A stretch of 64,000 bases of DNA from Herpetosiphonaceae bacterium (GTDB lineage Bacteria > Chloroflexota > Chloroflexia > Chloroflexales > Kallotenuaceae). Below the pieces are notes generated by a model that had not been told where the DNA came from, searched no databases, and saw only the letters and a list, made by a program, of their open reading frames with translations. Within the stretch, counting starts at the first letter, position 1; each line of letters starts with the position of its first letter. Made by a program: the position numbers and the translations under genes. The stretch covers positions 82,491 through 146,490 of the forward strand of contig JACDGP010000001.1 of NCBI GenBank assembly GCA_013821605.1. Reading direction: 5' to 3'. Below are positions 1 to 64,000 of this stretch, in pieces.

Positions 1-73
1 GGTTGATGCCTTTTTGGATACCCTGGTACGCATCTGGTTGAAAAACGACGCGCCGAGTCAGCGCTTTTGGCAT
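1..73 (-). CDS. N-terminal fragment of a GroEL/Cpn60-like chaperonin, running off the window edge
   Basis: Reverse strand from ATG at 73 reads MPKALTRRVVFQPDAYQGIQKGIN, resembling the N-terminus of GroEL-like proteins. Not in the ORF track because it is truncated. Confidence 0.45.
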   Translation of the reverse strand, partial: MPKALTRRVVFQPDAYQGIQKGIN

Positions 74-159
74 GATCTATCACCTTCTAAAAAGCAGTAA
101 ACAATTTGCAGCCCACCATAAAGCGCGACTCGTCTGTCATTGGTTGGATAATTGCTGAG

Positions 160-1023
160 CTATCGCCCGCCCATACCCGTCAGCGTGATCCCGGCGATAA
201 TGCGCCGCTGGAAGATCGCGTACATGATCAGCGGCGGCGTTGTTGCGACGGCTGCAGCTGCCATCGTAATGCCATGCTGCACATAGTTCCCGTTGCTCAA
301 GATTTGGAGACCGACCGGTAGCGTCAACCGAGTACGATCGCTCAGAATAATCAGTGGCCAAAACAGATCGTTCCAATTTCCAAGAAATGTAAAGATGCCT
401 AGTGCCACCATTGCCGACGACACAAGTGGCAGGCAGATCTGCCAATAGATGCGGAACCGTCCTGCTCCGTCAACGATCGCCGCTTCTTCCAATTCTTTCG
501 GCAGACTCATGAAGTGCTGCCGAAGGAGGAAGACGCCGAAGACATTCGCACCGTTGAGCCAGATCAGCCCGTTGTAACTGTCGAGCCAGTGGAGGTTGCG
601 CATCAGCAGGAAATTCGGGATGAACGTCACAGCACCCGGGATCATAAGGCTGGTGAGCAGTAGAAAAAAGATTGCATTCCGGCCTGGGAATTGCAGCCGC
701 GCATATGCATACGCTGTTAGCGAACAAATAAAGAGCACTAGCGCCGTGACGGTCGACGCCACGAGGACGCTGTTGATCAGCCAGCGGAAGACCGGCAGCG
801 TTGGATCGCTAAAGATTCGCTGGAAGTTACCAATCGTTGGATGGGGTGGAATCCAGTGGATTGGCCAGAGTAGCGTCTCCGACTCCGGCGTGAAGCCTTG
901 CGAGTACATATAGACGATCGGTCCGAGCGTCAGGAGCGCACCGACAACCAGACCAATGTACAAGAGTATGGTTCCCACTGAGACGCGCGGATTATCCCGC
1001 AGTTGACGTGCTGAAGCGGCCAT
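160..1023 (-). CDS. araQ: Carbohydrate ABC transporter permease, MalG/AraQ type
   Basis: 287 aa, multiple TM segments, EAA-type loop (EELEEAAIVDGAGRFRIYWQICLPL). Confidence 0.8.
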   Translation of the reverse strand: MAASARQLRDNPRVSVGTILLYIGLVVGALLTLGPIVYMYSQGFTPESETLLWPIHWIPPHPTIGNFQRIFSDPTLPVFRWLINSVLVASTVTALVLFICSLTAYAYARLQFPGRNAIFFLLLTSLMIPGAVTFIPNFLLMRNLHWLDSYNGLIWLNGANVFGVFLLRQHFMSLPKELEEAAIVDGAGRFRIYWQICLPLVSSAMVALGIFTFLGNWNDLFWPLIILSDRTRLTLPVGLQILSNGNYVQHGITMAAAAVATTPPLIMYAIFQRRIIAGITLTGMGGR

Positions 1024-1036
1024 TGAATACCTCCTG

Positions 1037-1969
1037 TTAGTCGCCGTTGTCGCGTAATAGCCGGAATTGAACGAGCGTGACTACTATCATGATCAACGCG
1101 AGGCAGACGGCCATAGCGGAGGCATACCCGATCCGGAAGAAGGACCATGCCTGTTGGTATAGGTACAGAAGTACCGTTTTAGACTCGTTGCCCGGACCGC
1201 CCTGCGTCATGATTAGCGGCTGCCCAAACACCTGCATCTGACCGATGAACTGTGTCACTGCGACAAACAGCAGGGTCGGTCTGAGTAATGGTACCGTGAT
1301 GCGGAAAAATGCTTGGCGCGACCCGGCACCATCGATCTTGGCGGCCTCGTAGAGCGACTCGGGAATACTATTCAATCCGGCCAGAAATACCAGCATCGGA
1401 CCGCCAAACGTCCACCACACCGTTGCGAACGAGATCGATGGCAACACGAGATGGGCGTTGCCCAGCCAGATGAAACGCGGTCCATTTAGCACGTCGGTGA
1501 TGTAGTAATTGATAAGACCCCGTTGCGGCTCGAAGACACGCTGCATCACCAGTGCCATCGCCGACACGGAGAGGATCACCGGGGCGTAAAAGATCGTCCG
1601 GAAGAAATTGCGGCCGAAGATGTTTTGCTTGACGGCCGACGCGGCGCCAAGGGACACAATGATCGAGAGCGCCATCGTCATGATCGCAAAATAAACGGTG
1701 TTGCGCAGTGTCAGCCACCAGAGCGGGTCATGCATCAGCTTGGTGTAGTTATCTAGTCCGATCCACTTCTGGGTCGTGGCCATGATTTTCCAATCGTACA
1801 GGCTCATCCGCAGACCGGAGAGGATTGGGTAAAGCAGGAAGACCGCGAAGAAGATCAGGTGCGGCAAGATGAACAAATAATTCGGGAGCTGCGAGCGCAA
1901 CTCTTGTGCACGACGCGAAGGTGCGAGTTGCGTTTGTGCTCCCGATCGCGCTTGCGTAGTCGTAGCCAT
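1037..1969 (-). CDS. araP: Carbohydrate ABC transporter permease, MalF/AraP type
   Basis: Multiple TM segments, EAA loop ([28 protein letters not shown]). Start set at [10 protein letters not shown], after a likely RBS. Confidence 0.8.
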
Positions 1970-2027
1970 CTCTATTCTCCTTGAGATCGGTACATGCGGT
2001 GCCCGGCACCGCATGTACGCCTAACCT

Positions 2028-3557
2028 CTATCCGCGGTCGAGGATCGCCTGGACTGCCTTGCTCGCGTCCTGCATCGCCTGTGGTGCAGGTGTGGTATTC
2101 GACAGGATAGCACTGAAAGCGGTCTCGTAAGTTGTCACGATCTCGTTGATCGCCTTGTGCGTCTGCCCTGGCCGCCCGATCGCCTTGAACTGATTCGCAG
2201 CGACCGTGACCGACTGAATACTAGTGACCGCCGGCTTAGCCTGAACCGAGAGCCGCGCCGGCACCTGGCCCGAGGTCGCCCACGTTTCACCGTTGTTAGA
2301 GAGGTACACAATCAGATCCTTAGCTGCGGCGAGCCCCGGATCCTTCACACCGGCAGGTATCACGAACTGGTGCGAGTCGAACCTGACTACCTGCTTGCCA
2401 TCGGGCGCATAGGAGTTCAGGAACGATGGGAGTACCTTGATTTCGGGATTATCTTTGAAGAAATTGAGGTTCCAGGTACCATCCCACATCAAGGCGATGG
2501 AGTTGCTTTTCATCAGATCGCCAGGACCGGCAACACCGGGAACCGCCGGCGGTACTACATGGTGCTTGGTGATGAGATCCTGCCAGTATTGCATGGCGGC
2601 AATGGATTTTGGATCGTCCAGCAGCGACTTCTTAGCATCATCGCTGAAGATCCCGCCACCGAACTGCCAGATCGTAGACATGGGCGTGTAACGTTGCCAT
2701 GAGCTGTGGGTCGCCCAGACCTTGACCTTGTCTGGATTGAACCCGCTCTCGTTGGGGTGCTTGCCCTTGTCGTCGACCACGATCTTTTGAGCCCAGGGAA
2801 TAAAGTCGGTACCATTCTTGGGTAGATTCTTCGGGTCGAGTCCGGCGTCCGTGATTACCTTCGTGTTGACCCAGTTCAGCCAACCGTGATTATCAAACGG
2901 CACGGACGCCGTCTTGTTGTCGAAGGTGACCGCCGAGATCAGGGCTGGATTGAAGTCATTCTTTGGGACCAGCCCTCCCGAGTAGAAGATATCCTCGGCG
3001 GGTTGCAGAATACTCTGGTCCACAAACTGCTTCATCGCCCAGCTGTGCATGATCACCATATCGGGTGGCGTGCCGGCTGCCGTCGCAGTGGGTAGCTTCT
3101 GGTAAAAGACGCCCCAATCATAGGTCTCTGATCTCAGGGCGATATCGGGCTTGGTCGCAGCATAGGTCTGCAGCATCTTGACCATCGTAGCGCCGTCTGC
3201 ACCCCCGAGACCATGCCAGAAGACCAGCTTTTGGGTACCCTTACCGATCTGAGCCACGCCTACTGTTGGCTCTGGCGTGGGAGCTGCAGCCGTTGCTGCG
3301 CCACCTGCGGCCGTAGTTGCAGTCGCTGCACCGGCTACAGCAGCTGACGTCACTGTCTCCGCTGCTAATCCGCCGGTGGTCGCATTTGCGGCAGTTGTTC
3401 CGCCTGTAGCAGCGGTTGCACCCGCAGATGCACCACCGTTCGATGTGCCTGCACCGCAAGCGGCGAGCGTAAGGCCTACAGCGCCGAGGCCGACGCGTTT
3501 GAGAACGTCACGACGAGAAACGACGGACTTCGGGTTGCGTTCGGGATCTTTGGGCAT
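2028..3557 (-). CDS. araN: Sugar ABC transporter substrate-binding lipoprotein, AraN-like, with Tat-type signal (SRRDVLK...LAAC)
   Basis: 509 aa, twin-Arg plus lipobox, Ala/Thr/Gly-rich linker, then an extracellular solute-binding protein fold (FWHGLGGADGATM...). Adjacent to two permeases. Confidence 0.8.
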   Translation of the reverse strand: MPKDPERNPKSVVSRRDVLKRVGLGAVGLTLAACGAGTSNGGASAGATAATGGTTAANATTGGLAAETVTSAAVAGAATATTAAGGAATAAAPTPEPTVGVAQIGKGTQKLVFWHGLGGADGATMVKMLQTYAATKPDIALRSETYDWGVFYQKLPTATAAGTPPDMVIMHSWAMKQFVDQSILQPAEDIFYSGGLVPKNDFNPALISAVTFDNKTASVPFDNHGWLNWVNTKVITDAGLDPKNLPKNGTDFIPWAQKIVVDDKGKHPNESGFNPDKVKVWATHSSWQRYTPMSTIWQFGGGIFSDDAKKSLLDDPKSIAAMQYWQDLITKHHVVPPAVPGVAGPGDLMKSNSIALMWDGTWNLNFFKDNPEIKVLPSFLNSYAPDGKQVVRFDSHQFVIPAGVKDPGLAAAKDLIVYLSNNGETWATSGQVPARLSVQAKPAVTSIQSVTVAANQFKAIGRPGQTHKAINEIVTTYETAFSAILSNTTPAPQAMQDASKAVQAILDRG

Positions 3558-3758
3558 TGTCTTTCTCCTGATGGCTCGGCCAACGTTGGCCGATAGACTG
3601 CATCCCTAGGAAATCTGTTGTGATGACTCCTGATAACCAACACGATAGGTTACCCGCGCTCGAAAACTGCCTGGCATTCTCCTTCCGTGCCGTACAAGCG
3701 TAACATGCGCTGCAAGGCACTGCAAATGGGGCTATATGAGCTGCGGGCCGCATCGGTT

Positions 3759-3775
3759 CGTACCGAAACGGTACG
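3759..3775. promoter_or_regulatory. Candidate operator: perfect inverted repeat CGTACCG-AAA-CGGTACG
   Basis: 7-bp arms, 3-bp spacer, between the lacI-type stop and the araN-like start. Confidence 0.4.
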
Positions 3776-3807
3776 CAAGGAGTGTGCTATGTTAGGCATC
3801 TTCCGGT

Positions 3808-4896
3808 TTAGCTTTCTCCCGATCTGTCCGGTACCACACTAGCTAACTGCTTCGTTCGTGGTGGAGCACATGATTGCCGAGGCGCGAGATAGCCAATGAG
3901 CACGGTCTTAGCGGGTGCCCGACTACTCCCGGATAGCAGATCGTGTAGAAGAGCCACAGCTGTCTCGCCCAATTTATATTTGGGCACGTGGAAGGTTGTC
4001 AGGGGGGGCGAGCTGTATGCGCTTTCAGCAACATCGTCGATCGCCACAATCGAGATATCATCTGGAATCCGCAGACCCACCTCTTTGATCGCCTCCATTG
4101 CGCCAAACGCGGTTTGATCGCTCACTGCAAACACGGCTGTTGGGCGTTCTTGCAGGGCTAGCAACTCGTGCATCTGGACGTAACCTTTTTTCGGATGGCT
4201 GACGCTCGGACGTGGTTGCAACGCCCCATCAATGCCCAGCCCATGTTCGATTAGCGCAACGTTGTGCCCGCGCATCCGGTCACATAGGCTACTATATTTC
4301 TGAGGCCCAGGTAGGGCACCAATTCGCCGGTGGCCTAGCTCGATCAGATGGTTGGTTACCGTTAGACCTGCGGTAAAATTGTCAGCAGTAACTGCGTGTA
4401 CGGGCTCGCTGAGGTAGTTTTCGACGAGCACGACGGCACGCGCGCGCCCGGCAATCTGCCGGATCACATCAGCTGTCAAGTCGCCGTCATTCGCGACAAT
4501 CAGTCCATCGACATCGCGACCCATCAACTCGCGGATATCGCTGCTCGGGTCAACGCCTGGGCGGTAGCGGTGCAGTAATAATCTGTAGCCGAGCCGGTCC
4601 GCAGCATCCTCGATCCCGGCAATGATGCGCATGTAAAAGCCATCGTTGTAGACCGGTACTGCAAGCGACTCCATCAAGAGCCCGAGTACTTTCTTTTCCG
4701 AGGCTGTGCTTAGACGTCCGCCGGGGACATAACCCAGCTCATGCATCGCGGCAACCACGCGCGCGCGCTTGTCTGGACCAACGCCACGGCGGTCGTTCAC
4801 CACCAATGAAACGGCCGAAAGCGAGACGCCGGCTAACGCGGCTACATCACGCATGTTCGGGAAGATCGTGGTGCTCGCTTTGTCGCGCGGGGTCAC
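3808..4896 (-). CDS. LacI-family transcriptional regulator
   Basis: N-terminal HTH MRDVAALAGVSLSAVSLVVNDRRGVG and periplasmic-binding-type effector domain. Confidence 0.9.
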   Translation of the reverse strand: MTPRDKASTTIFPNMRDVAALAGVSLSAVSLVVNDRRGVGPDKRARVVAAMHELGYVPGGRLSTASEKKVLGLLMESLAVPVYNDGFYMRIIAGIEDAADRLGYRLLLHRYRPGVDPSSDIRELMGRDVDGLIVANDGDLTADVIRQIAGRARAVVLVENYLSEPVHAVTADNFTAGLTVTNHLIELGHRRIGALPGPQKYSSLCDRMRGHNVALIEHGLGIDGALQPRPSVSHPKKGYVQMHELLALQERPTAVFAVSDQTAFGAMEAIKEVGLRIPDDISIVAIDDVAESAYSSPPLTTFHVPKYKLGETAVALLHDLLSGSSRAPAKTVLIGYLAPRQSCAPPRTKQLASVVPDRSGES

Positions 4897-5201
4897 TATT
4901 CAGCTTTCCCGTCGTTTGAGATTGCGAAGGCGGGGTAATCGTCGGATGATTGCGCCCTTGATAGTATACGCCATAGTATACCCCTCAGTATCAACCGAAG
5001 TCTGCTATAGAAGAGCCGATAACACAAACTATATCGAAACATTTTACTCGCATGTCTTGATTGTTGTCAAGAGGTGATCTTGTACAGCAGATTGGCGTCC
5101 CAATACGTAGGCAGAATGACAAGGTTATTCAGCTCAGACTCCGCGCTGCTTTTAGGAAATAAGGGCGAAACAAAGCTGGACAACAACTAAAATTGCCGGG
5201 A

Positions 5202-5240
5202 TTGACAAAGAACAAGTTTGATGATACTGTCGGAACCGAC
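5202..5240 (+). promoter_or_regulatory. Candidate promoter/operator for the GH51-ara operon
   Basis: TTGACA at 5202-5207, weak -10-like region at 5223-5230, overlapped by palindrome GTCGG-AA-CCGAC at 5229-5240, upstream of the start at 5368. Confidence 0.4.
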
Positions 5241-5367
5241 TTGAGAAGACTGCATTCGTTTAGTCGACGAACATGACGTGGGCAGTGGCAGGTCGAAGAC
5301 GAGGCGTCGTCGGCCAAGGTTGGACTACAGCCTAACACTTTCGAAGCGGAAAGGATGGGATGGAACG

Positions 5368-6894
5368 ATGACGCAAGATACAACATTTATTATCAGAGCC
5401 GATGCCCCAATCGGCACGATTTCCCCCCGTCTGTATGGCCATTTTGCAGAGCACCTAGGCCGCTGTTGCTACGAGGGCTTGTGGGTTGGCACCAGTGAGA
5501 CGAATATCCCTCACGAGGCAGGTTTCAGGAGTGATGTACTGGGTGCGCTACGCGCGCTGCCGGTTCCGATGCTGCGCTGGCCAGGTGGCTGTTATGCCGA
5601 CCATTATCATTGGAGAGATGGTATTGGTCCGGCCTCCGACCGTATGGTGCGCCTTGGCATGTCGTGTGATCTGCAGGTGGAAGACGATAATAGCCTAGGC
5701 ACGCATGAATTCTTGCACCTGTGCCAAATGCTGGGTGCCGAGCCGTATCTGGCCGGGAATGTTGGCAGTGGTACCGTACAAGAGTTGTGCGACTGGCTCG
5801 AATACTGCAATAGCACGGTTCGGACGAAGTTGGCGCGTGAGCGGGCTGCGAACGGCTCGTCTGAGCCTTTCGGTGTGCGGCTCTGGGGTGTCGGCAACGA
5901 GAATTGGGGCTGCGGCGGTAACTTTGATGCCGTAACTTACGCTCTCGAATACCGACGCTATGCCACGATGATGCGCCATGTCGATCCAACCGTTGAGCTT
6001 GTCGCTTGCGGGCTGGAAGAGCCGCGGATGTTTGCGAACGGCTTCGACTCGTCCTGGAACGCCAAGCTGCTTAACACACTAGGCCGCCACATCAACCTCG
6101 TTGATCACCTGTCGATCCATACGTACTGGGTTGATGGTGGCCCTCAAACTGAGTTCAGCGAAGACGAATACTACCGGCTGCTGGACGAAGCGGAGGCCAT
6201 GGAGCAAAACGTCGTGCGTACGGCGGCGACGATCAAAGAAGCTACAGGTGGGCGCCACCGCATTGGTATCGCTCTAGATGAGTGGGGCGTCTGGCACCCA
6301 GAAGCGCGCCCATGGGGTCCACGCGGCACAGCAGTATGCCAATCGCCGGTAACGTATGAACAAGCCAATACCTTGCGTGACGCGCTGGCGGCGGGCATCG
6401 CATTGGAAGGCTTTCATCGCCAATGTAATGTGCTAACTCTGGCTAATCTGGCTCAGATCGTCAATGTCTTACAAGCGGTGGTCATGACCGAAGGCCCGCA
6501 TATGTGGCTCACACCCACCTACCACGCTCTGCGATTACACCAGCCCCATCTGGGAGCCACTGCCTTGCCAGTTGACGTGACGCAAGGCAGCAGTTTGGCG
6601 AGTGGCACGAGGGCCGTCAGTGCTACGGCTTCGCATAGTGATTCCGGCTTGGCGGTAACATTGATCAATCGCCATTGGGACCAGCCAGCGACTGTGCGTA
6701 TCGCAGGTACTGGGAGCACCGGCAAAGCCAGCGGCCAATTATTGGCTGCTGATAGCCCGCGAGCGAGCAACAGTCTTCACCAGCCGGATCGCGTAGCTCC
6801 GGTTGCGCTTGATGTGCAGGGCGATGGGCATGACTATCGAGTCGAACTTCCGCCCCACTCGCTCGCGACGATCACTTTCCAGCTTTCGCGCTAG
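5368..6894 (+). CDS. abfA: Alpha-L-arabinofuranosidase, GH51
   Basis: GH51 acid/base motif WGVGNENWGCGGN and nucleophile region LDEWGVW. No signal peptide. Start refined to ATG 5368. Confidence 0.92.
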   Translation: MTQDTTFIIRADAPIGTISPRLYGHFAEHLGRCCYEGLWVGTSETNIPHEAGFRSDVLGALRALPVPMLRWPGGCYADHYHWRDGIGPASDRMVRLGMSCDLQVEDDNSLGTHEFLHLCQMLGAEPYLAGNVGSGTVQELCDWLEYCNSTVRTKLARERAANGSSEPFGVRLWGVGNENWGCGGNFDAVTYALEYRRYATMMRHVDPTVELVACGLEEPRMFANGFDSSWNAKLLNTLGRHINLVDHLSIHTYWVDGGPQTEFSEDEYYRLLDEAEAMEQNVVRTAATIKEATGGRHRIGIALDEWGVWHPEARPWGPRGTAVCQSPVTYEQANTLRDALAAGIALEGFHRQCNVLTLANLAQIVNVLQAVVMTEGPHMWLTPTYHALRLHQPHLGATALPVDVTQGSSLASGTRAVSATASHSDSGLAVTLINRHWDQPATVRIAGTGSTGKASGQLLAADSPRASNSLHQPDRVAPVALDVQGDGHDYRVELPPHSLATITFQLSR

Positions 6895-6964
6895 CGCCGC
6901 ATCCTGCCGGCGCTTGTTGAAGAGTACGCCGGCAGCTGTTTTTACGGAACGTGGGACATTGTCT

Positions 6965-8707
6965 ATGGCAGACTATCAACACCTAAACAGCGCCGAAGCA
7001 GCGGTCAAGCAGGCCGAGCAGGTGGAACGGCAAGCCACTGTGCATGTCGATTGCGGTGACTGGTGTGGGTCGGTGGAGCGCATCTGGACCAGCCTAGGCT
7101 ATGACGAGCTAAACTGGACCTACACGCCGACCGGCAAACGCGCACTCAAAACGATCGGCGCATTTGCCGAACATCCCTATTATGTACGTCCTCACTATAT
7201 CTTCATGAGTGGCATCGGTTGGTCACTCCCACATTGGGGTGCGGGCAACGTCTATCATGAGGATGCAACGGGTACCCCATTTTACGACTTCGCGATTGCC
7301 GATCAAGTGTATGATGCCATCGTCAATGCTGGCCACCGTCCACTGGTCGAGCTTGCCTTTACACCGCGGACGCTCGTCCCCTCGGAGGCGCAATTCCCTT
7401 TTGAGCCCAGCCCTACGCAGTGGAGCACCTATGAGGCCGGTCTATGGTCGTTTCCCCCGGCCGACTATGCCAAGTGGGGTGATCTCGTGCATGCGTTGGT
7501 GCAGCACTGTGTGGAGCGCTACGGGCTAGACGAGGTACAGCACTGGTTATGGGAATTGTGGAATGAACCCGACATATTTTATTGGCGTGGTACGGCCGAA
7601 CAATATTATGCGCTGTATGATGTAACTGCAGGTGCGGTCAAGTCGGCCTTCGCGGACGCTAAGGTTGGTGGTCCTGCCACCACTGGCGATCTAGCGCGCA
7701 ATGGCCCGACCTTTCTACGCGGCTTTTTGCGGCACTGTGCCGAGGCGCGGACGCCGCTCGACTTTGTCTCGTTTCATACCAAGGGTGCCTACTTCACCCC
7801 CTGGCGTGTCTATGGTCCGCTGGGCGGTCCCGCACCCACTCCTCAGTCGCCCTCGATGCTGAAGATGTTACGGGAGGTTCGCGAGGGATTGCGGGCTGTC
7901 GGGGAACATCAGGAGTTCCGCGATCTGCCCTGCATCGTCGATGAGTGCGATGCGTCTGTACCCGCGCATTGGGGTATCTATGACAATGCGAACTTTGCCT
8001 ACCGCAACACCGAATATTACGCCGTCTTCCAATGCAAACTCATGAAGAAGCTGCTAGACCTGAACAACGTGAGTGAGGCACACGTGGCGCAGGCCACAAC
8101 CTGGAGCTTCTACTTCGAGGGCGAGCGCTTTTTCGAAGGGACACGCAGTCTCTTCACTGCCGGCGCGATTGAGAAGCCTGTACTCAACGCCTACCGGCTC
8201 CTCGCACGCCTGGGTGATACACGTCTCCGGGTTGAGTCTAGCGCAGCCTGGCCACTAGAACGCCTTGACGATGGTGACGCCGGTATGCCGGAGGAGGTGG
8301 ACGCACTGGCTACCTTCAGCGGGCGCGATAGCGTGGCGATTCTTGTGTGGCGTCATGCGGATGACCAACATCTGACGGACCAAACTGAGATCGACGTTGC
8401 ACTACGGATTGAACGGCTCCCGTTCGAGGGAAACTCCGTCCACATCCGCCATTGGCGCATCGATGGACAGCATAGCAACAGCTATAGTGCGTGGCAGGCT
8501 GCCGGCGCTCCGCAAGATCCATCGCCGGGCCAGTTGCATGCGATCCGAGAGCGGCAAGGGCTTGAGTTGTATGAGCCTGATCGTGTGGAGCCGCTGCGTG
8601 ATGGCAGTCTGGTATTGCATGTCCGGCTGCCGCTACCCAGCGTTGCCTTGATCGAGCTCCATGCCGCTGTTAGGCCACCAGAGCAGGGGGGAAGCGCGAT
8701 TGCGTAA
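6965..8707 (+). CDS. GH39-family glycosidase (xylan 1,4-beta-xylosidase-like)
   Basis: HWLWELWNEPDIFYWRGT motif and overall GH39-type architecture. Start refined to ATG 6965 (MADYQHLN). Confidence 0.8.
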   Translation: MADYQHLNSAEAAVKQAEQVERQATVHVDCGDWCGSVERIWTSLGYDELNWTYTPTGKRALKTIGAFAEHPYYVRPHYIFMSGIGWSLPHWGAGNVYHEDATGTPFYDFAIADQVYDAIVNAGHRPLVELAFTPRTLVPSEAQFPFEPSPTQWSTYEAGLWSFPPADYAKWGDLVHALVQHCVERYGLDEVQHWLWELWNEPDIFYWRGTAEQYYALYDVTAGAVKSAFADAKVGGPATTGDLARNGPTFLRGFLRHCAEARTPLDFVSFHTKGAYFTPWRVYGPLGGPAPTPQSPSMLKMLREVREGLRAVGEHQEFRDLPCIVDECDASVPAHWGIYDNANFAYRNTEYYAVFQCKLMKKLLDLNNVSEAHVAQATTWSFYFEGERFFEGTRSLFTAGAIEKPVLNAYRLLARLGDTRLRVESSAAWPLERLDDGDAGMPEEVDALATFSGRDSVAILVWRHADDQHLTDQTEIDVALRIERLPFEGNSVHIRHWRIDGQHSNSYSAWQAAGAPQDPSPGQLHAIRERQGLELYEPDRVEPLRDGSLVLHVRLPLPSVALIELHAAVRPPEQGGSAIA

Positions 8708-9728
8708 GCTACGTCTGATCATCGTGGGCCTGCTTGGCGTGCTTTGTCTGACAGGTATTGGTCTGTACACCTACGGCCGGGCGCGTCCAGCGGCGCCTGC
8801 CGCTCCAGGTAATGTGCAGGCCCACGATCCGAGCATGATTAAGCAAGGCCATACCTACTATGTCTTCGCGACCGGCGGCACCATTCAGATCCGCAAATCG
8901 ACCAATCTCGTTAGTTGGGAACTGGCGGGCACGGTCTTTGACAGGATTCCGGACTGGATCACCAAGGCCGTCGGCACTATTCCTGATCTGTGGGCACCGG
9001 ATATCTCCTATTTCAATGGTAAATACCATCTATATTATGCCGGCTCACACTTCGGCACGAACAACTCCGTGATCGGCCTGGCCACCAATACCACGCTTGA
9101 TCCGGGAAGCCGGGACTATCACTGGGTCGATGAGGGGATGGTAATCGACTCGCTCCCGGCCAGCGATAATTGGAACGCGATCGATCCCAACCTATCGTTT
9201 GATAGTACCGGTGTCCCCTGGCTGGCATGGGGCTCGTTTTGGAGCGGGATCAAGATGCGCCGCCTCGACCTCAACACGGGCAAACTATCAACTGTTGACC
9301 AGAAGCTGTATGCACTGGCCTCGCGGGGTGGGGGCGCGATCGAGGCTCCGGCCATTCTCGCTCACGACGGCTACTATTATCTGTTTGTCTCATTCGACAG
9401 GTGTTGTGCAGGCGCGAATAGCACCTACCGTATTATGGTCGGTCGATCCACCACGATTACGGGGCCGTACCTCGACTCGACAGGGACGTCAATGCTATCG
9501 GGCGGCGGTGATCAACTCCTGGCAAGCTATGACAATGTGCATGGGCCGGGAGGCCAGTCCGTGTACGTTGACGGTCAGACGACCTGGCTCGTGCATCACT
9601 ACTATGATGCGCTGGCCAACGGCGCGATCACGTTGCAGATTAGAAAGCTGACCTGGACGAATGAGCACTGGCCGCACGTCGCTGCGCCCTACAAGCCGAG
9701 TCCCGGCATCTTCGGCTTTTTCTTATAA
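8661..9728 (+). CDS. Arabinan endo-1,5-alpha-L-arabinosidase-like protein, GH43, N-terminal signal anchor
   Basis: AHDPSMIKQGHTYYVFATG, LWAPDISYFNGKYHLYYAGS, AIDPNLSFDSTG, IEAPAIL. Alternative TTG start at 8700 behind AGGGGGGA. Confidence 0.85.
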   Translation: MPLLGHQSRGEARLRKLRLIIVGLLGVLCLTGIGLYTYGRARPAAPAAPGNVQAHDPSMIKQGHTYYVFATGGTIQIRKSTNLVSWELAGTVFDRIPDWITKAVGTIPDLWAPDISYFNGKYHLYYAGSHFGTNNSVIGLATNTTLDPGSRDYHWVDEGMVIDSLPASDNWNAIDPNLSFDSTGVPWLAWGSFWSGIKMRRLDLNTGKLSTVDQKLYALASRGGGAIEAPAILAHDGYYYLFVSFDRCCAGANSTYRIMVGRSTTITGPYLDSTGTSMLSGGGDQLLASYDNVHGPGGQSVYVDGQTTWLVHHYYDALANGAITLQIRKLTWTNEHWPHVAAPYKPSPGIFGFFL

Positions 9729-9764
9729 CAAGGAAGGAATGCTGCATGGCAAGCAGGCCCGGTC

Positions 9765-10592
9765 ATGTCTATGTATAGTGCCTACGTCTTCGATCTAGAC
9801 GGCACGATCTATCTCGGTGATAAGGCTCTGCCCGGTGCTGCGAGCACCATTGCGGCGCTGCGCGCTGCCCACCGGCGCACGATTTTTCTGTCGAACAATC
9901 CGACCAAAACGCGCCAGCAGTATGCCGCCAAGCTTATTGGGCTGGGCATTCCGACGTCCGAGGAAGACGTTGTGACCTCCGGGGTAGTAATGGCCAAGTG
10001 GCTCGTACGCGAGGCACCGGAAGCACGGCTATTTGTGGTCGGCGAGCAGCCGCTGAAGGACGAATTGGTTGCGGCGGGATTGCGGCTGAGCGAACAGGCT
10101 GACGAGATCGACATCGTGGTGGCCTCGTTTGACCGGACCTTTACCTACCACAAGCTCCAGGTCGCCTTTGATGCCATCCGCGCTGGTGCCCGGCTCGTCG
10201 GAACGCATCCGGACCGCTACTGCCCCACGCCGGGCGGTGGCGAACCAGATGCTGCTGCTATGATCGCTGCGATTGAGGCGTGTACGGGTGCCCACTGTGA
10301 GCCCATCGTTGGTAAGCCCTCACCAATTATGGTCGAGACGGTCATGGCGATGTTGCATCTCCCCCCCGAAGAGTGCATCATGGTCGGTGACCGGCTAGAG
10401 ACCGACATGCGCATGGGTATCACGGCCGGCATGGCGACCTGCCTGATGCTCACAGGCGATGCAGACCGCGCGAAATTGGCGACTTCGGGGTTAACGCCAA
10501 CGTTCGTGCTTGAACGGCTTGATGGCTTGCTTGATAATAAACATGCGCCGGACGGCGAAGCTACCGGTGATTCAAGGAGGAAACGTGAGTAG
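9765..10592 (+). CDS. araL: HAD-IIA family sugar phosphatase, AraL/NagD-like
   Basis: YVFDLDGTIYLGDKALPGA, FLSNNPTKTR, VGDRLETDMRMGITAGM. Adjacent to araB. Confidence 0.8.
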   Translation: MSMYSAYVFDLDGTIYLGDKALPGAASTIAALRAAHRRTIFLSNNPTKTRQQYAAKLIGLGIPTSEEDVVTSGVVMAKWLVREAPEARLFVVGEQPLKDELVAAGLRLSEQADEIDIVVASFDRTFTYHKLQVAFDAIRAGARLVGTHPDRYCPTPGGGEPDAAAMIAAIEACTGAHCEPIVGKPSPIMVETVMAMLHLPPEECIMVGDRLETDMRMGITAGMATCLMLTGDADRAKLATSGLTPTFVLERLDGLLDNKHAPDGEATGDSRRKRE

Positions 10593-12288
10593 CCGCAAAT
10601 ATGCAATCGGCGTCGACTTCGGCACCGAATCGGGGCGCGCGTTGCTTGTTGATGTTGCGAATGGACAAGAACTCGCCACGGCGGTTCATCCTTATGCCAA
10701 CGGTGTGATCGATGAGCACCTGCCGAACACCAACATCCGCCTGGAGCCTGATTGGGCCTTGCAGGATCCGAACGACTACCTTGAGGTCTTCAAGCATGCG
10801 ATTCCCGCCGTGCTGCAGGCCAGCGGCGTCGATCCCGCCGATGTAATTGGCCTCGGTATTGACTTTACCTCCTGCACGATTCTTCCCACCAAAGCGGATG
10901 GCACACCCCTCTGCTTCCTGCCCGAGTTGCGCAACCAGCCCCACGCCTGGGTCAAGCTTTGGAAACACCATGCCGCGCAACCTGAGGCTAACAAGCTGAA
11001 TCAAATCGCCCGCGACCAGGGTTACACCTTCCTGGAGCGTTATGGGGGCAAGATCAGCTCGGAATGGTTTTTTCCCAAGGCCTGGCAGATTCTAGACGAA
11101 GCACCTAAGGTATACGCCGCTGCCGACCGGATCCTTGAGGCTACGGACTGGGCAGTCTGGCAGCTTACGAGTGTTGAGACGCGCAACGAATGTACAGCAG
11201 GCTATAAGGCGCTCTGGTCTCAGCGCGAGGGCTTCCCGCCGGACGCATTTTTCAAGGCACTCGATCCACGGCTGGAACATATTGTCGACGAAAAGATGTC
11301 GCGCAAGCTTATTCCGCTCGGCTCTAAGGCCGGTGGGCTGAGCGGGGCCGCCGCGCAATGGACCGGTCTGAAGGCCGGAACGGCCGTTGCTGCAGCAAAC
11401 GTGGATGCGCACGTCGTCGTTCCGGCAGCCGGTGTACTTGGTCCCGAGCAGATGGTCATTATCATGGGCACCTCGAACTGCCACATGTTGCTCGGTGCCG
11501 AGTCACGCGAGGTCCCTGGAGTCTGTGGGGTGGTACAAAATGGCATCATCCCGGGCTTTCCGGGCTATGAAGCCGGCCAAGCCTGTGTTGGCGATAGCTT
11601 CGCTTGGTTTGTTGAACAGTGTGTGCCAGCGGCCTATGCACAAGAGGCCGAGGCGCGCGGCGTAAACATTCACCAGTTACTGGAGGAAAAGGCAGCGCGC
11701 TTGCAGCCGGGCGAAAACGGCTTGCTGGCAATCGACTGGTGGAACGGCAACCGCACGATCCTTGTAGATGCCGACCTGACTGGCATGATGTTGGGCATGA
11801 CCCTTGCGACTAAGCCGGAGGAGATGTATCGGGCAATGCTCGAGTCGACTGCCTATGGCACGCGCATCATTATCGATAACTTCGCAGCGAACGGCGTTGC
11901 TGTCAAGGAAATTGTCGCGGCCGGCGGCTTGCCCGAGCGTAACAAACTGCTGATGCAGATCTACGCCGATGTCACCGGATTACCGATCCACCGCATGGGC
12001 ACGACCCTAGGCGGTGCCTTTGGTTCGGCGATGCATGGGGCGGTTGCGGCAGGCCCGACGGTCGGTGGCTATGATTCGATCTTCGCGGCCACAGAGCATA
12101 TGGCACCCCCACATGCCGAGGAGTTTACCCCGCGTCCCCCGCAACAGACCATCTACGAGCAACTGTACCGCGAATACGTCACCCTACACGATTACTTCGG
12201 ACGCGGTGCCAACGATGTCATGAAGCATCTCAAACAACTGCGCGAAGCAGCTCTAACGGGGAACGCAACGGAGAGATACCATGCTTGA
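10585..12288 (+). CDS. araB: Ribulokinase
   Basis: FGGY-type kinase (IGVDFGTESGRALLVDV...), RBS AAGGAGG before GTG 10585, followed by araD and araA. Confidence 0.92.
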   Translation: MSSRKYAIGVDFGTESGRALLVDVANGQELATAVHPYANGVIDEHLPNTNIRLEPDWALQDPNDYLEVFKHAIPAVLQASGVDPADVIGLGIDFTSCTILPTKADGTPLCFLPELRNQPHAWVKLWKHHAAQPEANKLNQIARDQGYTFLERYGGKISSEWFFPKAWQILDEAPKVYAAADRILEATDWAVWQLTSVETRNECTAGYKALWSQREGFPPDAFFKALDPRLEHIVDEKMSRKLIPLGSKAGGLSGAAAQWTGLKAGTAVAAANVDAHVVVPAAGVLGPEQMVIIMGTSNCHMLLGAESREVPGVCGVVQNGIIPGFPGYEAGQACVGDSFAWFVEQCVPAAYAQEAEARGVNIHQLLEEKAARLQPGENGLLAIDWWNGNRTILVDADLTGMMLGMTLATKPEEMYRAMLESTAYGTRIIIDNFAANGVAVKEIVAAGGLPERNKLLMQIYADVTGLPIHRMGTTLGGAFGSAMHGAVAAGPTVGGYDSIFAATEHMAPPHAEEFTPRPPQQTIYEQLYREYVTLHDYFGRGANDVMKHLKQLREAALTGNATERYHA

Positions 12289-12925
12289 GCAACTTAAAGA
12301 ACAGGTGTGGAAGCTGCATCTGGAATTACCCAAGAACGATCTGGTGAAGTGGACCGGCGGTAACGTGAGTGCTCGTGATCCCGAAACGGGCCTGGTCGTC
12401 ATCAAACCGAGCGGCGTCCTGTATGACGAGCTACATCCGGAAGATCACGTCGTGCTGAACTTGGACGGCGACGTGCTCGAAGGTAAGCTCAAGCCGTCGT
12501 CCGACACCGCTAGCCACCTGTATATCTACCGCCACCGGCCCGATGTCAACGGCGTCGTTCATACACACTCACCCTACGCGACCGCCTTTGCCGCCGTTAA
12601 TAAACCTATTCCGGTCTACCTCACGGCGATTGCCGATGAGTTCGGCGGCCCGATCCCCTGTGCGGGCTTCGCGATGATCGGCAGCGAGGCGATCGGTCAG
12701 CAGGTGGTCGAACATATTGGCTCGTCGGTTGCGGTGCTACTTAAGAATCACGGCGTCTTTACGATTGGCCCGAATGCCCGTGCCGCCGTCAAAGCGGCCG
12801 TCATGGTCGAAGACGTGGCGCGCGCGGTTTGGCTCGCGCTGCAATTAGGCCAGCCGGACGAGCTGCCCGCTGAGGATGTCGCTAAGCTCCATGATCGCTA
12901 TACCAACGTCTATGGACAGAAATAA
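12281..12925 (+). CDS. araD: L-ribulose-5-phosphate 4-epimerase
   Basis: Class II aldolase/epimerase motifs ([34 protein letters not shown]). Confidence 0.9.
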
Positions 12926-12936
12926 GGAGGTCTTCG

Positions 12937-14445
12937 ATGCCGATCGATCTCAAGCAATTCGAGGTATGGTTTGTCACCGGGAGCCAGCACCTGTATGGCC
13001 CGGAGACGTTAGATCAGGTCGACGAACACTCCCGTGCCATTGTCAGAGGCCTTTCCGAGGCGTCTTCAATACCGGTGAATATCATCTTCAAACCCGTGGT
13101 GACTACGCCCGATGCTATTTACCAGCTTTGCCTGGAGGCAAACGCGGCGCGTGCCTGCGTTGGCCTGATCACCTGGATGCATACCTTTTCGCCTGCCAAG
13201 ATGTGGATCGCCGGCTTGCGGGCCTTGCAGAAACCGTTCGCTCATCTGCATACCCAGTTCAATCGTGATATCCCGTGGGCCGATATTGATATGGACTTCA
13301 TGAATCTGAACCAGTCGGCGCATGGCGACCGCGAGTTCGGCTTCATCGGCAGCCGCATGCGGCTGGAACGCAAGGTTGTCGTTGGGTACTGGGAAGACGA
13401 GGATGTTCAACGCAGTTTGGGTACCTGGGCGCGTGCGGCCTGTGCATGGCACGACGCCCAGGGTGCCCGTTTCGTGCGCTTCGGCGATAACATGCGCGAA
13501 GTGGCCGTGACCGAAGGCGATAAGGTGAGTGCCCAGATGCGGCTAGGCTATAGTGTTAGTGGCTATGGTGTTGGCGATCTGGTGGACTGTATGAATGAGA
13601 TCAGCGACAGCGAGATCGATCATCTCATGCAGCAATACGACGACGAGTATACAGTGGCACCAACGCTGCGCGAAGGTGGGAGCCAACGTTCGTCCCTTCG
13701 TGATGGTGCCCGCATCGAGTTGGGGCTGCGCCACTTTCTTGAACAGGGTAACTTCAAAGGCTTCACGACAACCTTCGAGGATCTACACGGCATCCCGCAG
13801 CTGCCCGGGCTGGGGCCACAGCGCCTGATGGCCGATGACTATGGCTTCGCCGGCGAGGGCGATTGGAAAACAGCCGCGTTGGTGCGGGCAATGAAGGTGA
13901 TGAGCGCGGGCCTGGAAGGTGGCACCTCCTTCATGGAGGATTATACCTATCACCTGAGTCAGAGTGGGATGAAGGTGCTGGGGTCTCATATGCTGGAGGT
14001 TTGTCCAACCATTGCCCGGACCAAGCCCTCCCTAGAAATCCACCCGCTCTCGATCGGTGGCAAGGCCGATCCGGTGCGCTTGGTCTTCGATTCGCAGACG
14101 GGACCGGCCGTCAACGCCTCGGTTATGGGTGTGGGAGATCGCTTCCGCATGGTGGTCAATCAGGTTGACGCTGTACCGACCGACGAACCGTTGCCCAAGC
14201 TGCCTGTCGCTCGCGCTCTCTGGCTACCGCAACCCGATCTGCAGACCTCGGCTGCAGCTTGGATTTATGCTGGCGGCGCCCATCACACCGGCTTCAGCCT
14301 CGCACTCACCGCCGAACATCTCGCCGACTTTGCCGAGATGGCCGGCATGGAGTTCCTGTTAATCAACAACGACACTACGCTCGCCGGCTTCAAGAAAGAG
14401 CTGCGCTGGAATGACCTGTACTATCATCTGGCGCACGGGTTGTAA
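12937..14445 (+). CDS. araA: L-arabinose isomerase
   Basis: [16 protein letters not shown]..., [13 protein letters not shown], 502 aa, operon context. Confidence 0.95.
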
Positions 14446-14472
14446 GCAGCCCTGTGCCTAAGTAAGGAAGCT

Positions 14473-15813
14473 ATGGATAACGAACGTATACAGGCCGCTT
14501 TGCGCGACGCCAGCGACACTCACTCTGTAGTCATCGGTGCGGGAACGCTTGCTGCGGTCGACAGTACGTTCGCGCAGTGCTTTCAAGATAGTTCTGCCGT
14601 CATCGTAGCGGATGAGCATACCTTCGGCGTCGCGGGCGGCACCGTCTACGAGGGACTGCGCGCGAATGGGCGTACGGTTGAGGAGCCAATTATCTTTCCC
14701 GGCGCTCCCACCCTCTACGCCGACTTCAACAACGTCCTCCAACTCGAGGACAAGCTGCGCGCCTTCGATGCGATCCCCGTCGTGGTGGGCTCGGGCACGC
14801 TCAACGATATTACCAAGCTTGCGGCACATCGCGCCGGCCGGCCGTACATGTGCGTGGGTACGGCAGCGTCGATGGACGGCTATACCGCCTTTGGCGCGGC
14901 AATCACTAAGGATGGCTTCAAGCAGACGATGTCATGCGCCGCACCGCGGGCGCTGCTGGCCGACCTCGACATCCTGGCGCATGCCCCAGCGCAGATGAAC
15001 TCTACTGGGTATGGCGATTTGCTGGGCAAGGTCACGGCCGGCGCCGACTGGATGCTGGCCGACGCGCTCGAGATCGAGCCAATCGATCCACAAGCGTGGG
15101 CTCTCGTACAGGATTCGCTGCGCACATGGACCGGCGAACCCGCCCGACTGCATGCGGGTGATCCCCAGGTGATCGAATACCTCTTCGAAGGCTTGATCAT
15201 GGCCGGCGTAGCCATGCAGATCAGCCAATCATCCCGGCCGGCCTCCGGCAGCGAGCACCGTTTCAGTCATCTGTGGGAGATGCAGGCGCTCGGTCATGGC
15301 CATCCCGCCATACCCCATGGCTTTAAGGTTGGCGTTGGATCGATTGCTGGGGCCACCTTGTATGAGCGCGTGCTCGCCCGTGATTTCACCACCCTGGATA
15401 TTGACGGCCTATGTCGTGATTGGCCCTCGCGTGCTCAGCTAGAACAGACCGTGCGCCAGGGCCATGACATCCCACAGCTGGCCGACAACGCGGTCGAGGA
15501 GAGCCTCGCCAAATACATTACGGTGGACCAACTCCGTCAGCGCCTGCATCTGCTACAAGAGCGCTGGCCCGCACTCCGCCCCAAACTGCAAGCACAGCTT
15601 ATGACGGCTGCACAACTGCGCGACCTACTCGCCGCTGCAGGTTGTCCAACCGAGCCAGCTGCCGTCGGCGTTGACCTTGCGCAGCTGCGCGAAAGCTACT
15701 GGCTGGCGCGCACCATTCGCAGTCGTTACACTGTGCTCGATTTGGTCTACGAGACTGGCATCCTGGATGCCTGCCTGGACGAACTGTTTGCTCCGGGCGG
15801 CTACTGGGAGTAG
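14473..15813 (+). CDS. araM: sn-glycerol-1-phosphate dehydrogenase, AraM/EgsA family
   Basis: GSGTLNDITKLAAHRAGRPYMCVGTAASMDGYTA, SGSEHRFSHLWEM, AIPHGFKVGVG. Confidence 0.85.
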   Translation: MDNERIQAALRDASDTHSVVIGAGTLAAVDSTFAQCFQDSSAVIVADEHTFGVAGGTVYEGLRANGRTVEEPIIFPGAPTLYADFNNVLQLEDKLRAFDAIPVVVGSGTLNDITKLAAHRAGRPYMCVGTAASMDGYTAFGAAITKDGFKQTMSCAAPRALLADLDILAHAPAQMNSTGYGDLLGKVTAGADWMLADALEIEPIDPQAWALVQDSLRTWTGEPARLHAGDPQVIEYLFEGLIMAGVAMQISQSSRPASGSEHRFSHLWEMQALGHGHPAIPHGFKVGVGSIAGATLYERVLARDFTTLDIDGLCRDWPSRAQLEQTVRQGHDIPQLADNAVEESLAKYITVDQLRQRLHLLQERWPALRPKLQAQLMTAAQLRDLLAAAGCPTEPAAVGVDLAQLRESYWLARTIRSRYTVLDLVYETGILDACLDELFAPGGYWE

Positions 15814-15868
15814 TGTGGCAAGGTAGTCACCCGCACGACTATGGTATTGATAATTGAGGAGCAAGCTC

Positions 15869-17065
15869 ATGCGGATCAGCGCGTTGAGACCAATGGTGAT
15901 GGGAACACCGTGGCGCAACCTGACCTTCGTCGTCGTCGAGACCGATGAAGGGCTACGCGGCGTCGGCGAAGTGCGGATGGTCAATCATACCGACGCGTTG
16001 CTCGGCTACCTGCAGGAGGCGGGCCGTAACCACATCCTGGGCTCCGATCCCTTTAAGATCGAAGATCTGGTGCAGCGCATGTTCCGGCGCGACTTCGCCC
16101 GTGCCAGCGAGATCATGACCTCCGCTATCGCCGTCATTGAGATGGCGTGCTGGGATATCATGGGCCAGGCGCTCGGCGTGCCCATCTACCAACTTCTAGG
16201 CGGCGCCGTGCGTGAGCGCATCCCGGCCTACGCCAATGGGTGGTACACCGTCGAGCGCTCTACCGAGGAGTTTCACACCGCAGCGCGGCGCGTCTCAGCC
16301 CGTGGGTATCGTGCGCTCAAGGTTGACCCGTTTGGTGCTGGCTTTTATGAGCTAAGCCGGACGGAGAAGCTGCGTTCGATTGCGTTGATTGAAGCGGTCC
16401 GAGCCGCCGTTGGCCCCGATTTCGAAATCTTGATCGAAATGCATGGTCGCTTTAATCCCGTGACTGCCATCGAAATCACCCGTGAGTTGGCACCCTTCCG
16501 TCCCGGCTGGATCGAAGAGCCCGTGCCGCCCGAGAATTTGCGTGCGTTACAAAAGGTGGCGACTGCCGTCGCACCGCTGGGTATTCCTGTTGCGACCGGC
16601 GAACGGATGCATACTATGTACGAGTTTCGCGAGCTATTCGAACTACAGGCCGCCGACATCATCCAGGCCGACATCACGCACTTTGGCGGCCTCTTAGCGA
16701 CGAAAAAGCTCGCAGCCTGGGCCGACGCCTACTACATGCTGATCGCGCCGCATAATGTCTGCGGCCCGGTGGGAACGGCTGCCGCCCTGCATCTCGCGGC
16801 ATGTACCCCCAACTTTAAAATTCAGGAACACTTCAATGACTTTGCCGACGCATGGGTTAAAGAAGCCGTGGTGGGGCTGCCGGAGGTCGATCCCGTCAAT
16901 GGCTGCTTCCCGCTGCCGAATGGACCGGGGCTGGGTGTCACGTTGAACGAGGAGTTCGTTGCTGCCCATCCGCGCGAACAGATCTTCTTTGATTTGTTCG
17001 AAGAGAACTGGCAGCGCCGGCAGGCTCGTCAAAACACCAGCGTCGATGACGCACCCAACGCATAA
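15869..17065 (+). CDS. Mandelate racemase/enolase-superfamily sugar-acid dehydratase
   Basis: ALKVDPFG, LIEMHGRF, WIEEPVPPEN, GERMHTMYEFREL, IAPHNVCGPVGT. Confidence 0.85.
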   Translation: MRISALRPMVMGTPWRNLTFVVVETDEGLRGVGEVRMVNHTDALLGYLQEAGRNHILGSDPFKIEDLVQRMFRRDFARASEIMTSAIAVIEMACWDIMGQALGVPIYQLLGGAVRERIPAYANGWYTVERSTEEFHTAARRVSARGYRALKVDPFGAGFYELSRTEKLRSIALIEAVRAAVGPDFEILIEMHGRFNPVTAIEITRELAPFRPGWIEEPVPPENLRALQKVATAVAPLGIPVATGERMHTMYEFRELFELQAADIIQADITHFGGLLATKKLAAWADAYYMLIAPHNVCGPVGTAAALHLAACTPNFKIQEHFNDFADAWVKEAVVGLPEVDPVNGCFPLPNGPGLGVTLNEEFVAAHPREQIFFDLFEENWQRRQARQNTSVDDAPNA

Positions 17066-17077
17066 AGGAGCAGCACC

Positions 17078-18070
17078 ATGCTTAGACTGGTTCAGTTTCT
17101 TGATGACGTTGGTAGCCGGCGTGTCGCGGTTGCAGGCGAGGATGAGCACACCCTACGACTGATCGACGGCTACGCGAGCGTCTACGATCTGTCCCTTGCG
17201 GCCATCCGCGCGGGCGCTCCGCTGACGTCCTTCGTCCAAACACACCTGTCACCTGAGCAAGCCGACTACGACCGGCTCACCGCAGAGCAACGGCTGTTGG
17301 CCCCGCTTAATCACCCAGATCCTGCACGCTGTACCGTCTCACTAACGGGCATTACTCATTTGGGTAGTGCAACATCGCGTGACCAGATGCATGCTCAGCT
17401 CACGGCGGCTACGACCGACACCGCGCGCATGTTCCAAATCGGCCTCGCTGGCGGCAAACCCGCCGCCGGCGAAGCTGGTGCGCTGCCCGAGTGGGCGTAT
17501 AAGGGCGATGGGCGCTGCATAGTCGCGCCCGAACATCGGCTTACCCAGCCGCCTTTTGCCGACGACGGCGGTGAAGAGGCGGAGATCGCGGGCTTGTATG
17601 TTATTGCCGACGATGGGCAGCCGTGGCGCGTTGGCTTTGCCATCGGCAATGAGTTCGCCGACCACGTCCTCGAGCGTAAGAATTACCTCTATCTGGCCCA
17701 CTCGAAGCTCCGCGAGTGTTCGTTCGGACCGGAACTACTGGTTGGCGAGCTCCCTGAGTCGGTGAGCGGCTCCGTCCGGATTCTACGTTCTGGTGCGACC
17801 GTCTGGCACACGCCGTTCGAGAGTGGTGAGACCAATATGTGCCACGCCATTTCAAACCTGGAACACCATCACTTCAAATACGATTTGTTCCGCCGCCCCG
17901 GCGATGTGCATGTCCATTTCTTCGGTGCCAATGGCGTCAGCTTTGGCGACGGCTTTAAGCCGGCCGACGGCGACGTGTTTGAACTCGATGTGCCTTTGTT
18001 CGGTCGCCCGCTTCGCAATCCGCTCAGGATTGCGAAGCAGCCACAGCAGATACAGGTCAAGGCCCTATGA
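17078..18070 (+). CDS. Fumarylacetoacetate hydrolase-superfamily protein, AraD1/GguC-like
   Basis: KLRECSFGPELL, GNEFADHVLERKNYLYLAHSK, and position after the enolase-superfamily gene. Confidence 0.65.
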   Translation: MLRLVQFLDDVGSRRVAVAGEDEHTLRLIDGYASVYDLSLAAIRAGAPLTSFVQTHLSPEQADYDRLTAEQRLLAPLNHPDPARCTVSLTGITHLGSATSRDQMHAQLTAATTDTARMFQIGLAGGKPAAGEAGALPEWAYKGDGRCIVAPEHRLTQPPFADDGGEEAEIAGLYVIADDGQPWRVGFAIGNEFADHVLERKNYLYLAHSKLRECSFGPELLVGELPESVSGSVRILRSGATVWHTPFESGETNMCHAISNLEHHHFKYDLFRRPGDVHVHFFGANGVSFGDGFKPADGDVFELDVPLFGRPLRNPLRIAKQPQQIQVKAL

Positions 18071-18102
18071 ATGGAAGCCTTTGTCCTTCCCGCCGAAATG
18101 CC

Positions 18103-19947
18103 CTATGGGTTGAGTTTTTTTGATTCGTCGATCAGATGCTGATTAGCTGTCCTGACCGCACTTGCGTCCGGCTTCAGGACAGCGCGATCATACGTGTACA
18201 AGCCATTTAGCTCCGTCTCGACATCAGTGATCTGTGTGTACACGGCGGCATTAAGACCCAGACGTGACATCAGTGACTCAACGGTCTTGATCAATGCAAC
18301 GTAATGCTGGGTGTCCGTCGCCGCATCGGGCTCATCGTGGTAGCTGAAATGCGTTCCCGGCTGCCAGAGGTGGCCGGTTACCTGGAGGCCAAGACCGCCG
18401 AACTCTCCTAGGATGGATGCCCGTACCACCGATGGCAGGGGTGTTTCGGGCCCAACATAGACGTGCCAGTCGACTACGTCACCATTGCCACCGTCCGTTG
18501 AACCGCAACAGTTGACTCCGCTATTATTATCAACGAGCCGGCTTGGATCCCACTGCTTAATCTGGTCCGCGATACGCCGCGGATCATACTCGCCCCAACC
18601 CTCGTTGAACGGCACCCACATCATGATCGATGGCGCACTACGGTGTTCATCGATCATCTGGCGCAGCTCCGTCTCGAACTCCTGCTTCGCTTGGGCAGAC
18701 GGAGCTTCGAGCTTCATCGCTGGCATATCCTGCCAGACCAGCACGCCCAGCTTGTCGGCCCAGTAATACCAGCGCTGCGGCTCGACTTTCGTGTGCTTGC
18801 GAATCAGGTTGAAACCGAGATCTTTGGTCTTCTGGATGTCGAAACGCAGCGCCTCGTCCGTTGGTGCCGTATAGATTCCGTCCGGCCAAAAGCCTTGATC
18901 AAGCGTCCCCATTTCGAACACGAATTTATTATTGAGCACCGGCCGCAAGGCTGTCCCGATGCGAGCAAGACCGATAGATCGCATGCCGAAGTAGCTTGTC
19001 ACAGCGTCTACTAGGGTCGCACCGTTATTCAAAGACACCTTCAAATCATAAAGAAAGGGCTGCTCGGGTGACCACAGTTTGGGCTGGGGCACAGGAATTC
19101 GCAGTTCCGTCTCCGTCGTACCCGTCGCATGGCCCACCTCAACACCGCCATTGAGCGCCGTTGCCTTTACCATCTGGCCGGCATCTCCCTCCGCATGTAC
19201 GATCAACCGTAGCGCTTGGTCGGCGACATCGGGCGTCATGTCGAGACGCGTGATATGAATGGGGGAAGTTGGCTCTAGCCACACCGTCTGCCAGATGCCC
19301 GAGGACGCCGTATAGAAGATGTCCTTCGGATTGTTGCGCTGCTTGCCGACCGGCTGCCCGCCGCTGTCCGTTGGATCATACACGCCGACGATCAACTCGT
19401 TCGTGCCGCCTCGTAACTGCGCCGTGACGTCGAAGGAGAAGGCATCATAACCACCTTGATGCGTTCCAACCTGCTGGCCGTTGACGTATACGCTTGTCTG
19501 CCAATCAACGGCACCGAAGTTGAGTTGCACATGGCGCCCACTCCACGTGTTCGGTACAGTAAACGTGCGTCGGTACCACATCCGATCCGCGTGCCGTTGA
19601 ATACCGGATAGCGCCGATTCGATAGGGAAGGGCACTAGCACCCGTTCGGCTAGGTTCTGATTTATTGGAGGTGCCTGGTTCTCCGTGGCACCAGCGAACT
19701 GCCACACACCGTTGAGGTTCTGCCAATCAGGGCGTACCAGTTGCGGGCGTGGGTACTCTGGTAGGGCGTTCGTCGCCGTTACCTGCTGGGTCCACTGTGT
19801 CGCGAGCAGCGGCACCTTTGGCTTCCAGTCTACGCTTGCGCTAAAGGGTTGTGCACAACTAGCTAAGCTGGCGAAGCTGATGAAGATCCCAGCCAAGAGT
19901 GCTATAGCACGGCCAGGAAGGGCTACGACGTGGCATCTACGCATCAC
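18103..19947 (-). CDS. GH2-family glycoside hydrolase, predicted lipoprotein
   Basis: Lipobox-like FASLASCAQ, LNGVWQFAGATEN, SGIWQTVWLEP, FNLIRKHTKVEPQRWYYWADKLGVLVWQDMPA, MWVPFNEGWGEYD. Confidence 0.85.
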   Translation of the reverse strand: MMRRCHVVALPGRAIALLAGIFISFASLASCAQPFSASVDWKPKVPLLATQWTQQVTATNALPEYPRPQLVRPDWQNLNGVWQFAGATENQAPPINQNLAERVLVPFPIESALSGIQRHADRMWYRRTFTVPNTWSGRHVQLNFGAVDWQTSVYVNGQQVGTHQGGYDAFSFDVTAQLRGGTNELIVGVYDPTDSGGQPVGKQRNNPKDIFYTASSGIWQTVWLEPTSPIHITRLDMTPDVADQALRLIVHAEGDAGQMVKATALNGGVEVGHATGTTETELRIPVPQPKLWSPEQPFLYDLKVSLNNGATLVDAVTSYFGMRSIGLARIGTALRPVLNNKFVFEMGTLDQGFWPDGIYTAPTDEALRFDIQKTKDLGFNLIRKHTKVEPQRWYYWADKLGVLVWQDMPAMKLEAPSAQAKQEFETELRQMIDEHRSAPSIMMWVPFNEGWGEYDPRRIADQIKQWDPSRLVDNNSGVNCCGSTDGGNGDVVDWHVYVGPETPLPSVVRASILGEFGGLGLQVTGHLWQPGTHFSYHDEPDAATDTQHYVALIKTVESLMSRLGLNAAVYTQITDVETELNGLYTYDRAVLKPDASAVRTANQHLIDESKKLNP

Positions 19948-20258
19948 GTATGCTCCTTATGCCCTCCATCGTCAGTCCGCTTTCGCGCCGCATTCCAGTC
20001 GAGGTTGAGCGTATCCCCCAGGAGAATGGGCAAATACTCCAACGGGAGTTGGCACCAATCGAGGTGGTGGTTACCCTTCTCAAACGACTTGCTACACCGC
20101 TGGTGGAGAAACAAAATGCGGCCTTTTTCAACCAGTTCTCCTTTTTCGTTGGTCGCCCAGTAAAACCTGCCTTCGGCTGCGTCCGCAATGCGGTCGTGGC
20201 ACAAATCACAGACTGCGACGGGCCGGTCCTGTCCCTCAATCTTCAAGACGCGCAGCAT
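19944..20258 (-). CDS. Small hypothetical protein with CxxC and HxxC putative zinc ligands
   Basis: 104 aa with VCDLCHDRI and LFLHQRCSKSFE. Ends at the GH2 start. Confidence 0.5.
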   Translation of the reverse strand: MLRVLKIEGQDRPVAVCDLCHDRIADAAEGRFYWATNEKGELVEKGRILFLHQRCSKSFEKGNHHLDWCQLPLEYLPILLGDTLNLDWNAARKRTDDGGHKEHT

Positions 20259-20416
20259 CTTCGCCCTCCTTGGGTTGTGCTATGGCTTCAATGTATCCTG
20301 CGTTCAAGGATGCAAGTCTAGCACATGCTGGCGACAAGAGTGCTGCTGCATGATGCATGACCTCTGGTAGCCCGCAGTAAACGTGATCGAGCGAGCCTGC
20401 GACTACCGGCCGTACA

Positions 20417-21370
20417 TCAATAGTTGGGCAGACGGTTGCGTTCGAGAACGTCGTGCTGAATGTGCAACAATTCAGTGCGTTCCAGCACCGCACCCAGCAC
20501 ATGCTGCATCGCCTGGTTATCCTTGTTCACGACGATGACAGCTTCGCCCAGTGGTGCCAGAGCTGGTTCGGCTTGTGGATCGAGAGGTACAACGGTTAAA
20601 CTCGTCAAATCGGCCGGAATATCTTCTGCGCTCCACACCGTCGCATCAATCGCTCCTGTCCGCAAGTGGTCAAGGCCCTGGCTATAATCGATCGGCTGCA
20701 GGTCAACCTGTTTGCCCCGGCTGATGGCACGCACAAGGTATACATGATCCATCGACTGCATATCGACGCCGATCCGCATACCGGCTTGTAGCTCGCAGAC
20801 ACCGCTGGGTAGCAAAAGACTATGGCCCCCCATATAGGAATGCGGACCAAGCACCATAACGGTCTGCACGGCAAAACCATGCGCTTCCGCCGTTTCGGCC
20901 GCCCACCGCGAGATGAGCGCCCAGTCGCACGTTTGTGATGCCAGGGCTTGCATCCGTTGGGCCGCGCCGCGCATAAAGCGCAGATCAAGATCGAGTGGCT
21001 CCCCCACGAACTGTTGCCGCAGACCGGTCGCCAATCCCTCGAAGCGACGCGAATATGGCAGAGGCATGGCCCCAATGATCGGACGCTGGAAGGCTAGCGA
21101 CCACAAAAGTGGATAACTAAGTTCTGCGGCATAGCTTCCCAGGCGGCCCCGCGCTTCAAGTCGCACCGCTCCTTGTTCCTGAAGATACTCTAACGCTGCT
21201 TGGACTGTTCCGGTGCCGACCGAGAGTTGTGCAGCATATTCCTGTACCGGCGCGAGCCGTCCACCCGGTACAGCCATGAACAGGATACGGGCCAGTTCGG
21301 TCACAACTAGCCCTTGTTTCGACATCAGTGCCCTGGCACGCTCACGGGTGGACGGCATTCTTGTATCCAA
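20417..21370 (-). CDS. GntR-like HTH regulator, YhfZ-like
   Basis: HTH region LAPVQEYAAQLSVGTGTVQAALEYLQEQGAVRLEARGRLGSY, then a YhfZ_C-like effector domain (RPIIGAMPLPYSRRFEGLATGLRQQF...). Confidence 0.7.
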   Translation of the reverse strand: MDTRMPSTRERARALMSKQGLVVTELARILFMAVPGGRLAPVQEYAAQLSVGTGTVQAALEYLQEQGAVRLEARGRLGSYAAELSYPLLWSLAFQRPIIGAMPLPYSRRFEGLATGLRQQFVGEPLDLDLRFMRGAAQRMQALASQTCDWALISRWAAETAEAHGFAVQTVMVLGPHSYMGGHSLLLPSGVCELQAGMRIGVDMQSMDHVYLVRAISRGKQVDLQPIDYSQGLDHLRTGAIDATVWSAEDIPADLTSLTVVPLDPQAEPALAPLGEAVIVVNKDNQAMQHVLGAVLERTELLHIQHDVLERNRLPNY

Positions 21371-21520
21371 TATTTCGTATATATATTTTCACTCTAGCAT
21401 GTGGAAATGAGACTGTCAATCGTCTTGCTAAGATGAGAATGGGCGATCTGCTGCTTGACGACATATGAGGAGTATGCTAATGTATTCAACATTCTGTATA
21501 TATAACTTTTACTATGCACA
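21361..21520. promoter_or_regulatory. Divergent control region with a pair of imperfect ~33-bp direct repeats around GTATATATA
   Basis: TGTATCCAATATTTCGTATATATATTTTCACT at 21362-21393 and TGTATTCAACATTCTGTATATATAACTTTTACT at 21481-21513. Confidence 0.45.
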
Positions 21521-22824
21521 TGTACACTGCTGAGCTTCCCATTATAGCTACCGCCGATGTAGTTATCCTCGGCGCGGGGTGCGCCGGCTGTGTAGCCGCG
21601 ATCGCAGCTGCTCGCACTGGTGCCGACACCTTACTGATCGAGCGCTATGGCTTTCTCGGTGGTACGTCAACGATGGTGTTAGACACCTTCTACGGTTTCT
21701 ACATACCCGGTGACGATGCCCGGCGGGTCGTAGGCGGACTGCCCTGGGAGGTTGTCGAGCGTCTCCGTGCACGCCGCATGATCGTAGAGCGCCCAAGCAG
21801 TTATGGGGCCGGGCAGGCTGTGACCTATGATCCACCTACACTCCAAGTGGTTTGGGAAGAGCTGGCGCTGGCAGCTGGGGTACGGCTGCGGCTCCATACC
21901 TTCTGTGTTGATGTGTTGATGGATGCGAACCGCATCACAGGCATCGTCGTCGCAGGTAAACAGGGTCTTGGCTTGATCCAGGCGGGGATCTTCATTGATG
22001 CCTCGGGCGATGCCGACCTATGTTACCGGGCGGGTGTACCATTTCAAGCTGCGGGCGAAGACGGCCCATCCCAATCGCTCACAACCACCTTTCGACTTGG
22101 CAATGTCGACGTTCCCCGCGCACAACAGATTAAACGCCCTGACCTCGTGCGGCTGATGCACGAAGCTAATCTGAGCGGTGAGTATCGACTGCCGCGCGAA
22201 GAAGGGAGCGTCCATCGCACGCCGTTACCTGGCGTGATGGCCACTAATATGACGCGGGTGACCGGCGTAGACCCCCTCGATCCGGTGCAGCTGAGCAAGG
22301 CCGAAGTCGAGGGTCGCCACCAAGCCTTGGAGTATACCCGCTTCCTCCGCGAACGCGTGCCGGGCTATGAACAAGCGTATTTGATCAATTTCAGCACGCA
22401 GATCGGCATTCGTGAAACGCGTCGCGTTCATGGCGAGTATCGCCTAACGCGCGAAGACGTCCTGCAGGCCCGCTCTTTTCCCGATGCCATCGCAGCGTGC
22501 GGTGCGCCCATCGAGGATCATCATCCGGGCAGCGACACGCGCTGGGAATACCTCCCAGCCGGTCGTACCTACGACATTCCATATCGGGCCCTCTTGCCAC
22601 AGTACGTCACCAATCTGCTCGTCGCTGGCCGCTGCTTATCGGCCACCCACGATGCGCATGCATCAGTTCGGAGTATGGGCCAGTGCATGGCGATGGGCCA
22701 AGCGGCGGGGACGGCAGCAGCCCTATCCGTGACGCAATCTGTTGATCCACACCACCTGCCGGTCGGGCAGCTTCAAATGCGGTTGCGACAGGCCGGTGCG
22801 TTATTTGGGGAGTCGGTGCAGTAG
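21514..22824 (+). CDS. FAD-dependent oxidoreductase (FAD_oxidored-type)
   Basis: Dinucleotide-binding VVILGAGCAGCVAAIAAARTGADTLLIERYGFLGGTST, C-terminal LVAGRCLSATHDAHASVRSMGQCMAMGQAAGTAAAL. Confidence 0.85.
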   Translation: MHMYTAELPIIATADVVILGAGCAGCVAAIAAARTGADTLLIERYGFLGGTSTMVLDTFYGFYIPGDDARRVVGGLPWEVVERLRARRMIVERPSSYGAGQAVTYDPPTLQVVWEELALAAGVRLRLHTFCVDVLMDANRITGIVVAGKQGLGLIQAGIFIDASGDADLCYRAGVPFQAAGEDGPSQSLTTTFRLGNVDVPRAQQIKRPDLVRLMHEANLSGEYRLPREEGSVHRTPLPGVMATNMTRVTGVDPLDPVQLSKAEVEGRHQALEYTRFLRERVPGYEQAYLINFSTQIGIRETRRVHGEYRLTREDVLQARSFPDAIAACGAPIEDHHPGSDTRWEYLPAGRTYDIPYRALLPQYVTNLLVAGRCLSATHDAHASVRSMGQCMAMGQAAGTAAALSVTQSVDPHHLPVGQLQMRLRQAGALFGESVQ

Positions 22825-22827
22825 CCT

Positions 22828-23796
22828 ATGTATGTTGGTGTCGATCTGGGCGGGACCAAGATTGCAGTGGCCGTCGTTGATGTGGAGCGGGGCACACTCG
22901 CCGGCCAGCTCGTCGTGCCAACCGAAGCCCACGAGGGACCACCGGCCGTGTTGCAACGTATGATCCAGCTCGTTAGGGCCGTTTGCCACGCGGCGGGCGT
23001 GCCTCCTGACCAGCTGCAAGGAGTGGGGCTGGGTGTGCCGGGGGTCTTTGATGCCGCGAGCGGCCATACGCTCCTGCTCCCCAACCTGCCGAGCGCCTGG
23101 GTTGATGTGCCTGTGGTTCCGCCCCTCGTGGCTGCCTTAGGCTGTCCTGTCATCCTAATCAATGATGCGCGCGCCTTTGTGCTGGGTGAGGCCACCTGGG
23201 GTGCCGGACGTGGAGCACATACCGTCGTTGGCCTCACGCTTGGCACCGGCATCGGCGGTGGTATTGCGATTAATGGACGCCTCCATTTGGGCATCGACGG
23301 CACGGCCGGCGAGGTTGGGCATATGACCATCGATCCGCACGGCCTGTTGTGTGGCTGTGGTAATCGCGGTTGTCTTGAAACGCTCGCCAGTGGTCCGGCG
23401 ATTACCGCCCTCGGCATCCGAGCTCTGGTGCACGGCAATACTACCAGCCTGGGCGAACTTGGGGGCTATGATCCCCGCCGTGTTACCCCGGAGCTCATCG
23501 GGCAGGCTGCGGCAGCAGGTGATCCGGTGGCGCGTGATATTTTGGATCGTGCTGCAGATGCCCTAGGTATTGGCGTTGCCAACATCGTGACTACCCTGAG
23601 TCCTGATCGTGTGGTGCTTGGCGGCGGCGTAACACATCTTGGAGTATGGCTGTTCGACGCAGTCCGTACCGTCGTTCGTGCCCGCTGCCGAGCTGTGCCG
23701 GTGGAGCGAATCTCGATTATGCCGGCGGCACTGGGAGCCGATGCTGGCGTGATCGGCGCCGCGACTTGGGCCGCACAACAACAACTTAAGAATTAA
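22828..23796 (+). CDS. ROK-family sugar kinase/regulator-like protein
   Basis: VGVDLGGTKIAVAVVD, GTGIGGGIAINGRLHLG, GEVGHMTIDPHGLLCGCGNRGCLE zinc motif. No HTH. Confidence 0.9.
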   Translation: MYVGVDLGGTKIAVAVVDVERGTLAGQLVVPTEAHEGPPAVLQRMIQLVRAVCHAAGVPPDQLQGVGLGVPGVFDAASGHTLLLPNLPSAWVDVPVVPPLVAALGCPVILINDARAFVLGEATWGAGRGAHTVVGLTLGTGIGGGIAINGRLHLGIDGTAGEVGHMTIDPHGLLCGCGNRGCLETLASGPAITALGIRALVHGNTTSLGELGGYDPRRVTPELIGQAAAAGDPVARDILDRAADALGIGVANIVTTLSPDRVVLGGGVTHLGVWLFDAVRTVVRARCRAVPVERISIMPAALGADAGVIGAATWAAQQQLKN

Positions 23797-23816
23797 GCCT
23801 CTACGTGGAGGGTGTC

Positions 23817-24935
23817 ATGACTGAAATAGCGAACGACGATTATGGACTCAGTAAGGTCGCTGGGGACAGCGAGATGGAGGCCCCTGACCTCCTATATCGT
23901 CCGCGCGATCCGCAGCGTTACCGACCGGCGATTGGCTTGATCGGCTGTGGCGGCATCTCGGCTCATCATTTAGCAGCATACCAGCAAGCGGGCTACCATG
24001 TGGTGGCCTTGTGTGACCTTGATGAAGGGCGGGCGCGCGAGCGCCAGACCAGCTACTACCCGCAGGCGGACGTCTACACCAACTACCATGATCTCTTGCG
24101 CCGTGATGACATCGAGGTCGTTGACGTGGCGACGCATCCGGCCGAGCGCTTGCCGATTTTGCAATCCGCACTTGAGGCGCGCAAGCATGTATTAAGCCAA
24201 AAACCGTTTGTGCTCGACCTTGATGCGGGTGAACGGCTCCGGGAATTGGCCGACCGGCAGGGCGTGCGGCTCGCGATCAACCAAAACGGCCGTTGGGCAC
24301 CACATTGGTCCTATCTTCGTGCAGCGGTCGGTCAAGGTCTGCTCGGTGCCCTTACCAGCGCTGATTTTGCGGTTCACTGGGACCATTCATGGACTGCCGA
24401 TACGCCCTTCAACGACATCCATGATCTGATTCTGTATGACTTCGCAATCCACTGGTTCGATATCGTCACCGCGTTTTTTGGCTCTCAGCAGCCACAACGC
24501 GTACGGGCCTCCGTGAGTCGAGCCACCGCGCAGCGTGGTCGCCCGCCGATGCTGGCACATGTATTAATCGATTATCCTCAAGCCCAGGCGACGATGCACT
24601 TCGACGCCACGGTGGTGCATGGTCAGCAGGATCGCACCTTCCTCGCGGGTACCCAGGGGAGTGCTGTGAGCGTCGGGCCGAGCTTATCCGAGCAGGCCAT
24701 CACGCTCCATACCGCTAGCGGTTATTGTCATCCCCCCTTGCAAGGCACTTGGTTCCGCGATGGCTTTCACGGCACGATGGCCGAGTTGCTTTGTGCGATC
24801 GAGGAAGGGCGCGACCCTATCACCAGTCCGCAGGAAAATCTACGGAGCTTGGCGCTCGCCTTTGCAGCTATCGCCAGCGCGCACGACGGGGTAGCGAAGG
24901 TTCCGGGCGAGGTCCGCCACTTACCTCAAGCATGA
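23817..24935 (+). CDS. Gfo/Idh/MocA-family oxidoreductase
   Basis: IGLIGCGGISAHHLAAYQQAGYHVVALCD, QKPFVLD. Start refined to ATG 23817 after GGAGG. Confidence 0.85.
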   Translation: MTEIANDDYGLSKVAGDSEMEAPDLLYRPRDPQRYRPAIGLIGCGGISAHHLAAYQQAGYHVVALCDLDEGRARERQTSYYPQADVYTNYHDLLRRDDIEVVDVATHPAERLPILQSALEARKHVLSQKPFVLDLDAGERLRELADRQGVRLAINQNGRWAPHWSYLRAAVGQGLLGALTSADFAVHWDHSWTADTPFNDIHDLILYDFAIHWFDIVTAFFGSQQPQRVRASVSRATAQRGRPPMLAHVLIDYPQAQATMHFDATVVHGQQDRTFLAGTQGSAVSVGPSLSEQAITLHTASGYCHPPLQGTWFRDGFHGTMAELLCAIEEGRDPITSPQENLRSLALAFAAIASAHDGVAKVPGEVRHLPQA

Positions 24936-24951
24936 GACATGGAGAGTCCCT

Positions 24952-26022
24952 ATGAGCAAGTTCAAGATTGCCGGCATTAACTTCGCCCACCAGCATATGG
25001 GTGATAACCTGCGCATGGCCTTTGAACACCCCGACGTCGAGATCGTCGGTTTGTCGGACGAAGACCCGCAGCAGATGGAGACGGCTGTGCGCAACTTCGG
25101 TATCCCGGCCGACCGCGTGTTTAATGACTACCGGCAGTGCTTGGAGCAGACCAAGCCCGATCTAGTGATGACCTGTCCGGCCACAGCTGAGCATGCACTG
25201 TGGGTCGAGCGCATCGCACCCTATGACGTGCACCTGCTGGTTGAAAAGCCTTTCGCCGCCTCGCTGCCTGAGGCCGACCGGATGATCAAGGCTGTAGCGG
25301 CGACCGGCAAGCGTATGGCGATCAACTGGCCGCTCGCCTGGTATCCGCCGCATGTCACATCCAAGCGTTTGATCGACGAGAGCCTGATCGGCGAGGTGAT
25401 CGAGGTGCACTACTATGATGGTAATCGCGGCCCTGTGCGCCACGCAGCCGACAAGATCGAAACGATGCCGACCGCTGAAGAGAAAGCGGCGAGTTGGTTC
25501 TACCAGCGCGACAAAGGCGGCGGGTCACTTCTCGATTACCTGGGCTACGGCACCACACTTGCCACTTGGTTCAACGCTGGCCAGGCGCCCCTAGAAGTGA
25601 TGGCAGTTACGGATGAGCCCGCCGGCTTGGAGGTCGATGAGCACAGCATCGTTGTGGCGCGTTACGCGTGCGGGCTCTCGAAGTTCGAAACGCGCTGGGG
25701 CGCGTTTACCGATCCTTGGATTATGCAGCCTCAGCCCAAGTGTGGCTTCGTGATCGTTGGCAGTGTGGGCACGATCAGTTCGTATGACTACGAGCCGACG
25801 ATCCGCGTCCAGACTGCCGCTCATCCCGAAGGACAGGTCATCCCGGTCGATCAATTACAGCAACCACGGCAGAATCCGGTGCAATATATGCTGCACTGTA
25901 TCCAAACCGGTGAGCCAATCCAGGGTCCGCTTGACCCCGCGATTTGTCGTATCGGCCAACAAATTGTGGACAGCGCGATCTTGAGTGCCCACCTCAAGCG
26001 CACCGTACCCCTGGTCCAATAA
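24952..26022 (+). CDS. Gfo/Idh/MocA-family oxidoreductase
   Basis: KIAGINFAHQHMGDNLRMAFEHPDVEIVGLSDEDP, LLVEKPFAASLPEADRM. Confidence 0.85.
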   Translation: MSKFKIAGINFAHQHMGDNLRMAFEHPDVEIVGLSDEDPQQMETAVRNFGIPADRVFNDYRQCLEQTKPDLVMTCPATAEHALWVERIAPYDVHLLVEKPFAASLPEADRMIKAVAATGKRMAINWPLAWYPPHVTSKRLIDESLIGEVIEVHYYDGNRGPVRHAADKIETMPTAEEKAASWFYQRDKGGGSLLDYLGYGTTLATWFNAGQAPLEVMAVTDEPAGLEVDEHSIVVARYACGLSKFETRWGAFTDPWIMQPQPKCGFVIVGSVGTISSYDYEPTIRVQTAAHPEGQVIPVDQLQQPRQNPVQYMLHCIQTGEPIQGPLDPAICRIGQQIVDSAILSAHLKRTVPLVQ

Positions 26023-26032
26023 AGGAGACATA

Positions 26033-26830
26033 ATGATCGATATTGGTCCGGCGGAGCAATACCTAGACGCGACTCAACAGATGGTGGAGCGTATCCGCGC
26101 GACGCAACTGCCGGCGATCAGCGCAGCGGCCGAAATCTGCACCACATCGATTGCCGCAGGTGGGCTGGTGCACCTCTTCGGCACCGGTCACTCGCGCATT
26201 CCGGTCGAGGAAATGTTTCCACGGCATGGTAGTTTTCCCGGCTTCCACCCGATTGTGGAGCTGTCGTTGACCTACCATACCCAGGTTGTCGGCGCGAATG
26301 GGCAGCGTCAAGCGATGTTTCTGGAACGGGTCGAAGGCTTCGGCGAGGTGATCCTACGCAACTTTGTCTTCGGGCCACACGACAGCTTCATCGTTTTCTC
26401 GAACGGTGGCGTCAACGAGGTAGTGATCGACGTGGCACTCGGTGCTCGGCGGCGTGGGATGCCGGTGATCGCGATGGTTTCAGCGGACCATTGTGCCCGT
26501 TCGACGCCACGCCATAGCACAGGCCAACGGCTGCCCGACATCGCCGATGTGACCATCGATAACTGTTCGCCGGTTGGCGATGCCTTGGTCCATGTGAGCG
26601 GGCTGGACTACCCGGTCGGGCCAGGATCAACGGTCGGCTATGCTGTGGTCGTCAACATGCTCAAAAGCTTGGTTGCCGCCGAGCTCACCCGTCGCGGACA
26701 GCCGCCACTCGTGCTTACCAGCGGTGCCCTAATCGGCAGTGCCGCCTCGGCTGAGCTGTTTGAGCGCACCTACGACGACTACCGCCGCCGCGTCGCGCAG
26801 GTTTATGGTGGTGTGAGCAGCGATGAGTGA
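26033..26830 (+). CDS. SIS-domain protein (UPF0309-like sugar isomerase-domain protein)
   Basis: LVHLFGTGHSRIPVEEMFPRHGSFPGFHPI, IVFSNGGVNEVVIDVALGARRRGMPVIAMVS. Start refined to ATG 26033 after AAAGGAG. Confidence 0.8.
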   Translation: MIDIGPAEQYLDATQQMVERIRATQLPAISAAAEICTTSIAAGGLVHLFGTGHSRIPVEEMFPRHGSFPGFHPIVELSLTYHTQVVGANGQRQAMFLERVEGFGEVILRNFVFGPHDSFIVFSNGGVNEVVIDVALGARRRGMPVIAMVSADHCARSTPRHSTGQRLPDIADVTIDNCSPVGDALVHVSGLDYPVGPGSTVGYAVVVNMLKSLVAAELTRRGQPPLVLTSGALIGSAASAELFERTYDDYRRRVAQVYGGVSSDE

Positions 26831-27617
26831 CGAACGGGCAGCCATGCTGCGTTTACATGACAAAGTTGCCATCGTGACCGGTGCGGGCAGTGGCATCGGA
26901 CGAGCCACAGCGCATCGCTTTGCCAGCGAGGGTGCCCACGTCGCGGCCCTGGACCGTAGTGCTGATGCACTGGCCGAAACGGTAGCGGCGATCACCGCCG
27001 GTGGTGGTACGGCACTGCCGTTCGTCGTGGATGTCACCCATACTGATGAGGTCCAGCAGACTGTGGAACGCGTGCTGGCCGCTTGGGGTCGACTAGATGC
27101 GCTATTCAACGGCGTCGGTATCAGTGGCCGGCGCTGGGGCGATGGTCCGGTGGACCAGTGCACCGAGGAAGGCTGGGATCAGGTGCTCCAGGTCAACCTA
27201 AAGAGCATGTTTCTGGTTTGTAAATACACCCTGCCGGCCTTGTTAGTAACACGCGGCGCCGTTGTAAATCTGTCTTCGGTGCTGGGACTGGTCGGTGGTG
27301 ATGAGGATTTTGCAACCCACGCCTACGCCGCCAGTAAAGCCGGCATTATCGGCTTGTCGCGCGCTATGGCGGCCTTTTACGCGCCACAGGGTGTCCGTGT
27401 CAACGTGATCGCACCTGGCCTGATCGCCACACCCATGAGTAGACGCGCCCAGGACGACCCCCATATCCTTGGGCGGTTAGCGCAACTGCAGCCGCTAACC
27501 GGTGCGCTGGGCCTGCCTGAGGATGTAGCTGCCACGGCGGCCTATCTGGTTTCTGATGACGCGCGTTTTGTGACGGGCGTGGTACTGCCCGTCGATGGCG
27601 GCTGGACGGTACGGTAA
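26823..27617 (+). CDS. Short-chain dehydrogenase/reductase
   Basis: VAIVTGAGSGIGRATAHRFASEG, NGVGI, YAASKAGIIGLSRA, VLPVDGGW. Overlaps the SIS gene. Confidence 0.9.
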   Translation: MSDERAAMLRLHDKVAIVTGAGSGIGRATAHRFASEGAHVAALDRSADALAETVAAITAGGGTALPFVVDVTHTDEVQQTVERVLAAWGRLDALFNGVGISGRRWGDGPVDQCTEEGWDQVLQVNLKSMFLVCKYTLPALLVTRGAVVNLSSVLGLVGGDEDFATHAYAASKAGIIGLSRAMAAFYAPQGVRVNVIAPGLIATPMSRRAQDDPHILGRLAQLQPLTGALGLPEDVAATAAYLVSDDARFVTGVVLPVDGGWTVR

Positions 27618-27634
27618 CGGACAAAGGAGGAGGA

Positions 27635-28684
27635 ATGGGATCAGCACTGCCACTTTTACCGACCAGTGTGATCGGCTCGTATGCCTGGCCTGCCTGGCTG
27701 CATACGGCCTTGGAAGCCGCGCAGCGCGGTGAATATGGCCCGGATGATATGCGTGAAGTGCAGGACGACGCCGTAGATCTGGCACTCCGCGACCAAGCGG
27801 ATGCCGGTGTCGACACTGTGACCGATGGTGAGATGCGTCGCGTCGGTTTTTTTACTGCCGAGTTTTATGGTCACTTCCAGGGTTTGCGCGAGCTACCGCC
27901 CCGCCGTAAAGTCGGCATCGCCGGTCACGACCAGCGCGAAAGCTATGAGGCAGTCGCTGAGCTTATCGCACCGGCTGGATTGGGCTTGGTAGGCGAGTAT
28001 AACTATCTCCGCACGCGCACCTCTGCCTCCCTCAAGATGCCCTGCGCCGGTGCCTATACCTTAGCGGGCAGAATCAAGCCCGCTGGTGTCTACCACGACC
28101 GCATGGCGGTTGCTCATGCACTGGCCCAGATCATCAATACCGAACTTAAAGCGCTGGTCGCGGCCGGAGCCGATTTTATTCAGATCGATGAGCCCTCCTA
28201 TGCTGTCCACCCCGACGCTCCGCGTGAATTTGTTGATCTCTTCAATGCCACGGTTGCCGGTGTCGATGCCAAAATTGGGCTCCATCTCTGCTTCGGCAAC
28301 TTCGTCGGTCGTCCGGTGGCCAAGCGCAGCTACCGCCCCTTGTTTCCACATATCCTTGATGTCCACGCCGACCAACTGGCCCTCGAATTCGCTAATCGTG
28401 AGTTGGCCGAGTTGGATCTGTGGCGCGAGTTTCCCAACAACAAAGGGTTGGCAGCCGGCCTCATCGATGTGAAAAACTACTACATTGAAACAGCCGAGGA
28501 TGTCGCCGAGCGTATCCGTGCCGCCCTGCACTACGTCGCCCCCGAGCAACTCACCGTCGTTCCCGACTGCGGCTTCAGCCAGACCGCGCGTTGGGCGGCC
28601 CGTGCCAAGCTCAAGGCCATGGTTGAGGGCACCAGGATCGTACGGCGAGAGTTAACGGGCGCGCAACAGGAGCCCAAGGTATGA
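27635..28684 (+). CDS. Cobalamin-independent methionine synthase (MetE C-terminal)-like protein
   Basis: TSVIGSYAWPAWL, DEPSYAVHPDAP, putative Zn ligands HLC (LHLCFGN), E (IETAED), C (VPDCGFSQT). Confidence 0.8.
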   Translation: MGSALPLLPTSVIGSYAWPAWLHTALEAAQRGEYGPDDMREVQDDAVDLALRDQADAGVDTVTDGEMRRVGFFTAEFYGHFQGLRELPPRRKVGIAGHDQRESYEAVAELIAPAGLGLVGEYNYLRTRTSASLKMPCAGAYTLAGRIKPAGVYHDRMAVAHALAQIINTELKALVAAGADFIQIDEPSYAVHPDAPREFVDLFNATVAGVDAKIGLHLCFGNFVGRPVAKRSYRPLFPHILDVHADQLALEFANRELAELDLWREFPNNKGLAAGLIDVKNYYIETAEDVAERIRAALHYVAPEQLTVVPDCGFSQTARWAARAKLKAMVEGTRIVRRELTGAQQEPKV

Positions 28685-29604
28685 CTGTTGTTATCACCGT
28701 GCGTGGCCCAATCTCCGCTAGTGAACTTGGTATCACCTACCCGCATGAGCATCTTTTGACGACACCACCGGTCACGGTGACCGATCCCGATCTCACACTG
28801 GATAGCGAGGATGCGGCGGTTCGCGAGCTTGGCTTGTTCTATGCGGCTGGGGGTCGAGCGCTCGTTGAAATGTCGCCGCGCGATTATGGTCGCGCGCCTG
28901 CCGGTCTACGTCGCCTCGCTGAGCGAAGCGGTGTACATATCATTGCTACAACGGGTTGGCACAAAGATCGGTTTTGTCGTCCGTGGGTCGCTGAGCGTAG
29001 CATCAACGACCTGGCCGACGAGATGATTCGTGACATCGAGGAGGGCATCGACGGCACCGGAGTACGTGCCGGTGTGATCAAGGCGGCTTCGAGCCTCAAC
29101 ACCATCACCCCGGCCGAGGAAAAGGTCTTTCGGGCGGCGGCACGCGCTCAACGCGCGACCGGCGTTCCCATTTCGACCCATACCGAAGCGGGTACGATGG
29201 GCCTGGAGCAGGTTGCACTCCTGCGTTCCGAAGGCGTCGATCCCGGACGACTCATGATCGGCCATGTAGACCGCAATATGGATCCCACCTACCAGCGGGC
29301 GTTGCTCCAAACCGGCGTAACCATCAGCTATGATCAGCTCAGCAAGGAGAAGTACCATCCTGACCGGCTACGGGTCGAGTTTTTGCTTCATCTGGTGCAG
29401 GACGGCTGGGGCAAGCAGTTCGTGCTTTCCGGTGATTTCGCGCGCAAGTCATATTGGCCGAGCTACGGCGGCTGGGGTGGACCCGGCCTTACCTATATCC
29501 TCTGGCGCTTCGTCCCCTGGCTGCGCGAGCAAGGTCTCGATCCCACGGTGATCGATGATATACTGGTCGCCACGCCGGCGCGCCTCTTCCAGATCGCTCG
29601 CTAG
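28681..29604 (+). CDS. Phosphotriesterase-family metal-dependent hydrolase
   Basis: HEH (YPHEHLL), GVIKAASS Lys, STHTEAG, IGHVDRN, SGDFARKSYW. Complete PTE-family ligand set. Confidence 0.87.
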   Translation: MTVVITVRGPISASELGITYPHEHLLTTPPVTVTDPDLTLDSEDAAVRELGLFYAAGGRALVEMSPRDYGRAPAGLRRLAERSGVHIIATTGWHKDRFCRPWVAERSINDLADEMIRDIEEGIDGTGVRAGVIKAASSLNTITPAEEKVFRAAARAQRATGVPISTHTEAGTMGLEQVALLRSEGVDPGRLMIGHVDRNMDPTYQRALLQTGVTISYDQLSKEKYHPDRLRVEFLLHLVQDGWGKQFVLSGDFARKSYWPSYGGWGGPGLTYILWRFVPWLREQGLDPTVIDDILVATPARLFQIAR

Positions 29605-29648
29605 CGTACCGGATGGTGGCATGTGGAGTATAGAAGGATCTTGCCGTC

Positions 29649-30500
29649 ATGATTGAGCCGCTGCTCAAGGATCGCGCGTTCCTAGCGGATGTAGCACAGG
29701 CACGCCAAGCACACGACCAATTTCATCTCTGGTGGCTTGGCCAGAGCGGATTTTTGGTCCAGTGGCAAGACCGGCACCTGCTGCTCGATCCATATCTTTC
29801 CGACTCCCTGACCGCAAAGTATGCGGCCACCGACAAGCCGCATGTCCGCATGACGGCGCGGGTAATTGCGCCGCAGCAGTTAGACTTCGTGGATATAGTG
29901 ACCTCCAGCCATAATCATACCGATCACCTGGATGCTGAAACCCTTATTCCGATTCTGCAGGCTAACCCTGCTATCACGCTCGTGATTCCCGAAGCCAATC
30001 GCGCCTTTGTTGCCGACCGCCTCCGTATCGATCCTGTGCGACCTGTGGGCGTGGACGATGGCCTAACGGTTGAGGTTAATGGTTTCCACATCACGGGTAT
30101 TGCGTCAGCCCACGAGACGGTGGAACGTGATACTGCTGGCCACGCCCACTTTCTGGGTTATGTGGTGCGCTTCGGGCCATGGTCGATCTACCACAGTGGC
30201 GATACCATGCGCTATGACGGCATGGCTGAGCGGCTCCGCCCCTATGCCCCTCTGGTCGCACTCCTGCCCATTAATGGTCATGCGCCGGAGCGACGGGTCC
30301 CCGGTAATCTGGATGGGCGTGAAGCGGCGCAGTTAGCCAAGGATATTGGTGCTAGTGTCGTCATCCCCTGTCACTACGGAATGTTCGCTTTCAACACTGC
30401 GTCGCCGGAGCATTTTGTGGCGGAAGCGCAGCGGCTCGGCCAGCCCTATCACCTGCTGCGAGCTGGCGAGTGCTGGAGCAGTCCAAGCATCCCAGCTTGA
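29649..30500 (+). CDS. MBL-fold metallohydrolase, UlaG-like
   Basis: TSSHNHTDHLD metal motif, YHSGDTMRYDGM, PINGHAPERRVPGNLD, VIPCHYGMF. Confidence 0.8.
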   Translation: MIEPLLKDRAFLADVAQARQAHDQFHLWWLGQSGFLVQWQDRHLLLDPYLSDSLTAKYAATDKPHVRMTARVIAPQQLDFVDIVTSSHNHTDHLDAETLIPILQANPAITLVIPEANRAFVADRLRIDPVRPVGVDDGLTVEVNGFHITGIASAHETVERDTAGHAHFLGYVVRFGPWSIYHSGDTMRYDGMAERLRPYAPLVALLPINGHAPERRVPGNLDGREAAQLAKDIGASVVIPCHYGMFAFNTASPEHFVAEAQRLGQPYHLLRAGECWSSPSIPA

Positions 30501-30525
30501 TATTCCCAGAGCTAAGGAGTAATGT

Positions 30526-31287
30526 ATGTCTCGTTTCGCAATCTCGTCCTGGAGTCTTGACGGCCTGCTCCAGGGAGGAATGCCGCTCATTACGGTGCCC
30601 GATCAGATGGTCGAGCATGGCGTAACAACGCTCGAACTCTGCCATTTTCATCTCCTCAGTACCGCAGCCACCGATGTGCAAGCGCTACGTCATGCCTTAG
30701 AGGCGGCGGGAGTTGAACTCTATAGTCTATTGATCGACACCGGCGACATTACGGCTCCTGATCCCGCACAATGCGCGGCGGATCTCCAGACCATTCGCCG
30801 TTGGATCGCTATCGCCGCTGAACTTGGTGCGCAGCAGGTACGCGTCGCTGCCGGCAGCCAAGCGGCAACACCGGACATCATCCGACGCAGCGCAGAACAC
30901 TTGCTGGCTTGCGCCGACCTTGCGGCTTCTTATGGCCTCCGCACCATTACCGAGAATTGGCGTACGACCGCCGAGCAGCCTGCTGACCTGTTAGCTATTC
31001 TCGACGGCTGCCGCAGTCAAGTCGGCCTTTGCGCCGATACCGGCAATGCTGAAGCGACTCCCGATAAATATGGGACACTAGCACAGCTTCTACCACGAGC
31101 ATCCTCAGTTCATTTCAAAGCTCGCTACGAAGCCGATGGCCAGGTTAATCAAGCAGATGCGGAGCACTGTGTCTCGCTCATACGGCAGGCCAACTTCGAC
31201 GGCGTTATAACGCTGATCTATGCGGACAAGCATAACGAGTGGGCTGGCATCGAGCAGTTGCGTACGGCGATCCAACCACTGGTGTAA
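30526..31287 (+). CDS. Sugar phosphate isomerase/epimerase-type TIM-barrel protein
   Basis: AP endonuclease 2/xylose isomerase-like pattern (LGAQQVRVAAGSQA, LRTITENWRTT, VGLCADTGNAEATPDKYGT, SVHFKARY). Confidence 0.75.
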   Translation: MSRFAISSWSLDGLLQGGMPLITVPDQMVEHGVTTLELCHFHLLSTAATDVQALRHALEAAGVELYSLLIDTGDITAPDPAQCAADLQTIRRWIAIAAELGAQQVRVAAGSQAATPDIIRRSAEHLLACADLAASYGLRTITENWRTTAEQPADLLAILDGCRSQVGLCADTGNAEATPDKYGTLAQLLPRASSVHFKARYEADGQVNQADAEHCVSLIRQANFDGVITLIYADKHNEWAGIEQLRTAIQPLV

Positions 31288-31305
31288 CACGACAGGAACC
31301 AAGCT

Positions 31306-32067
31306 ATGCAGATCGATCTATCCAACAAGGTTGCCGTCGTGACCGGTGGTTCGGGAGAGCTCGGCCGTGTAATGGCCCGGACCCTGGCGCACTGTGGAGC
31401 GGACGTAGCAGTGCACTACCTCCACAATCAAGCGCAGGCGGAGCAGGTGTGCCGCGAGATAGGCGAGCTCGGGGTGCGAGCCATGCCGGTGCAGGCTGAT
31501 GTCGGTGACCGTGCTTCGGTCTTGGCCATGCGCGATGCAATTATGGCCCAGTTGGGCGCCCCTCACATCGTGGTTACGAATGCAGTGATTCAGTATGCCT
31601 GGACCACGGTGCTTGAACAACCACTCGATGATTACGAGGGCCAGTTTCGTTCGTGTGTGCTGCAAAACGTGTTGATGGCACAGGCCTTCGTTCCCGCGAT
31701 GATCAGCCGCAGCGCGGGCCGTATTATTGCCATCAACACCGAATGCGCGATGCAGAATTTCGCGACCCAATCCGCCTATGTTGCTGGCAAGCGTGGCATG
31801 GACGGCGTCTTACGAGTGCTGGCTCGCGAGATTGGCACACATCAGATTACGGTTAACCAGGTGGCACCCGGCTGGACGATCAGTGAGCGCGACCGTGCCG
31901 CCCATACAGAAACACAGCCGGCCTATGACTCGGCTGTGCCTCTACGGCGGCGCGGGACCGATCAGGAGATCGCCAACGTTGTCGCCTTTCTCGCATCTGA
32001 CCTGGCCAGCTACATCACCGGTGCCTACATACCGGTCTGCGGTGGCAACATCATGCCGACGATCTAA
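31306..32067 (+). CDS. Short-chain dehydrogenase/reductase
   Basis: VAVVTGGSGELGRVMARTLAHCGADVAVHY, SAYVAGKRGMDGVLRVLAREIG, PVCGG. Confidence 0.88.
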   Translation: MQIDLSNKVAVVTGGSGELGRVMARTLAHCGADVAVHYLHNQAQAEQVCREIGELGVRAMPVQADVGDRASVLAMRDAIMAQLGAPHIVVTNAVIQYAWTTVLEQPLDDYEGQFRSCVLQNVLMAQAFVPAMISRSAGRIIAINTECAMQNFATQSAYVAGKRGMDGVLRVLAREIGTHQITVNQVAPGWTISERDRAAHTETQPAYDSAVPLRRRGTDQEIANVVAFLASDLASYITGAYIPVCGGNIMPTI

Positions 32068-32072
32068 AACGC

Positions 32073-33446
32073 TCAATCGAGTGTCAGGACCAGCGAAGAT
32101 TGTGGCGGGAAGAGGACGTCCAGCACCATTCCTGCCTCGTCGCTGGCCCACACATCCGGAAAGATATGCTCCAACTCAGTTCGGCTATGCCGGCCGAAGA
32201 GCAACTGCAAGAATACCAAGGGTGGAAAACCGGCAGCACCTTTGAGATCGCTGCTGTAGATCGGTCGCCGCCAGCTCTCGGACGTGGTGAGCCGGCCATC
32301 TGCGAAATGGAGATGCAGACCATCGCGGTAGAAGTCGAGGTGCACATCACCGCTGTAACCAGCGAGTGGCGAAGCACTTAGGCGACCTTCGAGGACGGGT
32401 GCTACGTGTTGTACAAAGCCTGGTAGATCGGGGATGCGCACGTACCAGGCATAGACTCGGTCGCGACGGGGTGCTAGGGCGTCGCCTAACACCAGGTACG
32501 CTGGATGGGCAGTGCCAAAGCTGAACAGGAGCCGGGAAGGGTTGGCGCGGTCGCGGCCCGTGGGCACCTGGGGCGCAAGCGCTTGTAGCGCACGTAGGAC
32601 TGACGGCATGGGCGTTGACCATGTGGTTCCGGCGGTCACAGCCATCTGGATCACGTCCAGCGTTTTGCCCCAACGTGTATGGCGCACCAGGACAAAACCG
32701 CAATGGGCACCCTGGAGATCGTTGATCAGGAGGGTGGTCCAGCCCTCGCCCGACTCCACGCTCATACCATCCAGCGTCCAGTGCCAGTAGGCTTCGGGAA
32801 TATCAGACGACACCAGACTGCGCCCTTGTTCGCGTTGGTAGAGTTCCATGACGAAGGGCAAGTCGTCCTCGGTCGCGGGTTGCAGTCGGTAGGCCTCCGT
32901 CTCGCCGTCCTTCAGTGGCGGGATATCATCGAATTGAACAAAGCGGCCACCACCGAGTTCCAACGCCATCTCGTAGCCAAACTGGCGGTAAAAGTAAGGG
33001 ATGCCGGTGATTGCTTGGGCCAGATCGCCTGCTCGGGCACTGCGGGCATGGAAGGCGTCGAAGAGCGCACGTATCAAGCCACGCCGCCGGTACTCCGGAT
33101 GGGTCGCGACGGCCTCTGGTCGTCCCACGCCGAAACGGATGCCACCGAAGCTCCAGGTTATCGGGATCAGCCACATACTTGCCACAACCTTGCCGGTATG
33201 TGTATCTTCGACGAGGACCCCCTGGTCTACAGTTGTCAGTGGATGACGTCCACTACCGAGGTCGCGCATCCACGCTACCATATGTGCGTTGGGAGGCTCC
33301 TCCGCCTTCTGACGAAAGACATAGGCTGCGAGTTCACCGATGCGCTCAACATCCTCCGCCGTGCTCCAACGCAGAACCAGACCATCACCGACCGCTTGGG
33401 GAACGGTTATATCGTTGGTCTGCTGAGTAACTTGTGTATCGCTCAT
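32073..33446 (-). CDS. GNAT-family N-acetyltransferase, Eis-like
   Basis: GVGRPEAVATHPEYRRRGLIRALFDAFHARS, followed by a long Eis-like C-terminal region. Confidence 0.8.
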   Translation of the reverse strand: MSDTQVTQQTNDITVPQAVGDGLVLRWSTAEDVERIGELAAYVFRQKAEEPPNAHMVAWMRDLGSGRHPLTTVDQGVLVEDTHTGKVVASMWLIPITWSFGGIRFGVGRPEAVATHPEYRRRGLIRALFDAFHARSARAGDLAQAITGIPYFYRQFGYEMALELGGGRFVQFDDIPPLKDGETEAYRLQPATEDDLPFVMELYQREQGRSLVSSDIPEAYWHWTLDGMSVESGEGWTTLLINDLQGAHCGFVLVRHTRWGKTLDVIQMAVTAGTTWSTPMPSVLRALQALAPQVPTGRDRANPSRLLFSFGTAHPAYLVLGDALAPRRDRVYAWYVRIPDLPGFVQHVAPVLEGRLSASPLAGYSGDVHLDFYRDGLHLHFADGRLTTSESWRRPIYSSDLKGAAGFPPLVFLQLLFGRHSRTELEHIFPDVWASDEAGMVLDVLFPPQSSLVLTLD

Positions 33447-33664
33447 ACTTGCTTCCGTTCGATCTGTGTCACAGTTTGCATGATAAAGTGAATCACGACT
33501 CGATCTCCCTCCTTGGGCAGACCATACAGTGCCTCTGCTCCAAGTCGCGCTGAATGCGTGCCATCTTCGCCGTCCAGCCGAAAGACGATGTCGAACAACT
33601 GAGTGCCATGAATGTCAAGCGGTCGTATGGCAACGATCTGCCCCGGTTGAGGTCCCATCAACAT
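33443..33664 (-). CDS. Small conserved-looking hypothetical protein
   Basis: 73 aa, overlaps the GNAT start by 4 bp, which suggests translational coupling. Confidence 0.5.
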   Translation of the reverse strand: MLMGPQPGQIVAIRPLDIHGTQLFDIVFRLDGEDGTHSARLGAEALYGLPKEGDRVVIHFIMQTVTQIERKQV

Positions 33665-33705
33665 AGCTGCTCTCCTAGGCTGTAAGATCTGCTTGCTGTT
33701 CGTGA

Positions 33706-34085
33706 GGTTGTGTCAGGACGCGGACCGTGAACGTCAATGAGGACATGCGGGCGTCGGTTTGTTTCCGCATCGCGTGCCACTACGCCGCCAACAACTCACT
33801 CTTCAAAGCCGTCCACCGGGCACAGTATTCCCGTCGTTGCTCAGCTAATGGCGGGATTGGCTGGCACATCGCCGTTCGTACGCGGAAGTAGTCACGCTGT
33901 TCATCGAACGCCCGGCAGAAATGAGATGCTGCATCTACATTCCCGAAGCCACGCATCGGATAGTAGCGCTGTTTGATGCCACGATGATCCTGTTCGATCT
34001 GGTTGTTGAGGTACTGAGCTTGCGACAAGCATACTCAAGGATCAGATCCGTCGCTCTACACCGTGGCCTGACTTCTGACACAACC
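33706..34085 (-). mobile_element. Internally deleted IS6-type element (380 bp) with short terminal inverted repeats
   Basis: GGTTGTGTCAG at 33706-33716 and CTGACACAACC at 34075-34085. Encloses a transposase C-terminal remnant. Confidence 0.6.
33780..34028 (-). pseudogene. IS6-family transposase C-terminal remnant
   Basis: AQYLNNQIEQDHRGIKQRYYPMRGFGNVDAASHFCRAFDEQRDYFR matches the IS6-family pattern (YLNN.IEQDHR.IK.R...GF). DDE N-terminal half missing. Confidence 0.75.
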
Positions 34086-34102
34086 CACTTCCGCGCTCTC
34101 GC

Positions 34103-34897
34103 TCAACTGTCGATACCAGCACGAACCTTGCCGGCCGGATCGATGCCCCGTAGCATCATGCCCTGACCTCGTGAGTGGTGCGCATTGTTCAGCGGCGCGT
34201 CGTCGGCCGCGCGCATCTGCACCAGCAGGGTCGTGCGCGCCTCATTGCTCGCGTTAATGCCCGAGCCATGAACGGTTAGATAGGAGAAGATCAGGACATC
34301 GCCGGCTTTCGCCTCCATCGGCGTCGCCAGATCGAGCGGCCACTGCTCGAGCGGCAGATGAAAACTACCTTCGGCATCATGCTCAAGCGGCCCGTGCTTA
34401 TGGCTGCCCGGCACGATTTGCACGCATCCCTTGGCAAGTGGCGCGTCGTCGAAATGAATGATAGCCGCGAGCATGGTATCGCGGGCATGGGGAAAGAAGG
34501 GATAATCCTGGTGCATCGGGAAAGGCGAGCCTTTTTCGGGCGGCTTGATGAAGAGCTTGTTATGATGCAACTGGATATTCGGGCCAATCAGATCGGCGAC
34601 TGGGTCGACCAGACGCGGATCGACCAGCAGCCGGGTCAACGCTGCGCTCTGAAACTGGACGTTGTGACAATGCAGCAGCTTGGTGTGGGGCTCCGTGACG
34701 CTCATGCGCGCGGAGCCCCACGTCGCGTCGATATCCTGGTTGCGCATCAAACGATCCATGAGTTCGTGCGCCTCTCGGCGGAACTCGGTCGCCTCCGAGG
34801 CACTGAAGACCCCAGGCAGGAGCACATAGCCTTGCTCCTGGTAGTGCTCGACCTGTTCTATACTCAAGGCAACAGGCCGGCTCGCTGGCTCGATCAT
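34103..34897 (-). CDS. Phytanoyl-CoA dioxygenase (PhyH)-family protein
   Basis: GYVLLPGVFSASEATEFR, PFPMHQDYPFFPH (HxD), VQIVPGSHKHGPL, LTVHGSGINAS. Start refined to MIEPASRPV. Confidence 0.85.
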   Translation of the reverse strand: MIEPASRPVALSIEQVEHYQEQGYVLLPGVFSASEATEFRREAHELMDRLMRNQDIDATWGSARMSVTEPHTKLLHCHNVQFQSAALTRLLVDPRLVDPVADLIGPNIQLHHNKLFIKPPEKGSPFPMHQDYPFFPHARDTMLAAIIHFDDAPLAKGCVQIVPGSHKHGPLEHDAEGSFHLPLEQWPLDLATPMEAKAGDVLIFSYLTVHGSGINASNEARTTLLVQMRAADDAPLNNAHHSRGQGMMLRGIDPAGKVRAGIDS

Positions 34898-35034
34898 GAT
34901 CTTGCTCCTTCCGGTGAAGACCTCACGCATTCTATAGTAAACCATAAGCGGCGGTCCTTCTCGGGCGATTCCAAAGTCCGATGCGAAGTGCATGCTGAGA
35001 TCATTTGGTGGTAAGCAGCCAACCGCCCACGCTA

Positions 35035-35163
35035 GGTCTTGTGCAAAGTCGTCTTTTGTCGTCAGTTCTCGCTATGATTAGCCAGAGCCTGAACTCGGTA
35101 GGTTGACGTCTGGTTACAGCCAAGGGCACAATTTTTGATCAATTTGCGACTTTGCACAAGCGC
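35035..35163. mobile_element. Small IS/MITE-like inverted-repeat element (~129 bp)
   Basis: Perfect 14-bp IR CTTGTGCAAAGTCG (35038-35051) / CGACTTTGCACAAG (35147-35160). End sequence GGTCTTGTGCAAAGTCG resembles IS6-type termini. Confidence 0.5.
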
Positions 35164-35217
35164 TTTACTGACAGGGAGGGACTTGACCATTGGCTCTGCT
35201 TGGCGTAGCATGGGCCG

Positions 35218-35379
35218 ATGAGCTGGGACGAGGCGTTCGCGAACCGCTATGAGGATTGGTCGGCTCACATGACGGCCGACGTCGCCCTCTACGGCGGCTT
35301 CGCCCACGAGCCGTTTGTCGACGACAGCCGGGAATACGTGTTCGTCGCCCGCCATCGGCGCTCAAGTGTCAGCTCCTAA
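35218..35379 (+). pseudogene. Internally deleted class I SAM methyltransferase remnant
   Basis: 53-codon ORF MSWDEAFANRYEDWSAHMTADVA|LYGGFAHEPFVDDSREYVFVARHRRSSVSS. N- and C-terminal motifs of a methyltransferase joined in frame without the SAM-binding core. Confidence 0.6.
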
Positions 35380-35491
35380 CACCGGCCACATCGTGGGCAC
35401 CGCGCTCGACCGTCGGTTGCGTCACCGGCAAGGTGGAATTATAATTTGTCATGACAATTGTGGCTACTACTTGGATGATCAAGGAAGCAAC

Positions 35492-36136
35492 GTGGTCAAG
35501 ATCCACGTTCTTGGCGGGCCGGGCAGCGGGAAGACGACTTTAGGCAAAGAGCTATCAGCCAAGCTGCACATCCCACATTATGACTTTGATCTATATGGCG
35601 AGAAAAATGGCACCAGCGCGGAAGCTTGGGCTGAGGAGTCGTTTTCCATTGCCCAGCAGCCGGGCTGGGTCGTGGAAAATATCGCCATTATCCATATCGA
35701 CCCGCTGCTATATGCCGCCGACCACATTGTGCTGCTGGATGTTCCCTGGCCGGTGGCGGCATGGCGTATGTTGTACCGGCATATCATGGCGACGCTGCAC
35801 GGCACAAATCGATATCCCGGTTTCAAATCGCTCTATGCCTTGCTCACCTCCTCCCGCAGGTACTACCTCAACATCAACAAGCGTCCTGCGATAGCAGAGC
35901 TGATGCACAGCTACCTGGAGCAGCACACAAGCACGCTTCCACCGACTCGCCAGGAAGTAATTGAGCAGCTTGAAACGTATAGCGCACTGATTCTCCCGCC
36001 AACTATAGAGTTCGTCCGCTCGTATCTTGAAAAATACGGTGAGAAAGTGATCGTGGTCAGGACCAACGCCGACCGCGCACGTCTTCTGGCTTTCCTCACA
36101 ACAAGGTACCATCAACAACCAGCCAGTTCGGTCTAA
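35492..36136 (+). CDS. P-loop NTPase, adenylate kinase/topology-modulation-like
   Basis: VVKIHVLGGPGSGKTTLGKELSAKL Walker A, LLDVPWPVAAWRMLYR. Likely GTG start at 35492. Confidence 0.7.
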   Translation: MVKIHVLGGPGSGKTTLGKELSAKLHIPHYDFDLYGEKNGTSAEAWAEESFSIAQQPGWVVENIAIIHIDPLLYAADHIVLLDVPWPVAAWRMLYRHIMATLHGTNRYPGFKSLYALLTSSRRYYLNINKRPAIAELMHSYLEQHTSTLPPTRQEVIEQLETYSALILPPTIEFVRSYLEKYGEKVIVVRTNADRARLLAFLTTRYHQQPASSV

Positions 36137-36190
36137 AACTGTCAACTTCATCTTGCATCGGTGTATCGTGCTGCACCAGTGTCATTCTGC

Positions 36191-36230
36191 TCAGTTTTCT
36201 ATCTTACTTGTCAGTAGGCTATCTTGCGAG
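36191..36230. promoter_or_regulatory. Tandem 20-bp imperfect direct repeat upstream of the XRE gene
   Basis: TCAGTTTTCTATCTTACTTG / TCAGTAGGCTATCTTGCGAG, 14 of 20 identical, period 20. Confidence 0.4.
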
Positions 36231-36256
36231 TATACTACACTCAAAGGAGCTTAACG

Positions 36257-36787
36257 ATGTCTGATGATCCAAGTGAATTCTCCACCTGGCTCAATACCGT
36301 AATGCTCAGCCAAGGTCTCTCCCAAGCTGAACTTGCACGGCGAGTCGGTGTTGCGGATACCCAGGTCTCGCGCTGGAGACGTGGTCAGGTGATACCCACC
36401 CTGCGCTACCTCCAACAACTCGCTGACACCTTCGGGGTGCCGCGTACGCGCCTTGACCGCCTGGTGGGCTACCCTATTGAAGGTGCTATGGAGACCACTC
36501 ATGCGGCGACAATGGATGCTGCCACAGAGGCCGCATGGGCCGCGCATCAGGCCCACTTAGGACAGATTTTGCAAGAAAAGCTGCTGCCTTCGCTCTGGCC
36601 GGCCTATGTCGATGCTTGTGACGCGCTCGCCGACGCGCTCCGCACATCGTTGCAAACGGGGTTGACGCAGGCACAGGCCACATCTGCTACTGAGGCGATA
36701 AGCAACGGATCTGCTGCCAGTGAGAAGGAAGAGCGCACCTTGGGCTTCCATCCCCGCGGGCTACGCTCTGGTACGCATATCGGCTAA
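36257..36787 (+). CDS. XRE-family HTH transcriptional regulator
   Basis: LSQAELARRVGVADTQVSRWRRGQVIPTLRYLQQLADTFGV. RBS AAAGGAG, start ATG 36257. Confidence 0.88.
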   Translation: MSDDPSEFSTWLNTVMLSQGLSQAELARRVGVADTQVSRWRRGQVIPTLRYLQQLADTFGVPRTRLDRLVGYPIEGAMETTHAATMDAATEAAWAAHQAHLGQILQEKLLPSLWPAYVDACDALADALRTSLQTGLTQAQATSATEAISNGSAASEKEERTLGFHPRGLRSGTHIG

Positions 36788-36818
36788 ATAGTCCAGAACC
36801 AGTACTGAGGAGGTACCT

Positions 36819-37463
36819 ATGACAAGGATGAAGCAACCTACGAGCAACATGCTTGTGCCCCAGGCGGTCGTGCCCTATGTCATCGAACAGACCAGCCGAG
36901 GCGAGCGCAGCTACGATGTGTATTCGCGCTTGTTGAAAGAGCGGATTATTATGCTTGGGACCCCGATTGACGCCGACGTGGCCAACGTGATCATCGCGCA
37001 ACTGCTCTTTTTGGAGCACGAAGACCCGGAGCGCGACATCTCCCTGTATATCAACTGCCCTGGCGGTGTGGTGTACGCTGGTCTCGCCATCTACGACACG
37101 ATGCAGATGATCCGGGCCGATGTTGCAACCGTATGCATGGGGATGGCAGCTTCCTTCGGTACGATTCTGCTGGCCGGCGGAGCGAAGGGCAAACGTTTTT
37201 CGCTGCCCAACTCGACAATTCATATGCATCCGGCGTTGGGAGGAGCCAGTGGCTCGGCACCCGATGTCGAGGTCCAGATGAGAGAGTTGTTGCGGCTGCA
37301 AGATCTGACGCGGAGGTTGATGGCGAAGGATACTGGGCAGACCGTACAGCGGATCGAGCAGGACTTTGATCGCGACAAGCATATGACGGCGGAAGAGGCC
37401 AAAGCATACGGCATCATCGACGACATCTACACAGCAGAACTCAGCTCACCCCAAGTCATATAG
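36819..37463 (+). CDS. clpP: ATP-dependent Clp protease proteolytic subunit
   Basis: Catalytic Ser context [14 protein letters not shown], His context [11 protein letters not shown], Asp context [20 protein letters not shown]. Confidence 0.9.
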
Positions 37464-37554
37464 AATAGGGCGGGGCAGGCCGGTTAGTGAGTTGTAAAGC
37501 AGTCTGGCCTGCCTCAGTTACAATGCGTGGAAGATTCTTACCTCGGAGCGCAAC

Positions 37555-38001
37555 ATGACCCCTCCCGTGATCATTCAGGCCCAGCTTAATCACCTTGATC
37601 AGCTTGTCCCGTTGCTTGATCAATATCGCCAGTTTTACCGGCAGCCTTCCGCCGTTGATGAGGCCCGTCGCTTTCTCCAAGCTCGCTTGGCAGGCAGCGA
37701 GTCTGTTATCTTCCTGGCTCTGCGAGATAATGTCGGTGTCGGCTTTACGCAGTTGTATCCATCCTTTTCGTCGGTCTCCCTGCGCCGCCTATGGATTCTT
37801 AATGATCTTTTCGTCGCCGGCGATCAACGGGGACAGGGTGTTGCGACGGCCCTGCTAGAGCGTGCGCGTACGTGGGCTATCGCCACGCACGCGAAAGGGA
37901 TGGCACTGGAGACAGCGGTCGATAATCCCGCTCAGCAGCTGTACGAACGCCTAGGCTGGCAACGTGATAATGGCTTTTATCACTATTCGCTGACTGTGTA
38001 A
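37555..38001 (+). CDS. GNAT-family N-acetyltransferase
   Basis: LNDLFVAGDQRGQGVATALLERARTWA, ETAVDNPAQQLYERLGWQRD. Confidence 0.85.
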   Translation: MTPPVIIQAQLNHLDQLVPLLDQYRQFYRQPSAVDEARRFLQARLAGSESVIFLALRDNVGVGFTQLYPSFSSVSLRRLWILNDLFVAGDQRGQGVATALLERARTWAIATHAKGMALETAVDNPAQQLYERLGWQRDNGFYHYSLTV

Positions 38002-38059
38002 GTGGTCTTGAGATGGGTCGTTTCGATGATGGCGTTGACATTAACCCCGAGTCGTTGTG

Positions 38060-39289
38060 CTAACGGACCTGCACGGCTGCTGGTCGCTGTTCGCCATACC
38101 CGGTTAGCTCGACATAACCGTTGCCGTTGATAGGTTGCCCGTTACTGGTGCCTGTGATTCGCGATGCGCCCTCCCAGTAGGTAACGGTGAGCGGCAGTTC
38201 CTGATTTTGGATGTAGGGCGTTACCTGAAGATCAAGCCTTTCTTTGGCGATCCTCACGTGCCAACCGGAAGGATATGTCGCCCCGCTATGCGCACTATGC
38301 CAATGATCAAGCACATCGATCACAACATCATCACGTTTAATGATTTGGGGTGTACCATCTGTACCAATCAGCATTCCACTCGAAAACGGCTCGATAGTAC
38401 CATCGCGTAGCCGCAGTTGGTAATACATGATTTCGCGGCCATCACCGAGTTGTAAGGCGAACCAATCCCAGCCGACGGCATCCGCGCCTAATACACTTGT
38501 GCTCCACTCACGGTCCATCCAGCTCAAGCCAGTCACTGACACCGTCTTGTTGGCAACCGTAATCGTGCCACTCGTTGACATCCGCGTGAGCGAGTAATAA
38601 TACGAGGCATTGCCTGCCGCCGCCGACTTTTGGCTCAGCCCCTTGTCGCCTTGCAGCACCGGTGGCTTCGTGCTTTCAAGCTGAAGATCGATTGCCACTG
38701 CATCCTGCTTGGCTTGCAGCCGCATCCTTGTTCCCGTACCACTAGCACTCCAACTATCTAGCCAAACCCGGAAAGGATCACCCTGCGCCCCGGCCAGTCC
38801 CGCACCATCACGACTAAACCGATCAAAAGCATAAAACTGCTTGCCGGCGACATCGGTGAGGGCAAAGTGCGCCATATAGAGATTGGCAGTAGCCCAATCT
38901 GAGGCGCGCGTCTGCGGATGAGCCGCAAGGCCCCGCCGAAAAAAAGTCAGCTGGTAACCCCAGTGTCGCCCATCGGCAGAGTCGAGGTTACCCGTGTAGT
39001 ACCACCATTCGGTCTGGTAGTCTGGATGGGGTCCATGATCGACCGGAAATTGGAAGGTCCGTGGTGTCGTTGCACGCGTGAAGCCGGCAGCATCACTGTT
39101 GACTGCTTGTACGACGCTCAACTGTCCTGCCGCAGGCGGCGGTGGGTTGTGCGCGATAACCCACCAGCTTGCTCCGATTACCACGACCACCACCAAGCCC
39201 AACACCAACCCAATCCGCCGCATCATCTCTATCCCGCCGTTTGAGTATCCACTATGCAGTGTACCAGTACCGGCTTTGGACTGCTTCAA
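38060..39289 (-). CDS. Secreted lipocalin-like (AttH/CrtC-type) protein
   Basis: N-terminal TM/signal, FQFPVDHGPHPDYQTEWWYYTGNLDSADGRHWGYQLTFFRRGL, WMDREWSTS. Confidence 0.8.
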   Translation of the reverse strand: MKQSKAGTGTLHSGYSNGGIEMMRRIGLVLGLVVVVVIGASWWVIAHNPPPPAAGQLSVVQAVNSDAAGFTRATTPRTFQFPVDHGPHPDYQTEWWYYTGNLDSADGRHWGYQLTFFRRGLAAHPQTRASDWATANLYMAHFALTDVAGKQFYAFDRFSRDGAGLAGAQGDPFRVWLDSWSASGTGTRMRLQAKQDAVAIDLQLESTKPPVLQGDKGLSQKSAAAGNASYYYSLTRMSTSGTITVANKTVSVTGLSWMDREWSTSVLGADAVGWDWFALQLGDGREIMYYQLRLRDGTIEPFSSGMLIGTDGTPQIIKRDDVVIDVLDHWHSAHSGATYPSGWHVRIAKERLDLQVTPYIQNQELPLTVTYWEGASRITGTSNGQPINGNGYVELTGYGEQRPAAVQVR

Positions 39290-39316
39290 ACGTGTAGACA
39301 GCGATTGTAGTCAGTG

Positions 39317-39733
39317 TTACACCGCTGGACCGGGACGCGGCGGCTGTGTAAAGTCGAAGCAATCCAGCATGGGGTCAGCCTTCTGAACCCGCTGATTCAA
39401 CACGGGCAACTGAAAGATGGTCGTACAGAACTTAACGAGACTGACATGCGAATGGAGCACCTTCGAGACATAGCTCTGTTTTGCAAAGGCACCAAGCACC
39501 AGACAACCCACCCTCGAACCATAGCGAAACGGTGTGCCATCGTGCCAGCGCTCAACTTCCGGTGGTGTCACGTGGTCATACCATCCTCCCCAGTCGTCCC
39601 AGGTCACGAAAACGGCAGTTGCGTTCCACAGGCCGCCCTGCACAATGGCATGAATCTGCTGTACGGTCCATTGCTCGCCCTGTGAGACATTTTCGACCGG
39701 ATGTTCACTGCGATGGTTCCATATCCACTACAG
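39317..39733 (-). pseudogene. C-terminal remnant of a phosphoesterase/acid phosphatase (PF04185-type)
   Basis: Reading frame SEHPVENVSQGEQWTVQQIHAIVQGGLWNATAVFVTWDDWGGWYDHVTPP...YGSRVGCLVLGAFAKQSYVS. In-frame stop just upstream and no N-terminal half. Confidence 0.65.
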
Positions 39734-39751
39734 AAATGCTATCTGCAGCCG

Positions 39752-40882
39752 CTATTTACCGTTTGTCGGGACAAACAGCAGCCCTTTCGGGCTCGTGAAA
39801 CCGCTCGCCACGGGACTGATGAATCCTGTGTGTGTGTTCAGTTGCCCGACCGTGTTGGCCAGTGTCGGGTTGTCCGAGCTCACCGTACTATAGGCCTCGT
39901 CGCTCCCGAAACCTGCTTTCTTCGTTAGTTGGTAGATCGCACCTGGCAGAGCGTGGTCGCCAATCAAGAAATACCCTGTCTTCGAGGTGGTCCACGTGGT
40001 CTCGTCGATGATCGGCGGACATGCTACGGCTGGCGGAATTGGCGGCTTGCCACAATTGACCGTCGGCGTAGGCTTAAGCCGCAATGCGCTGACCTGTTGG
40101 GTCTGAGTGCCGGCGTTGTGGATAAAAATCAGAGTCGAATCAGCCTGACCGTCAAGCACAACATCACCACTGGCAGGGTCAACCGAGAGGCTATCCGGAT
40201 CGGTGATGTTGACGGTCGTCTTCGTGCCCGTCGCTCGGTTCGTGACCACAAGAAACCCAACCAGCATCGGCGTGAGCACCGCTTTCCCACCCAGGAATTG
40301 GATCGACGCCATCAGGCGGTGTGTGTTAAAGCCCTTCGGGTTCGGCGTTGGATTAGATGCCGAAAGGAAGGTGCCGTGTGCTGTGAAGGCGATATCGTCA
40401 TAACCACCACCAAACTGGGGATTGACCGGTAATGCATACATCGTAGCTGCACCGGTCTGCGGATTGACAATCCTTAGGATGGGGCTGGCGTCCTCGTTGT
40501 TGAGCACCCACAGCGTGCCATCAGCCGGGTTAATCCTCAGGCCGTCGGTCTTGCCGGGAAACGGTCCCAAAAAGGTGACAGGGGACCCTCCAGTCATCGC
40601 GTATTTAGCTACGATGCTCGATCCGCTGCTGCCGTCGGGAGCACCGTTGTTTTGGTAGCCTGCATATACGAAGCTACCGTCCGTCGTCTCCGAGTCGACA
40701 TTGTAATAACAGGTGGGACTGGCATCACCTCCACCCGGGCAACCAGAAATGTTGTCAGTAGCCCAAGGTGCAATTTTATAATCAGGTGCTAGGACACCCG
40801 CTGCGCTCGCCGGCATTCGTGTTGGAATTGCTAGCACCACTGCCAGGGCTCCAGCAATGAGACCCGTCTTCCACTTGATCAT
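39752..40882 (-). CDS. Secreted protein, possible beta-propeller fold, unknown function
   Basis: 376 aa, signal peptide (GLIAGALAVVLAIPTRMPASAAG), repeated DGL/NPADGTLWVLNNE-type segments. Confidence 0.6.
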   Translation of the reverse strand: MIKWKTGLIAGALAVVLAIPTRMPASAAGVLAPDYKIAPWATDNISGCPGGGDASPTCYYNVDSETTDGSFVYAGYQNNGAPDGSSGSSIVAKYAMTGGSPVTFLGPFPGKTDGLRINPADGTLWVLNNEDASPILRIVNPQTGAATMYALPVNPQFGGGYDDIAFTAHGTFLSASNPTPNPKGFNTHRLMASIQFLGGKAVLTPMLVGFLVVTNRATGTKTTVNITDPDSLSVDPASGDVVLDGQADSTLIFIHNAGTQTQQVSALRLKPTPTVNCGKPPIPPAVACPPIIDETTWTTSKTGYFLIGDHALPGAIYQLTKKAGFGSDEAYSTVSSDNPTLANTVGQLNTHTGFISPVASGFTSPKGLLFVPTNGK

Positions 40883-41116
40883 GCACTTCCTCCTTCCTAC
40901 AAACCTCGTGCAGTGACATGAACAAGCATCCTGCCCTTACACAAAGGCTGTACGCTACCGCGCGGGCGAAGCTTACGCCCCTGCAAGGTAGCGTCTTGAC
41001 GCATCTACGATACCAGGGGGGCGTTAAGGATGCCTTAACAAGCTAGAAGAAAAGAGTTAAGGCGCAGACCATTCATCCGCGCCTATACTACCTGGAGTAC
41101 TGTACTACTCGGTTCT

Positions 41117-41932
41117 TTACGATTCGCTCCGCCATAACCAACGCAATGAGTCGGGCAAGATCGCGCCGCCGTGCTCACCGTTATGGCCGCCGCTCCCACC
41201 GGCGAACATATGGTCATAGCCGCGAAACTTGAGCGCAGCAACCATCTGGAGGTTGGCCAGCCACCAGTTGCCCCACTCGTTATCGAGATCGGCCTCGCCA
41301 TCCTGCAGAAAAACGCGGAGCGGGCGCGGCGCTTCTTTGCGGATCAGCGAGGGGTAGACGTGCCCGCCACGGATATCGGCGAATGAGCCGATGTGCGACA
41401 TGACTTTCCTGAAGGCGTCGGGCCGCTGCCAGGCAACCGTGAAAGCGCAGATACCACCGGATGATGCCCCACAGATCGCCCGCTGCTCGGGATCAGTGGT
41501 CAGATTCCAGTGCGCGCTGACCTCTGGGAGGATCTCGTTCAGCAAGAAGCGGGCGTACCGGTCAGACAGCGTGTCGTACTCAAAGGAGCGATTGCTAGCG
41601 GACCAAGGATCGCTTGGTAGCTCATCGGCTACATGACCTGGATTGATGAAAATGCCGATGGTCACCGGCATGGTACCCGTGTGGATCAGGTTGTCAAAGA
41701 CCACTGGGACACGATAGTTACCCTGCTCGTTCAAGTAGGCATGGCCATCCTGAAAGACCATCATGGCGGCAGGAGTGGCCGGCTCATACTGCTGCGGGAC
41801 ATAGACCGCATACTCGCGGCGGGCACCAGGGAATAGCGTGCTCACGTGCTCCATACGGGTAACGCTACCCTGTGGCACCCCAGGCCGACGCTGGGAATCG
41901 GGTCCATGCTGATAGGTAGGTACGGCTGTCAT
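41117..41932 (-). CDS. Esterase family protein (enterochelin esterase/esterase D-like)
   Basis: AICGASSGGICAFTVAWQRPDAFRKVMSHIGSF nucleophile elbow, C-terminal GGSGGHNGEHGG. Confidence 0.8.
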   Translation of the reverse strand: MTAVPTYQHGPDSQRRPGVPQGSVTRMEHVSTLFPGARREYAVYVPQQYEPATPAAMMVFQDGHAYLNEQGNYRVPVVFDNLIHTGTMPVTIGIFINPGHVADELPSDPWSASNRSFEYDTLSDRYARFLLNEILPEVSAHWNLTTDPEQRAICGASSGGICAFTVAWQRPDAFRKVMSHIGSFADIRGGHVYPSLIRKEAPRPLRVFLQDGEADLDNEWGNWWLANLQMVAALKFRGYDHMFAGGSGGHNGEHGGAILPDSLRWLWRSES

Positions 41933-42110
41933 GGCCGTATCCTACCATAGCATGTAGAGGTGCGCACTTGTAATAAATCTCCACTAATTTCCTAGTTGCA
42001 GCGCGAGAACAAGTGTGCTACACTACAACCTGATGGCGGAGTATTATGATCAAGACCCATATGGCGTATGAACAGTGTTGACAGTAGGTTCAACGAGGGG
42101 AGGCACAAAC

Positions 42111-42241
42111 TGTACCATGTACCAAAGTTGAACGTAAATGTACCAAAATAGTGGGGATCTGTACCAAAGTTGAACGTAAATGTACCAAAATCAGTGTACC
42201 AAAACTGCGCAGCCTGTACCAAAGCTGAACGTAAATGTACC
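42111..42241. repeat. Helically phased array of eight TGTACC motifs (three composite copies of TGTACCAAAGYTGAACGTAAATGTACCA)
   Basis: TGTACC starts at 42111, 42118, 42139, 42160, 42181, 42195, 42215, 42236. Intervals 7, 21, 21, 21, 14, 20, 21. Confidence 0.85.
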
Positions 42242-42249
42242 AGACCAGC

Positions 42250-43962
42250 TTAGAAGAGCCCAACGGTGTTCCCTTCCGCGTCGATATCAATATGACGAGC
42301 CGCTGGATCAGCACCCAGTCCCGGCATAGTTGTGATCGCGCCAGCGAGTGGGTAAATAAAACCGGCACCAACACTTGCGCGCACCTCGCGGATTGGAAAA
42401 GTATAGTTTTCGGGAGCACCCACCAGCTTCGGATCATGGCTTAGACTGAGATGCGTCTTGGCCATACAAATTGGTAAGTTGCCCCAGCCAAGGGCTTCGA
42501 AGGCTGCAATCTGCTCACGTGCCCGCTCACTATACTCAACCGCACTCGCGCCGTAAATTGAGGTCGCAATTGCATGGATCTTCTGTTCAATCGACCATTC
42601 GAGTGGGTACAGGAAGCGTGGCTCGGGTGTGACTCCTGTTGCCGCGCGCACGACCTTCTCCGCCAGCTCGATGCCGCCTTGTCCACCTTCGGCGAAGACC
42701 CGGCTCACCGCGAAGTCATCCGCACCTGCTTCCAGCGCGAGTGCTCGTACCGCCTCGATCTCAGAAGGATGGTCCTCAGGAAAGGCATTGAGCGCGACGA
42801 TCACCGGCACTCCAAAGGACTTGACGCTGGCGATATGGTGGCGCAGATTCGCTCCACCGACGTAAACCGCATCGGGGTTCTCGTGCAGCAACTCTGGCGG
42901 CAGCGGCTTGCCCGCCGTCACACGGTAGCGACCCGTGTGACTCTTAAGCGCGCGCACCGTAGCGACCAGCACTGCAGCCGCTGGCCAAAAGTTGCCATAG
43001 CGGCACTTGATGTCAAAAAACTTCTCGCCACCCAGGTCCATGCCGAAGCCGGCTTCGGTCACGACATAGTCGGCCAAGCGCAGTCCAAGCTCATCTGCGA
43101 GGATCGAACAGTTACCGTGAGCGATATTGCCGAATGGCCCGGCATGGAGCAGGACAGGCGTTTGTTCGATGGTCTGCATCAGCGTTGGCTTGAGTGTCTG
43201 ACGCATTAGCACCGTCGCCGCACCCGCTGCTTCGATGGCATCCGCCGTTACGGGCTGGCCTGTAGTGTCGAAGCCCACCACCATTCGCCCAATACGCTGC
43301 CGCAAATCGGCGAGTGCCTCCAGTGCCGTGCGTCCACTTGTGAGTGCCAGGATCGCCATCAGTTCACTGGCCGCAGTGATGTCGAATCCGGCCTGCCGTG
43401 GGCTGCCGTCCTTCGGTCCGCCCTGCCCAATCGTGATGTGGCGCAGAAAGCGGTCATCAACATCTACCACGCGGCGGAGTTGGATACGTTCTGGGTCAAG
43501 CTCCAGCGGATTGCCGTGATACCAACTGTTATCCGTCATCGCGGCAATCAGATTATGCGCCTGACCGACTGCATGGATATCACCTGTCAGGTGCAGAATG
43601 CTTTCTTCCAGCGGGATGACTTGAGAGTAACCACCACCCGCACCACCACCTTTAATGCCGAAGACCGGGCCGAGCGAGCTTTGACGCAGCGTTACGACCG
43701 CCCGCTTGCCGATGTGGTTGAGCGCCATGCCGAGCCCAATCGACGTCGCGGTCTTGCCCTCCCCTAGTGGCGTCGGATTGATCGCCGTCACCAGGATATG
43801 CTTTCCGCGCCGAGGACGACCTGTGTCAAGCAGACGGAGATCAAGCTTGGCTTGGTAACGTCCGTGGGGCTCAACGAACTCCTCTGGGACACCGAGCTTC
43901 TCAGCAATCAGCTGGATCGGTGCAAGTGGTGCGGCGGCGGCAATCTGTAGGCTGGTCTTCAT
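42250..43962 (-). CDS. fhs: Formate-tetrahydrofolate ligase
   Basis: TAINPTPLGEGKTATSIGLGMALNHIGKRA, LRQSSLGPVFGIKGGGAGGGYSQVIP, 570 aa. Confidence 0.95.
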   Translation of the reverse strand: MKTSLQIAAAAPLAPIQLIAEKLGVPEEFVEPHGRYQAKLDLRLLDTGRPRRGKHILVTAINPTPLGEGKTATSIGLGMALNHIGKRAVVTLRQSSLGPVFGIKGGGAGGGYSQVIPLEESILHLTGDIHAVGQAHNLIAAMTDNSWYHGNPLELDPERIQLRRVVDVDDRFLRHITIGQGGPKDGSPRQAGFDITAASELMAILALTSGRTALEALADLRQRIGRMVVGFDTTGQPVTADAIEAAGAATVLMRQTLKPTLMQTIEQTPVLLHAGPFGNIAHGNCSILADELGLRLADYVVTEAGFGMDLGGEKFFDIKCRYGNFWPAAAVLVATVRALKSHTGRYRVTAGKPLPPELLHENPDAVYVGGANLRHHIASVKSFGVPVIVALNAFPEDHPSEIEAVRALALEAGADDFAVSRVFAEGGQGGIELAEKVVRAATGVTPEPRFLYPLEWSIEQKIHAIATSIYGASAVEYSERAREQIAAFEALGWGNLPICMAKTHLSLSHDPKLVGAPENYTFPIREVRASVGAGFIYPLAGAITTMPGLGADPAARHIDIDAEGNTVGLF

Positions 43963-44093
43963 GAACGATCTCCTTGATCGAGGACAGTAATGCTCTTCAG
44001 TACGCCCTTATAGTACATCTATCCTAGGGCAAGCTTTACTCTCGCTGCTGGTGTAAGGTTTGCTACAGACAGGCGTAGAGAGGAACCGATGCT

Positions 44094-45158
44094 ATGCAAG
44101 ATGCTCACAGCATATTTAACCGGCTGGCACAACAGTTTCGCGCGGGCACGTTTACCGCCGAAGGGAATCACCTGCAAGACGTTGCTCCCTTGCAACCAAC
44201 CGATATCCATGAATTGCCGCCCACCAGCTCCACACCGTACAAGGAATTATCGGAGCGAGGTCACCGAGCTTTGGTGGCTGGCGAAGTCGGCGCTATCATT
44301 CTGGCCGGCGGCATGGCGACCCGCTTTGCCTATGAACGCCCCAAAGGACTCTACCCGATCCTGGATGGCAAAAGCTTTTTGCAACTCAAAATCGAATGGC
44401 TGCTCGCTACCGCGCCCCAGTTACCGATCTATGTGATGACGTCATTTCGGACCGACGACGAGGTACGGGCTCATCTCGCCGAGCACCACTTTTTTGGTGC
44501 CGCCCCCGACCAGATCCAATGCTTCGTCCAGGATCAATTTCCACGCCTCACGCCCATTGGCGAGCTGTTTCAGACCGATGACTTGGCCGAGGCGTACGCA
44601 GCTCCCGGTCATGGCGATTTTCCCACTGCATTGCAACGGAGCGGCCTGCTTGACCGCTTCCTACAGGGTGGAGGCCGCTACCTGTACTTTTCCAATGTCG
44701 ACAATCTGGGTGCCTCGCTTGACCCAGCCATTATTGGTTGGCATATCACCTGCGGATGCGAGATGACGATCGAGGTCGCCCAAAAGGTCGCGGGTGATAA
44801 GGGTGGAGCGCCTGCACGCGTAGGTAGCCGGATCCAACTGGTCGAAGGCTTTGCCTTTCCGCCGGATTTCGACCAAGATGCGATCCCGGTCTTTAACACC
44901 GCCAGCTACGTGTTTACCGCCGCCGCGCTCCGCAATCCTACCGAGCTGCCCTGGTACGTCGTAGAGAAAAAAGTGGGTACCACGCCGGTCATCCAGTTCG
45001 AGCACCTCGCCGGTGACTTAAGTCGCTCGTTGAGCGTGAGCTTGTTGGCTGTTGATCGGGACGACCGCTTTATTCCGGTCAAAAGCCAAGCCGATGTCCC
45101 CATAGCCCAGCGATTAATCCGGCGTAAACTCACTCGACTAGCCGCCAAAGCGATATAA
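44094..45158 (+). CDS. UTP-glucose-1-phosphate uridylyltransferase-like (UDPGP family)
   Basis: VGAIILAGGMATRFAYERPKGLYPILDGKSFLQL, YLYFSNVDNLGASLDPAIIGWH. Confidence 0.8.
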   Translation: MQDAHSIFNRLAQQFRAGTFTAEGNHLQDVAPLQPTDIHELPPTSSTPYKELSERGHRALVAGEVGAIILAGGMATRFAYERPKGLYPILDGKSFLQLKIEWLLATAPQLPIYVMTSFRTDDEVRAHLAEHHFFGAAPDQIQCFVQDQFPRLTPIGELFQTDDLAEAYAAPGHGDFPTALQRSGLLDRFLQGGGRYLYFSNVDNLGASLDPAIIGWHITCGCEMTIEVAQKVAGDKGGAPARVGSRIQLVEGFAFPPDFDQDAIPVFNTASYVFTAAALRNPTELPWYVVEKKVGTTPVIQFEHLAGDLSRSLSVSLLAVDRDDRFIPVKSQADVPIAQRLIRRKLTRLAAKAI

Positions 45159-45188
45159 CGACGGAGTGGGCTACACCGCGCTCCGTCG
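45159..45188. terminator. Hairpin between convergent genes
   Basis: CGACGGAG (45159-45166) / CTCCGTCG (45181-45188), between UDPGP stop and phenylalanine hydroxylase stop. No strong T-tract. Confidence 0.45.
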
Positions 45189-45193
45189 GTCCC

Positions 45194-45964
45194 CTACACG
45201 AGGCTTACAGCACGTTGGTGCATCGGCAGCCCCTCGCGCTGTGCATATTCGTCGATGACCTGCTGCATCTGTTCGATCGAGTCAAGGACAAAATATTCTT
45301 CATGGAAGCTATAGGCAGCCGGCTTGGCCTGGGTGACACGTTCAATCGTGAAAGGATGATGCGGCTTGCCGCCATGCCGTGCAAACTCGAGCTCGCCCGG
45401 CGATGATAGCAGGCCGGCCCCCAGCACTTTTTCCTCGCCGTCCTCCTTAATAAAGGCGAACTCGATGCTGAACCACCAGAGTTTTGCAATGTCAGCCCGC
45501 TGGCGTTCGTCGCCTAGGAGGTAGAGCTCACCAAATTGCTGCGAAATATCGGCGAAACGTTGGTCGGTAAACAAGGCCAGATGGCCGAAGTATTCGTGGA
45601 ACAGATCGGGCAATGGTGTGAAGTCGAGGTCCTTGAGGTCGCGAATATATTCGGTGACCGGGAAACGACGCCCAACAATATGTTCAAACCACTCGGTTGC
45701 CCCTAGATACTCATTCTGTGCACTGGTCAAGCCCCAACCCGAGTGCTGCCGAATCAATTGGCTGATGGCGACGGGGTCCGGCAAGTGCTTAGGATCATAG
45801 CCGAGCATGTGTAAACCCTCATTAAAGGCCTGGCATGACAGCCCCGTAATACACTCCATCTGTCGTTCATACAGCTTGGCCCATGTTTCATGCTCTCGAT
45901 CCGTCCAATCGCGCCGCAGGCGCGCCTCATAGTCATCGAACGGTTGTGGTACCTTGGTATCCAT
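45194..45964 (-). CDS. Phenylalanine 4-monooxygenase-like aromatic amino acid hydroxylase
   Basis: FTPLPDLFHEYFGHLALFTDQRFADISQQFGELYL, LWWFSIEFAFIKEDGEEKVLGAGLLSSPGEL. Confidence 0.88.
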   Translation of the reverse strand: MDTKVPQPFDDYEARLRRDWTDREHETWAKLYERQMECITGLSCQAFNEGLHMLGYDPKHLPDPVAISQLIRQHSGWGLTSAQNEYLGATEWFEHIVGRRFPVTEYIRDLKDLDFTPLPDLFHEYFGHLALFTDQRFADISQQFGELYLLGDERQRADIAKLWWFSIEFAFIKEDGEEKVLGAGLLSSPGELEFARHGGKPHHPFTIERVTQAKPAAYSFHEEYFVLDSIEQMQQVIDEYAQREGLPMHQRAVSLV

Positions 45965-46240
45965 CGCACTCCTCATACCTTAACGTAAAAACCCCCGGCA
46001 TGGTGCCAAGCACGGCCCTGCCAGGGATACTCCCTACGACCGGCTACACTGCCGCTACAAATGGTACGAAGCAAGCTTCGCTCCAAGACAGCCAAACTAT
46101 ACCGCGTCCCACGATTGGCCGCAACATTATGCTCCTAAATTCGGTATACTGTGACGGGCCACACTGCGAGGTGCGGCATTTCTGCGTTTCATTCGCCATC
46201 ATCCCTTGTGCCGGACTGGTCTGCAAAAAAAGGAGGTTCT

Positions 46241-47581
46241 ATGCGTGTAGGGCTCGATTTTGGCACGACGAATTCAAGTGCCGCTGTTTACTGTGACGGG
46301 CAGGTCCATCTGGTCCCACTTGACTCGGATCAACCGGTGCCAACGGTACTGCGCTCAGCCTTGTTCATTGGTCGTGATGGTCGCGCCTCGCTCGGTCGTC
46401 CCGCAATCGACCGCTACACTGAAGGCAATGTTGGGCGCGAAATTGTATATGAGCGTATCTTTCTGGGTGTCGAGCGGATGACCTTCGCAGATATCGGCAC
46501 TGTCGAGCAAGCACTGTTTGCCGATGTCGATGCGAATGCCCCCGGTCGTTTATTCCTATCGCTCAAAATGGCGCTGCCTGATCGCTCGTTTACCGGCACC
46601 GACGTTTTTGGCACGCGCTGGACCATTGAGGAGCTGGTTGCTTTGATGCTCCGCGGCATCCACGAGCGCATCGCAGCCGATCTGGGTGAGCCGGTCACCG
46701 AGTTGGTGATCGGGCGTCCTGTGCACTATGCTGATCCACAAGGCGATGATATTGCGATCTCGCGCATGCAAACGGCTGCGGAGGTGGCAGGTCTACCGCC
46801 GGTCCGTTTCATGCCGGAGCCGACCGCTGCCGCCTTGCACTATGCACTAGGCGCCGATAAAGCGGCCTATGTTCTGGTGTTTGATTTCGGTGGCGGTACG
46901 CTGGATGTGACGGTTATGCACGTTACTCCGCAAGGCGAGCATCGTGTGCTAGCCACCGATGGCGTTCCGGTCGGCGGCGACTTGCTTGACCGGCGCATCG
47001 TTATGGGCAAACTACACCCGCATTTCGGAGCCGGAGCCACGTTGGGCCCGCGTCACTTGCCCCTGCCAGCATATTTACTTGATCATCTTGATGGCTGGCA
47101 AAGTATTGTCGAGTTACACAAGCCTCAGGCATTGAAGGTGATCGACGAAGTGATCATCACCGGCGATCGCAAGCCCGAGCTCCTTGCGCTCCGTTCATTG
47201 GTTCGCGAAAATTATGGTCTGCCCTTATATGAAATGGTCGAGCGTAGTAAACGCGACCTGAGCACCGAGACCGAGGTCAAGATGTCAATGGATGTGGGAG
47301 CCATTCACTTTGCCGAGCCACTCCAGCGTTGGGATTTCGAACGGCTGATCGGGCCCGATGTCCGGGCCGTGCGTGACTGTATTGAGCGGGCGCTGCATGC
47401 CGCAGGGGTTAAGGCTGAGCAGATCGACGTGGTCGTACGTACCGGCGGCTCGTCGCGCATTCCGCGCTTCGTCCGCCTACTCAGCGAGATGTTTGGCGCG
47501 GAGAAGCTTGAAGAAGTAGATGTTTTTACCAGTGTAGCGTCGGGGCTGGGCATTGCGGCAGCTAGCGGTATTGGTGCCTAA
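46241..47581 (+). CDS. Hsp70-family protein (YegD-like)
   Basis: VGLDFGTTNSSAAVYCDG, VFDFGGGTLDVTVMHV, RTGGSSRIPRFVRLL. RBS AAGGAGG, start ATG 46241. Confidence 0.87.
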   Translation: MRVGLDFGTTNSSAAVYCDGQVHLVPLDSDQPVPTVLRSALFIGRDGRASLGRPAIDRYTEGNVGREIVYERIFLGVERMTFADIGTVEQALFADVDANAPGRLFLSLKMALPDRSFTGTDVFGTRWTIEELVALMLRGIHERIAADLGEPVTELVIGRPVHYADPQGDDIAISRMQTAAEVAGLPPVRFMPEPTAAALHYALGADKAAYVLVFDFGGGTLDVTVMHVTPQGEHRVLATDGVPVGGDLLDRRIVMGKLHPHFGAGATLGPRHLPLPAYLLDHLDGWQSIVELHKPQALKVIDEVIITGDRKPELLALRSLVRENYGLPLYEMVERSKRDLSTETEVKMSMDVGAIHFAEPLQRWDFERLIGPDVRAVRDCIERALHAAGVKAEQIDVVVRTGGSSRIPRFVRLLSEMFGAEKLEEVDVFTSVASGLGIAAASGIGA

Positions 47582-47614
47582 TAATGGTACACTTGCGCGA
47601 ATTGAGGAGCTGCC

Positions 47615-48175
47615 ATGCTTGAGGAAAACCCGAACGCCATTACGTTGACGCGCGTATGGATTCGTGAAAACATTATCACCACCGTGCTAGGCATTTTTAT
47701 TCTCCTTTCGCTCATCATCCATGCGCTGACGATCTCAGCCTTGTTCCGCGTTCGTGATGTCGTACGCTTGCAGCTCACGTCGGCGGCCAGCCAGGTTGCG
47801 GAAGCCCGCCAACAAACCCTTCACTATGATTTCCCGATCAAGCAAAACTTTCCTTTTAAGACGGCAGTCAATATCAGTGAAACGTTGGATGTGCCGATCA
47901 ACGAGAAGTTTCCCATCAACCAGACCTTCAATGTGCCCATCGATTTGAACTCATTTATTCCCGGTGCCGGCACGTACTCGATTCCCGTGCCGATTAATCT
48001 GACTGTTCCAGTGTCGACGACGATCCACGTGCCCATCCGCCGCCAGATCCCGATCGAGACGACGGTTAATGTCGATACCACCATCCCCATTCAGATTGAT
48101 TTGAAACAGCCTGGAGTTGGCGATTTACTGAAGCGTGTCGAAGATTCACTGCGGGATCTTCTAAGCAAACTATGA
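47615..48175 (+). CDS. Single-TM protein with short PI-containing repeat domain, unknown function
   Basis: TM segment TTVLGIFILLSLIIHALTISALF, then repeats such as VPINEKFPINQTFNVPIDLN...VPINLTVPVSTTIHVPIRRQIPIETTVNVDTTIPIQIDL. Confidence 0.75.
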   Translation: MLEENPNAITLTRVWIRENIITTVLGIFILLSLIIHALTISALFRVRDVVRLQLTSAASQVAEARQQTLHYDFPIKQNFPFKTAVNISETLDVPINEKFPINQTFNVPIDLNSFIPGAGTYSIPVPINLTVPVSTTIHVPIRRQIPIETTVNVDTTIPIQIDLKQPGVGDLLKRVEDSLRDLLSKL

Positions 48176-49686
48176 CCGTGTTGCCAAAGCTACGAGCAAC
48201 ATCGTGGTGGCCACGGCTCGTACCCTGGCTCACTGGCTTGCTCACGTTGATCGTCTTTGGGGCAGCGACCCCCGCGCTCATCCGCTTCCGTGACTACGTG
48301 CAATTAGCCCTCGCCTACGCGTCGCCACTTGATCCACAAGAAGGCTTCGCACTCTGGGAAACTGACCGCTGGCGCGCTGGTCTCGGCTTCTATGTGCCGA
48401 TCGAGCGCTATAGCTTTGTGAGCGCGCCCTATCCGCCGGTCCACCCCTTCCTGCTGCGCTTGATCGGTAGTGCGAATGGACCACATGTTTTTTGGGGCGG
48501 TCGCATGCTGGCCCTGGCAGCACTCGTGGCCATTGCTGCTGGCGCCATGTGGCTGGTGCGACGGGTCAGCGGGAGTTGGCTCGGCGGTGTTGCGGCGATC
48601 GGGCTGGTACTGGCACAGCCGACGTTTCAGCTATGGTCAATGCGTATTAAGCCTGATCTGGTTGGCTTAGCTGCGACTGTGGTGGGCCTGGCCTTAGTCG
48701 CCCAAGCCTGTTGCCCGTCCGAGGATCACGATATGCCACAGCGCTCCCCTGGTTGGCTTCAATCAGCCCTATGGGCGTTACTATTTGTGGTGGCCCACTT
48801 TACCAAGCAAACGCTGGTAGCTGGGCCCCTCGCAGCTGCGACTCTTCTATGGCTACGCGATCACCGCGCCGCATTACGCTTCGGTGTGACCTTTGTCGTG
48901 CTCTTGGTATTGCCGTGGCTCGCGCTTGATCTCCTAACGCATGGTCAATACACCTATCATATTTGGTTTCTCCATCAGTTAGGCTGGAAGGTTTCGTTAT
49001 GGCTTAAGCTTGTGCGCCTGCTCGCACCGCTGTGGCCACTTATGCTGCTAAGCCTGGTTGGTCTGGTAGCGACGTGGCGCACGCCCACAATCATTAATGC
49101 CTATATCTTATGGGCACCGCTTTCATTGCTCGGCGCTGGAGTCCAAGGTGCTAACCATAACCACTTGCTCGAAACGGGCCTCGCCTTAGCACTCGCTGGC
49201 GGTCAGGCGCTAGGCTTTGGTTTGCGTAGTGTACTGACCACACTTGTAGTACGTCGGCACGCTGCGCTCCTGTTAGCGCTGCCGCTGTTGGCGCTCCAAT
49301 GGCTGCTGCTCGCAACACCAGGGACATGGTTCCGTGGGGAGTTCACGCCCGATCCGCGCTACGGGCGCTATATCAACTTTATTCGCGCTACAGCGGGAGA
49401 GATTCTGGCCGATGATGTCGGTCTCTTGTACGCGGCAGGCCGACCTCTGCGCTACGATGATCCATCCACGATGGGCCCAGCGGCAGCGCGTGGATTGTGG
49501 GACGAGAGCGGGTTGCTCGATGACCTGCGTAATCATCGCTTCAGCGCTGTCATCCTGCCGGTCAATACCAATACCGATGGTCTCATCGACCCGTCGGGCC
49601 ACTGGACACCTGCAGCACTACAAACCCTGGCGACCTATTACCGGGTTAAGTTTCCTGATACGCGTACGATTTATGTTCCAAAATAG
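48172..49686 (+). CDS. Polytopic membrane protein, GT39/ArnT-like glycosyltransferase
   Basis: 504 aa, many TM segments, overlaps the previous stop (ATGA). Confidence 0.6.
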   Translation: MTVLPKLRATSWWPRLVPWLTGLLTLIVFGAATPALIRFRDYVQLALAYASPLDPQEGFALWETDRWRAGLGFYVPIERYSFVSAPYPPVHPFLLRLIGSANGPHVFWGGRMLALAALVAIAAGAMWLVRRVSGSWLGGVAAIGLVLAQPTFQLWSMRIKPDLVGLAATVVGLALVAQACCPSEDHDMPQRSPGWLQSALWALLFVVAHFTKQTLVAGPLAAATLLWLRDHRAALRFGVTFVVLLVLPWLALDLLTHGQYTYHIWFLHQLGWKVSLWLKLVRLLAPLWPLMLLSLVGLVATWRTPTIINAYILWAPLSLLGAGVQGANHNHLLETGLALALAGGQALGFGLRSVLTTLVVRRHAALLLALPLLALQWLLLATPGTWFRGEFTPDPRYGRYINFIRATAGEILADDVGLLYAAGRPLRYDDPSTMGPAAARGLWDESGLLDDLRNHRFSAVILPVNTNTDGLIDPSGHWTPAALQTLATYYRVKFPDTRTIYVPK

Positions 49687-49722
49687 CTTAGCATCTCCGG
49701 CGCTATATTGACATAAAAAATA

Positions 49723-49751
49723 TTGACAGTGTGAATCGGGCGTGCTATCCT
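49723..49751 (+). promoter_or_regulatory. Sigma70-type promoter of relA/spoT
   Basis: TTGACA (49723-49728), 17-bp spacer, TATCCT (49746-49751). A second TTGACA lies at 49708-49713. Confidence 0.65.
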
Positions 49752-49786
49752 TCCCATACTGCGCAATGCGCTGGGAAGGTGATCGC

Positions 49787-52060
49787 ATGGAATCGATGGT
49801 TGTGCCGGCTACGCCGGATATGCTCATTTTGGAAACGCCGTCGACGAAGCCAGCGGTCGATCTCGTGCCGCTGCCGGTCCATGATGCACCTGACCCGATG
49901 CTTGAGATTCAGCCGTTGCTCCAGCGGATGCGTACCTACCTGCTCGAAAGCGACCTCGATCTGATTAAGCAAGCGTATTTGGTTGCCCTGGCTGCGCACG
50001 GCGAGCAAAAACGGCAATCGGGCGAGGCCTATATTCAACATCCGCTAGCCGTTGCACACATTTTGGTTGACCTTCAGCTTGACCCGGCCTCGATTGCGGC
50101 CGGGTTGCTACATGATGTGGCTGAAGATACCAAGGTGGGTGTCGAGGCGCTCCGCAAACAATTTGGCGATGACGTAGCGAGTTTGGTCGATGGCGTCACC
50201 AAAATCACGTCGATGGAAGGCCGGACCAAAGAAGAGGCCCAGGTCGGTACCTACCGCAAAATGTTTGTCGCGATGGCTGATGATCCGCGCGTCGTGCTCA
50301 TCAAATTGGCCGACCGGCTCCATAATATTCGCACGCTTGATGGCTTAGAGCCCGAGAAGCAGCGCCGGATTGCTCAGGAGACGCTGGAGATTTATGCGCC
50401 GCTGGCACATCGCATGGGCATCTGGCAGATCAAATGGGAGCTGGAAGACAAAGCCTTTCGCTATTTTTACCCTGAAAAATACGTCGAGATTAGCCGCCAG
50501 CTGACCTTGCGCCGCGATGCTCGCGAACGGATCGTCCAGCGGGTGATGAGCCGTCTGCGCTCGGAGCTTGCCAAAGAAGGCATTGAGGCCGAAATCACTG
50601 GACGACCGAAACATATCTACTCGATCTATAAAAAAATGGAGCGCAAGAGTATTGTGCTCGACCAGGTCTTCGATCAACTCGCGGTGCGCGTGATCGTTGG
50701 CGAGGTCGGTGACTGTTATCGTGTCTTGGGGATCGTGCATGCGCTTTGGAAACCGGTGTTGAGCGAGTTTGATGATTATATTGCGGTTCCTAAAGAAAGC
50801 ATGTACCAATCGCTCCATACCACCGTCATCGTGCCCGATGGCCAGCCTTGTGAAGTGCAGATCCGTACCCATGAAATGCATAAGGTCGCAGAGCATGGTA
50901 TTGCTGCGCACTGGCGCTACAAGGAAGGCGACTCACGCAGTGATACGGCTGTGGACGCGAAGCTTCAGTGGCTGCGAACCTTGCTTTCATGGAAACAAGA
51001 GATTGGCGACGAGCGCGAGTTTGTGGATGCGATCAAGGGCGAGATGCTGGAAGACCAAGTCTATGTCTTCTCGCCCAAAGGCCGCATCGTTGATCTGGTT
51101 GTCGGCTCGACACCGGTCGATTTCGCCTATCGGATCCACTCCGAGATTGGCAACCGCTGCACGGGTGCACGGGTTAATAACAAACAGGTGGCGCTCGATT
51201 ACGAGCTACAAAATGGCGATATTGTCCAGATCACGACCTCTAAGATCGAGCGCGGGCCAAGTCGTGATTGGCTAGAATTTGTTAAAACGTCGAGCGCACG
51301 GAATCACATCAAGCGCTGGTTTCGCCGCCAAAATCGTGACACGCTCATTGAGGCAGGTCGCAATCTTTTGGATCATAATCTTAAGAAGCTCGGCCTGAAT
51401 ATAAGCTTCGAGACGGTCGCGGAAGTGAATAACTTTAAAACGGTCGAAGATATGTTCTTTGCCATTGGCGTTGGTGATAATAATCAGCGCGAGCTCCTCC
51501 GCAAGGTCATTGGCCGCCGTGATCAGGATAGTGATCTTGATTCGCTGACCAAGCTGCCCATGCTGCCGCCACGCCAGGTTGATCAAGCACAGTTTGGCAT
51601 TCAAGTGCGGGGTGCAAGCGATATCTATAACCGCCTGGCCAAATGCTGTAATCCGGTCGAAGGTGAGGCGATTATTGGCTATGTGACGAGAGGGAATGGG
51701 CTAACAATCCATCGCACCGATTGTCATAATGTGATTAATGAACGCCAGCGCGAGCGGCTGATGCCGGTCAATTGGGGTGCGGCTAAAGAGGCTCAGCACT
51801 ACCCCGTCCCAGTACGGATCGAAGCATGGGACCGGGTTGGGTTATGGCATGATCTCACCGAAGTGTTGAAAGACACCGGCATTAACATTCATGCCGTCCA
51901 GATGGCACCACATCGCCACCCTGATAAAGTGACCTTGCTCACGACCATCATGGTCGATAGCGTGGAGCAATTGTCGTTGATTCTGGATAAACTAGCGCGG
52001 GTCCAGGATGTGATCGATGTACGCCGTGACGCACAGGCCATGCGCGTCGCGGCGCCATAA
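49787..52060 (+). CDS. RelA/SpoT-family bifunctional (p)ppGpp synthase/hydrolase
   Basis: HD domain HGEQKRQSGEAYIQHPLAVAHIL...LLHDVAEDT, synthetase domain (RPKHIYSIYKKMERK), TGS and ACT domains. Confidence 0.95.
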   Translation: MESMVVPATPDMLILETPSTKPAVDLVPLPVHDAPDPMLEIQPLLQRMRTYLLESDLDLIKQAYLVALAAHGEQKRQSGEAYIQHPLAVAHILVDLQLDPASIAAGLLHDVAEDTKVGVEALRKQFGDDVASLVDGVTKITSMEGRTKEEAQVGTYRKMFVAMADDPRVVLIKLADRLHNIRTLDGLEPEKQRRIAQETLEIYAPLAHRMGIWQIKWELEDKAFRYFYPEKYVEISRQLTLRRDARERIVQRVMSRLRSELAKEGIEAEITGRPKHIYSIYKKMERKSIVLDQVFDQLAVRVIVGEVGDCYRVLGIVHALWKPVLSEFDDYIAVPKESMYQSLHTTVIVPDGQPCEVQIRTHEMHKVAEHGIAAHWRYKEGDSRSDTAVDAKLQWLRTLLSWKQEIGDEREFVDAIKGEMLEDQVYVFSPKGRIVDLVVGSTPVDFAYRIHSEIGNRCTGARVNNKQVALDYELQNGDIVQITTSKIERGPSRDWLEFVKTSSARNHIKRWFRRQNRDTLIEAGRNLLDHNLKKLGLNISFETVAEVNNFKTVEDMFFAIGVGDNNQRELLRKVIGRRDQDSDLDSLTKLPMLPPRQVDQAQFGIQVRGASDIYNRLAKCCNPVEGEAIIGYVTRGNGLTIHRTDCHNVINERQRERLMPVNWGAAKEAQHYPVPVRIEAWDRVGLWHDLTEVLKDTGINIHAVQMAPHRHPDKVTLLTTIMVDSVEQLSLILDKLARVQDVIDVRRDAQAMRVAAP

Positions 52061-52109
52061 TACGGCAAGTACGGCATGAAGCATCAGGACCAACATTTGT
52101 TAACCGCTG

Positions 52110-52139
52110 TTGACAAAGATCGTAGCCTGGTGGTATTCT
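52110..52139 (+). promoter_or_regulatory. Sigma70-type promoter of the bactofilin gene
   Basis: TTGACA (52110-52115), 18-bp spacer, TATTCT (52134-52139). Confidence 0.5.
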
Positions 52140-52186
52140 CGCTGTACTGCCACGTTTGCAGTACGCGGTAAGTCAAGGAGGAAGCT

Positions 52187-52822
52187 ATGTTCTCTCGCCG
52201 TGACGCGAGCACCACTACCAATGATCGTCCTTCTACGCCACCTCAGGGCGATCCTCATCCGCCAACTCCCGCGCCTGCAGCGCCTCAACCGGTAGCTCAG
52301 CAAGCGACGCCTCGTCCTGTTCCGCCGCAGCCCGCGCCTGCGGCCGCGCACAATGCAGACGAAAGTTTGGTCGCCCGCGAAGATACATTCGAAGGCCAAC
52401 TGAATACGACACGGGGCGTCCGGATCCTAGGTACGGTTCGCGGGACGATCGAATCGGCTCAGTATGTGCATATCGAAGAGCATGCGCAGGTCGAGTCCGA
52501 CATCACGGCGGCCGAAGTCGTGATCGCGGGCACCTACACCGGCACATTGATCGGGCGGCAGCGCGTCGAGATCCGTTCGACCGGTCATGTCAGCGGCAAG
52601 ATTGAGACGGAAAAGCTGCAGTTGCATGAAGGCGGCTTCTTCGACGGTCAGTTGCATATGCAAAAGCCTAGTGGTACACCCGCTGGATCTGCTCCGTCGA
52701 TCGCTTCAGCGGCACCGGCAATGGGTGATGGCAAGGACAGCGGCTTGACCCGCCGTACCCGCCATGTTGACCTACCGTCGGATACGCCGCTCGCACGCGA
52801 TGCCGACAGCCCCAAATCCTGA
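52187..52822 (+). CDS. Bactofilin-family polymer-forming protein
   Basis: Pro/Ala-rich N-terminus, core GVRILGTVRGTIESAQYVHIEEHAQVESDITAAEVVIAGTYTGTLIGRQRVEIRSTGHVSGKIETEKLQLHEGGFFDGQLHM. RBS AAGGAGG. Confidence 0.9.
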   Translation: MFSRRDASTTTNDRPSTPPQGDPHPPTPAPAAPQPVAQQATPRPVPPQPAPAAAHNADESLVAREDTFEGQLNTTRGVRILGTVRGTIESAQYVHIEEHAQVESDITAAEVVIAGTYTGTLIGRQRVEIRSTGHVSGKIETEKLQLHEGGFFDGQLHMQKPSGTPAGSAPSIASAAPAMGDGKDSGLTRRTRHVDLPSDTPLARDADSPKS

Positions 52823-52838
52823 TCGACCAACAACAGCT

Positions 52839-52871
52839 AGCGAAAAGCAGCCCCTAGGGCTGCTTTTCGCT
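52839..52871. terminator. Bidirectional intrinsic terminator
   Basis: Perfect 15-bp arms AGCGAAAAGCAGCCC-CTA-GGGCTGCTTTTCGCT between convergent bactofilin and uvrC genes. Confidence 0.85.
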
Positions 52872-52886
52872 GCTATATGCTGATAT

Positions 52887-54857
52887 TCATAACAAGCTTT
52901 TCAACTCTTCGGCGGCCTTGCGGTTCATACCATCAACCGCCGCCAATTCGTCAATCGTGGCATTACGAATGCCTTCGACCGAGCCAAAATGCTTCAGCAA
53001 GGCTTTCTTACGCTTCGGGCCAATACCGGGAATGCTCGTAATCGGCGATTTGAAAGTGTTTTGGTCGCGGAGCTTGCGATGATAGGTAATTGCGAAGCGA
53101 TGTGCTTCTTCGTCAATGCGTTGGACAAGATGGAGTGCCGGTGACACGCGCTCAAGCACGAGCGGTAGGGGCGCGCCCGGTAGTTGCAGATCGAAGCGAT
53201 CACGATTAACGCCCTTGGTCGCACCTACAACCGGGATATGGTCATAGCCAAGCTCCTGGAGCACCTGCAGCACGGCATTGACTTGACCCTTGCCACCGTC
53301 GATCAGCAACAGGTCTGGTAAATTGGCCCATGCGTCATCGCTTTCCTGGGCTTCTTCAAGCGGGGTAGCCGTAGTGGGATCGAGGGGTTGTTCTGCTGGT
53401 GTATGCCCGGTGATCGGCACGATTTCACCCTCGGCCAACTGAGCACGGCGAAAGCGCCGCCGTAGCACCTCCTGCATAGAGGCGACATCATTCGCTCCCT
53501 CGACCGTTTTGATCTTGAAACGCCGGTATTCCGTTTTCTTCGGCTCACCGTTTTCGAAGACGACCATCGACCCCACCGAGTTCGTGCCCTGCGTATTCGA
53601 GATGTCATAGCATTCGATCCGTCGTGGCAAACCCGGCAAGTTGAGTAGCTCGCGTAGCTCGGTCAAGCCACCGATCGCCCGTTGCGTCGTGTTGAGCCAC
53701 TGCAAGCGTAATTCTTCCAGCTTGGTACTGGCGTTGCGCGTGGCAAGATCGACCAACTCACGTTTTTCGCCGCGCCGCGGCACGCTCAGCGTCACGCGAT
53801 GGCCGCCTTTTTGCTCCAACCAGCTTTCGATAATCTGCGCTTCTTCCGGATGATCGGCCAACAAGATATGGTCTGGAATCGAGGCCGCCGACTCATAAAA
53901 CTGAGTCAGAAACTGAGCCAGCAGTTCACCATTATCTGCATCCTCGGTGCCCTCCAGCGTGAATGGTTCGGCTCCGATCAGCTTGCCACCCCGCACAAAG
54001 AAGACCTGCACAACGGCGGAGCCATCTTCACGGGCAAAAGCGATCACGTCCTGATCGGTCGCTGCCGTTTTGAGCACCTTTTGCCGCTCAAGCACCGATT
54101 CGAGGGCACCAATCTGATCGCGAATATATCCTGCCCGCTCATACAGCATCTCCTCTGCCGCCGTGGCCATCTTAACCCGCAGATCACGCACAATCTGTTC
54201 CGATTTGCCCTCCAGGAACAAACAAGCATCGGTAATCGCGCGTCGGTACTCTTCGGGCGAGGTCAGCCCCGGTACACAGGGGCCGAGACAGCGGTGAATA
54301 TCGTAGTACATACATGGGCGACCATGCTTGCGGTGCGTCTGAAACTTCTGGTCCGAACAGTCGTATGGTGGGCGAAAGGCAAAGAGTTTATTGAGCAGTT
54401 TTAAGGTGGAGCGCACCGATCCGGCCGAGGCAAAGGGACCGAAATAGCGTGCTCCATCTTCCAGCACTTTGCGGGTCGTGAAAATCCGGGGCCAAGTTTC
54501 CTTAAGTGTGACTTTGATATACGGGTAGCTTTTATCATCCTTCAGCAGCACGTTGTACTTGGGGCGGTGCTGCTTGATCAGGTTCATTTCGAGCACTAAG
54601 GCTTCAAGCTCGCTGGAGGTTAGGACAAAATCGAAGTCGGCGATATGTTGCACCAGCCGCCGGGTCTTCGATGATAACCCGCGTGGCGCGCCGAAATAGG
54701 AGCGCATACGGTCACGTAGCGCCTTGGACTTGCCTACATAGATAATGCGCCCGGTCGCGTCTTTATACAGGTACACGCCTGGGGCGAGCGGCACGTTGCG
54801 TAGTCGCTCTTCGAATTGAGCTGGATCAGAAATCGCAGTTTGGGAAAGATCTGGCAT
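52887..54857 (-). CDS. uvrC: Excinuclease ABC subunit C
   Basis: GIY-YIG domain PGVYLYKDATGRIIYVGKSKALRDRMRSYF, UvrC RNase H-like domain, C-terminal HhH (SITSIPGIGPKRKKALLKHFGS, frame PITSIPGIGPKRKKALLKHFGS). Confidence 0.95.
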   Translation of the reverse strand: MPDLSQTAISDPAQFEERLRNVPLAPGVYLYKDATGRIIYVGKSKALRDRMRSYFGAPRGLSSKTRRLVQHIADFDFVLTSSELEALVLEMNLIKQHRPKYNVLLKDDKSYPYIKVTLKETWPRIFTTRKVLEDGARYFGPFASAGSVRSTLKLLNKLFAFRPPYDCSDQKFQTHRKHGRPCMYYDIHRCLGPCVPGLTSPEEYRRAITDACLFLEGKSEQIVRDLRVKMATAAEEMLYERAGYIRDQIGALESVLERQKVLKTAATDQDVIAFAREDGSAVVQVFFVRGGKLIGAEPFTLEGTEDADNGELLAQFLTQFYESAASIPDHILLADHPEEAQIIESWLEQKGGHRVTLSVPRRGEKRELVDLATRNASTKLEELRLQWLNTTQRAIGGLTELRELLNLPGLPRRIECYDISNTQGTNSVGSMVVFENGEPKKTEYRRFKIKTVEGANDVASMQEVLRRRFRRAQLAEGEIVPITGHTPAEQPLDPTTATPLEEAQESDDAWANLPDLLLIDGGKGQVNAVLQVLQELGYDHIPVVGATKGVNRDRFDLQLPGAPLPLVLERVSPALHLVQRIDEEAHRFAITYHRKLRDQNTFKSPITSIPGIGPKRKKALLKHFGSVEGIRNATIDELAAVDGMNRKAAEELKSLL

Positions 54858-54900
54858 GGTTCTCGCGGTGGTACGTATGTGCGTATTGTACCAGCACTAG

Positions 54901-55683
54901 CTATTCGCTGCCGGGCGCCGCATGCATAATATGAGCGCCGGCATCCACATACACAACCTCGCCTGTCACACCGCTCGCCAGATCCGAGCAGAGCCATAGC
55001 GCGGTCTTGCCTACGTCCTGGATTGTTACACTGCGACGGAGCGGGGCCAATTGTTTCTGAGCACTGATCATATCGCGAATACCGGCAATCCCACTAGCGG
55101 CGAGCGTGCGAATCGGCCCGGCGCTAATGGCATTCACTCGTACGCCCCGCGGACCCAAATCGGCAGCCAGATAGCGCACCGACGCTTCCAATGCTGCTTT
55201 GGCCAGTCCTTGAACATTGTAGTTTGGCACGACCTGTGTCGAGCCATGATACGTCATGGTCAAGATCGATGCTTGCGTAGCCCACAGCGCGTCAGCAGCT
55301 TTAGCCAAGGCTGTCAAGGAGTAGGCGGAAATATCCATTGCCACCCGAAACCCTTCGCGTGAGGTTTTTAAGAAGGAACCATTGAGTTCATCACGGTTGG
55401 CAAAGGCTACTGCATGAATCAAAAAGTCCAACTGGCCCCAGGTCGATTTCACCGCCGCCATGGTGCCATCGATCGATTCGTCGCTACCAACATCACAAGG
55501 CACAATGAATTGCACGCCTAGGCTACCCGCCAGCGGACGCACGCGCCGCTCAATGGCTTCATTGACGTATGTAAAGCCGAGTTCCGCACCTTCAGCATGC
55601 AAAGCCTGCGCAATACCCCACGCGATTGAGTGATCATTAGCAACGCCTACGATCAGGCCACGTTTTCCATCCATTAAGCCCAT
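54901..55683 (-). CDS. fabI: Enoyl-[acyl-carrier-protein] reductase (NADH)
   Basis: GKRGLIVGVANDHSIAWGIAQALHAEGAELGFTY, SILTMTYHGSTQVVPNYNVQGLAKAALEASVRYLA. Start at MGLMDGK. Confidence 0.92.
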   Translation of the reverse strand: MGLMDGKRGLIVGVANDHSIAWGIAQALHAEGAELGFTYVNEAIERRVRPLAGSLGVQFIVPCDVGSDESIDGTMAAVKSTWGQLDFLIHAVAFANRDELNGSFLKTSREGFRVAMDISAYSLTALAKAADALWATQASILTMTYHGSTQVVPNYNVQGLAKAALEASVRYLAADLGPRGVRVNAISAGPIRTLAASGIAGIRDMISAQKQLAPLRRSVTIQDVGKTALWLCSDLASGVTGEVVYVDAGAHIMHAAPGSE

Positions 55684-55749
55684 GAGTTGCCTCCTCATAG
55701 CCGTGCCTACCCCCACTATGGCGTATACCGCACGGGGTTGTTAGTCCAG

Positions 55750-56585
55750 TATAACTCCTCTTATCAACTACTCATACATATGTACGAGGTTCCTGCTAAA
55801 ATAGATCATGGTTTGGGTACCCTTGTGTTAGCCCTTCATCGCGTCCCGGATACGGAAGGCATTGAGACCTTCTCCACCTTTGTACGTACCATCATCCGGG
55901 ATCAGTGTGCCACGCTACTTGTTATTGACGGGCTGGAAAACCTGCGCGCAGCTGTCTCCGATGACATACGTTTCAAGCACTTTCTCCATGAGTTGCATGC
56001 TTTTGGCGAAGCGAGCCAATGCACGACCTTGCTGTTGAGCCAGGCAGGTGACGATGCAGTCGTCCCTGGTGCGACGATGGTTGATGGGCTGCTGATGCTT
56101 CGTGACGAGTATGTCGGTTTGCGGGCGGTTCGTAGTCTCGAAGTGCAAAAGTTCCGCGGCAGTTCGTATCTCCGCGGTCAACACCTTTTCGATATCACGG
56201 ACGACGGTATCGTGGTGCATCCACGAACCGAGACGGTGCTGGCGACTCCTCAGGCATCTGTTAGCCAGCGTGAGCGTCTCTTGTTAGGGATTGCACGGTT
56301 GGATGGCATGCTGCAGGGCGGGCTTTTGTCCGGCTCGTCGACGATGTTACTTGGCTCCCCGGGTAGTGGAAAAACCTTGCTCGGCCTCCATTTTCTCATT
56401 TCAAGGTGCGTGCGAGCGGCTTTGATGGCGCAATCCGTGAGTTCCGAATTACGGAACAAGGTATTGAGGCCGCAGAGACGCTCGAAAGCGTCGAAGCTAT
56501 TTTAACAGGCATCGCACGCACAATCCCGCCTGCCAACACCCTTGGTAGCGAGCATTCAACATCGCTACCTGCAGAGCCGAGCTAG
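55750..56585 (+). pseudogene. Decayed KaiC-like ATPase: N-terminally truncated, with internal deletion and frame shift
   Basis: First-domain Walker B-like TLLVIDGLEN without its Walker A. Second-domain Walker A GSPGSGKTLLGLHFLI directly abuts, in another frame, the domain end FKVRASGFDGAIREFRITEQGIEAAETLESVEAILTGIAR. Confidence 0.65.
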
Positions 56586-56594
56586 GAGGAGACG

Positions 56595-56780
56595 GTGGAC
56601 CATAATCAGCAGCAACGAGCGGCCCTAGCCTGGCAACAGTTCTGGCAAACGCCACTCGATTATGCGCCTGCGACCTATCAGCAGCCGCAGATTACGCTCC
56701 ACCAGACCAGCGATCCCACCTATTTCCCCGTCGGTGTCAAGCACCGCTACACGCGGGCCGCGATGAAGAAGCGAGGCTAG
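56595..56780 (+). CDS. Small hypothetical protein
   Basis: 61 aa, GTG start behind AGGAGG, Gln-rich N-terminus. Confidence 0.4.
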   Translation: MDHNQQQRAALAWQQFWQTPLDYAPATYQQPQITLHQTSDPTYFPVGVKHRYTRAAMKKRG

Positions 56781-56824
56781 GGTGGGGCATCAGACGCTGA
56801 CGAGCACCGGCTCGCAGCCTCACG

Positions 56825-57874
56825 TTACGAGCTTGAGGTCGGTGGCGTGCGCACAAATGCCACAAGCCATTGCACCAGCGCTTCAATGTCATCCAGATGA
56901 CCTGTCTCGAAAGGACTATGGGTATAGCGCGCTGGGAAAGCAATAAGTGCCGCTGGAATATCGGCCCGCATGAGCGCTGCACCATCACTACCGAATGATC
57001 CGAAGACGGCGTGCTGGATCGGGATGGCAGCCGCGTGCGCAGCCTGCTCTAAGGCCTGGGTGAGGCCGTGATCATAATGGACCAGCGCATCTTTGTGGAT
57101 CAGGACCGGCCCGGCTCCCAGCCGCAAGGGCATTGCTTGCTCGTCGACACCCGGAATATCACCGGCCAGCCCAATCTCCACGGCTACCGCTGCGTCCCAG
57201 CGCTCGTGTGCTGCTGCGGCGAACGCTCCTACCAGCCCAACCTCTTCCTGTACCGTACAAGCCAGTGTTAGCTCCCAGGCGAGTTCGGCCGGAGGCACAC
57301 GCCGCAAGACCTCGGTGATCACGGCCAGCGGCACGCGATCATCGAGTGCCTTGCCGACAACATGTGGCCCCAGTTGCACCGTCGGCGCATCCCACACAAT
57401 GCGCGTTCCCGGCGTTACGCCCCGTTCCTGCAATTCGGCCCGCGTCAGACCTGTATCGACCCAAAAATCATTCCAGGTCAACTCTTCGGGTTCCTTCAGC
57501 ACGAGCGTCGCAACATGGCCGGTCGCCGCTGCGATGACGCCGGGTAGTAGGCCACTACGAGCTAGCACATGCACGCGCTGTCCGACCGTAAACCAGTTCC
57601 GTAGACTCGTTTTGCGTTCCCAGGCTTGCCCATTGGCCAACCACAGGAAGCCAGCCGGGTCAATAGCGCGGACCAGGTAACACAGTTCGTCCGCGTGGGC
57701 GACCAAGAGCAGTTTGGGGCCATTGCCGCCTATACGTGCCAGGATGTTCCCAATGCGTGTTCGCTCGGTCCGGGCTCCGGCTGCCCGCCACATACCTTCC
57801 ACCGCATCCAGCACCACTTGTTCCTGGCCGGCCGGTCCGACAAGCTCGGTGAGCTGCTTAATCAATGGGAACAT
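56825..57874 (-). CDS. M42-family aminopeptidase
   Basis: LLVAHADELCYLVRAID, LACTVQEEVGLVGAFAAAAH, SFGSDGAALMRADIPAALIAFPARYTHSPFE. Start at MFPLIKQ. Confidence 0.88.
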   Translation of the reverse strand: MFPLIKQLTELVGPAGQEQVVLDAVEGMWRAAGARTERTRIGNILARIGGNGPKLLLVAHADELCYLVRAIDPAGFLWLANGQAWERKTSLRNWFTVGQRVHVLARSGLLPGVIAAATGHVATLVLKEPEELTWNDFWVDTGLTRAELQERGVTPGTRIVWDAPTVQLGPHVVGKALDDRVPLAVITEVLRRVPPAELAWELTLACTVQEEVGLVGAFAAAAHERWDAAVAVEIGLAGDIPGVDEQAMPLRLGAGPVLIHKDALVHYDHGLTQALEQAAHAAAIPIQHAVFGSFGSDGAALMRADIPAALIAFPARYTHSPFETGHLDDIEALVQWLVAFVRTPPTSSS

Positions 57875-57881
57875 AGAGCCC

Positions 57882-58982
57882 CTAGCTATCGAACACAATC
57901 ACCGAGCGCAAGGTTTCCCCGCGCTGCATAGCAGCGAACGCCTCTTCGACTTCGTCAAGTTTGATGGTCCGGCTCACAATCCCATCCAGCTTCAACTGGC
58001 CTTGGCGGTACCACTCTGCCAGTAACGGGAAGTCACGCGTCGGCAAACAGTCTCCGTACCATGACACACACACGCGCCCGCCCAAGTCAAAGAAGCGTTG
58101 AAGATCAAGTGTCAGGGTTGGTCCGGGACCGGGCACGCCAATGAACACACAGGTACCACCCAAATCGCGACAAAAGAGTGCCTGCTCCCACGTTTTGGCG
58201 ATACCAACTGCCTCAAACGAATAGTTCACGCCGTTGCCATTGGTCAGTTCTTTGATCTTGGCGACCGGGTCACCTTCACGTGCGTCAACCGTATGTGTCG
58301 CTCCAAATTGCTTGGCCCACTGGAGCTTCTGTGGATCGACATCCACGGCGATGATTGTGGTCGCCCCGGCCAGCCGTGCACCTTGAATCACGCTGTCACC
58401 AACACCGCCGCAGCCAAAAACGGCCACACTCGTGCCGGGCTGAACATCAGCAGCATAGAGCGCCGCACCTACACCGGTCATAACCCCACAGCCGATCAAT
58501 GACATCTGCGGGGCTGGCAACTCGGCGGGGTAGGGCACGGCCTGAGCGGCATGCACCAACGTATGGGTACAAAAGGTCCCAATGCCGAGTACCGGGTTCA
58601 GCAATTGCCCATCATGCGTGTGCATGCGCTTTTCGGCATTAAGGCTCGCTGAGCAGAAATTGGGCTTGCCCGCGCGGCAGAAGCGGCACGTGCCACATGG
58701 TGCGCGCCACGCGAGGATCACATGTTCACCAACGCGCGGCGAGGTTACATCCGGGCCGACTGCCTCAACGATGCCCGCTCCTTCATGGCCAAGCAAAAAC
58801 GGGAAGCCACTCGAACCATAGGTACCACTCTTTACACCAAGATCGGTATGGCAAACGCCCGATGCCAGGATGCGTACGAGCACTTCATTTGGGCCTGGAT
58901 CATCGATCCTGAACTCTTCAATCGTCGCCGGAACTCCGGGCGATCGTGCGATGGCTCCGCGTGCTGTAACGCCCATGCTCAA
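57882..58982 (-). CDS. Zinc-dependent alcohol dehydrogenase, class III-like MDR
   Basis: GVCHTDLGVKSGTYGSSGFPFLLGHEGAGIVEAVGPDV, CGTCRFCRAGKPNFC, VAVFGCGGVGDSVIQGARLAGATTIIAVD. Confidence 0.9.
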   Translation of the reverse strand: MSMGVTARGAIARSPGVPATIEEFRIDDPGPNEVLVRILASGVCHTDLGVKSGTYGSSGFPFLLGHEGAGIVEAVGPDVTSPRVGEHVILAWRAPCGTCRFCRAGKPNFCSASLNAEKRMHTHDGQLLNPVLGIGTFCTHTLVHAAQAVPYPAELPAPQMSLIGCGVMTGVGAALYAADVQPGTSVAVFGCGGVGDSVIQGARLAGATTIIAVDVDPQKLQWAKQFGATHTVDAREGDPVAKIKELTNGNGVNYSFEAVGIAKTWEQALFCRDLGGTCVFIGVPGPGPTLTLDLQRFFDLGGRVCVSWYGDCLPTRDFPLLAEWYRQGQLKLDGIVSRTIKLDEVEEAFAAMQRGETLRSVIVFDS

Positions 58983-59053
58983 CCTCCTGGTATAACAACA
59001 TAGCCCTTAACTAGTGTGCATACGATAGGGCCTTAGGGCAGGGGCTGTCAAGC

Positions 59054-60025
59054 TCAGGCCGACTTTGGCTTGTTCCCTAAGATGCCGTCAATGTGCTCCA
59101 GCACATCGGCCGTCAGCTTCGGTGCAATCTCCAAGGCCTGCATGTTTTCGTTCACTTGTTGCGGACGGCTAGCACCGGTGATCACGGTACTCACGTTGGG
59201 GTTCGTAAGACACCATGCTAGCCCTAGCTGGGCTAGCGTACAGCCCAACTCGTCAGCTACCGGTTTCAACTGCTTGACTTTCTCGACCCGTTCTCCTGTG
59301 ATGACGGAGTCACGTAGCCATTCATAGCCTTCAAGCGAGGCTCGACTATCGGCCGGAATGCCATCGTTATACTTACCGGTTAGCAGCCCTGATGCTAGCG
59401 GACTCCAGATCGTCGTACCATAGCCCAGTTCGCGAAAGATCGGCGTATATTCCCGTTCGAAGGTATCACGCACAAACATATTGTACTGTGGCTGTTCCAT
59501 TGTTGGTGGTGTGAGACCGTATTGGCGGGCGATTGCATCGGCCCGCATAATATCGGCTGCACTCCACTCTGAGGTGCCCCAGTAAAAGGCCTTGCCCTGC
59601 CGAATCACAATATCCATGGCCCGCACCGTTTCCTCAATCGGGGTATTGGGATCGGGCCGGTGACAAAAGACAAGATCGACATACTCCAACTGCAAGCGTT
59701 TGAGGGCGTTGTTGACACCTTCAATGATGTGCTTATGTGACAAGCCTGTATCATTGGGTCCACGACCGCCCCAGAAGATTTTGGTCGAGATGACGAGGTC
59801 TTCGCGTCGCCAATCCAGTTCTTTGATGACGTTGCCCATTACCCGTTCGGCATTTCCACCGGCGTAGGCTTCGGCATTGTCGAAAAAATTCACGCCGGCC
59901 TCATGTGCCGCGACCATGCAGTCGCGGGCAACATTTTGCCCAACCTGCCCACCATAAGTGACCCAGGCTCCCAACGAGAGCGCGCTGACCTTGAGACCGG
60001 ACTTCCCTAATCGACGATATTCCAT
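59054..60025 (-). CDS. Aldo/keto reductase (potassium-channel beta-subunit-like)
   Basis: [67 protein letters not shown]. Confidence 0.9.
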
Positions 60026-60129
60026 GCTCCAACCTCCAATGTTGTCACTACTATTAACATGCTCTTCCTGCATGAATGTAGCCACGATTTGCGGTACACG
60101 ACTCTCGGGCAGTACAATATTGTGAGTGC

Positions 60130-60154
60130 TACGGCAGGGGCAAGCCCTGCCGTA
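60130..60154. repeat. REP-like palindromic intergenic element
   Basis: TACGGCAGGG-GCAAG-CCCTGCCGTA, perfect 10-bp arms, intergenic. Confidence 0.55.
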
Positions 60155-60196
60155 CAGATACGAACAGCCTAACCAATCACGGATAGGAGTCAAGCC

Positions 60197-60430
60197 ATGA
60201 ACGACCAAGATGTTCTCCGGCACATTACTGCACTGGTTGATGCGGAGCAAGGTTTATACGGCCAAGAGCACATTAGTGACGATGACCGCGTGCGGTTGCA
60301 GGCCTTAGAGGTCGAGCTTGACCAGTACGAGGATTTACTGCGGCAGCGTCGCGCCTTGCGTGGTGCTGGGAAAGACCCTGGTCAGGCACACTTACGTGGT
60401 GCCGGTACTGTTGAGCACTACGAGCAGTAA
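60197..60430 (+). CDS. Small DUF2630-like protein
   Basis: 77 aa [59 protein letters not shown]. Confidence 0.75.
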
Positions 60431-60966
60431 AGGGAGAAGATATCCTCTGGTCCATCCTCCTCGTCGATCTGTGAGCCGATTTTCTGAAACCCTAGGTTGT
60501 GAATCAGTCCGAGTGAAGGTACGTTGTCTGGGCGTACTGAAACGACAAAGCGGTTCACACCATACGTCGTTTGTGTCCACCGCATGAGGGCTACAGATGC
60601 CTCGTGAGCATAGTGGTGGCGACGGAACTGTGGAAATACGGTGTAACCGAATTCGACCCCATCGGGCGCAAGAGCACGCAAGTACTCCGCTCCCGGTTGC
60701 GTGTGAAATCCGATATGGCCAACCATTTGGCCTGTTTCTCGTAGCCGCATGGCACGTAACATCCAGGGTGCATACGCGGGCTCAACTCGAACTTGCTCCA
60801 AGCGGAGCTGCATCAAGTCACGCTCGTCTAACCAGGCAGGTGGAATTGTGATCTCAAGCAGCGCTTCAGCCGTCTGGAGATTGTTGGCAAGGCATGCTTC
60901 TAGGAAGGCGGGCGTCATGCAAATCAGGTCCAGGCGCTCTGCCTGGATGATCGTTGTCGGCTCCAT
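60418..60966 (-). CDS. GNAT-family N-acetyltransferase (RimJ-like)
   Basis: GHIGFHTQPGAEYLRALAPDGVEFGYTVFPQFRRHHYAHEASVALMRW. Start at MEPTTIIQ. Confidence 0.82.
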   Translation of the reverse strand: MEPTTIIQAERLDLICMTPAFLEACLANNLQTAEALLEITIPPAWLDERDLMQLRLEQVRVEPAYAPWMLRAMRLRETGQMVGHIGFHTQPGAEYLRALAPDGVEFGYTVFPQFRRHHYAHEASVALMRWTQTTYGVNRFVVSVRPDNVPSLGLIHNLGFQKIGSQIDEEDGPEDIFSLYCS

Positions 60967-61022
60967 AGATACGTCTCCTCCTGGTGTTGCCTGTTTCGAG
61001 GCTATAGTGTCTAGCATAACAG

Positions 61023-61670
61023 GTGGCAGTCTTTGGAGGGGTCGTGGCTAAAGATCAGGCAAGTCGGCGCGTGCTGTTGATCGGTGGTCCCTCCGGCGTC
61101 GGCAAGACGATTGCGGCGCAACAGGTCGGGGAACGCTGCGGAATTCCCTGGCTCCAGGTGGATGATCTGCGGCTGGCGTTGCAGTCCAGCCAGGTAGTCC
61201 TACCCACGCGCACGGCAGATCTATACTTTTTCCTCCAAACGCCGAACGTATGGTCCTTACAGCCAGAGCGACTGCGTGACGCACTCGTCGCCGTCGGTGA
61301 GGTGCTGTCGCCGGCGATCGAGGTCGTTATTGCGAATCATGTCGATACGGTGGCTCCGGTCGTGATCGAGGGTGATGGCATCCTGCCGTCACTCTTCGCA
61401 CGTCCGGTTGTGCGTGAGCGTGTGAATAGGGGGCAGGTAGGTGCGGTGTTCTTGGTTGAGCCTGACGAGGCCGTGCTGTTGACCAACATGGTTGCTCGTG
61501 GCCGCGGCGCTGAACGCTTGACGCCTATGGAACTGCAAAGTGAGGCCCGCGCGAAGTGGTTGTATGGGCAATGGCTGGTCACTGAGGCGTGCCGCTTTAA
61601 TCTACCGGTCGTGGAAGCACGACCGTGGGATACTTTGGTTGAGCGGATCATGCTATCATTGCGGCAATGA
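61023..61670 (+). CDS. P-loop kinase, 2-phosphoglycerate kinase-like
   Basis: VLLIGGPSGVGKTIAAQQVGERCGIPWLQVDDLRLALQ. Confidence 0.65.
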   Translation: MAVFGGVVAKDQASRRVLLIGGPSGVGKTIAAQQVGERCGIPWLQVDDLRLALQSSQVVLPTRTADLYFFLQTPNVWSLQPERLRDALVAVGEVLSPAIEVVIANHVDTVAPVVIEGDGILPSLFARPVVRERVNRGQVGAVFLVEPDEAVLLTNMVARGRGAERLTPMELQSEARAKWLYGQWLVTEACRFNLPVVEARPWDTLVERIMLSLRQ

Positions 61671-62803
61671 AAGTCGGTTTGGTGATCGATGACCACATGG
61701 CGCGACCAGGCGGAGTACAGGAATATGTGCGTGGTCTCTACCGCTACCTCATTCAGCATGATCACCAGGCGGTCATCTTTTCTAGCGCAGGTGGCGCTCC
61801 CGCTGACGACCTTCGGCTAGTCCCGATCGGGACGCCCCTGCCGTTTACAGGTAGCGGATCGTCCACCTCCATTCCCCTCACGCTTGCTTCATCGCGACAA
61901 CTGCGCCGGCTGTTGTGCCATGAGGCCTGTGATGTCTTGCATGTTATGGCGCCCTACTCACCAACCCTGAGTGGTCGTTTGCTCATGCAGTCGCAGGCGT
62001 TGCATGTGTTGACCTTTCATGTCGCGACGGAGCCCGGTCTACGGCGGATGGTCCTCGGTGCCCTTGCAAAGCTCCAATATCGCTCGCTCCGCAGGGTGGA
62101 TGGGCGCATTGCTGTTTCTGCGACGGCAGCGGCTACCGGTCGAGCATTCTACGGTGGTGATTACCACCTGATCCCCAATGGCGTGGATCTCGCTCACTGG
62201 GCATCAGCTGCTGCACCGCGTCTATCCCGAGGTGAGGCGAGCGTCAAGGTGTTATACATCGGTCGTCTGGAACACCGCAAGGGCGTGCGCTATCTGATCC
62301 AGGCATTTGCGCACTTACAACAACAATATCCGGCGTTGCAACTCATCATTGGTGGCGATGGCCCGGAGCGCGAGTCTTTGGAGCGGTTGGTCGATCAATT
62401 GGGGTTGGAGCATGTCCAATTTCTGGGCTATGTTTCCACATCCGATTTGCCGGGTCTGCTGTCATCAGCCGACATCTTCTGTGCACCGGCAACCCAGAAG
62501 GAAAGCTTCGGGATCGTCCTGATTGAGGCTTTTGCCGCCGGTCTGCCGGTCGTTGCTGCCGCAAACGAGGGCTATGCCGCGCTCCTTGCGGCGCATCCAG
62601 GTAATTTGTTGGTGCCCCCGGCCAACGCACGCGCCTTGGCCGGCGCACTGGCAACGCTGGTTGAGCAACCCGAGTACCGTCGTAGAGTTGGCCAACGCAA
62701 TCATGAGGCCGCCAAGCAGTATGATTGGCAGGTTGTGGGTGGTGAAATCGTCGTCTTCTACGAGCACCTCCTGGCGGTTCGCGCCGCGTCCCCGACCAGC
62801 TGA
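61667..62803 (+). CDS. GT4-family glycosyltransferase
   Basis: DDHMARPGGVQEYVRGLYRYLIQHDHQ, VKVLYIGRLEHRKGVRYLIQAF, ESFGIVLIEAFAAGLPVVAAANEG. Confidence 0.9.
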   Translation: MKVGLVIDDHMARPGGVQEYVRGLYRYLIQHDHQAVIFSSAGGAPADDLRLVPIGTPLPFTGSGSSTSIPLTLASSRQLRRLLCHEACDVLHVMAPYSPTLSGRLLMQSQALHVLTFHVATEPGLRRMVLGALAKLQYRSLRRVDGRIAVSATAAATGRAFYGGDYHLIPNGVDLAHWASAAAPRLSRGEASVKVLYIGRLEHRKGVRYLIQAFAHLQQQYPALQLIIGGDGPERESLERLVDQLGLEHVQFLGYVSTSDLPGLLSSADIFCAPATQKESFGIVLIEAFAAGLPVVAAANEGYAALLAAHPGNLLVPPANARALAGALATLVEQPEYRRRVGQRNHEAAKQYDWQVVGGEIVVFYEHLLAVRAASPTS

Positions 62804-62863
62804 CAGTGCATTCGTTATGATTTCATATAGGCAAGCACACGTTTTGCCGGAAGGAATGTATCC

Positions 62864-63685
62864 ATGGCCGTCCGACAGTGGCCACAAGCAGACTATGAAG
62901 AAGTCACATGCTGCCGATGTGGGATTAGTGGGCAACTGCTATTTACCCAACGACGTTTCGGCATTGTGCAGTGTCCTCAATGTCATCTAGTGTTTACGAG
63001 CCCGCGCCTTAAAAAAGAGGCGATCCGGAACATCTATGAGGCTTCAAGCTACTTTGATGAAGGCGTCTATGGCTTTTCCAAACAGATTAATCTGGGCATG
63101 CTACTCCAACGAGCATGGACGCGCGGCCGGCTGGATCTGATCCGGGGGTTGGTGAAGGGGGATCCACATACCAAAAAAATGCTCGAAATAGGCTGTGCCT
63201 ATGGCCTCTTTCTCCAAGCAGCCCGACACCAAGGCTTTGAGGTCGCCGGTGTCGAATATTCCAATACGGCGGTTCAATGGAGCGCAGAGCATCTTGGTCT
63301 TCCGGTACAGCAGGGCGAACTGAAGGATGCCCAGCTACCGTCGCAGCGTTTTGATGTGATCTGCTTTTGGGATGTGCTTGAGCATGTCGACAACCCCGTG
63401 GCGTTCCTCAAGCTTGTGCACCAGTATTTGGTCCCAGGGGGCATCGTCGTCTTCTCGACACCGTATGTTAATTCCCTTCCGGCGCGGCTGTTGCACAGTC
63501 GTTGGTGGACATTGCGCCCAGAGCAGCATTTATGGCATTTCACGCCGCATACACTCGGGCTGCTGTTTGCAGATGCCGGTATGCATCTTGAGCAAGTGAT
63601 CGCCGATCCGCTTGCACCGGCAAACATCGGCCGGCTTGATAGCTTGGTGGGTGTCGTGCGGGTTGTGGCGTGTCACGCTGGCTAG
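62864..63685 (+). CDS. Class I SAM-dependent methyltransferase with N-terminal zinc-ribbon-like motif
   Basis: TCCRCGISGQLLF...VQCPQCHLVFTSPR, MLEIGCAYGLFLQAARHQGFEVAGVEYS, FDVICFWDVLEHVDNP. Confidence 0.88.
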   Translation: MAVRQWPQADYEEVTCCRCGISGQLLFTQRRFGIVQCPQCHLVFTSPRLKKEAIRNIYEASSYFDEGVYGFSKQINLGMLLQRAWTRGRLDLIRGLVKGDPHTKKMLEIGCAYGLFLQAARHQGFEVAGVEYSNTAVQWSAEHLGLPVQQGELKDAQLPSQRFDVICFWDVLEHVDNPVAFLKLVHQYLVPGGIVVFSTPYVNSLPARLLHSRWWTLRPEQHLWHFTPHTLGLLFADAGMHLEQVIADPLAPANIGRLDSLVGVVRVVACHAG

Positions 63686-64000
63686 GCGATGTGTTCTTGG
63701 ATAAAGGGTATTTCAGCGATGTACTTTTGATACAACGTGACTGCCTCTTTCACCGGGAGTTCACCGAACTTGAGCAGTGCTTCGAGTCCTTCTAACTCGT
63801 TATTACAAGCTTGAGCGGTGCTCAAGCGTGCTGCAACATCATGCGACTTGTAGAGATTGGTCGAGACAGCGGCTATGATAGATAGGAGCGCCCCGGCTAG
63901 ACATAGGACACGCCAAACCGTCGAATCGCTTTGCAGGCTGAAGAGGTTACCAACTACTGCCGTAAACTTTTCGCCTCCTAGGGCTGGACCAGCTGTAAGG
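63682..64000 (-). CDS. C-terminal part of a membrane protein, running off the window edge
   Basis: Open reverse frame ...STVWRVLCLAGALLSIIAAVSTNLYKSHDVAARLSTAQACNNELEGLEALLKFGELPVKEAVTLYQKYIAEIPFIQEHIA*. Not in the ORF track because it is partial. Its stop overlaps the methyltransferase stop (CTAG). Confidence 0.65.
   Translation of the reverse strand, partial: LTAGPALGGEKFTAVVGNLFSLQSDSTVWRVLCLAGALLSIIAAVSTNLYKSHDVAARLSTAQACNNELEGLEALLKFGELPVKEAVTLYQKYIAEIPFIQEHIA

Follow-up and report, generated by a model that had tools for sequence, protein, structure and literature searches.

The eleven genes at positions 21514-32067 of the window (the whole stretch of 64,000 nucleotides that was analysed) constitute a co-conserved catabolic unit rather than a chance adjacency, as is supported by their recurrence in other genomes. 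We tentatively favour the reading that the run is a conserved and modular operon for the catabolism of a monosaccharide that is taken up free, most probably an aldose bearing an O-methyl (or N-acyl) group. Observed directly were the genes themselves, their co-conservation and the intact catalytic residues of the SIS, MetE-like, phosphotriesterase-family (PTE) and UlaG-like proteins.

Extent and composition of the gene run

All eleven open reading frames lie on the + strand and are tightly tiled, with gaps ranging from -38 to +44 bases and an ATGA overlap at 28681-28684 between the MetE-like and PTE-family genes. Pfam profile searches backed every family assignment (FAD_oxidored, ROK, two GFO_IDH_MocA, SIS_2, two SDR, Meth_synt_2, PTE, Lactamase_B_2/3 and AP_endonuc_2), and together with the tiling confirmed the initial annotation of eleven same-strand genes of these families with short gaps or overlaps. 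Its statement that neither transporter nor glycosidase genes are found within the run proved correct as well, but 'transporter-less' describes the window run and not a general trait: an RbsABC-type transporter is frequent in related loci, and the operon is thus not inherently devoid of one. An aldolase gene is also missing from the window operon. The run is bounded at its 3' side by a convergent GNAT gene (32073-33446, - strand), and between it and the arabinose/xylan genes at 5278-18070 lie a GH2 gene and a regulator gene.

This divergent regulator gene (20417-21370, - strand) had been overlooked previously. Its product is a full-length YhfZ-type (GntR-like) transcriptional regulator (Pfam YhfZ_C with 210 bits plus HTH_41; NCBIfam NF041241 with 293 bits against a cut-off of 260), which from its position only is presumed to control the eleven-gene operon. 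The intergenic region (21371-21513) bears an AT-rich GTATATATA element at both ends, a possible operator that was rated as weak, because scans of this region for repeats, operators and promoters gave no signal above shuffled expectation. The regulator and the PHP-like PTE are shared with the yhf operon of Escherichia coli, and a relative of that operon acting on the yhf substrate would explain why a YhfZ above its cut-off lies beside such a PTE. However, all other genes differ: no other yhf gene is present, the YhfS-X partners are absent among the eleven genes, the PHP score of 217 is far below the cut-off of 486, and related loci hold UTRA/GntR regulators in the regulator position, where YhfZ was not found. 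Membership in the yhf operon was consequently rejected for its missing partner genes, and kinship with it is very improbable.

Co-conservation and related loci

Co-occurrence was surveyed in 301 Chloroflexota genomes, 18 of which carry a close SIS gene. All nine genomes with the closest MetE-like gene belong to these 18, as do ten of the eleven with a close FAD gene, both kinds of gene usually lying near SIS, and seven of the nine MetE-like genes are situated within 2 kb of SIS, counts that depend on thresholds for 'close' picked after the tables had been seen and on related genomes that are not independent. Related gene sets are also present in Alphaproteobacteria, Deinococcus, Actinobacteriota and on Bacteroidota plasmids, so that the check for co-occurrence in other genomes, as proposed initially, revealed co-conservation within the Chloroflexota as well as in other phyla. 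What did not last of the earlier eleven-gene pathway is its fixed composition: gene content differs between genomes, and the unit is therefore a modular set. The most complete relative (L137) combines RbsABC, ROK, SIS, SDR, KDPG aldolase, FAD, PTE and DeoC; KDPG aldolase, DeoC, NagA or mutarotase occur in some loci, an aldose 1-epimerase gene follows PTE in L110, and a PfkB kinase stands in place of ROK in others. Relatives available in culture include Thermanaerothrix daxensis (L101) and Arsenicitalea aurantiaca (L110). That metabolic genes of no common pathway merely happen to lie side by side would fit the variable content and the seldom shared second SDR and window TIM barrel, but is hardly credible, because members of the different families co-occur strongly and lie adjacent in different phyla.

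Neither a described operon made up in this way nor a gene set like this one with an assigned substrate was found, which agrees with the earlier proposal of a candidate undescribed pathway; close members of each single family are known. The gene set is widely conserved and, as an operon, apparently undescribed.

The SIS protein

The single-domain SIS protein (PRK02947 family; NCBIfam, 276 bits against a cut-off of 135) was called at 25985-26830 with a GTG start. Since homologues begin near the ATG at 26033, the called start is probably wrong and the real one probably 26033, by which the 38-base overlap becomes a gap of 10 bases. Its best PDB relatives are 3cvj and NagS 9eol (E 8e-34 for 9eol), and the residues H53, R64, E94 and D179, essential in the GlcNAc-6P dehydratase NagS (PMC12680351), correspond to H69, R80, E114 and D199; in an alignment of 86 relatives the essential H, R and D were kept in 86/86 and E in 84. 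Its active site is of the NagS/MurQ lyase type and not that of an isomerase, and the protein is probably a phosphosugar lyase/dehydratase. It has the single-SIS fold in common with the Streptomyces NagS (SCO4393) and with the MurQ family of etherases, but differs from NagS in S91 and N228, which are needed for full activity and are replaced by Q107 and by A248 at a variable position, and in an inserted Q-rich loop. Furthermore, NagS was reported only from Streptomycetaceae, beside dmdR1, whereas the window SIS is located in a catabolic operon. That the catalytic residues of NagS recur in a catabolic operon found across phyla suggests, for a family of which otherwise one signalling enzyme is known, a role in catabolism that can be tested.

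These residues also bear on an amino-sugar route, in which an N-acetylhexosamine would be phosphorylated, dehydrated by the NagS-like SIS protein, deacylated, oxidised and cleaved in Entner-Doudoroff style, with the MetE-like protein as a side function. In Streptomyces the succession of NagS and NagA has been demonstrated, genes for NagA that exceed the curated cut-off adjoin the SIS operon in two loci (L139, L145) with related sequences in two more (L134, L114), and the matches of the ROK kinase include the NagK and NanK families. Yet NagA is absent from the window operon and most loci, both residues that aid GlcNAc-6P turnover are replaced, and ~30% homologues of NagS were reported to be without NagS activity (PMC12680351), which leaves this route a possible but rather unlikely alternative.

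The MetE-like protein

The core-MetE-like protein (27635-28684; Pfam Meth_synt_2) comprises 349 aa in a single Meth_synt_2 stretch without the folate-binding N-terminal domain, and is predicted to be a zinc- and homocysteine-dependent, folate-independent methyltransferase. Compared with the MetE residue list taken from PMC7857596, its zinc ligands (H217, C219, E251, C312) and homocysteine residues (S15, E66, D185) are intact; both sets of ligands were kept in all 23 aligned sequences, and the catalytic His is changed to Lys280. The core methionine synthases MesA-MesD (~340 residues, catalytic domain only) possess the same zinc (HCEC) and homocysteine residues. Unlike these, the window protein belongs to a sugar operon in a genome with MetH, carries H98 and scores below the equivalog cut-offs of PRK04326 (244/406) and PRK09121 (162/392). 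SIS-linked MetE-like proteins cluster together, save one aberrant long branch, and have the signature H98, G145, L218 and S315, while relatives also occur in unrelated operons (MaoC/acyl-CoA ligase; citrate synthase/PrpF/aconitase). Judged by these features, the MetE-like protein is not incidental, but is assigned to a dedicated folate-independent subfamily adjoining a SIS or lactonase gene.

An extra methionine synthase parked in the sugar operon without a catabolic role would account for the intact homocysteine and zinc residues, and methionine synthases are known from other core-MetE families (PMC7857596, PMC7005905). Against this, the subfamily with its own signature tracks SIS over phylogenetically spread genomes, and the genome already has a full MetH (1064 bits, cut-off 1011), because of which housekeeping methionine synthesis is also disfavoured as the sole role; we regard such a parked gene as improbable.

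Other loci hold a URO-D/MtaA-type methyltransferase in place of the MetE-like gene, some with a corrinoid protein and a RACo activator, and both types occur together in 1 of 56 loci (p=0.001; module loci only, p=0.04). A strict replacement holds only partly, however, as a close MetE-like gene is missing from 8 of the 18 Chloroflexota SIS genomes, which have a weak URO-D match at most, and neither methyltransferase is found in Bacteroidota and Devosia-type loci. With about half of the SIS genomes lacking both, the methyl-removal step is accessory and not core. The URO-D proteins of related loci did not show the zinc HxC motif; they are therefore not MtaA-like thiol methylases and may be substrate:corrinoid enzymes. 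Some related loci resemble corrinoid O-/N-demethylase systems (MtvB/MtgB-C, RACo) in having URO-D methyltransferase, MtgC-like corrinoid protein and RACo, whereas all three are absent from the window operon, which has only the B12-independent MetE-like enzyme.

FAD oxidoreductase and lactonase candidates

The FAD-dependent oxidoreductase (PF12831, 398 bits; 21514-22824) is presumed to act on sugars or sugar phosphates as a dehydrogenase whose product goes to a lactonase. For each of the ten other close FAD orthologues among the 301 genomes, a PTE gene lies no more than 75 bp away, which fits a dehydrogenase acting before a lactonase. No PDB relative was found by sequence, and an AlphaFold model (pLDDT 73) searched with Foldseek retrieved generic FAD monooxygenase/reductase folds only.

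The PTE-family protein (28681-29604; Pfam PTE, 229 bits) matches best the structure 3pnz (E 2e-60), which we take to be a phospho-furanose lactonase. The binuclear metal set H22, H24, K134, H167, H195 and D252 is present by motif and alignment, and the Lys ligand and ARK-Y motif are shared with the PTE-family phospho-furanose lactonases (Listeria 3pnz, Mycoplasma Ms0025). The protein is a probable phospholactonase, but scores far below the cut-off of the model NF045706 (PhFuoseLconase; 163.5/630). The 3pnz gene has in its own operon a SIS protein of the window SIS family and a KDGP aldolase, but the partners in the window and related loci differ (ABC or no transporter, FAD, MetE). The UlaG-like metallo-beta-lactamase-fold hydrolase (29649-30500; Pfam Lactamase_B_2/3) contains the HxHxDH motif, matches UlaG 2wyl weakly, scores 44/306 against PRK11709 (UlaG, L-ascorbate-6-P lactonase), below the cut-off, and is probably a lactonase or a C-C/ester hydrolase. 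A strict replacement of PTE by UlaG was discarded: their zero overlap among 56 loci is not significant (p=0.19) and the window has both.

Kinase, Gfo/Idh/MocA, SDR and TIM-barrel proteins

The ROK-family sugar kinase (22828-23796; Pfam ROK, 235 bits) reaches 208 bits in the ROK glucokinase family, below the cut-off of 260. Two Gfo/Idh/MocA oxidoreductases follow, both recognised by Pfam (23805-24935, orthologues 51-64%, paired with the second; 24952-26022, orthologues 62-69%). The first SDR oxidoreductase (26823-27617; Pfam) adjoins SIS in many loci; the second (31306-32067; Pfam) is rare there and peripheral. A xylose-isomerase-like TIM barrel (30526-31287; Pfam AP_endonuc_2, one remote PDB relative), poorly conserved in related loci, is a putative epimerase or elimination/hydration enzyme.

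Two Gfo proteins and a TIM barrel would also suit a keto-sugar redox/elimination scheme of the levoglucosan or glycoside 3-dehydrogenase kind, in which one Gfo protein oxidises C3, the TIM barrel eliminates the glycosidic or ether group, the second Gfo protein reduces the product and the other enzymes pass it into metabolism. GFO3-TIM2 pairs exist in related loci (best NCBIfam match levoglucosan dehydrogenase, 180 bits, cut-off 650) and DgpA is among the PDB matches. Every Gfo match is far below its equivalog cut-off, though, the window proteins scoring 41 and 33 of 650 against levoglucosan dehydrogenase LgdA (NF052479), and the kinase and SIS core and the MetE-like enzyme are left unexplained, so that the scheme seems distinctly unlikely.

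Proposed pathway and significance

Oxidation of a sugar, opening of a lactone, phosphorylation and chemistry of methyl or thiol groups are plausible functions of the run; the class of substrate, the sequence of the steps, the origin of the methyl group and control by YhfZ are parts of the favoured explanation that we infer. In the favoured catabolism of a methylated or acylated aldose, the Gfo/Idh/MocA and TIM-barrel proteins would adjust the sugar via oxidation or epimerisation and the ROK kinase would place phosphate onto the primary hydroxyl. The SIS protein with its NagS/MurQ-type machinery would then open the ring and eliminate the substituent at C3, so that a 3-deoxy-2-keto or a 2,3-unsaturated sugar phosphate results. 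C1 would be oxidised to a lactone by the FAD protein and/or an SDR, the PTE (or UlaG-like) enzyme would open it, and the KDPG-type aldolase of related loci could cleave the resulting acid, while the core-MetE-like protein might transfer the substrate methyl group to homocysteine, directly or via a corrinoid protein. As substrates, 4-O-methylglucuronate, which offers no C6 hydroxyl to the kinase, pinitol/inositol ethers and 2-O-methylribose found no support in the data.

A more specific and speculative proposal, which we hold to be unlikely as a whole, is that the core-MetE subfamily is a B12- and oxygen-independent demethylase of sugar methyl ethers within a dedicated sugar-catabolic operon, acting from O-methyl sugar or unsaturated phosphate to homocysteine; anaerobic relatives would use the corrinoid/URO-D version, and MetE subfamilies of acyl-CoA/citrate-type operons would demethylate other methoxy compounds. 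Methyl-ether sugars occur commonly in the polysaccharides of plants, algae and bacteria, and an oxidative route for their demethylation is known; searches of an open-access library yielded no non-oxidative one for sugars. A MetE-like gene in a sugar operon may, if the proposal is true, mean that methylated sugars lose their methyl group during breakdown, and demethylation with homocysteine would provide a B12- and oxygen-independent route together with a marker gene for it.

Operon structure and genomic setting

The stretch from 21514 to 32067 is occupied by eleven plus-strand open reading frames with an intergenic spacing of -38 to +44 bases, and represents a real, conserved and modular operon for sugar-phosphate catabolism. 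The families named in the initial annotation (FAD, ROK, GFO1, GFO2, SIS, SDR1, MetE-like, PTE, UlaG-like, TIM barrel and SDR2) were each confirmed by Pfam, but a divergent gene for a full-length YhfZ regulator at 20417-21370 (293 bits, cut-off 260) had gone unreported. The SIS gene probably starts at ATG 26033 rather than at the called GTG 25985. The initial annotation recognised no described operon here, and searches of an open-access library turned up none of matching composition.

An upstream plus-strand cluster for arabinose/xylan utilisation (5278-18070; GH51-like, GH39, GH43, HAD, FGGY kinase, class II aldolase, AraA, AraM-like Fe-ADH_2, gluconate dehydratase-like enolase and GguC/AraD1), accompanied on the minus strand by an ABC transporter (160-3557) and LacI (3808-4896), is a separate unit, and an opposite-strand GH2 gene lies between it and the operon. 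Nearby genes for formate-THF ligase, a biopterin-dependent aromatic amino acid hydroxylase and a PhyH dioxygenase (42250-43962, 45194-45976 and 34103-34993 (-), respectively) showed no sign of operon membership.

Co-conservation

A single SIS-alignment scan over 84,980 species yielded 80 named loci, where the window-type neighbours of SIS were MetE-like (48), SDR1 (36), ROK (35), FAD (25), GFO2 (19), UlaG (16), PTE (14) and GFO1 (13). As a less biased test, four operon genes were searched in 301 evenly drawn Chloroflexota genomes, 18 of which carried a close SIS gene (E <= 1e-80). These 18 included every one of the nine genomes in which a MetE-like gene reached 409 bits (hypergeometric 1e-12) and ten of the eleven with a close FAD gene (3e-13), with cut-offs chosen after the tables were seen and genomes related to one another. 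MetE-like and SIS lay at most 2 kb apart in seven of the nine; FAD and SIS shared a contig, about 15 kb or less apart, in nine genomes, and outside the window all ten FAD orthologues had a PTE gene no more than 75 bp away.

The distribution is patchy, since a close SIS orthologue was absent from all five other genomes searched of the window's own family and present in sixteen of one sister family; the source is a 5.9 Mb Chloroflexota assembly sharing its order with Roseiflexaceae genomes. Farther afield, similar SDR-ROK-SIS-FAD-PTE sets occur on Spirosoma and Persicobacter plasmids, SDR-SIS-FAD-PTE on a Haliscomenobacter plasmid and SDR-FAD-PTE-aldolase-SIS on a Deinococcus plasmid, and Devosia-type and Arsenicitalea records unite SIS, SDR1, FAD, PTE, ROK and both Gfo genes. 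Three loci (L053, L059, L075) have almost the same layout as Chloroflexota ones but come from records named as Bacteroidetes or Pleurocapsa, which are probably misassigned metagenome bins.

Probable elimination and lactone chemistry

The chemistry with the strongest support comprises SIS elimination and oxidation by FAD plus lactonase. The closest solved structures to the SIS protein are 3cvj and NagS (9eol), a GlcNAc-6P dehydratase with essential residues H53, R64, E94 and D179, whose activity ~30% homologues are reported to lack (PMC12680351). All four are kept in the window protein (among aligned relatives H, R and D in 86/86, E in 84/86), whereas S91 is replaced by Gln and N228 is variable; hence the elimination machinery is retained, and GlcNAc-6P is probably not the substrate. 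A distant SIS protein on an Agrobacterium vitis plasmid (L120, 1191-11154) shares an operon with a BMP-type ABC transporter, PfkB kinase, nucleoside phosphorylase, isochorismatase-like hydrolase and aldehyde dehydrogenase.

The PTE protein has a complete metal set and matches Listeria 3pnz most closely, whose gene belongs to a PTS-creatininase-KDGP aldolase-SIS operon. Mycoplasma relatives are phospho-pentonolactonases (PMC10971088). The window protein, at 163, falls far short of the phospho-furanose lactonase cut-off of 630. The Listeria operon (L122, 2455-7735), compact and built on the same logic as the window operon, places the 3pnz gene between ascorbate-type PTS genes and those for creatininase-family, KDGP aldolase and SIS proteins. 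The UlaG-like protein retains HxHxDH and has remote relatives only.

Uptake and proposed lower pathway

The run had been called transporter-less, which is true of the run itself but not a general trait, as many related loci contain an RbsABC-type sugar transporter. KDPG-type aldolases adjoin PTE at related loci, where DeoC, GntR/UTRA regulators and a Gfo-TIM pair recur. In L139 and L145 the SIS operon has an adjacent NagA gene scoring over its curated cut-off, and PTE is followed by aldose 1-epimerase in L110. The most complete locus, L137, holds RbsBACC, ROK, SIS, DeoC, GFO3, TIM2, GFO4, SDR1, KDPG aldolase, FAD and PTE. From transporter, KDPG aldolase, DeoC, NagA and aldose 1-epimerase we infer an order of steps in which a free aldose would be taken up, phosphorylated and converted via a lactone to a 2-keto-3-deoxy acid.

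Proposed methyl transfer

Methyl transfer to homocysteine is the least certain and most interesting part of the operon. The MetE-like protein (349 aa) is the catalytic domain alone, with all seven zinc (H217, C219, E251, C312) and homocysteine (S15, E66, D185) residues of Price et al. (PMC7857596), which are intact in 23/23 aligned sequences; Lys280 occupies the MetE catalytic histidine position throughout. SIS-linked proteins cluster, one long-branch sequence apart, and have H98, G145, L218 and S315 in common. A housekeeping role is unlikely, because the same genome encodes a complete MetH. As a precedent from another family, Bmt moves methyl from the catabolic substrates DMSP and betaine directly to homocysteine (PMC12366255).

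At other loci an alternative METHYLTRANSFERASE, a URO-D protein (MtaA/CmuA superfamily), replaces MetE-like, in Thermanaerothrix together with an MtgC-like corrinoid protein and a RACo/AcsV activator. MetE-like alone occurred at 46 loci, URO-D alone at 14, both at 2 and neither at 24, so that co-occurrence is rare (Fisher p=0.001, 56 loci; 0.04, module loci); one locus, L080, combines URO-D with corrinoid protein, MetE-like and UlaG-like. The 8/18 SIS genomes without a close copy of either speak against strict replacement, and methyl transfer is thus accessory to the module.

A conserved SIS and MetE-like pair without the remaining module genes was seen in L081-L083 and L091-L107 (mostly Caldilineaceae), in many cases adjoining ribosomal protein L19 and sulfatase genes. 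Remoter MetE relatives adjoin genes for MaoC dehydratase and an AMP-binding acyl-CoA ligase (L149, L151, L152) or for citrate synthase, PrpF and aconitase, so the wider family appears in several catabolic contexts. Immediately 3' of the latter three genes in L157, L158 and L159, relatives with all zinc/homocysteine residues may have a further methyl-transfer or an unexpected role in a methylcitrate-like operon.
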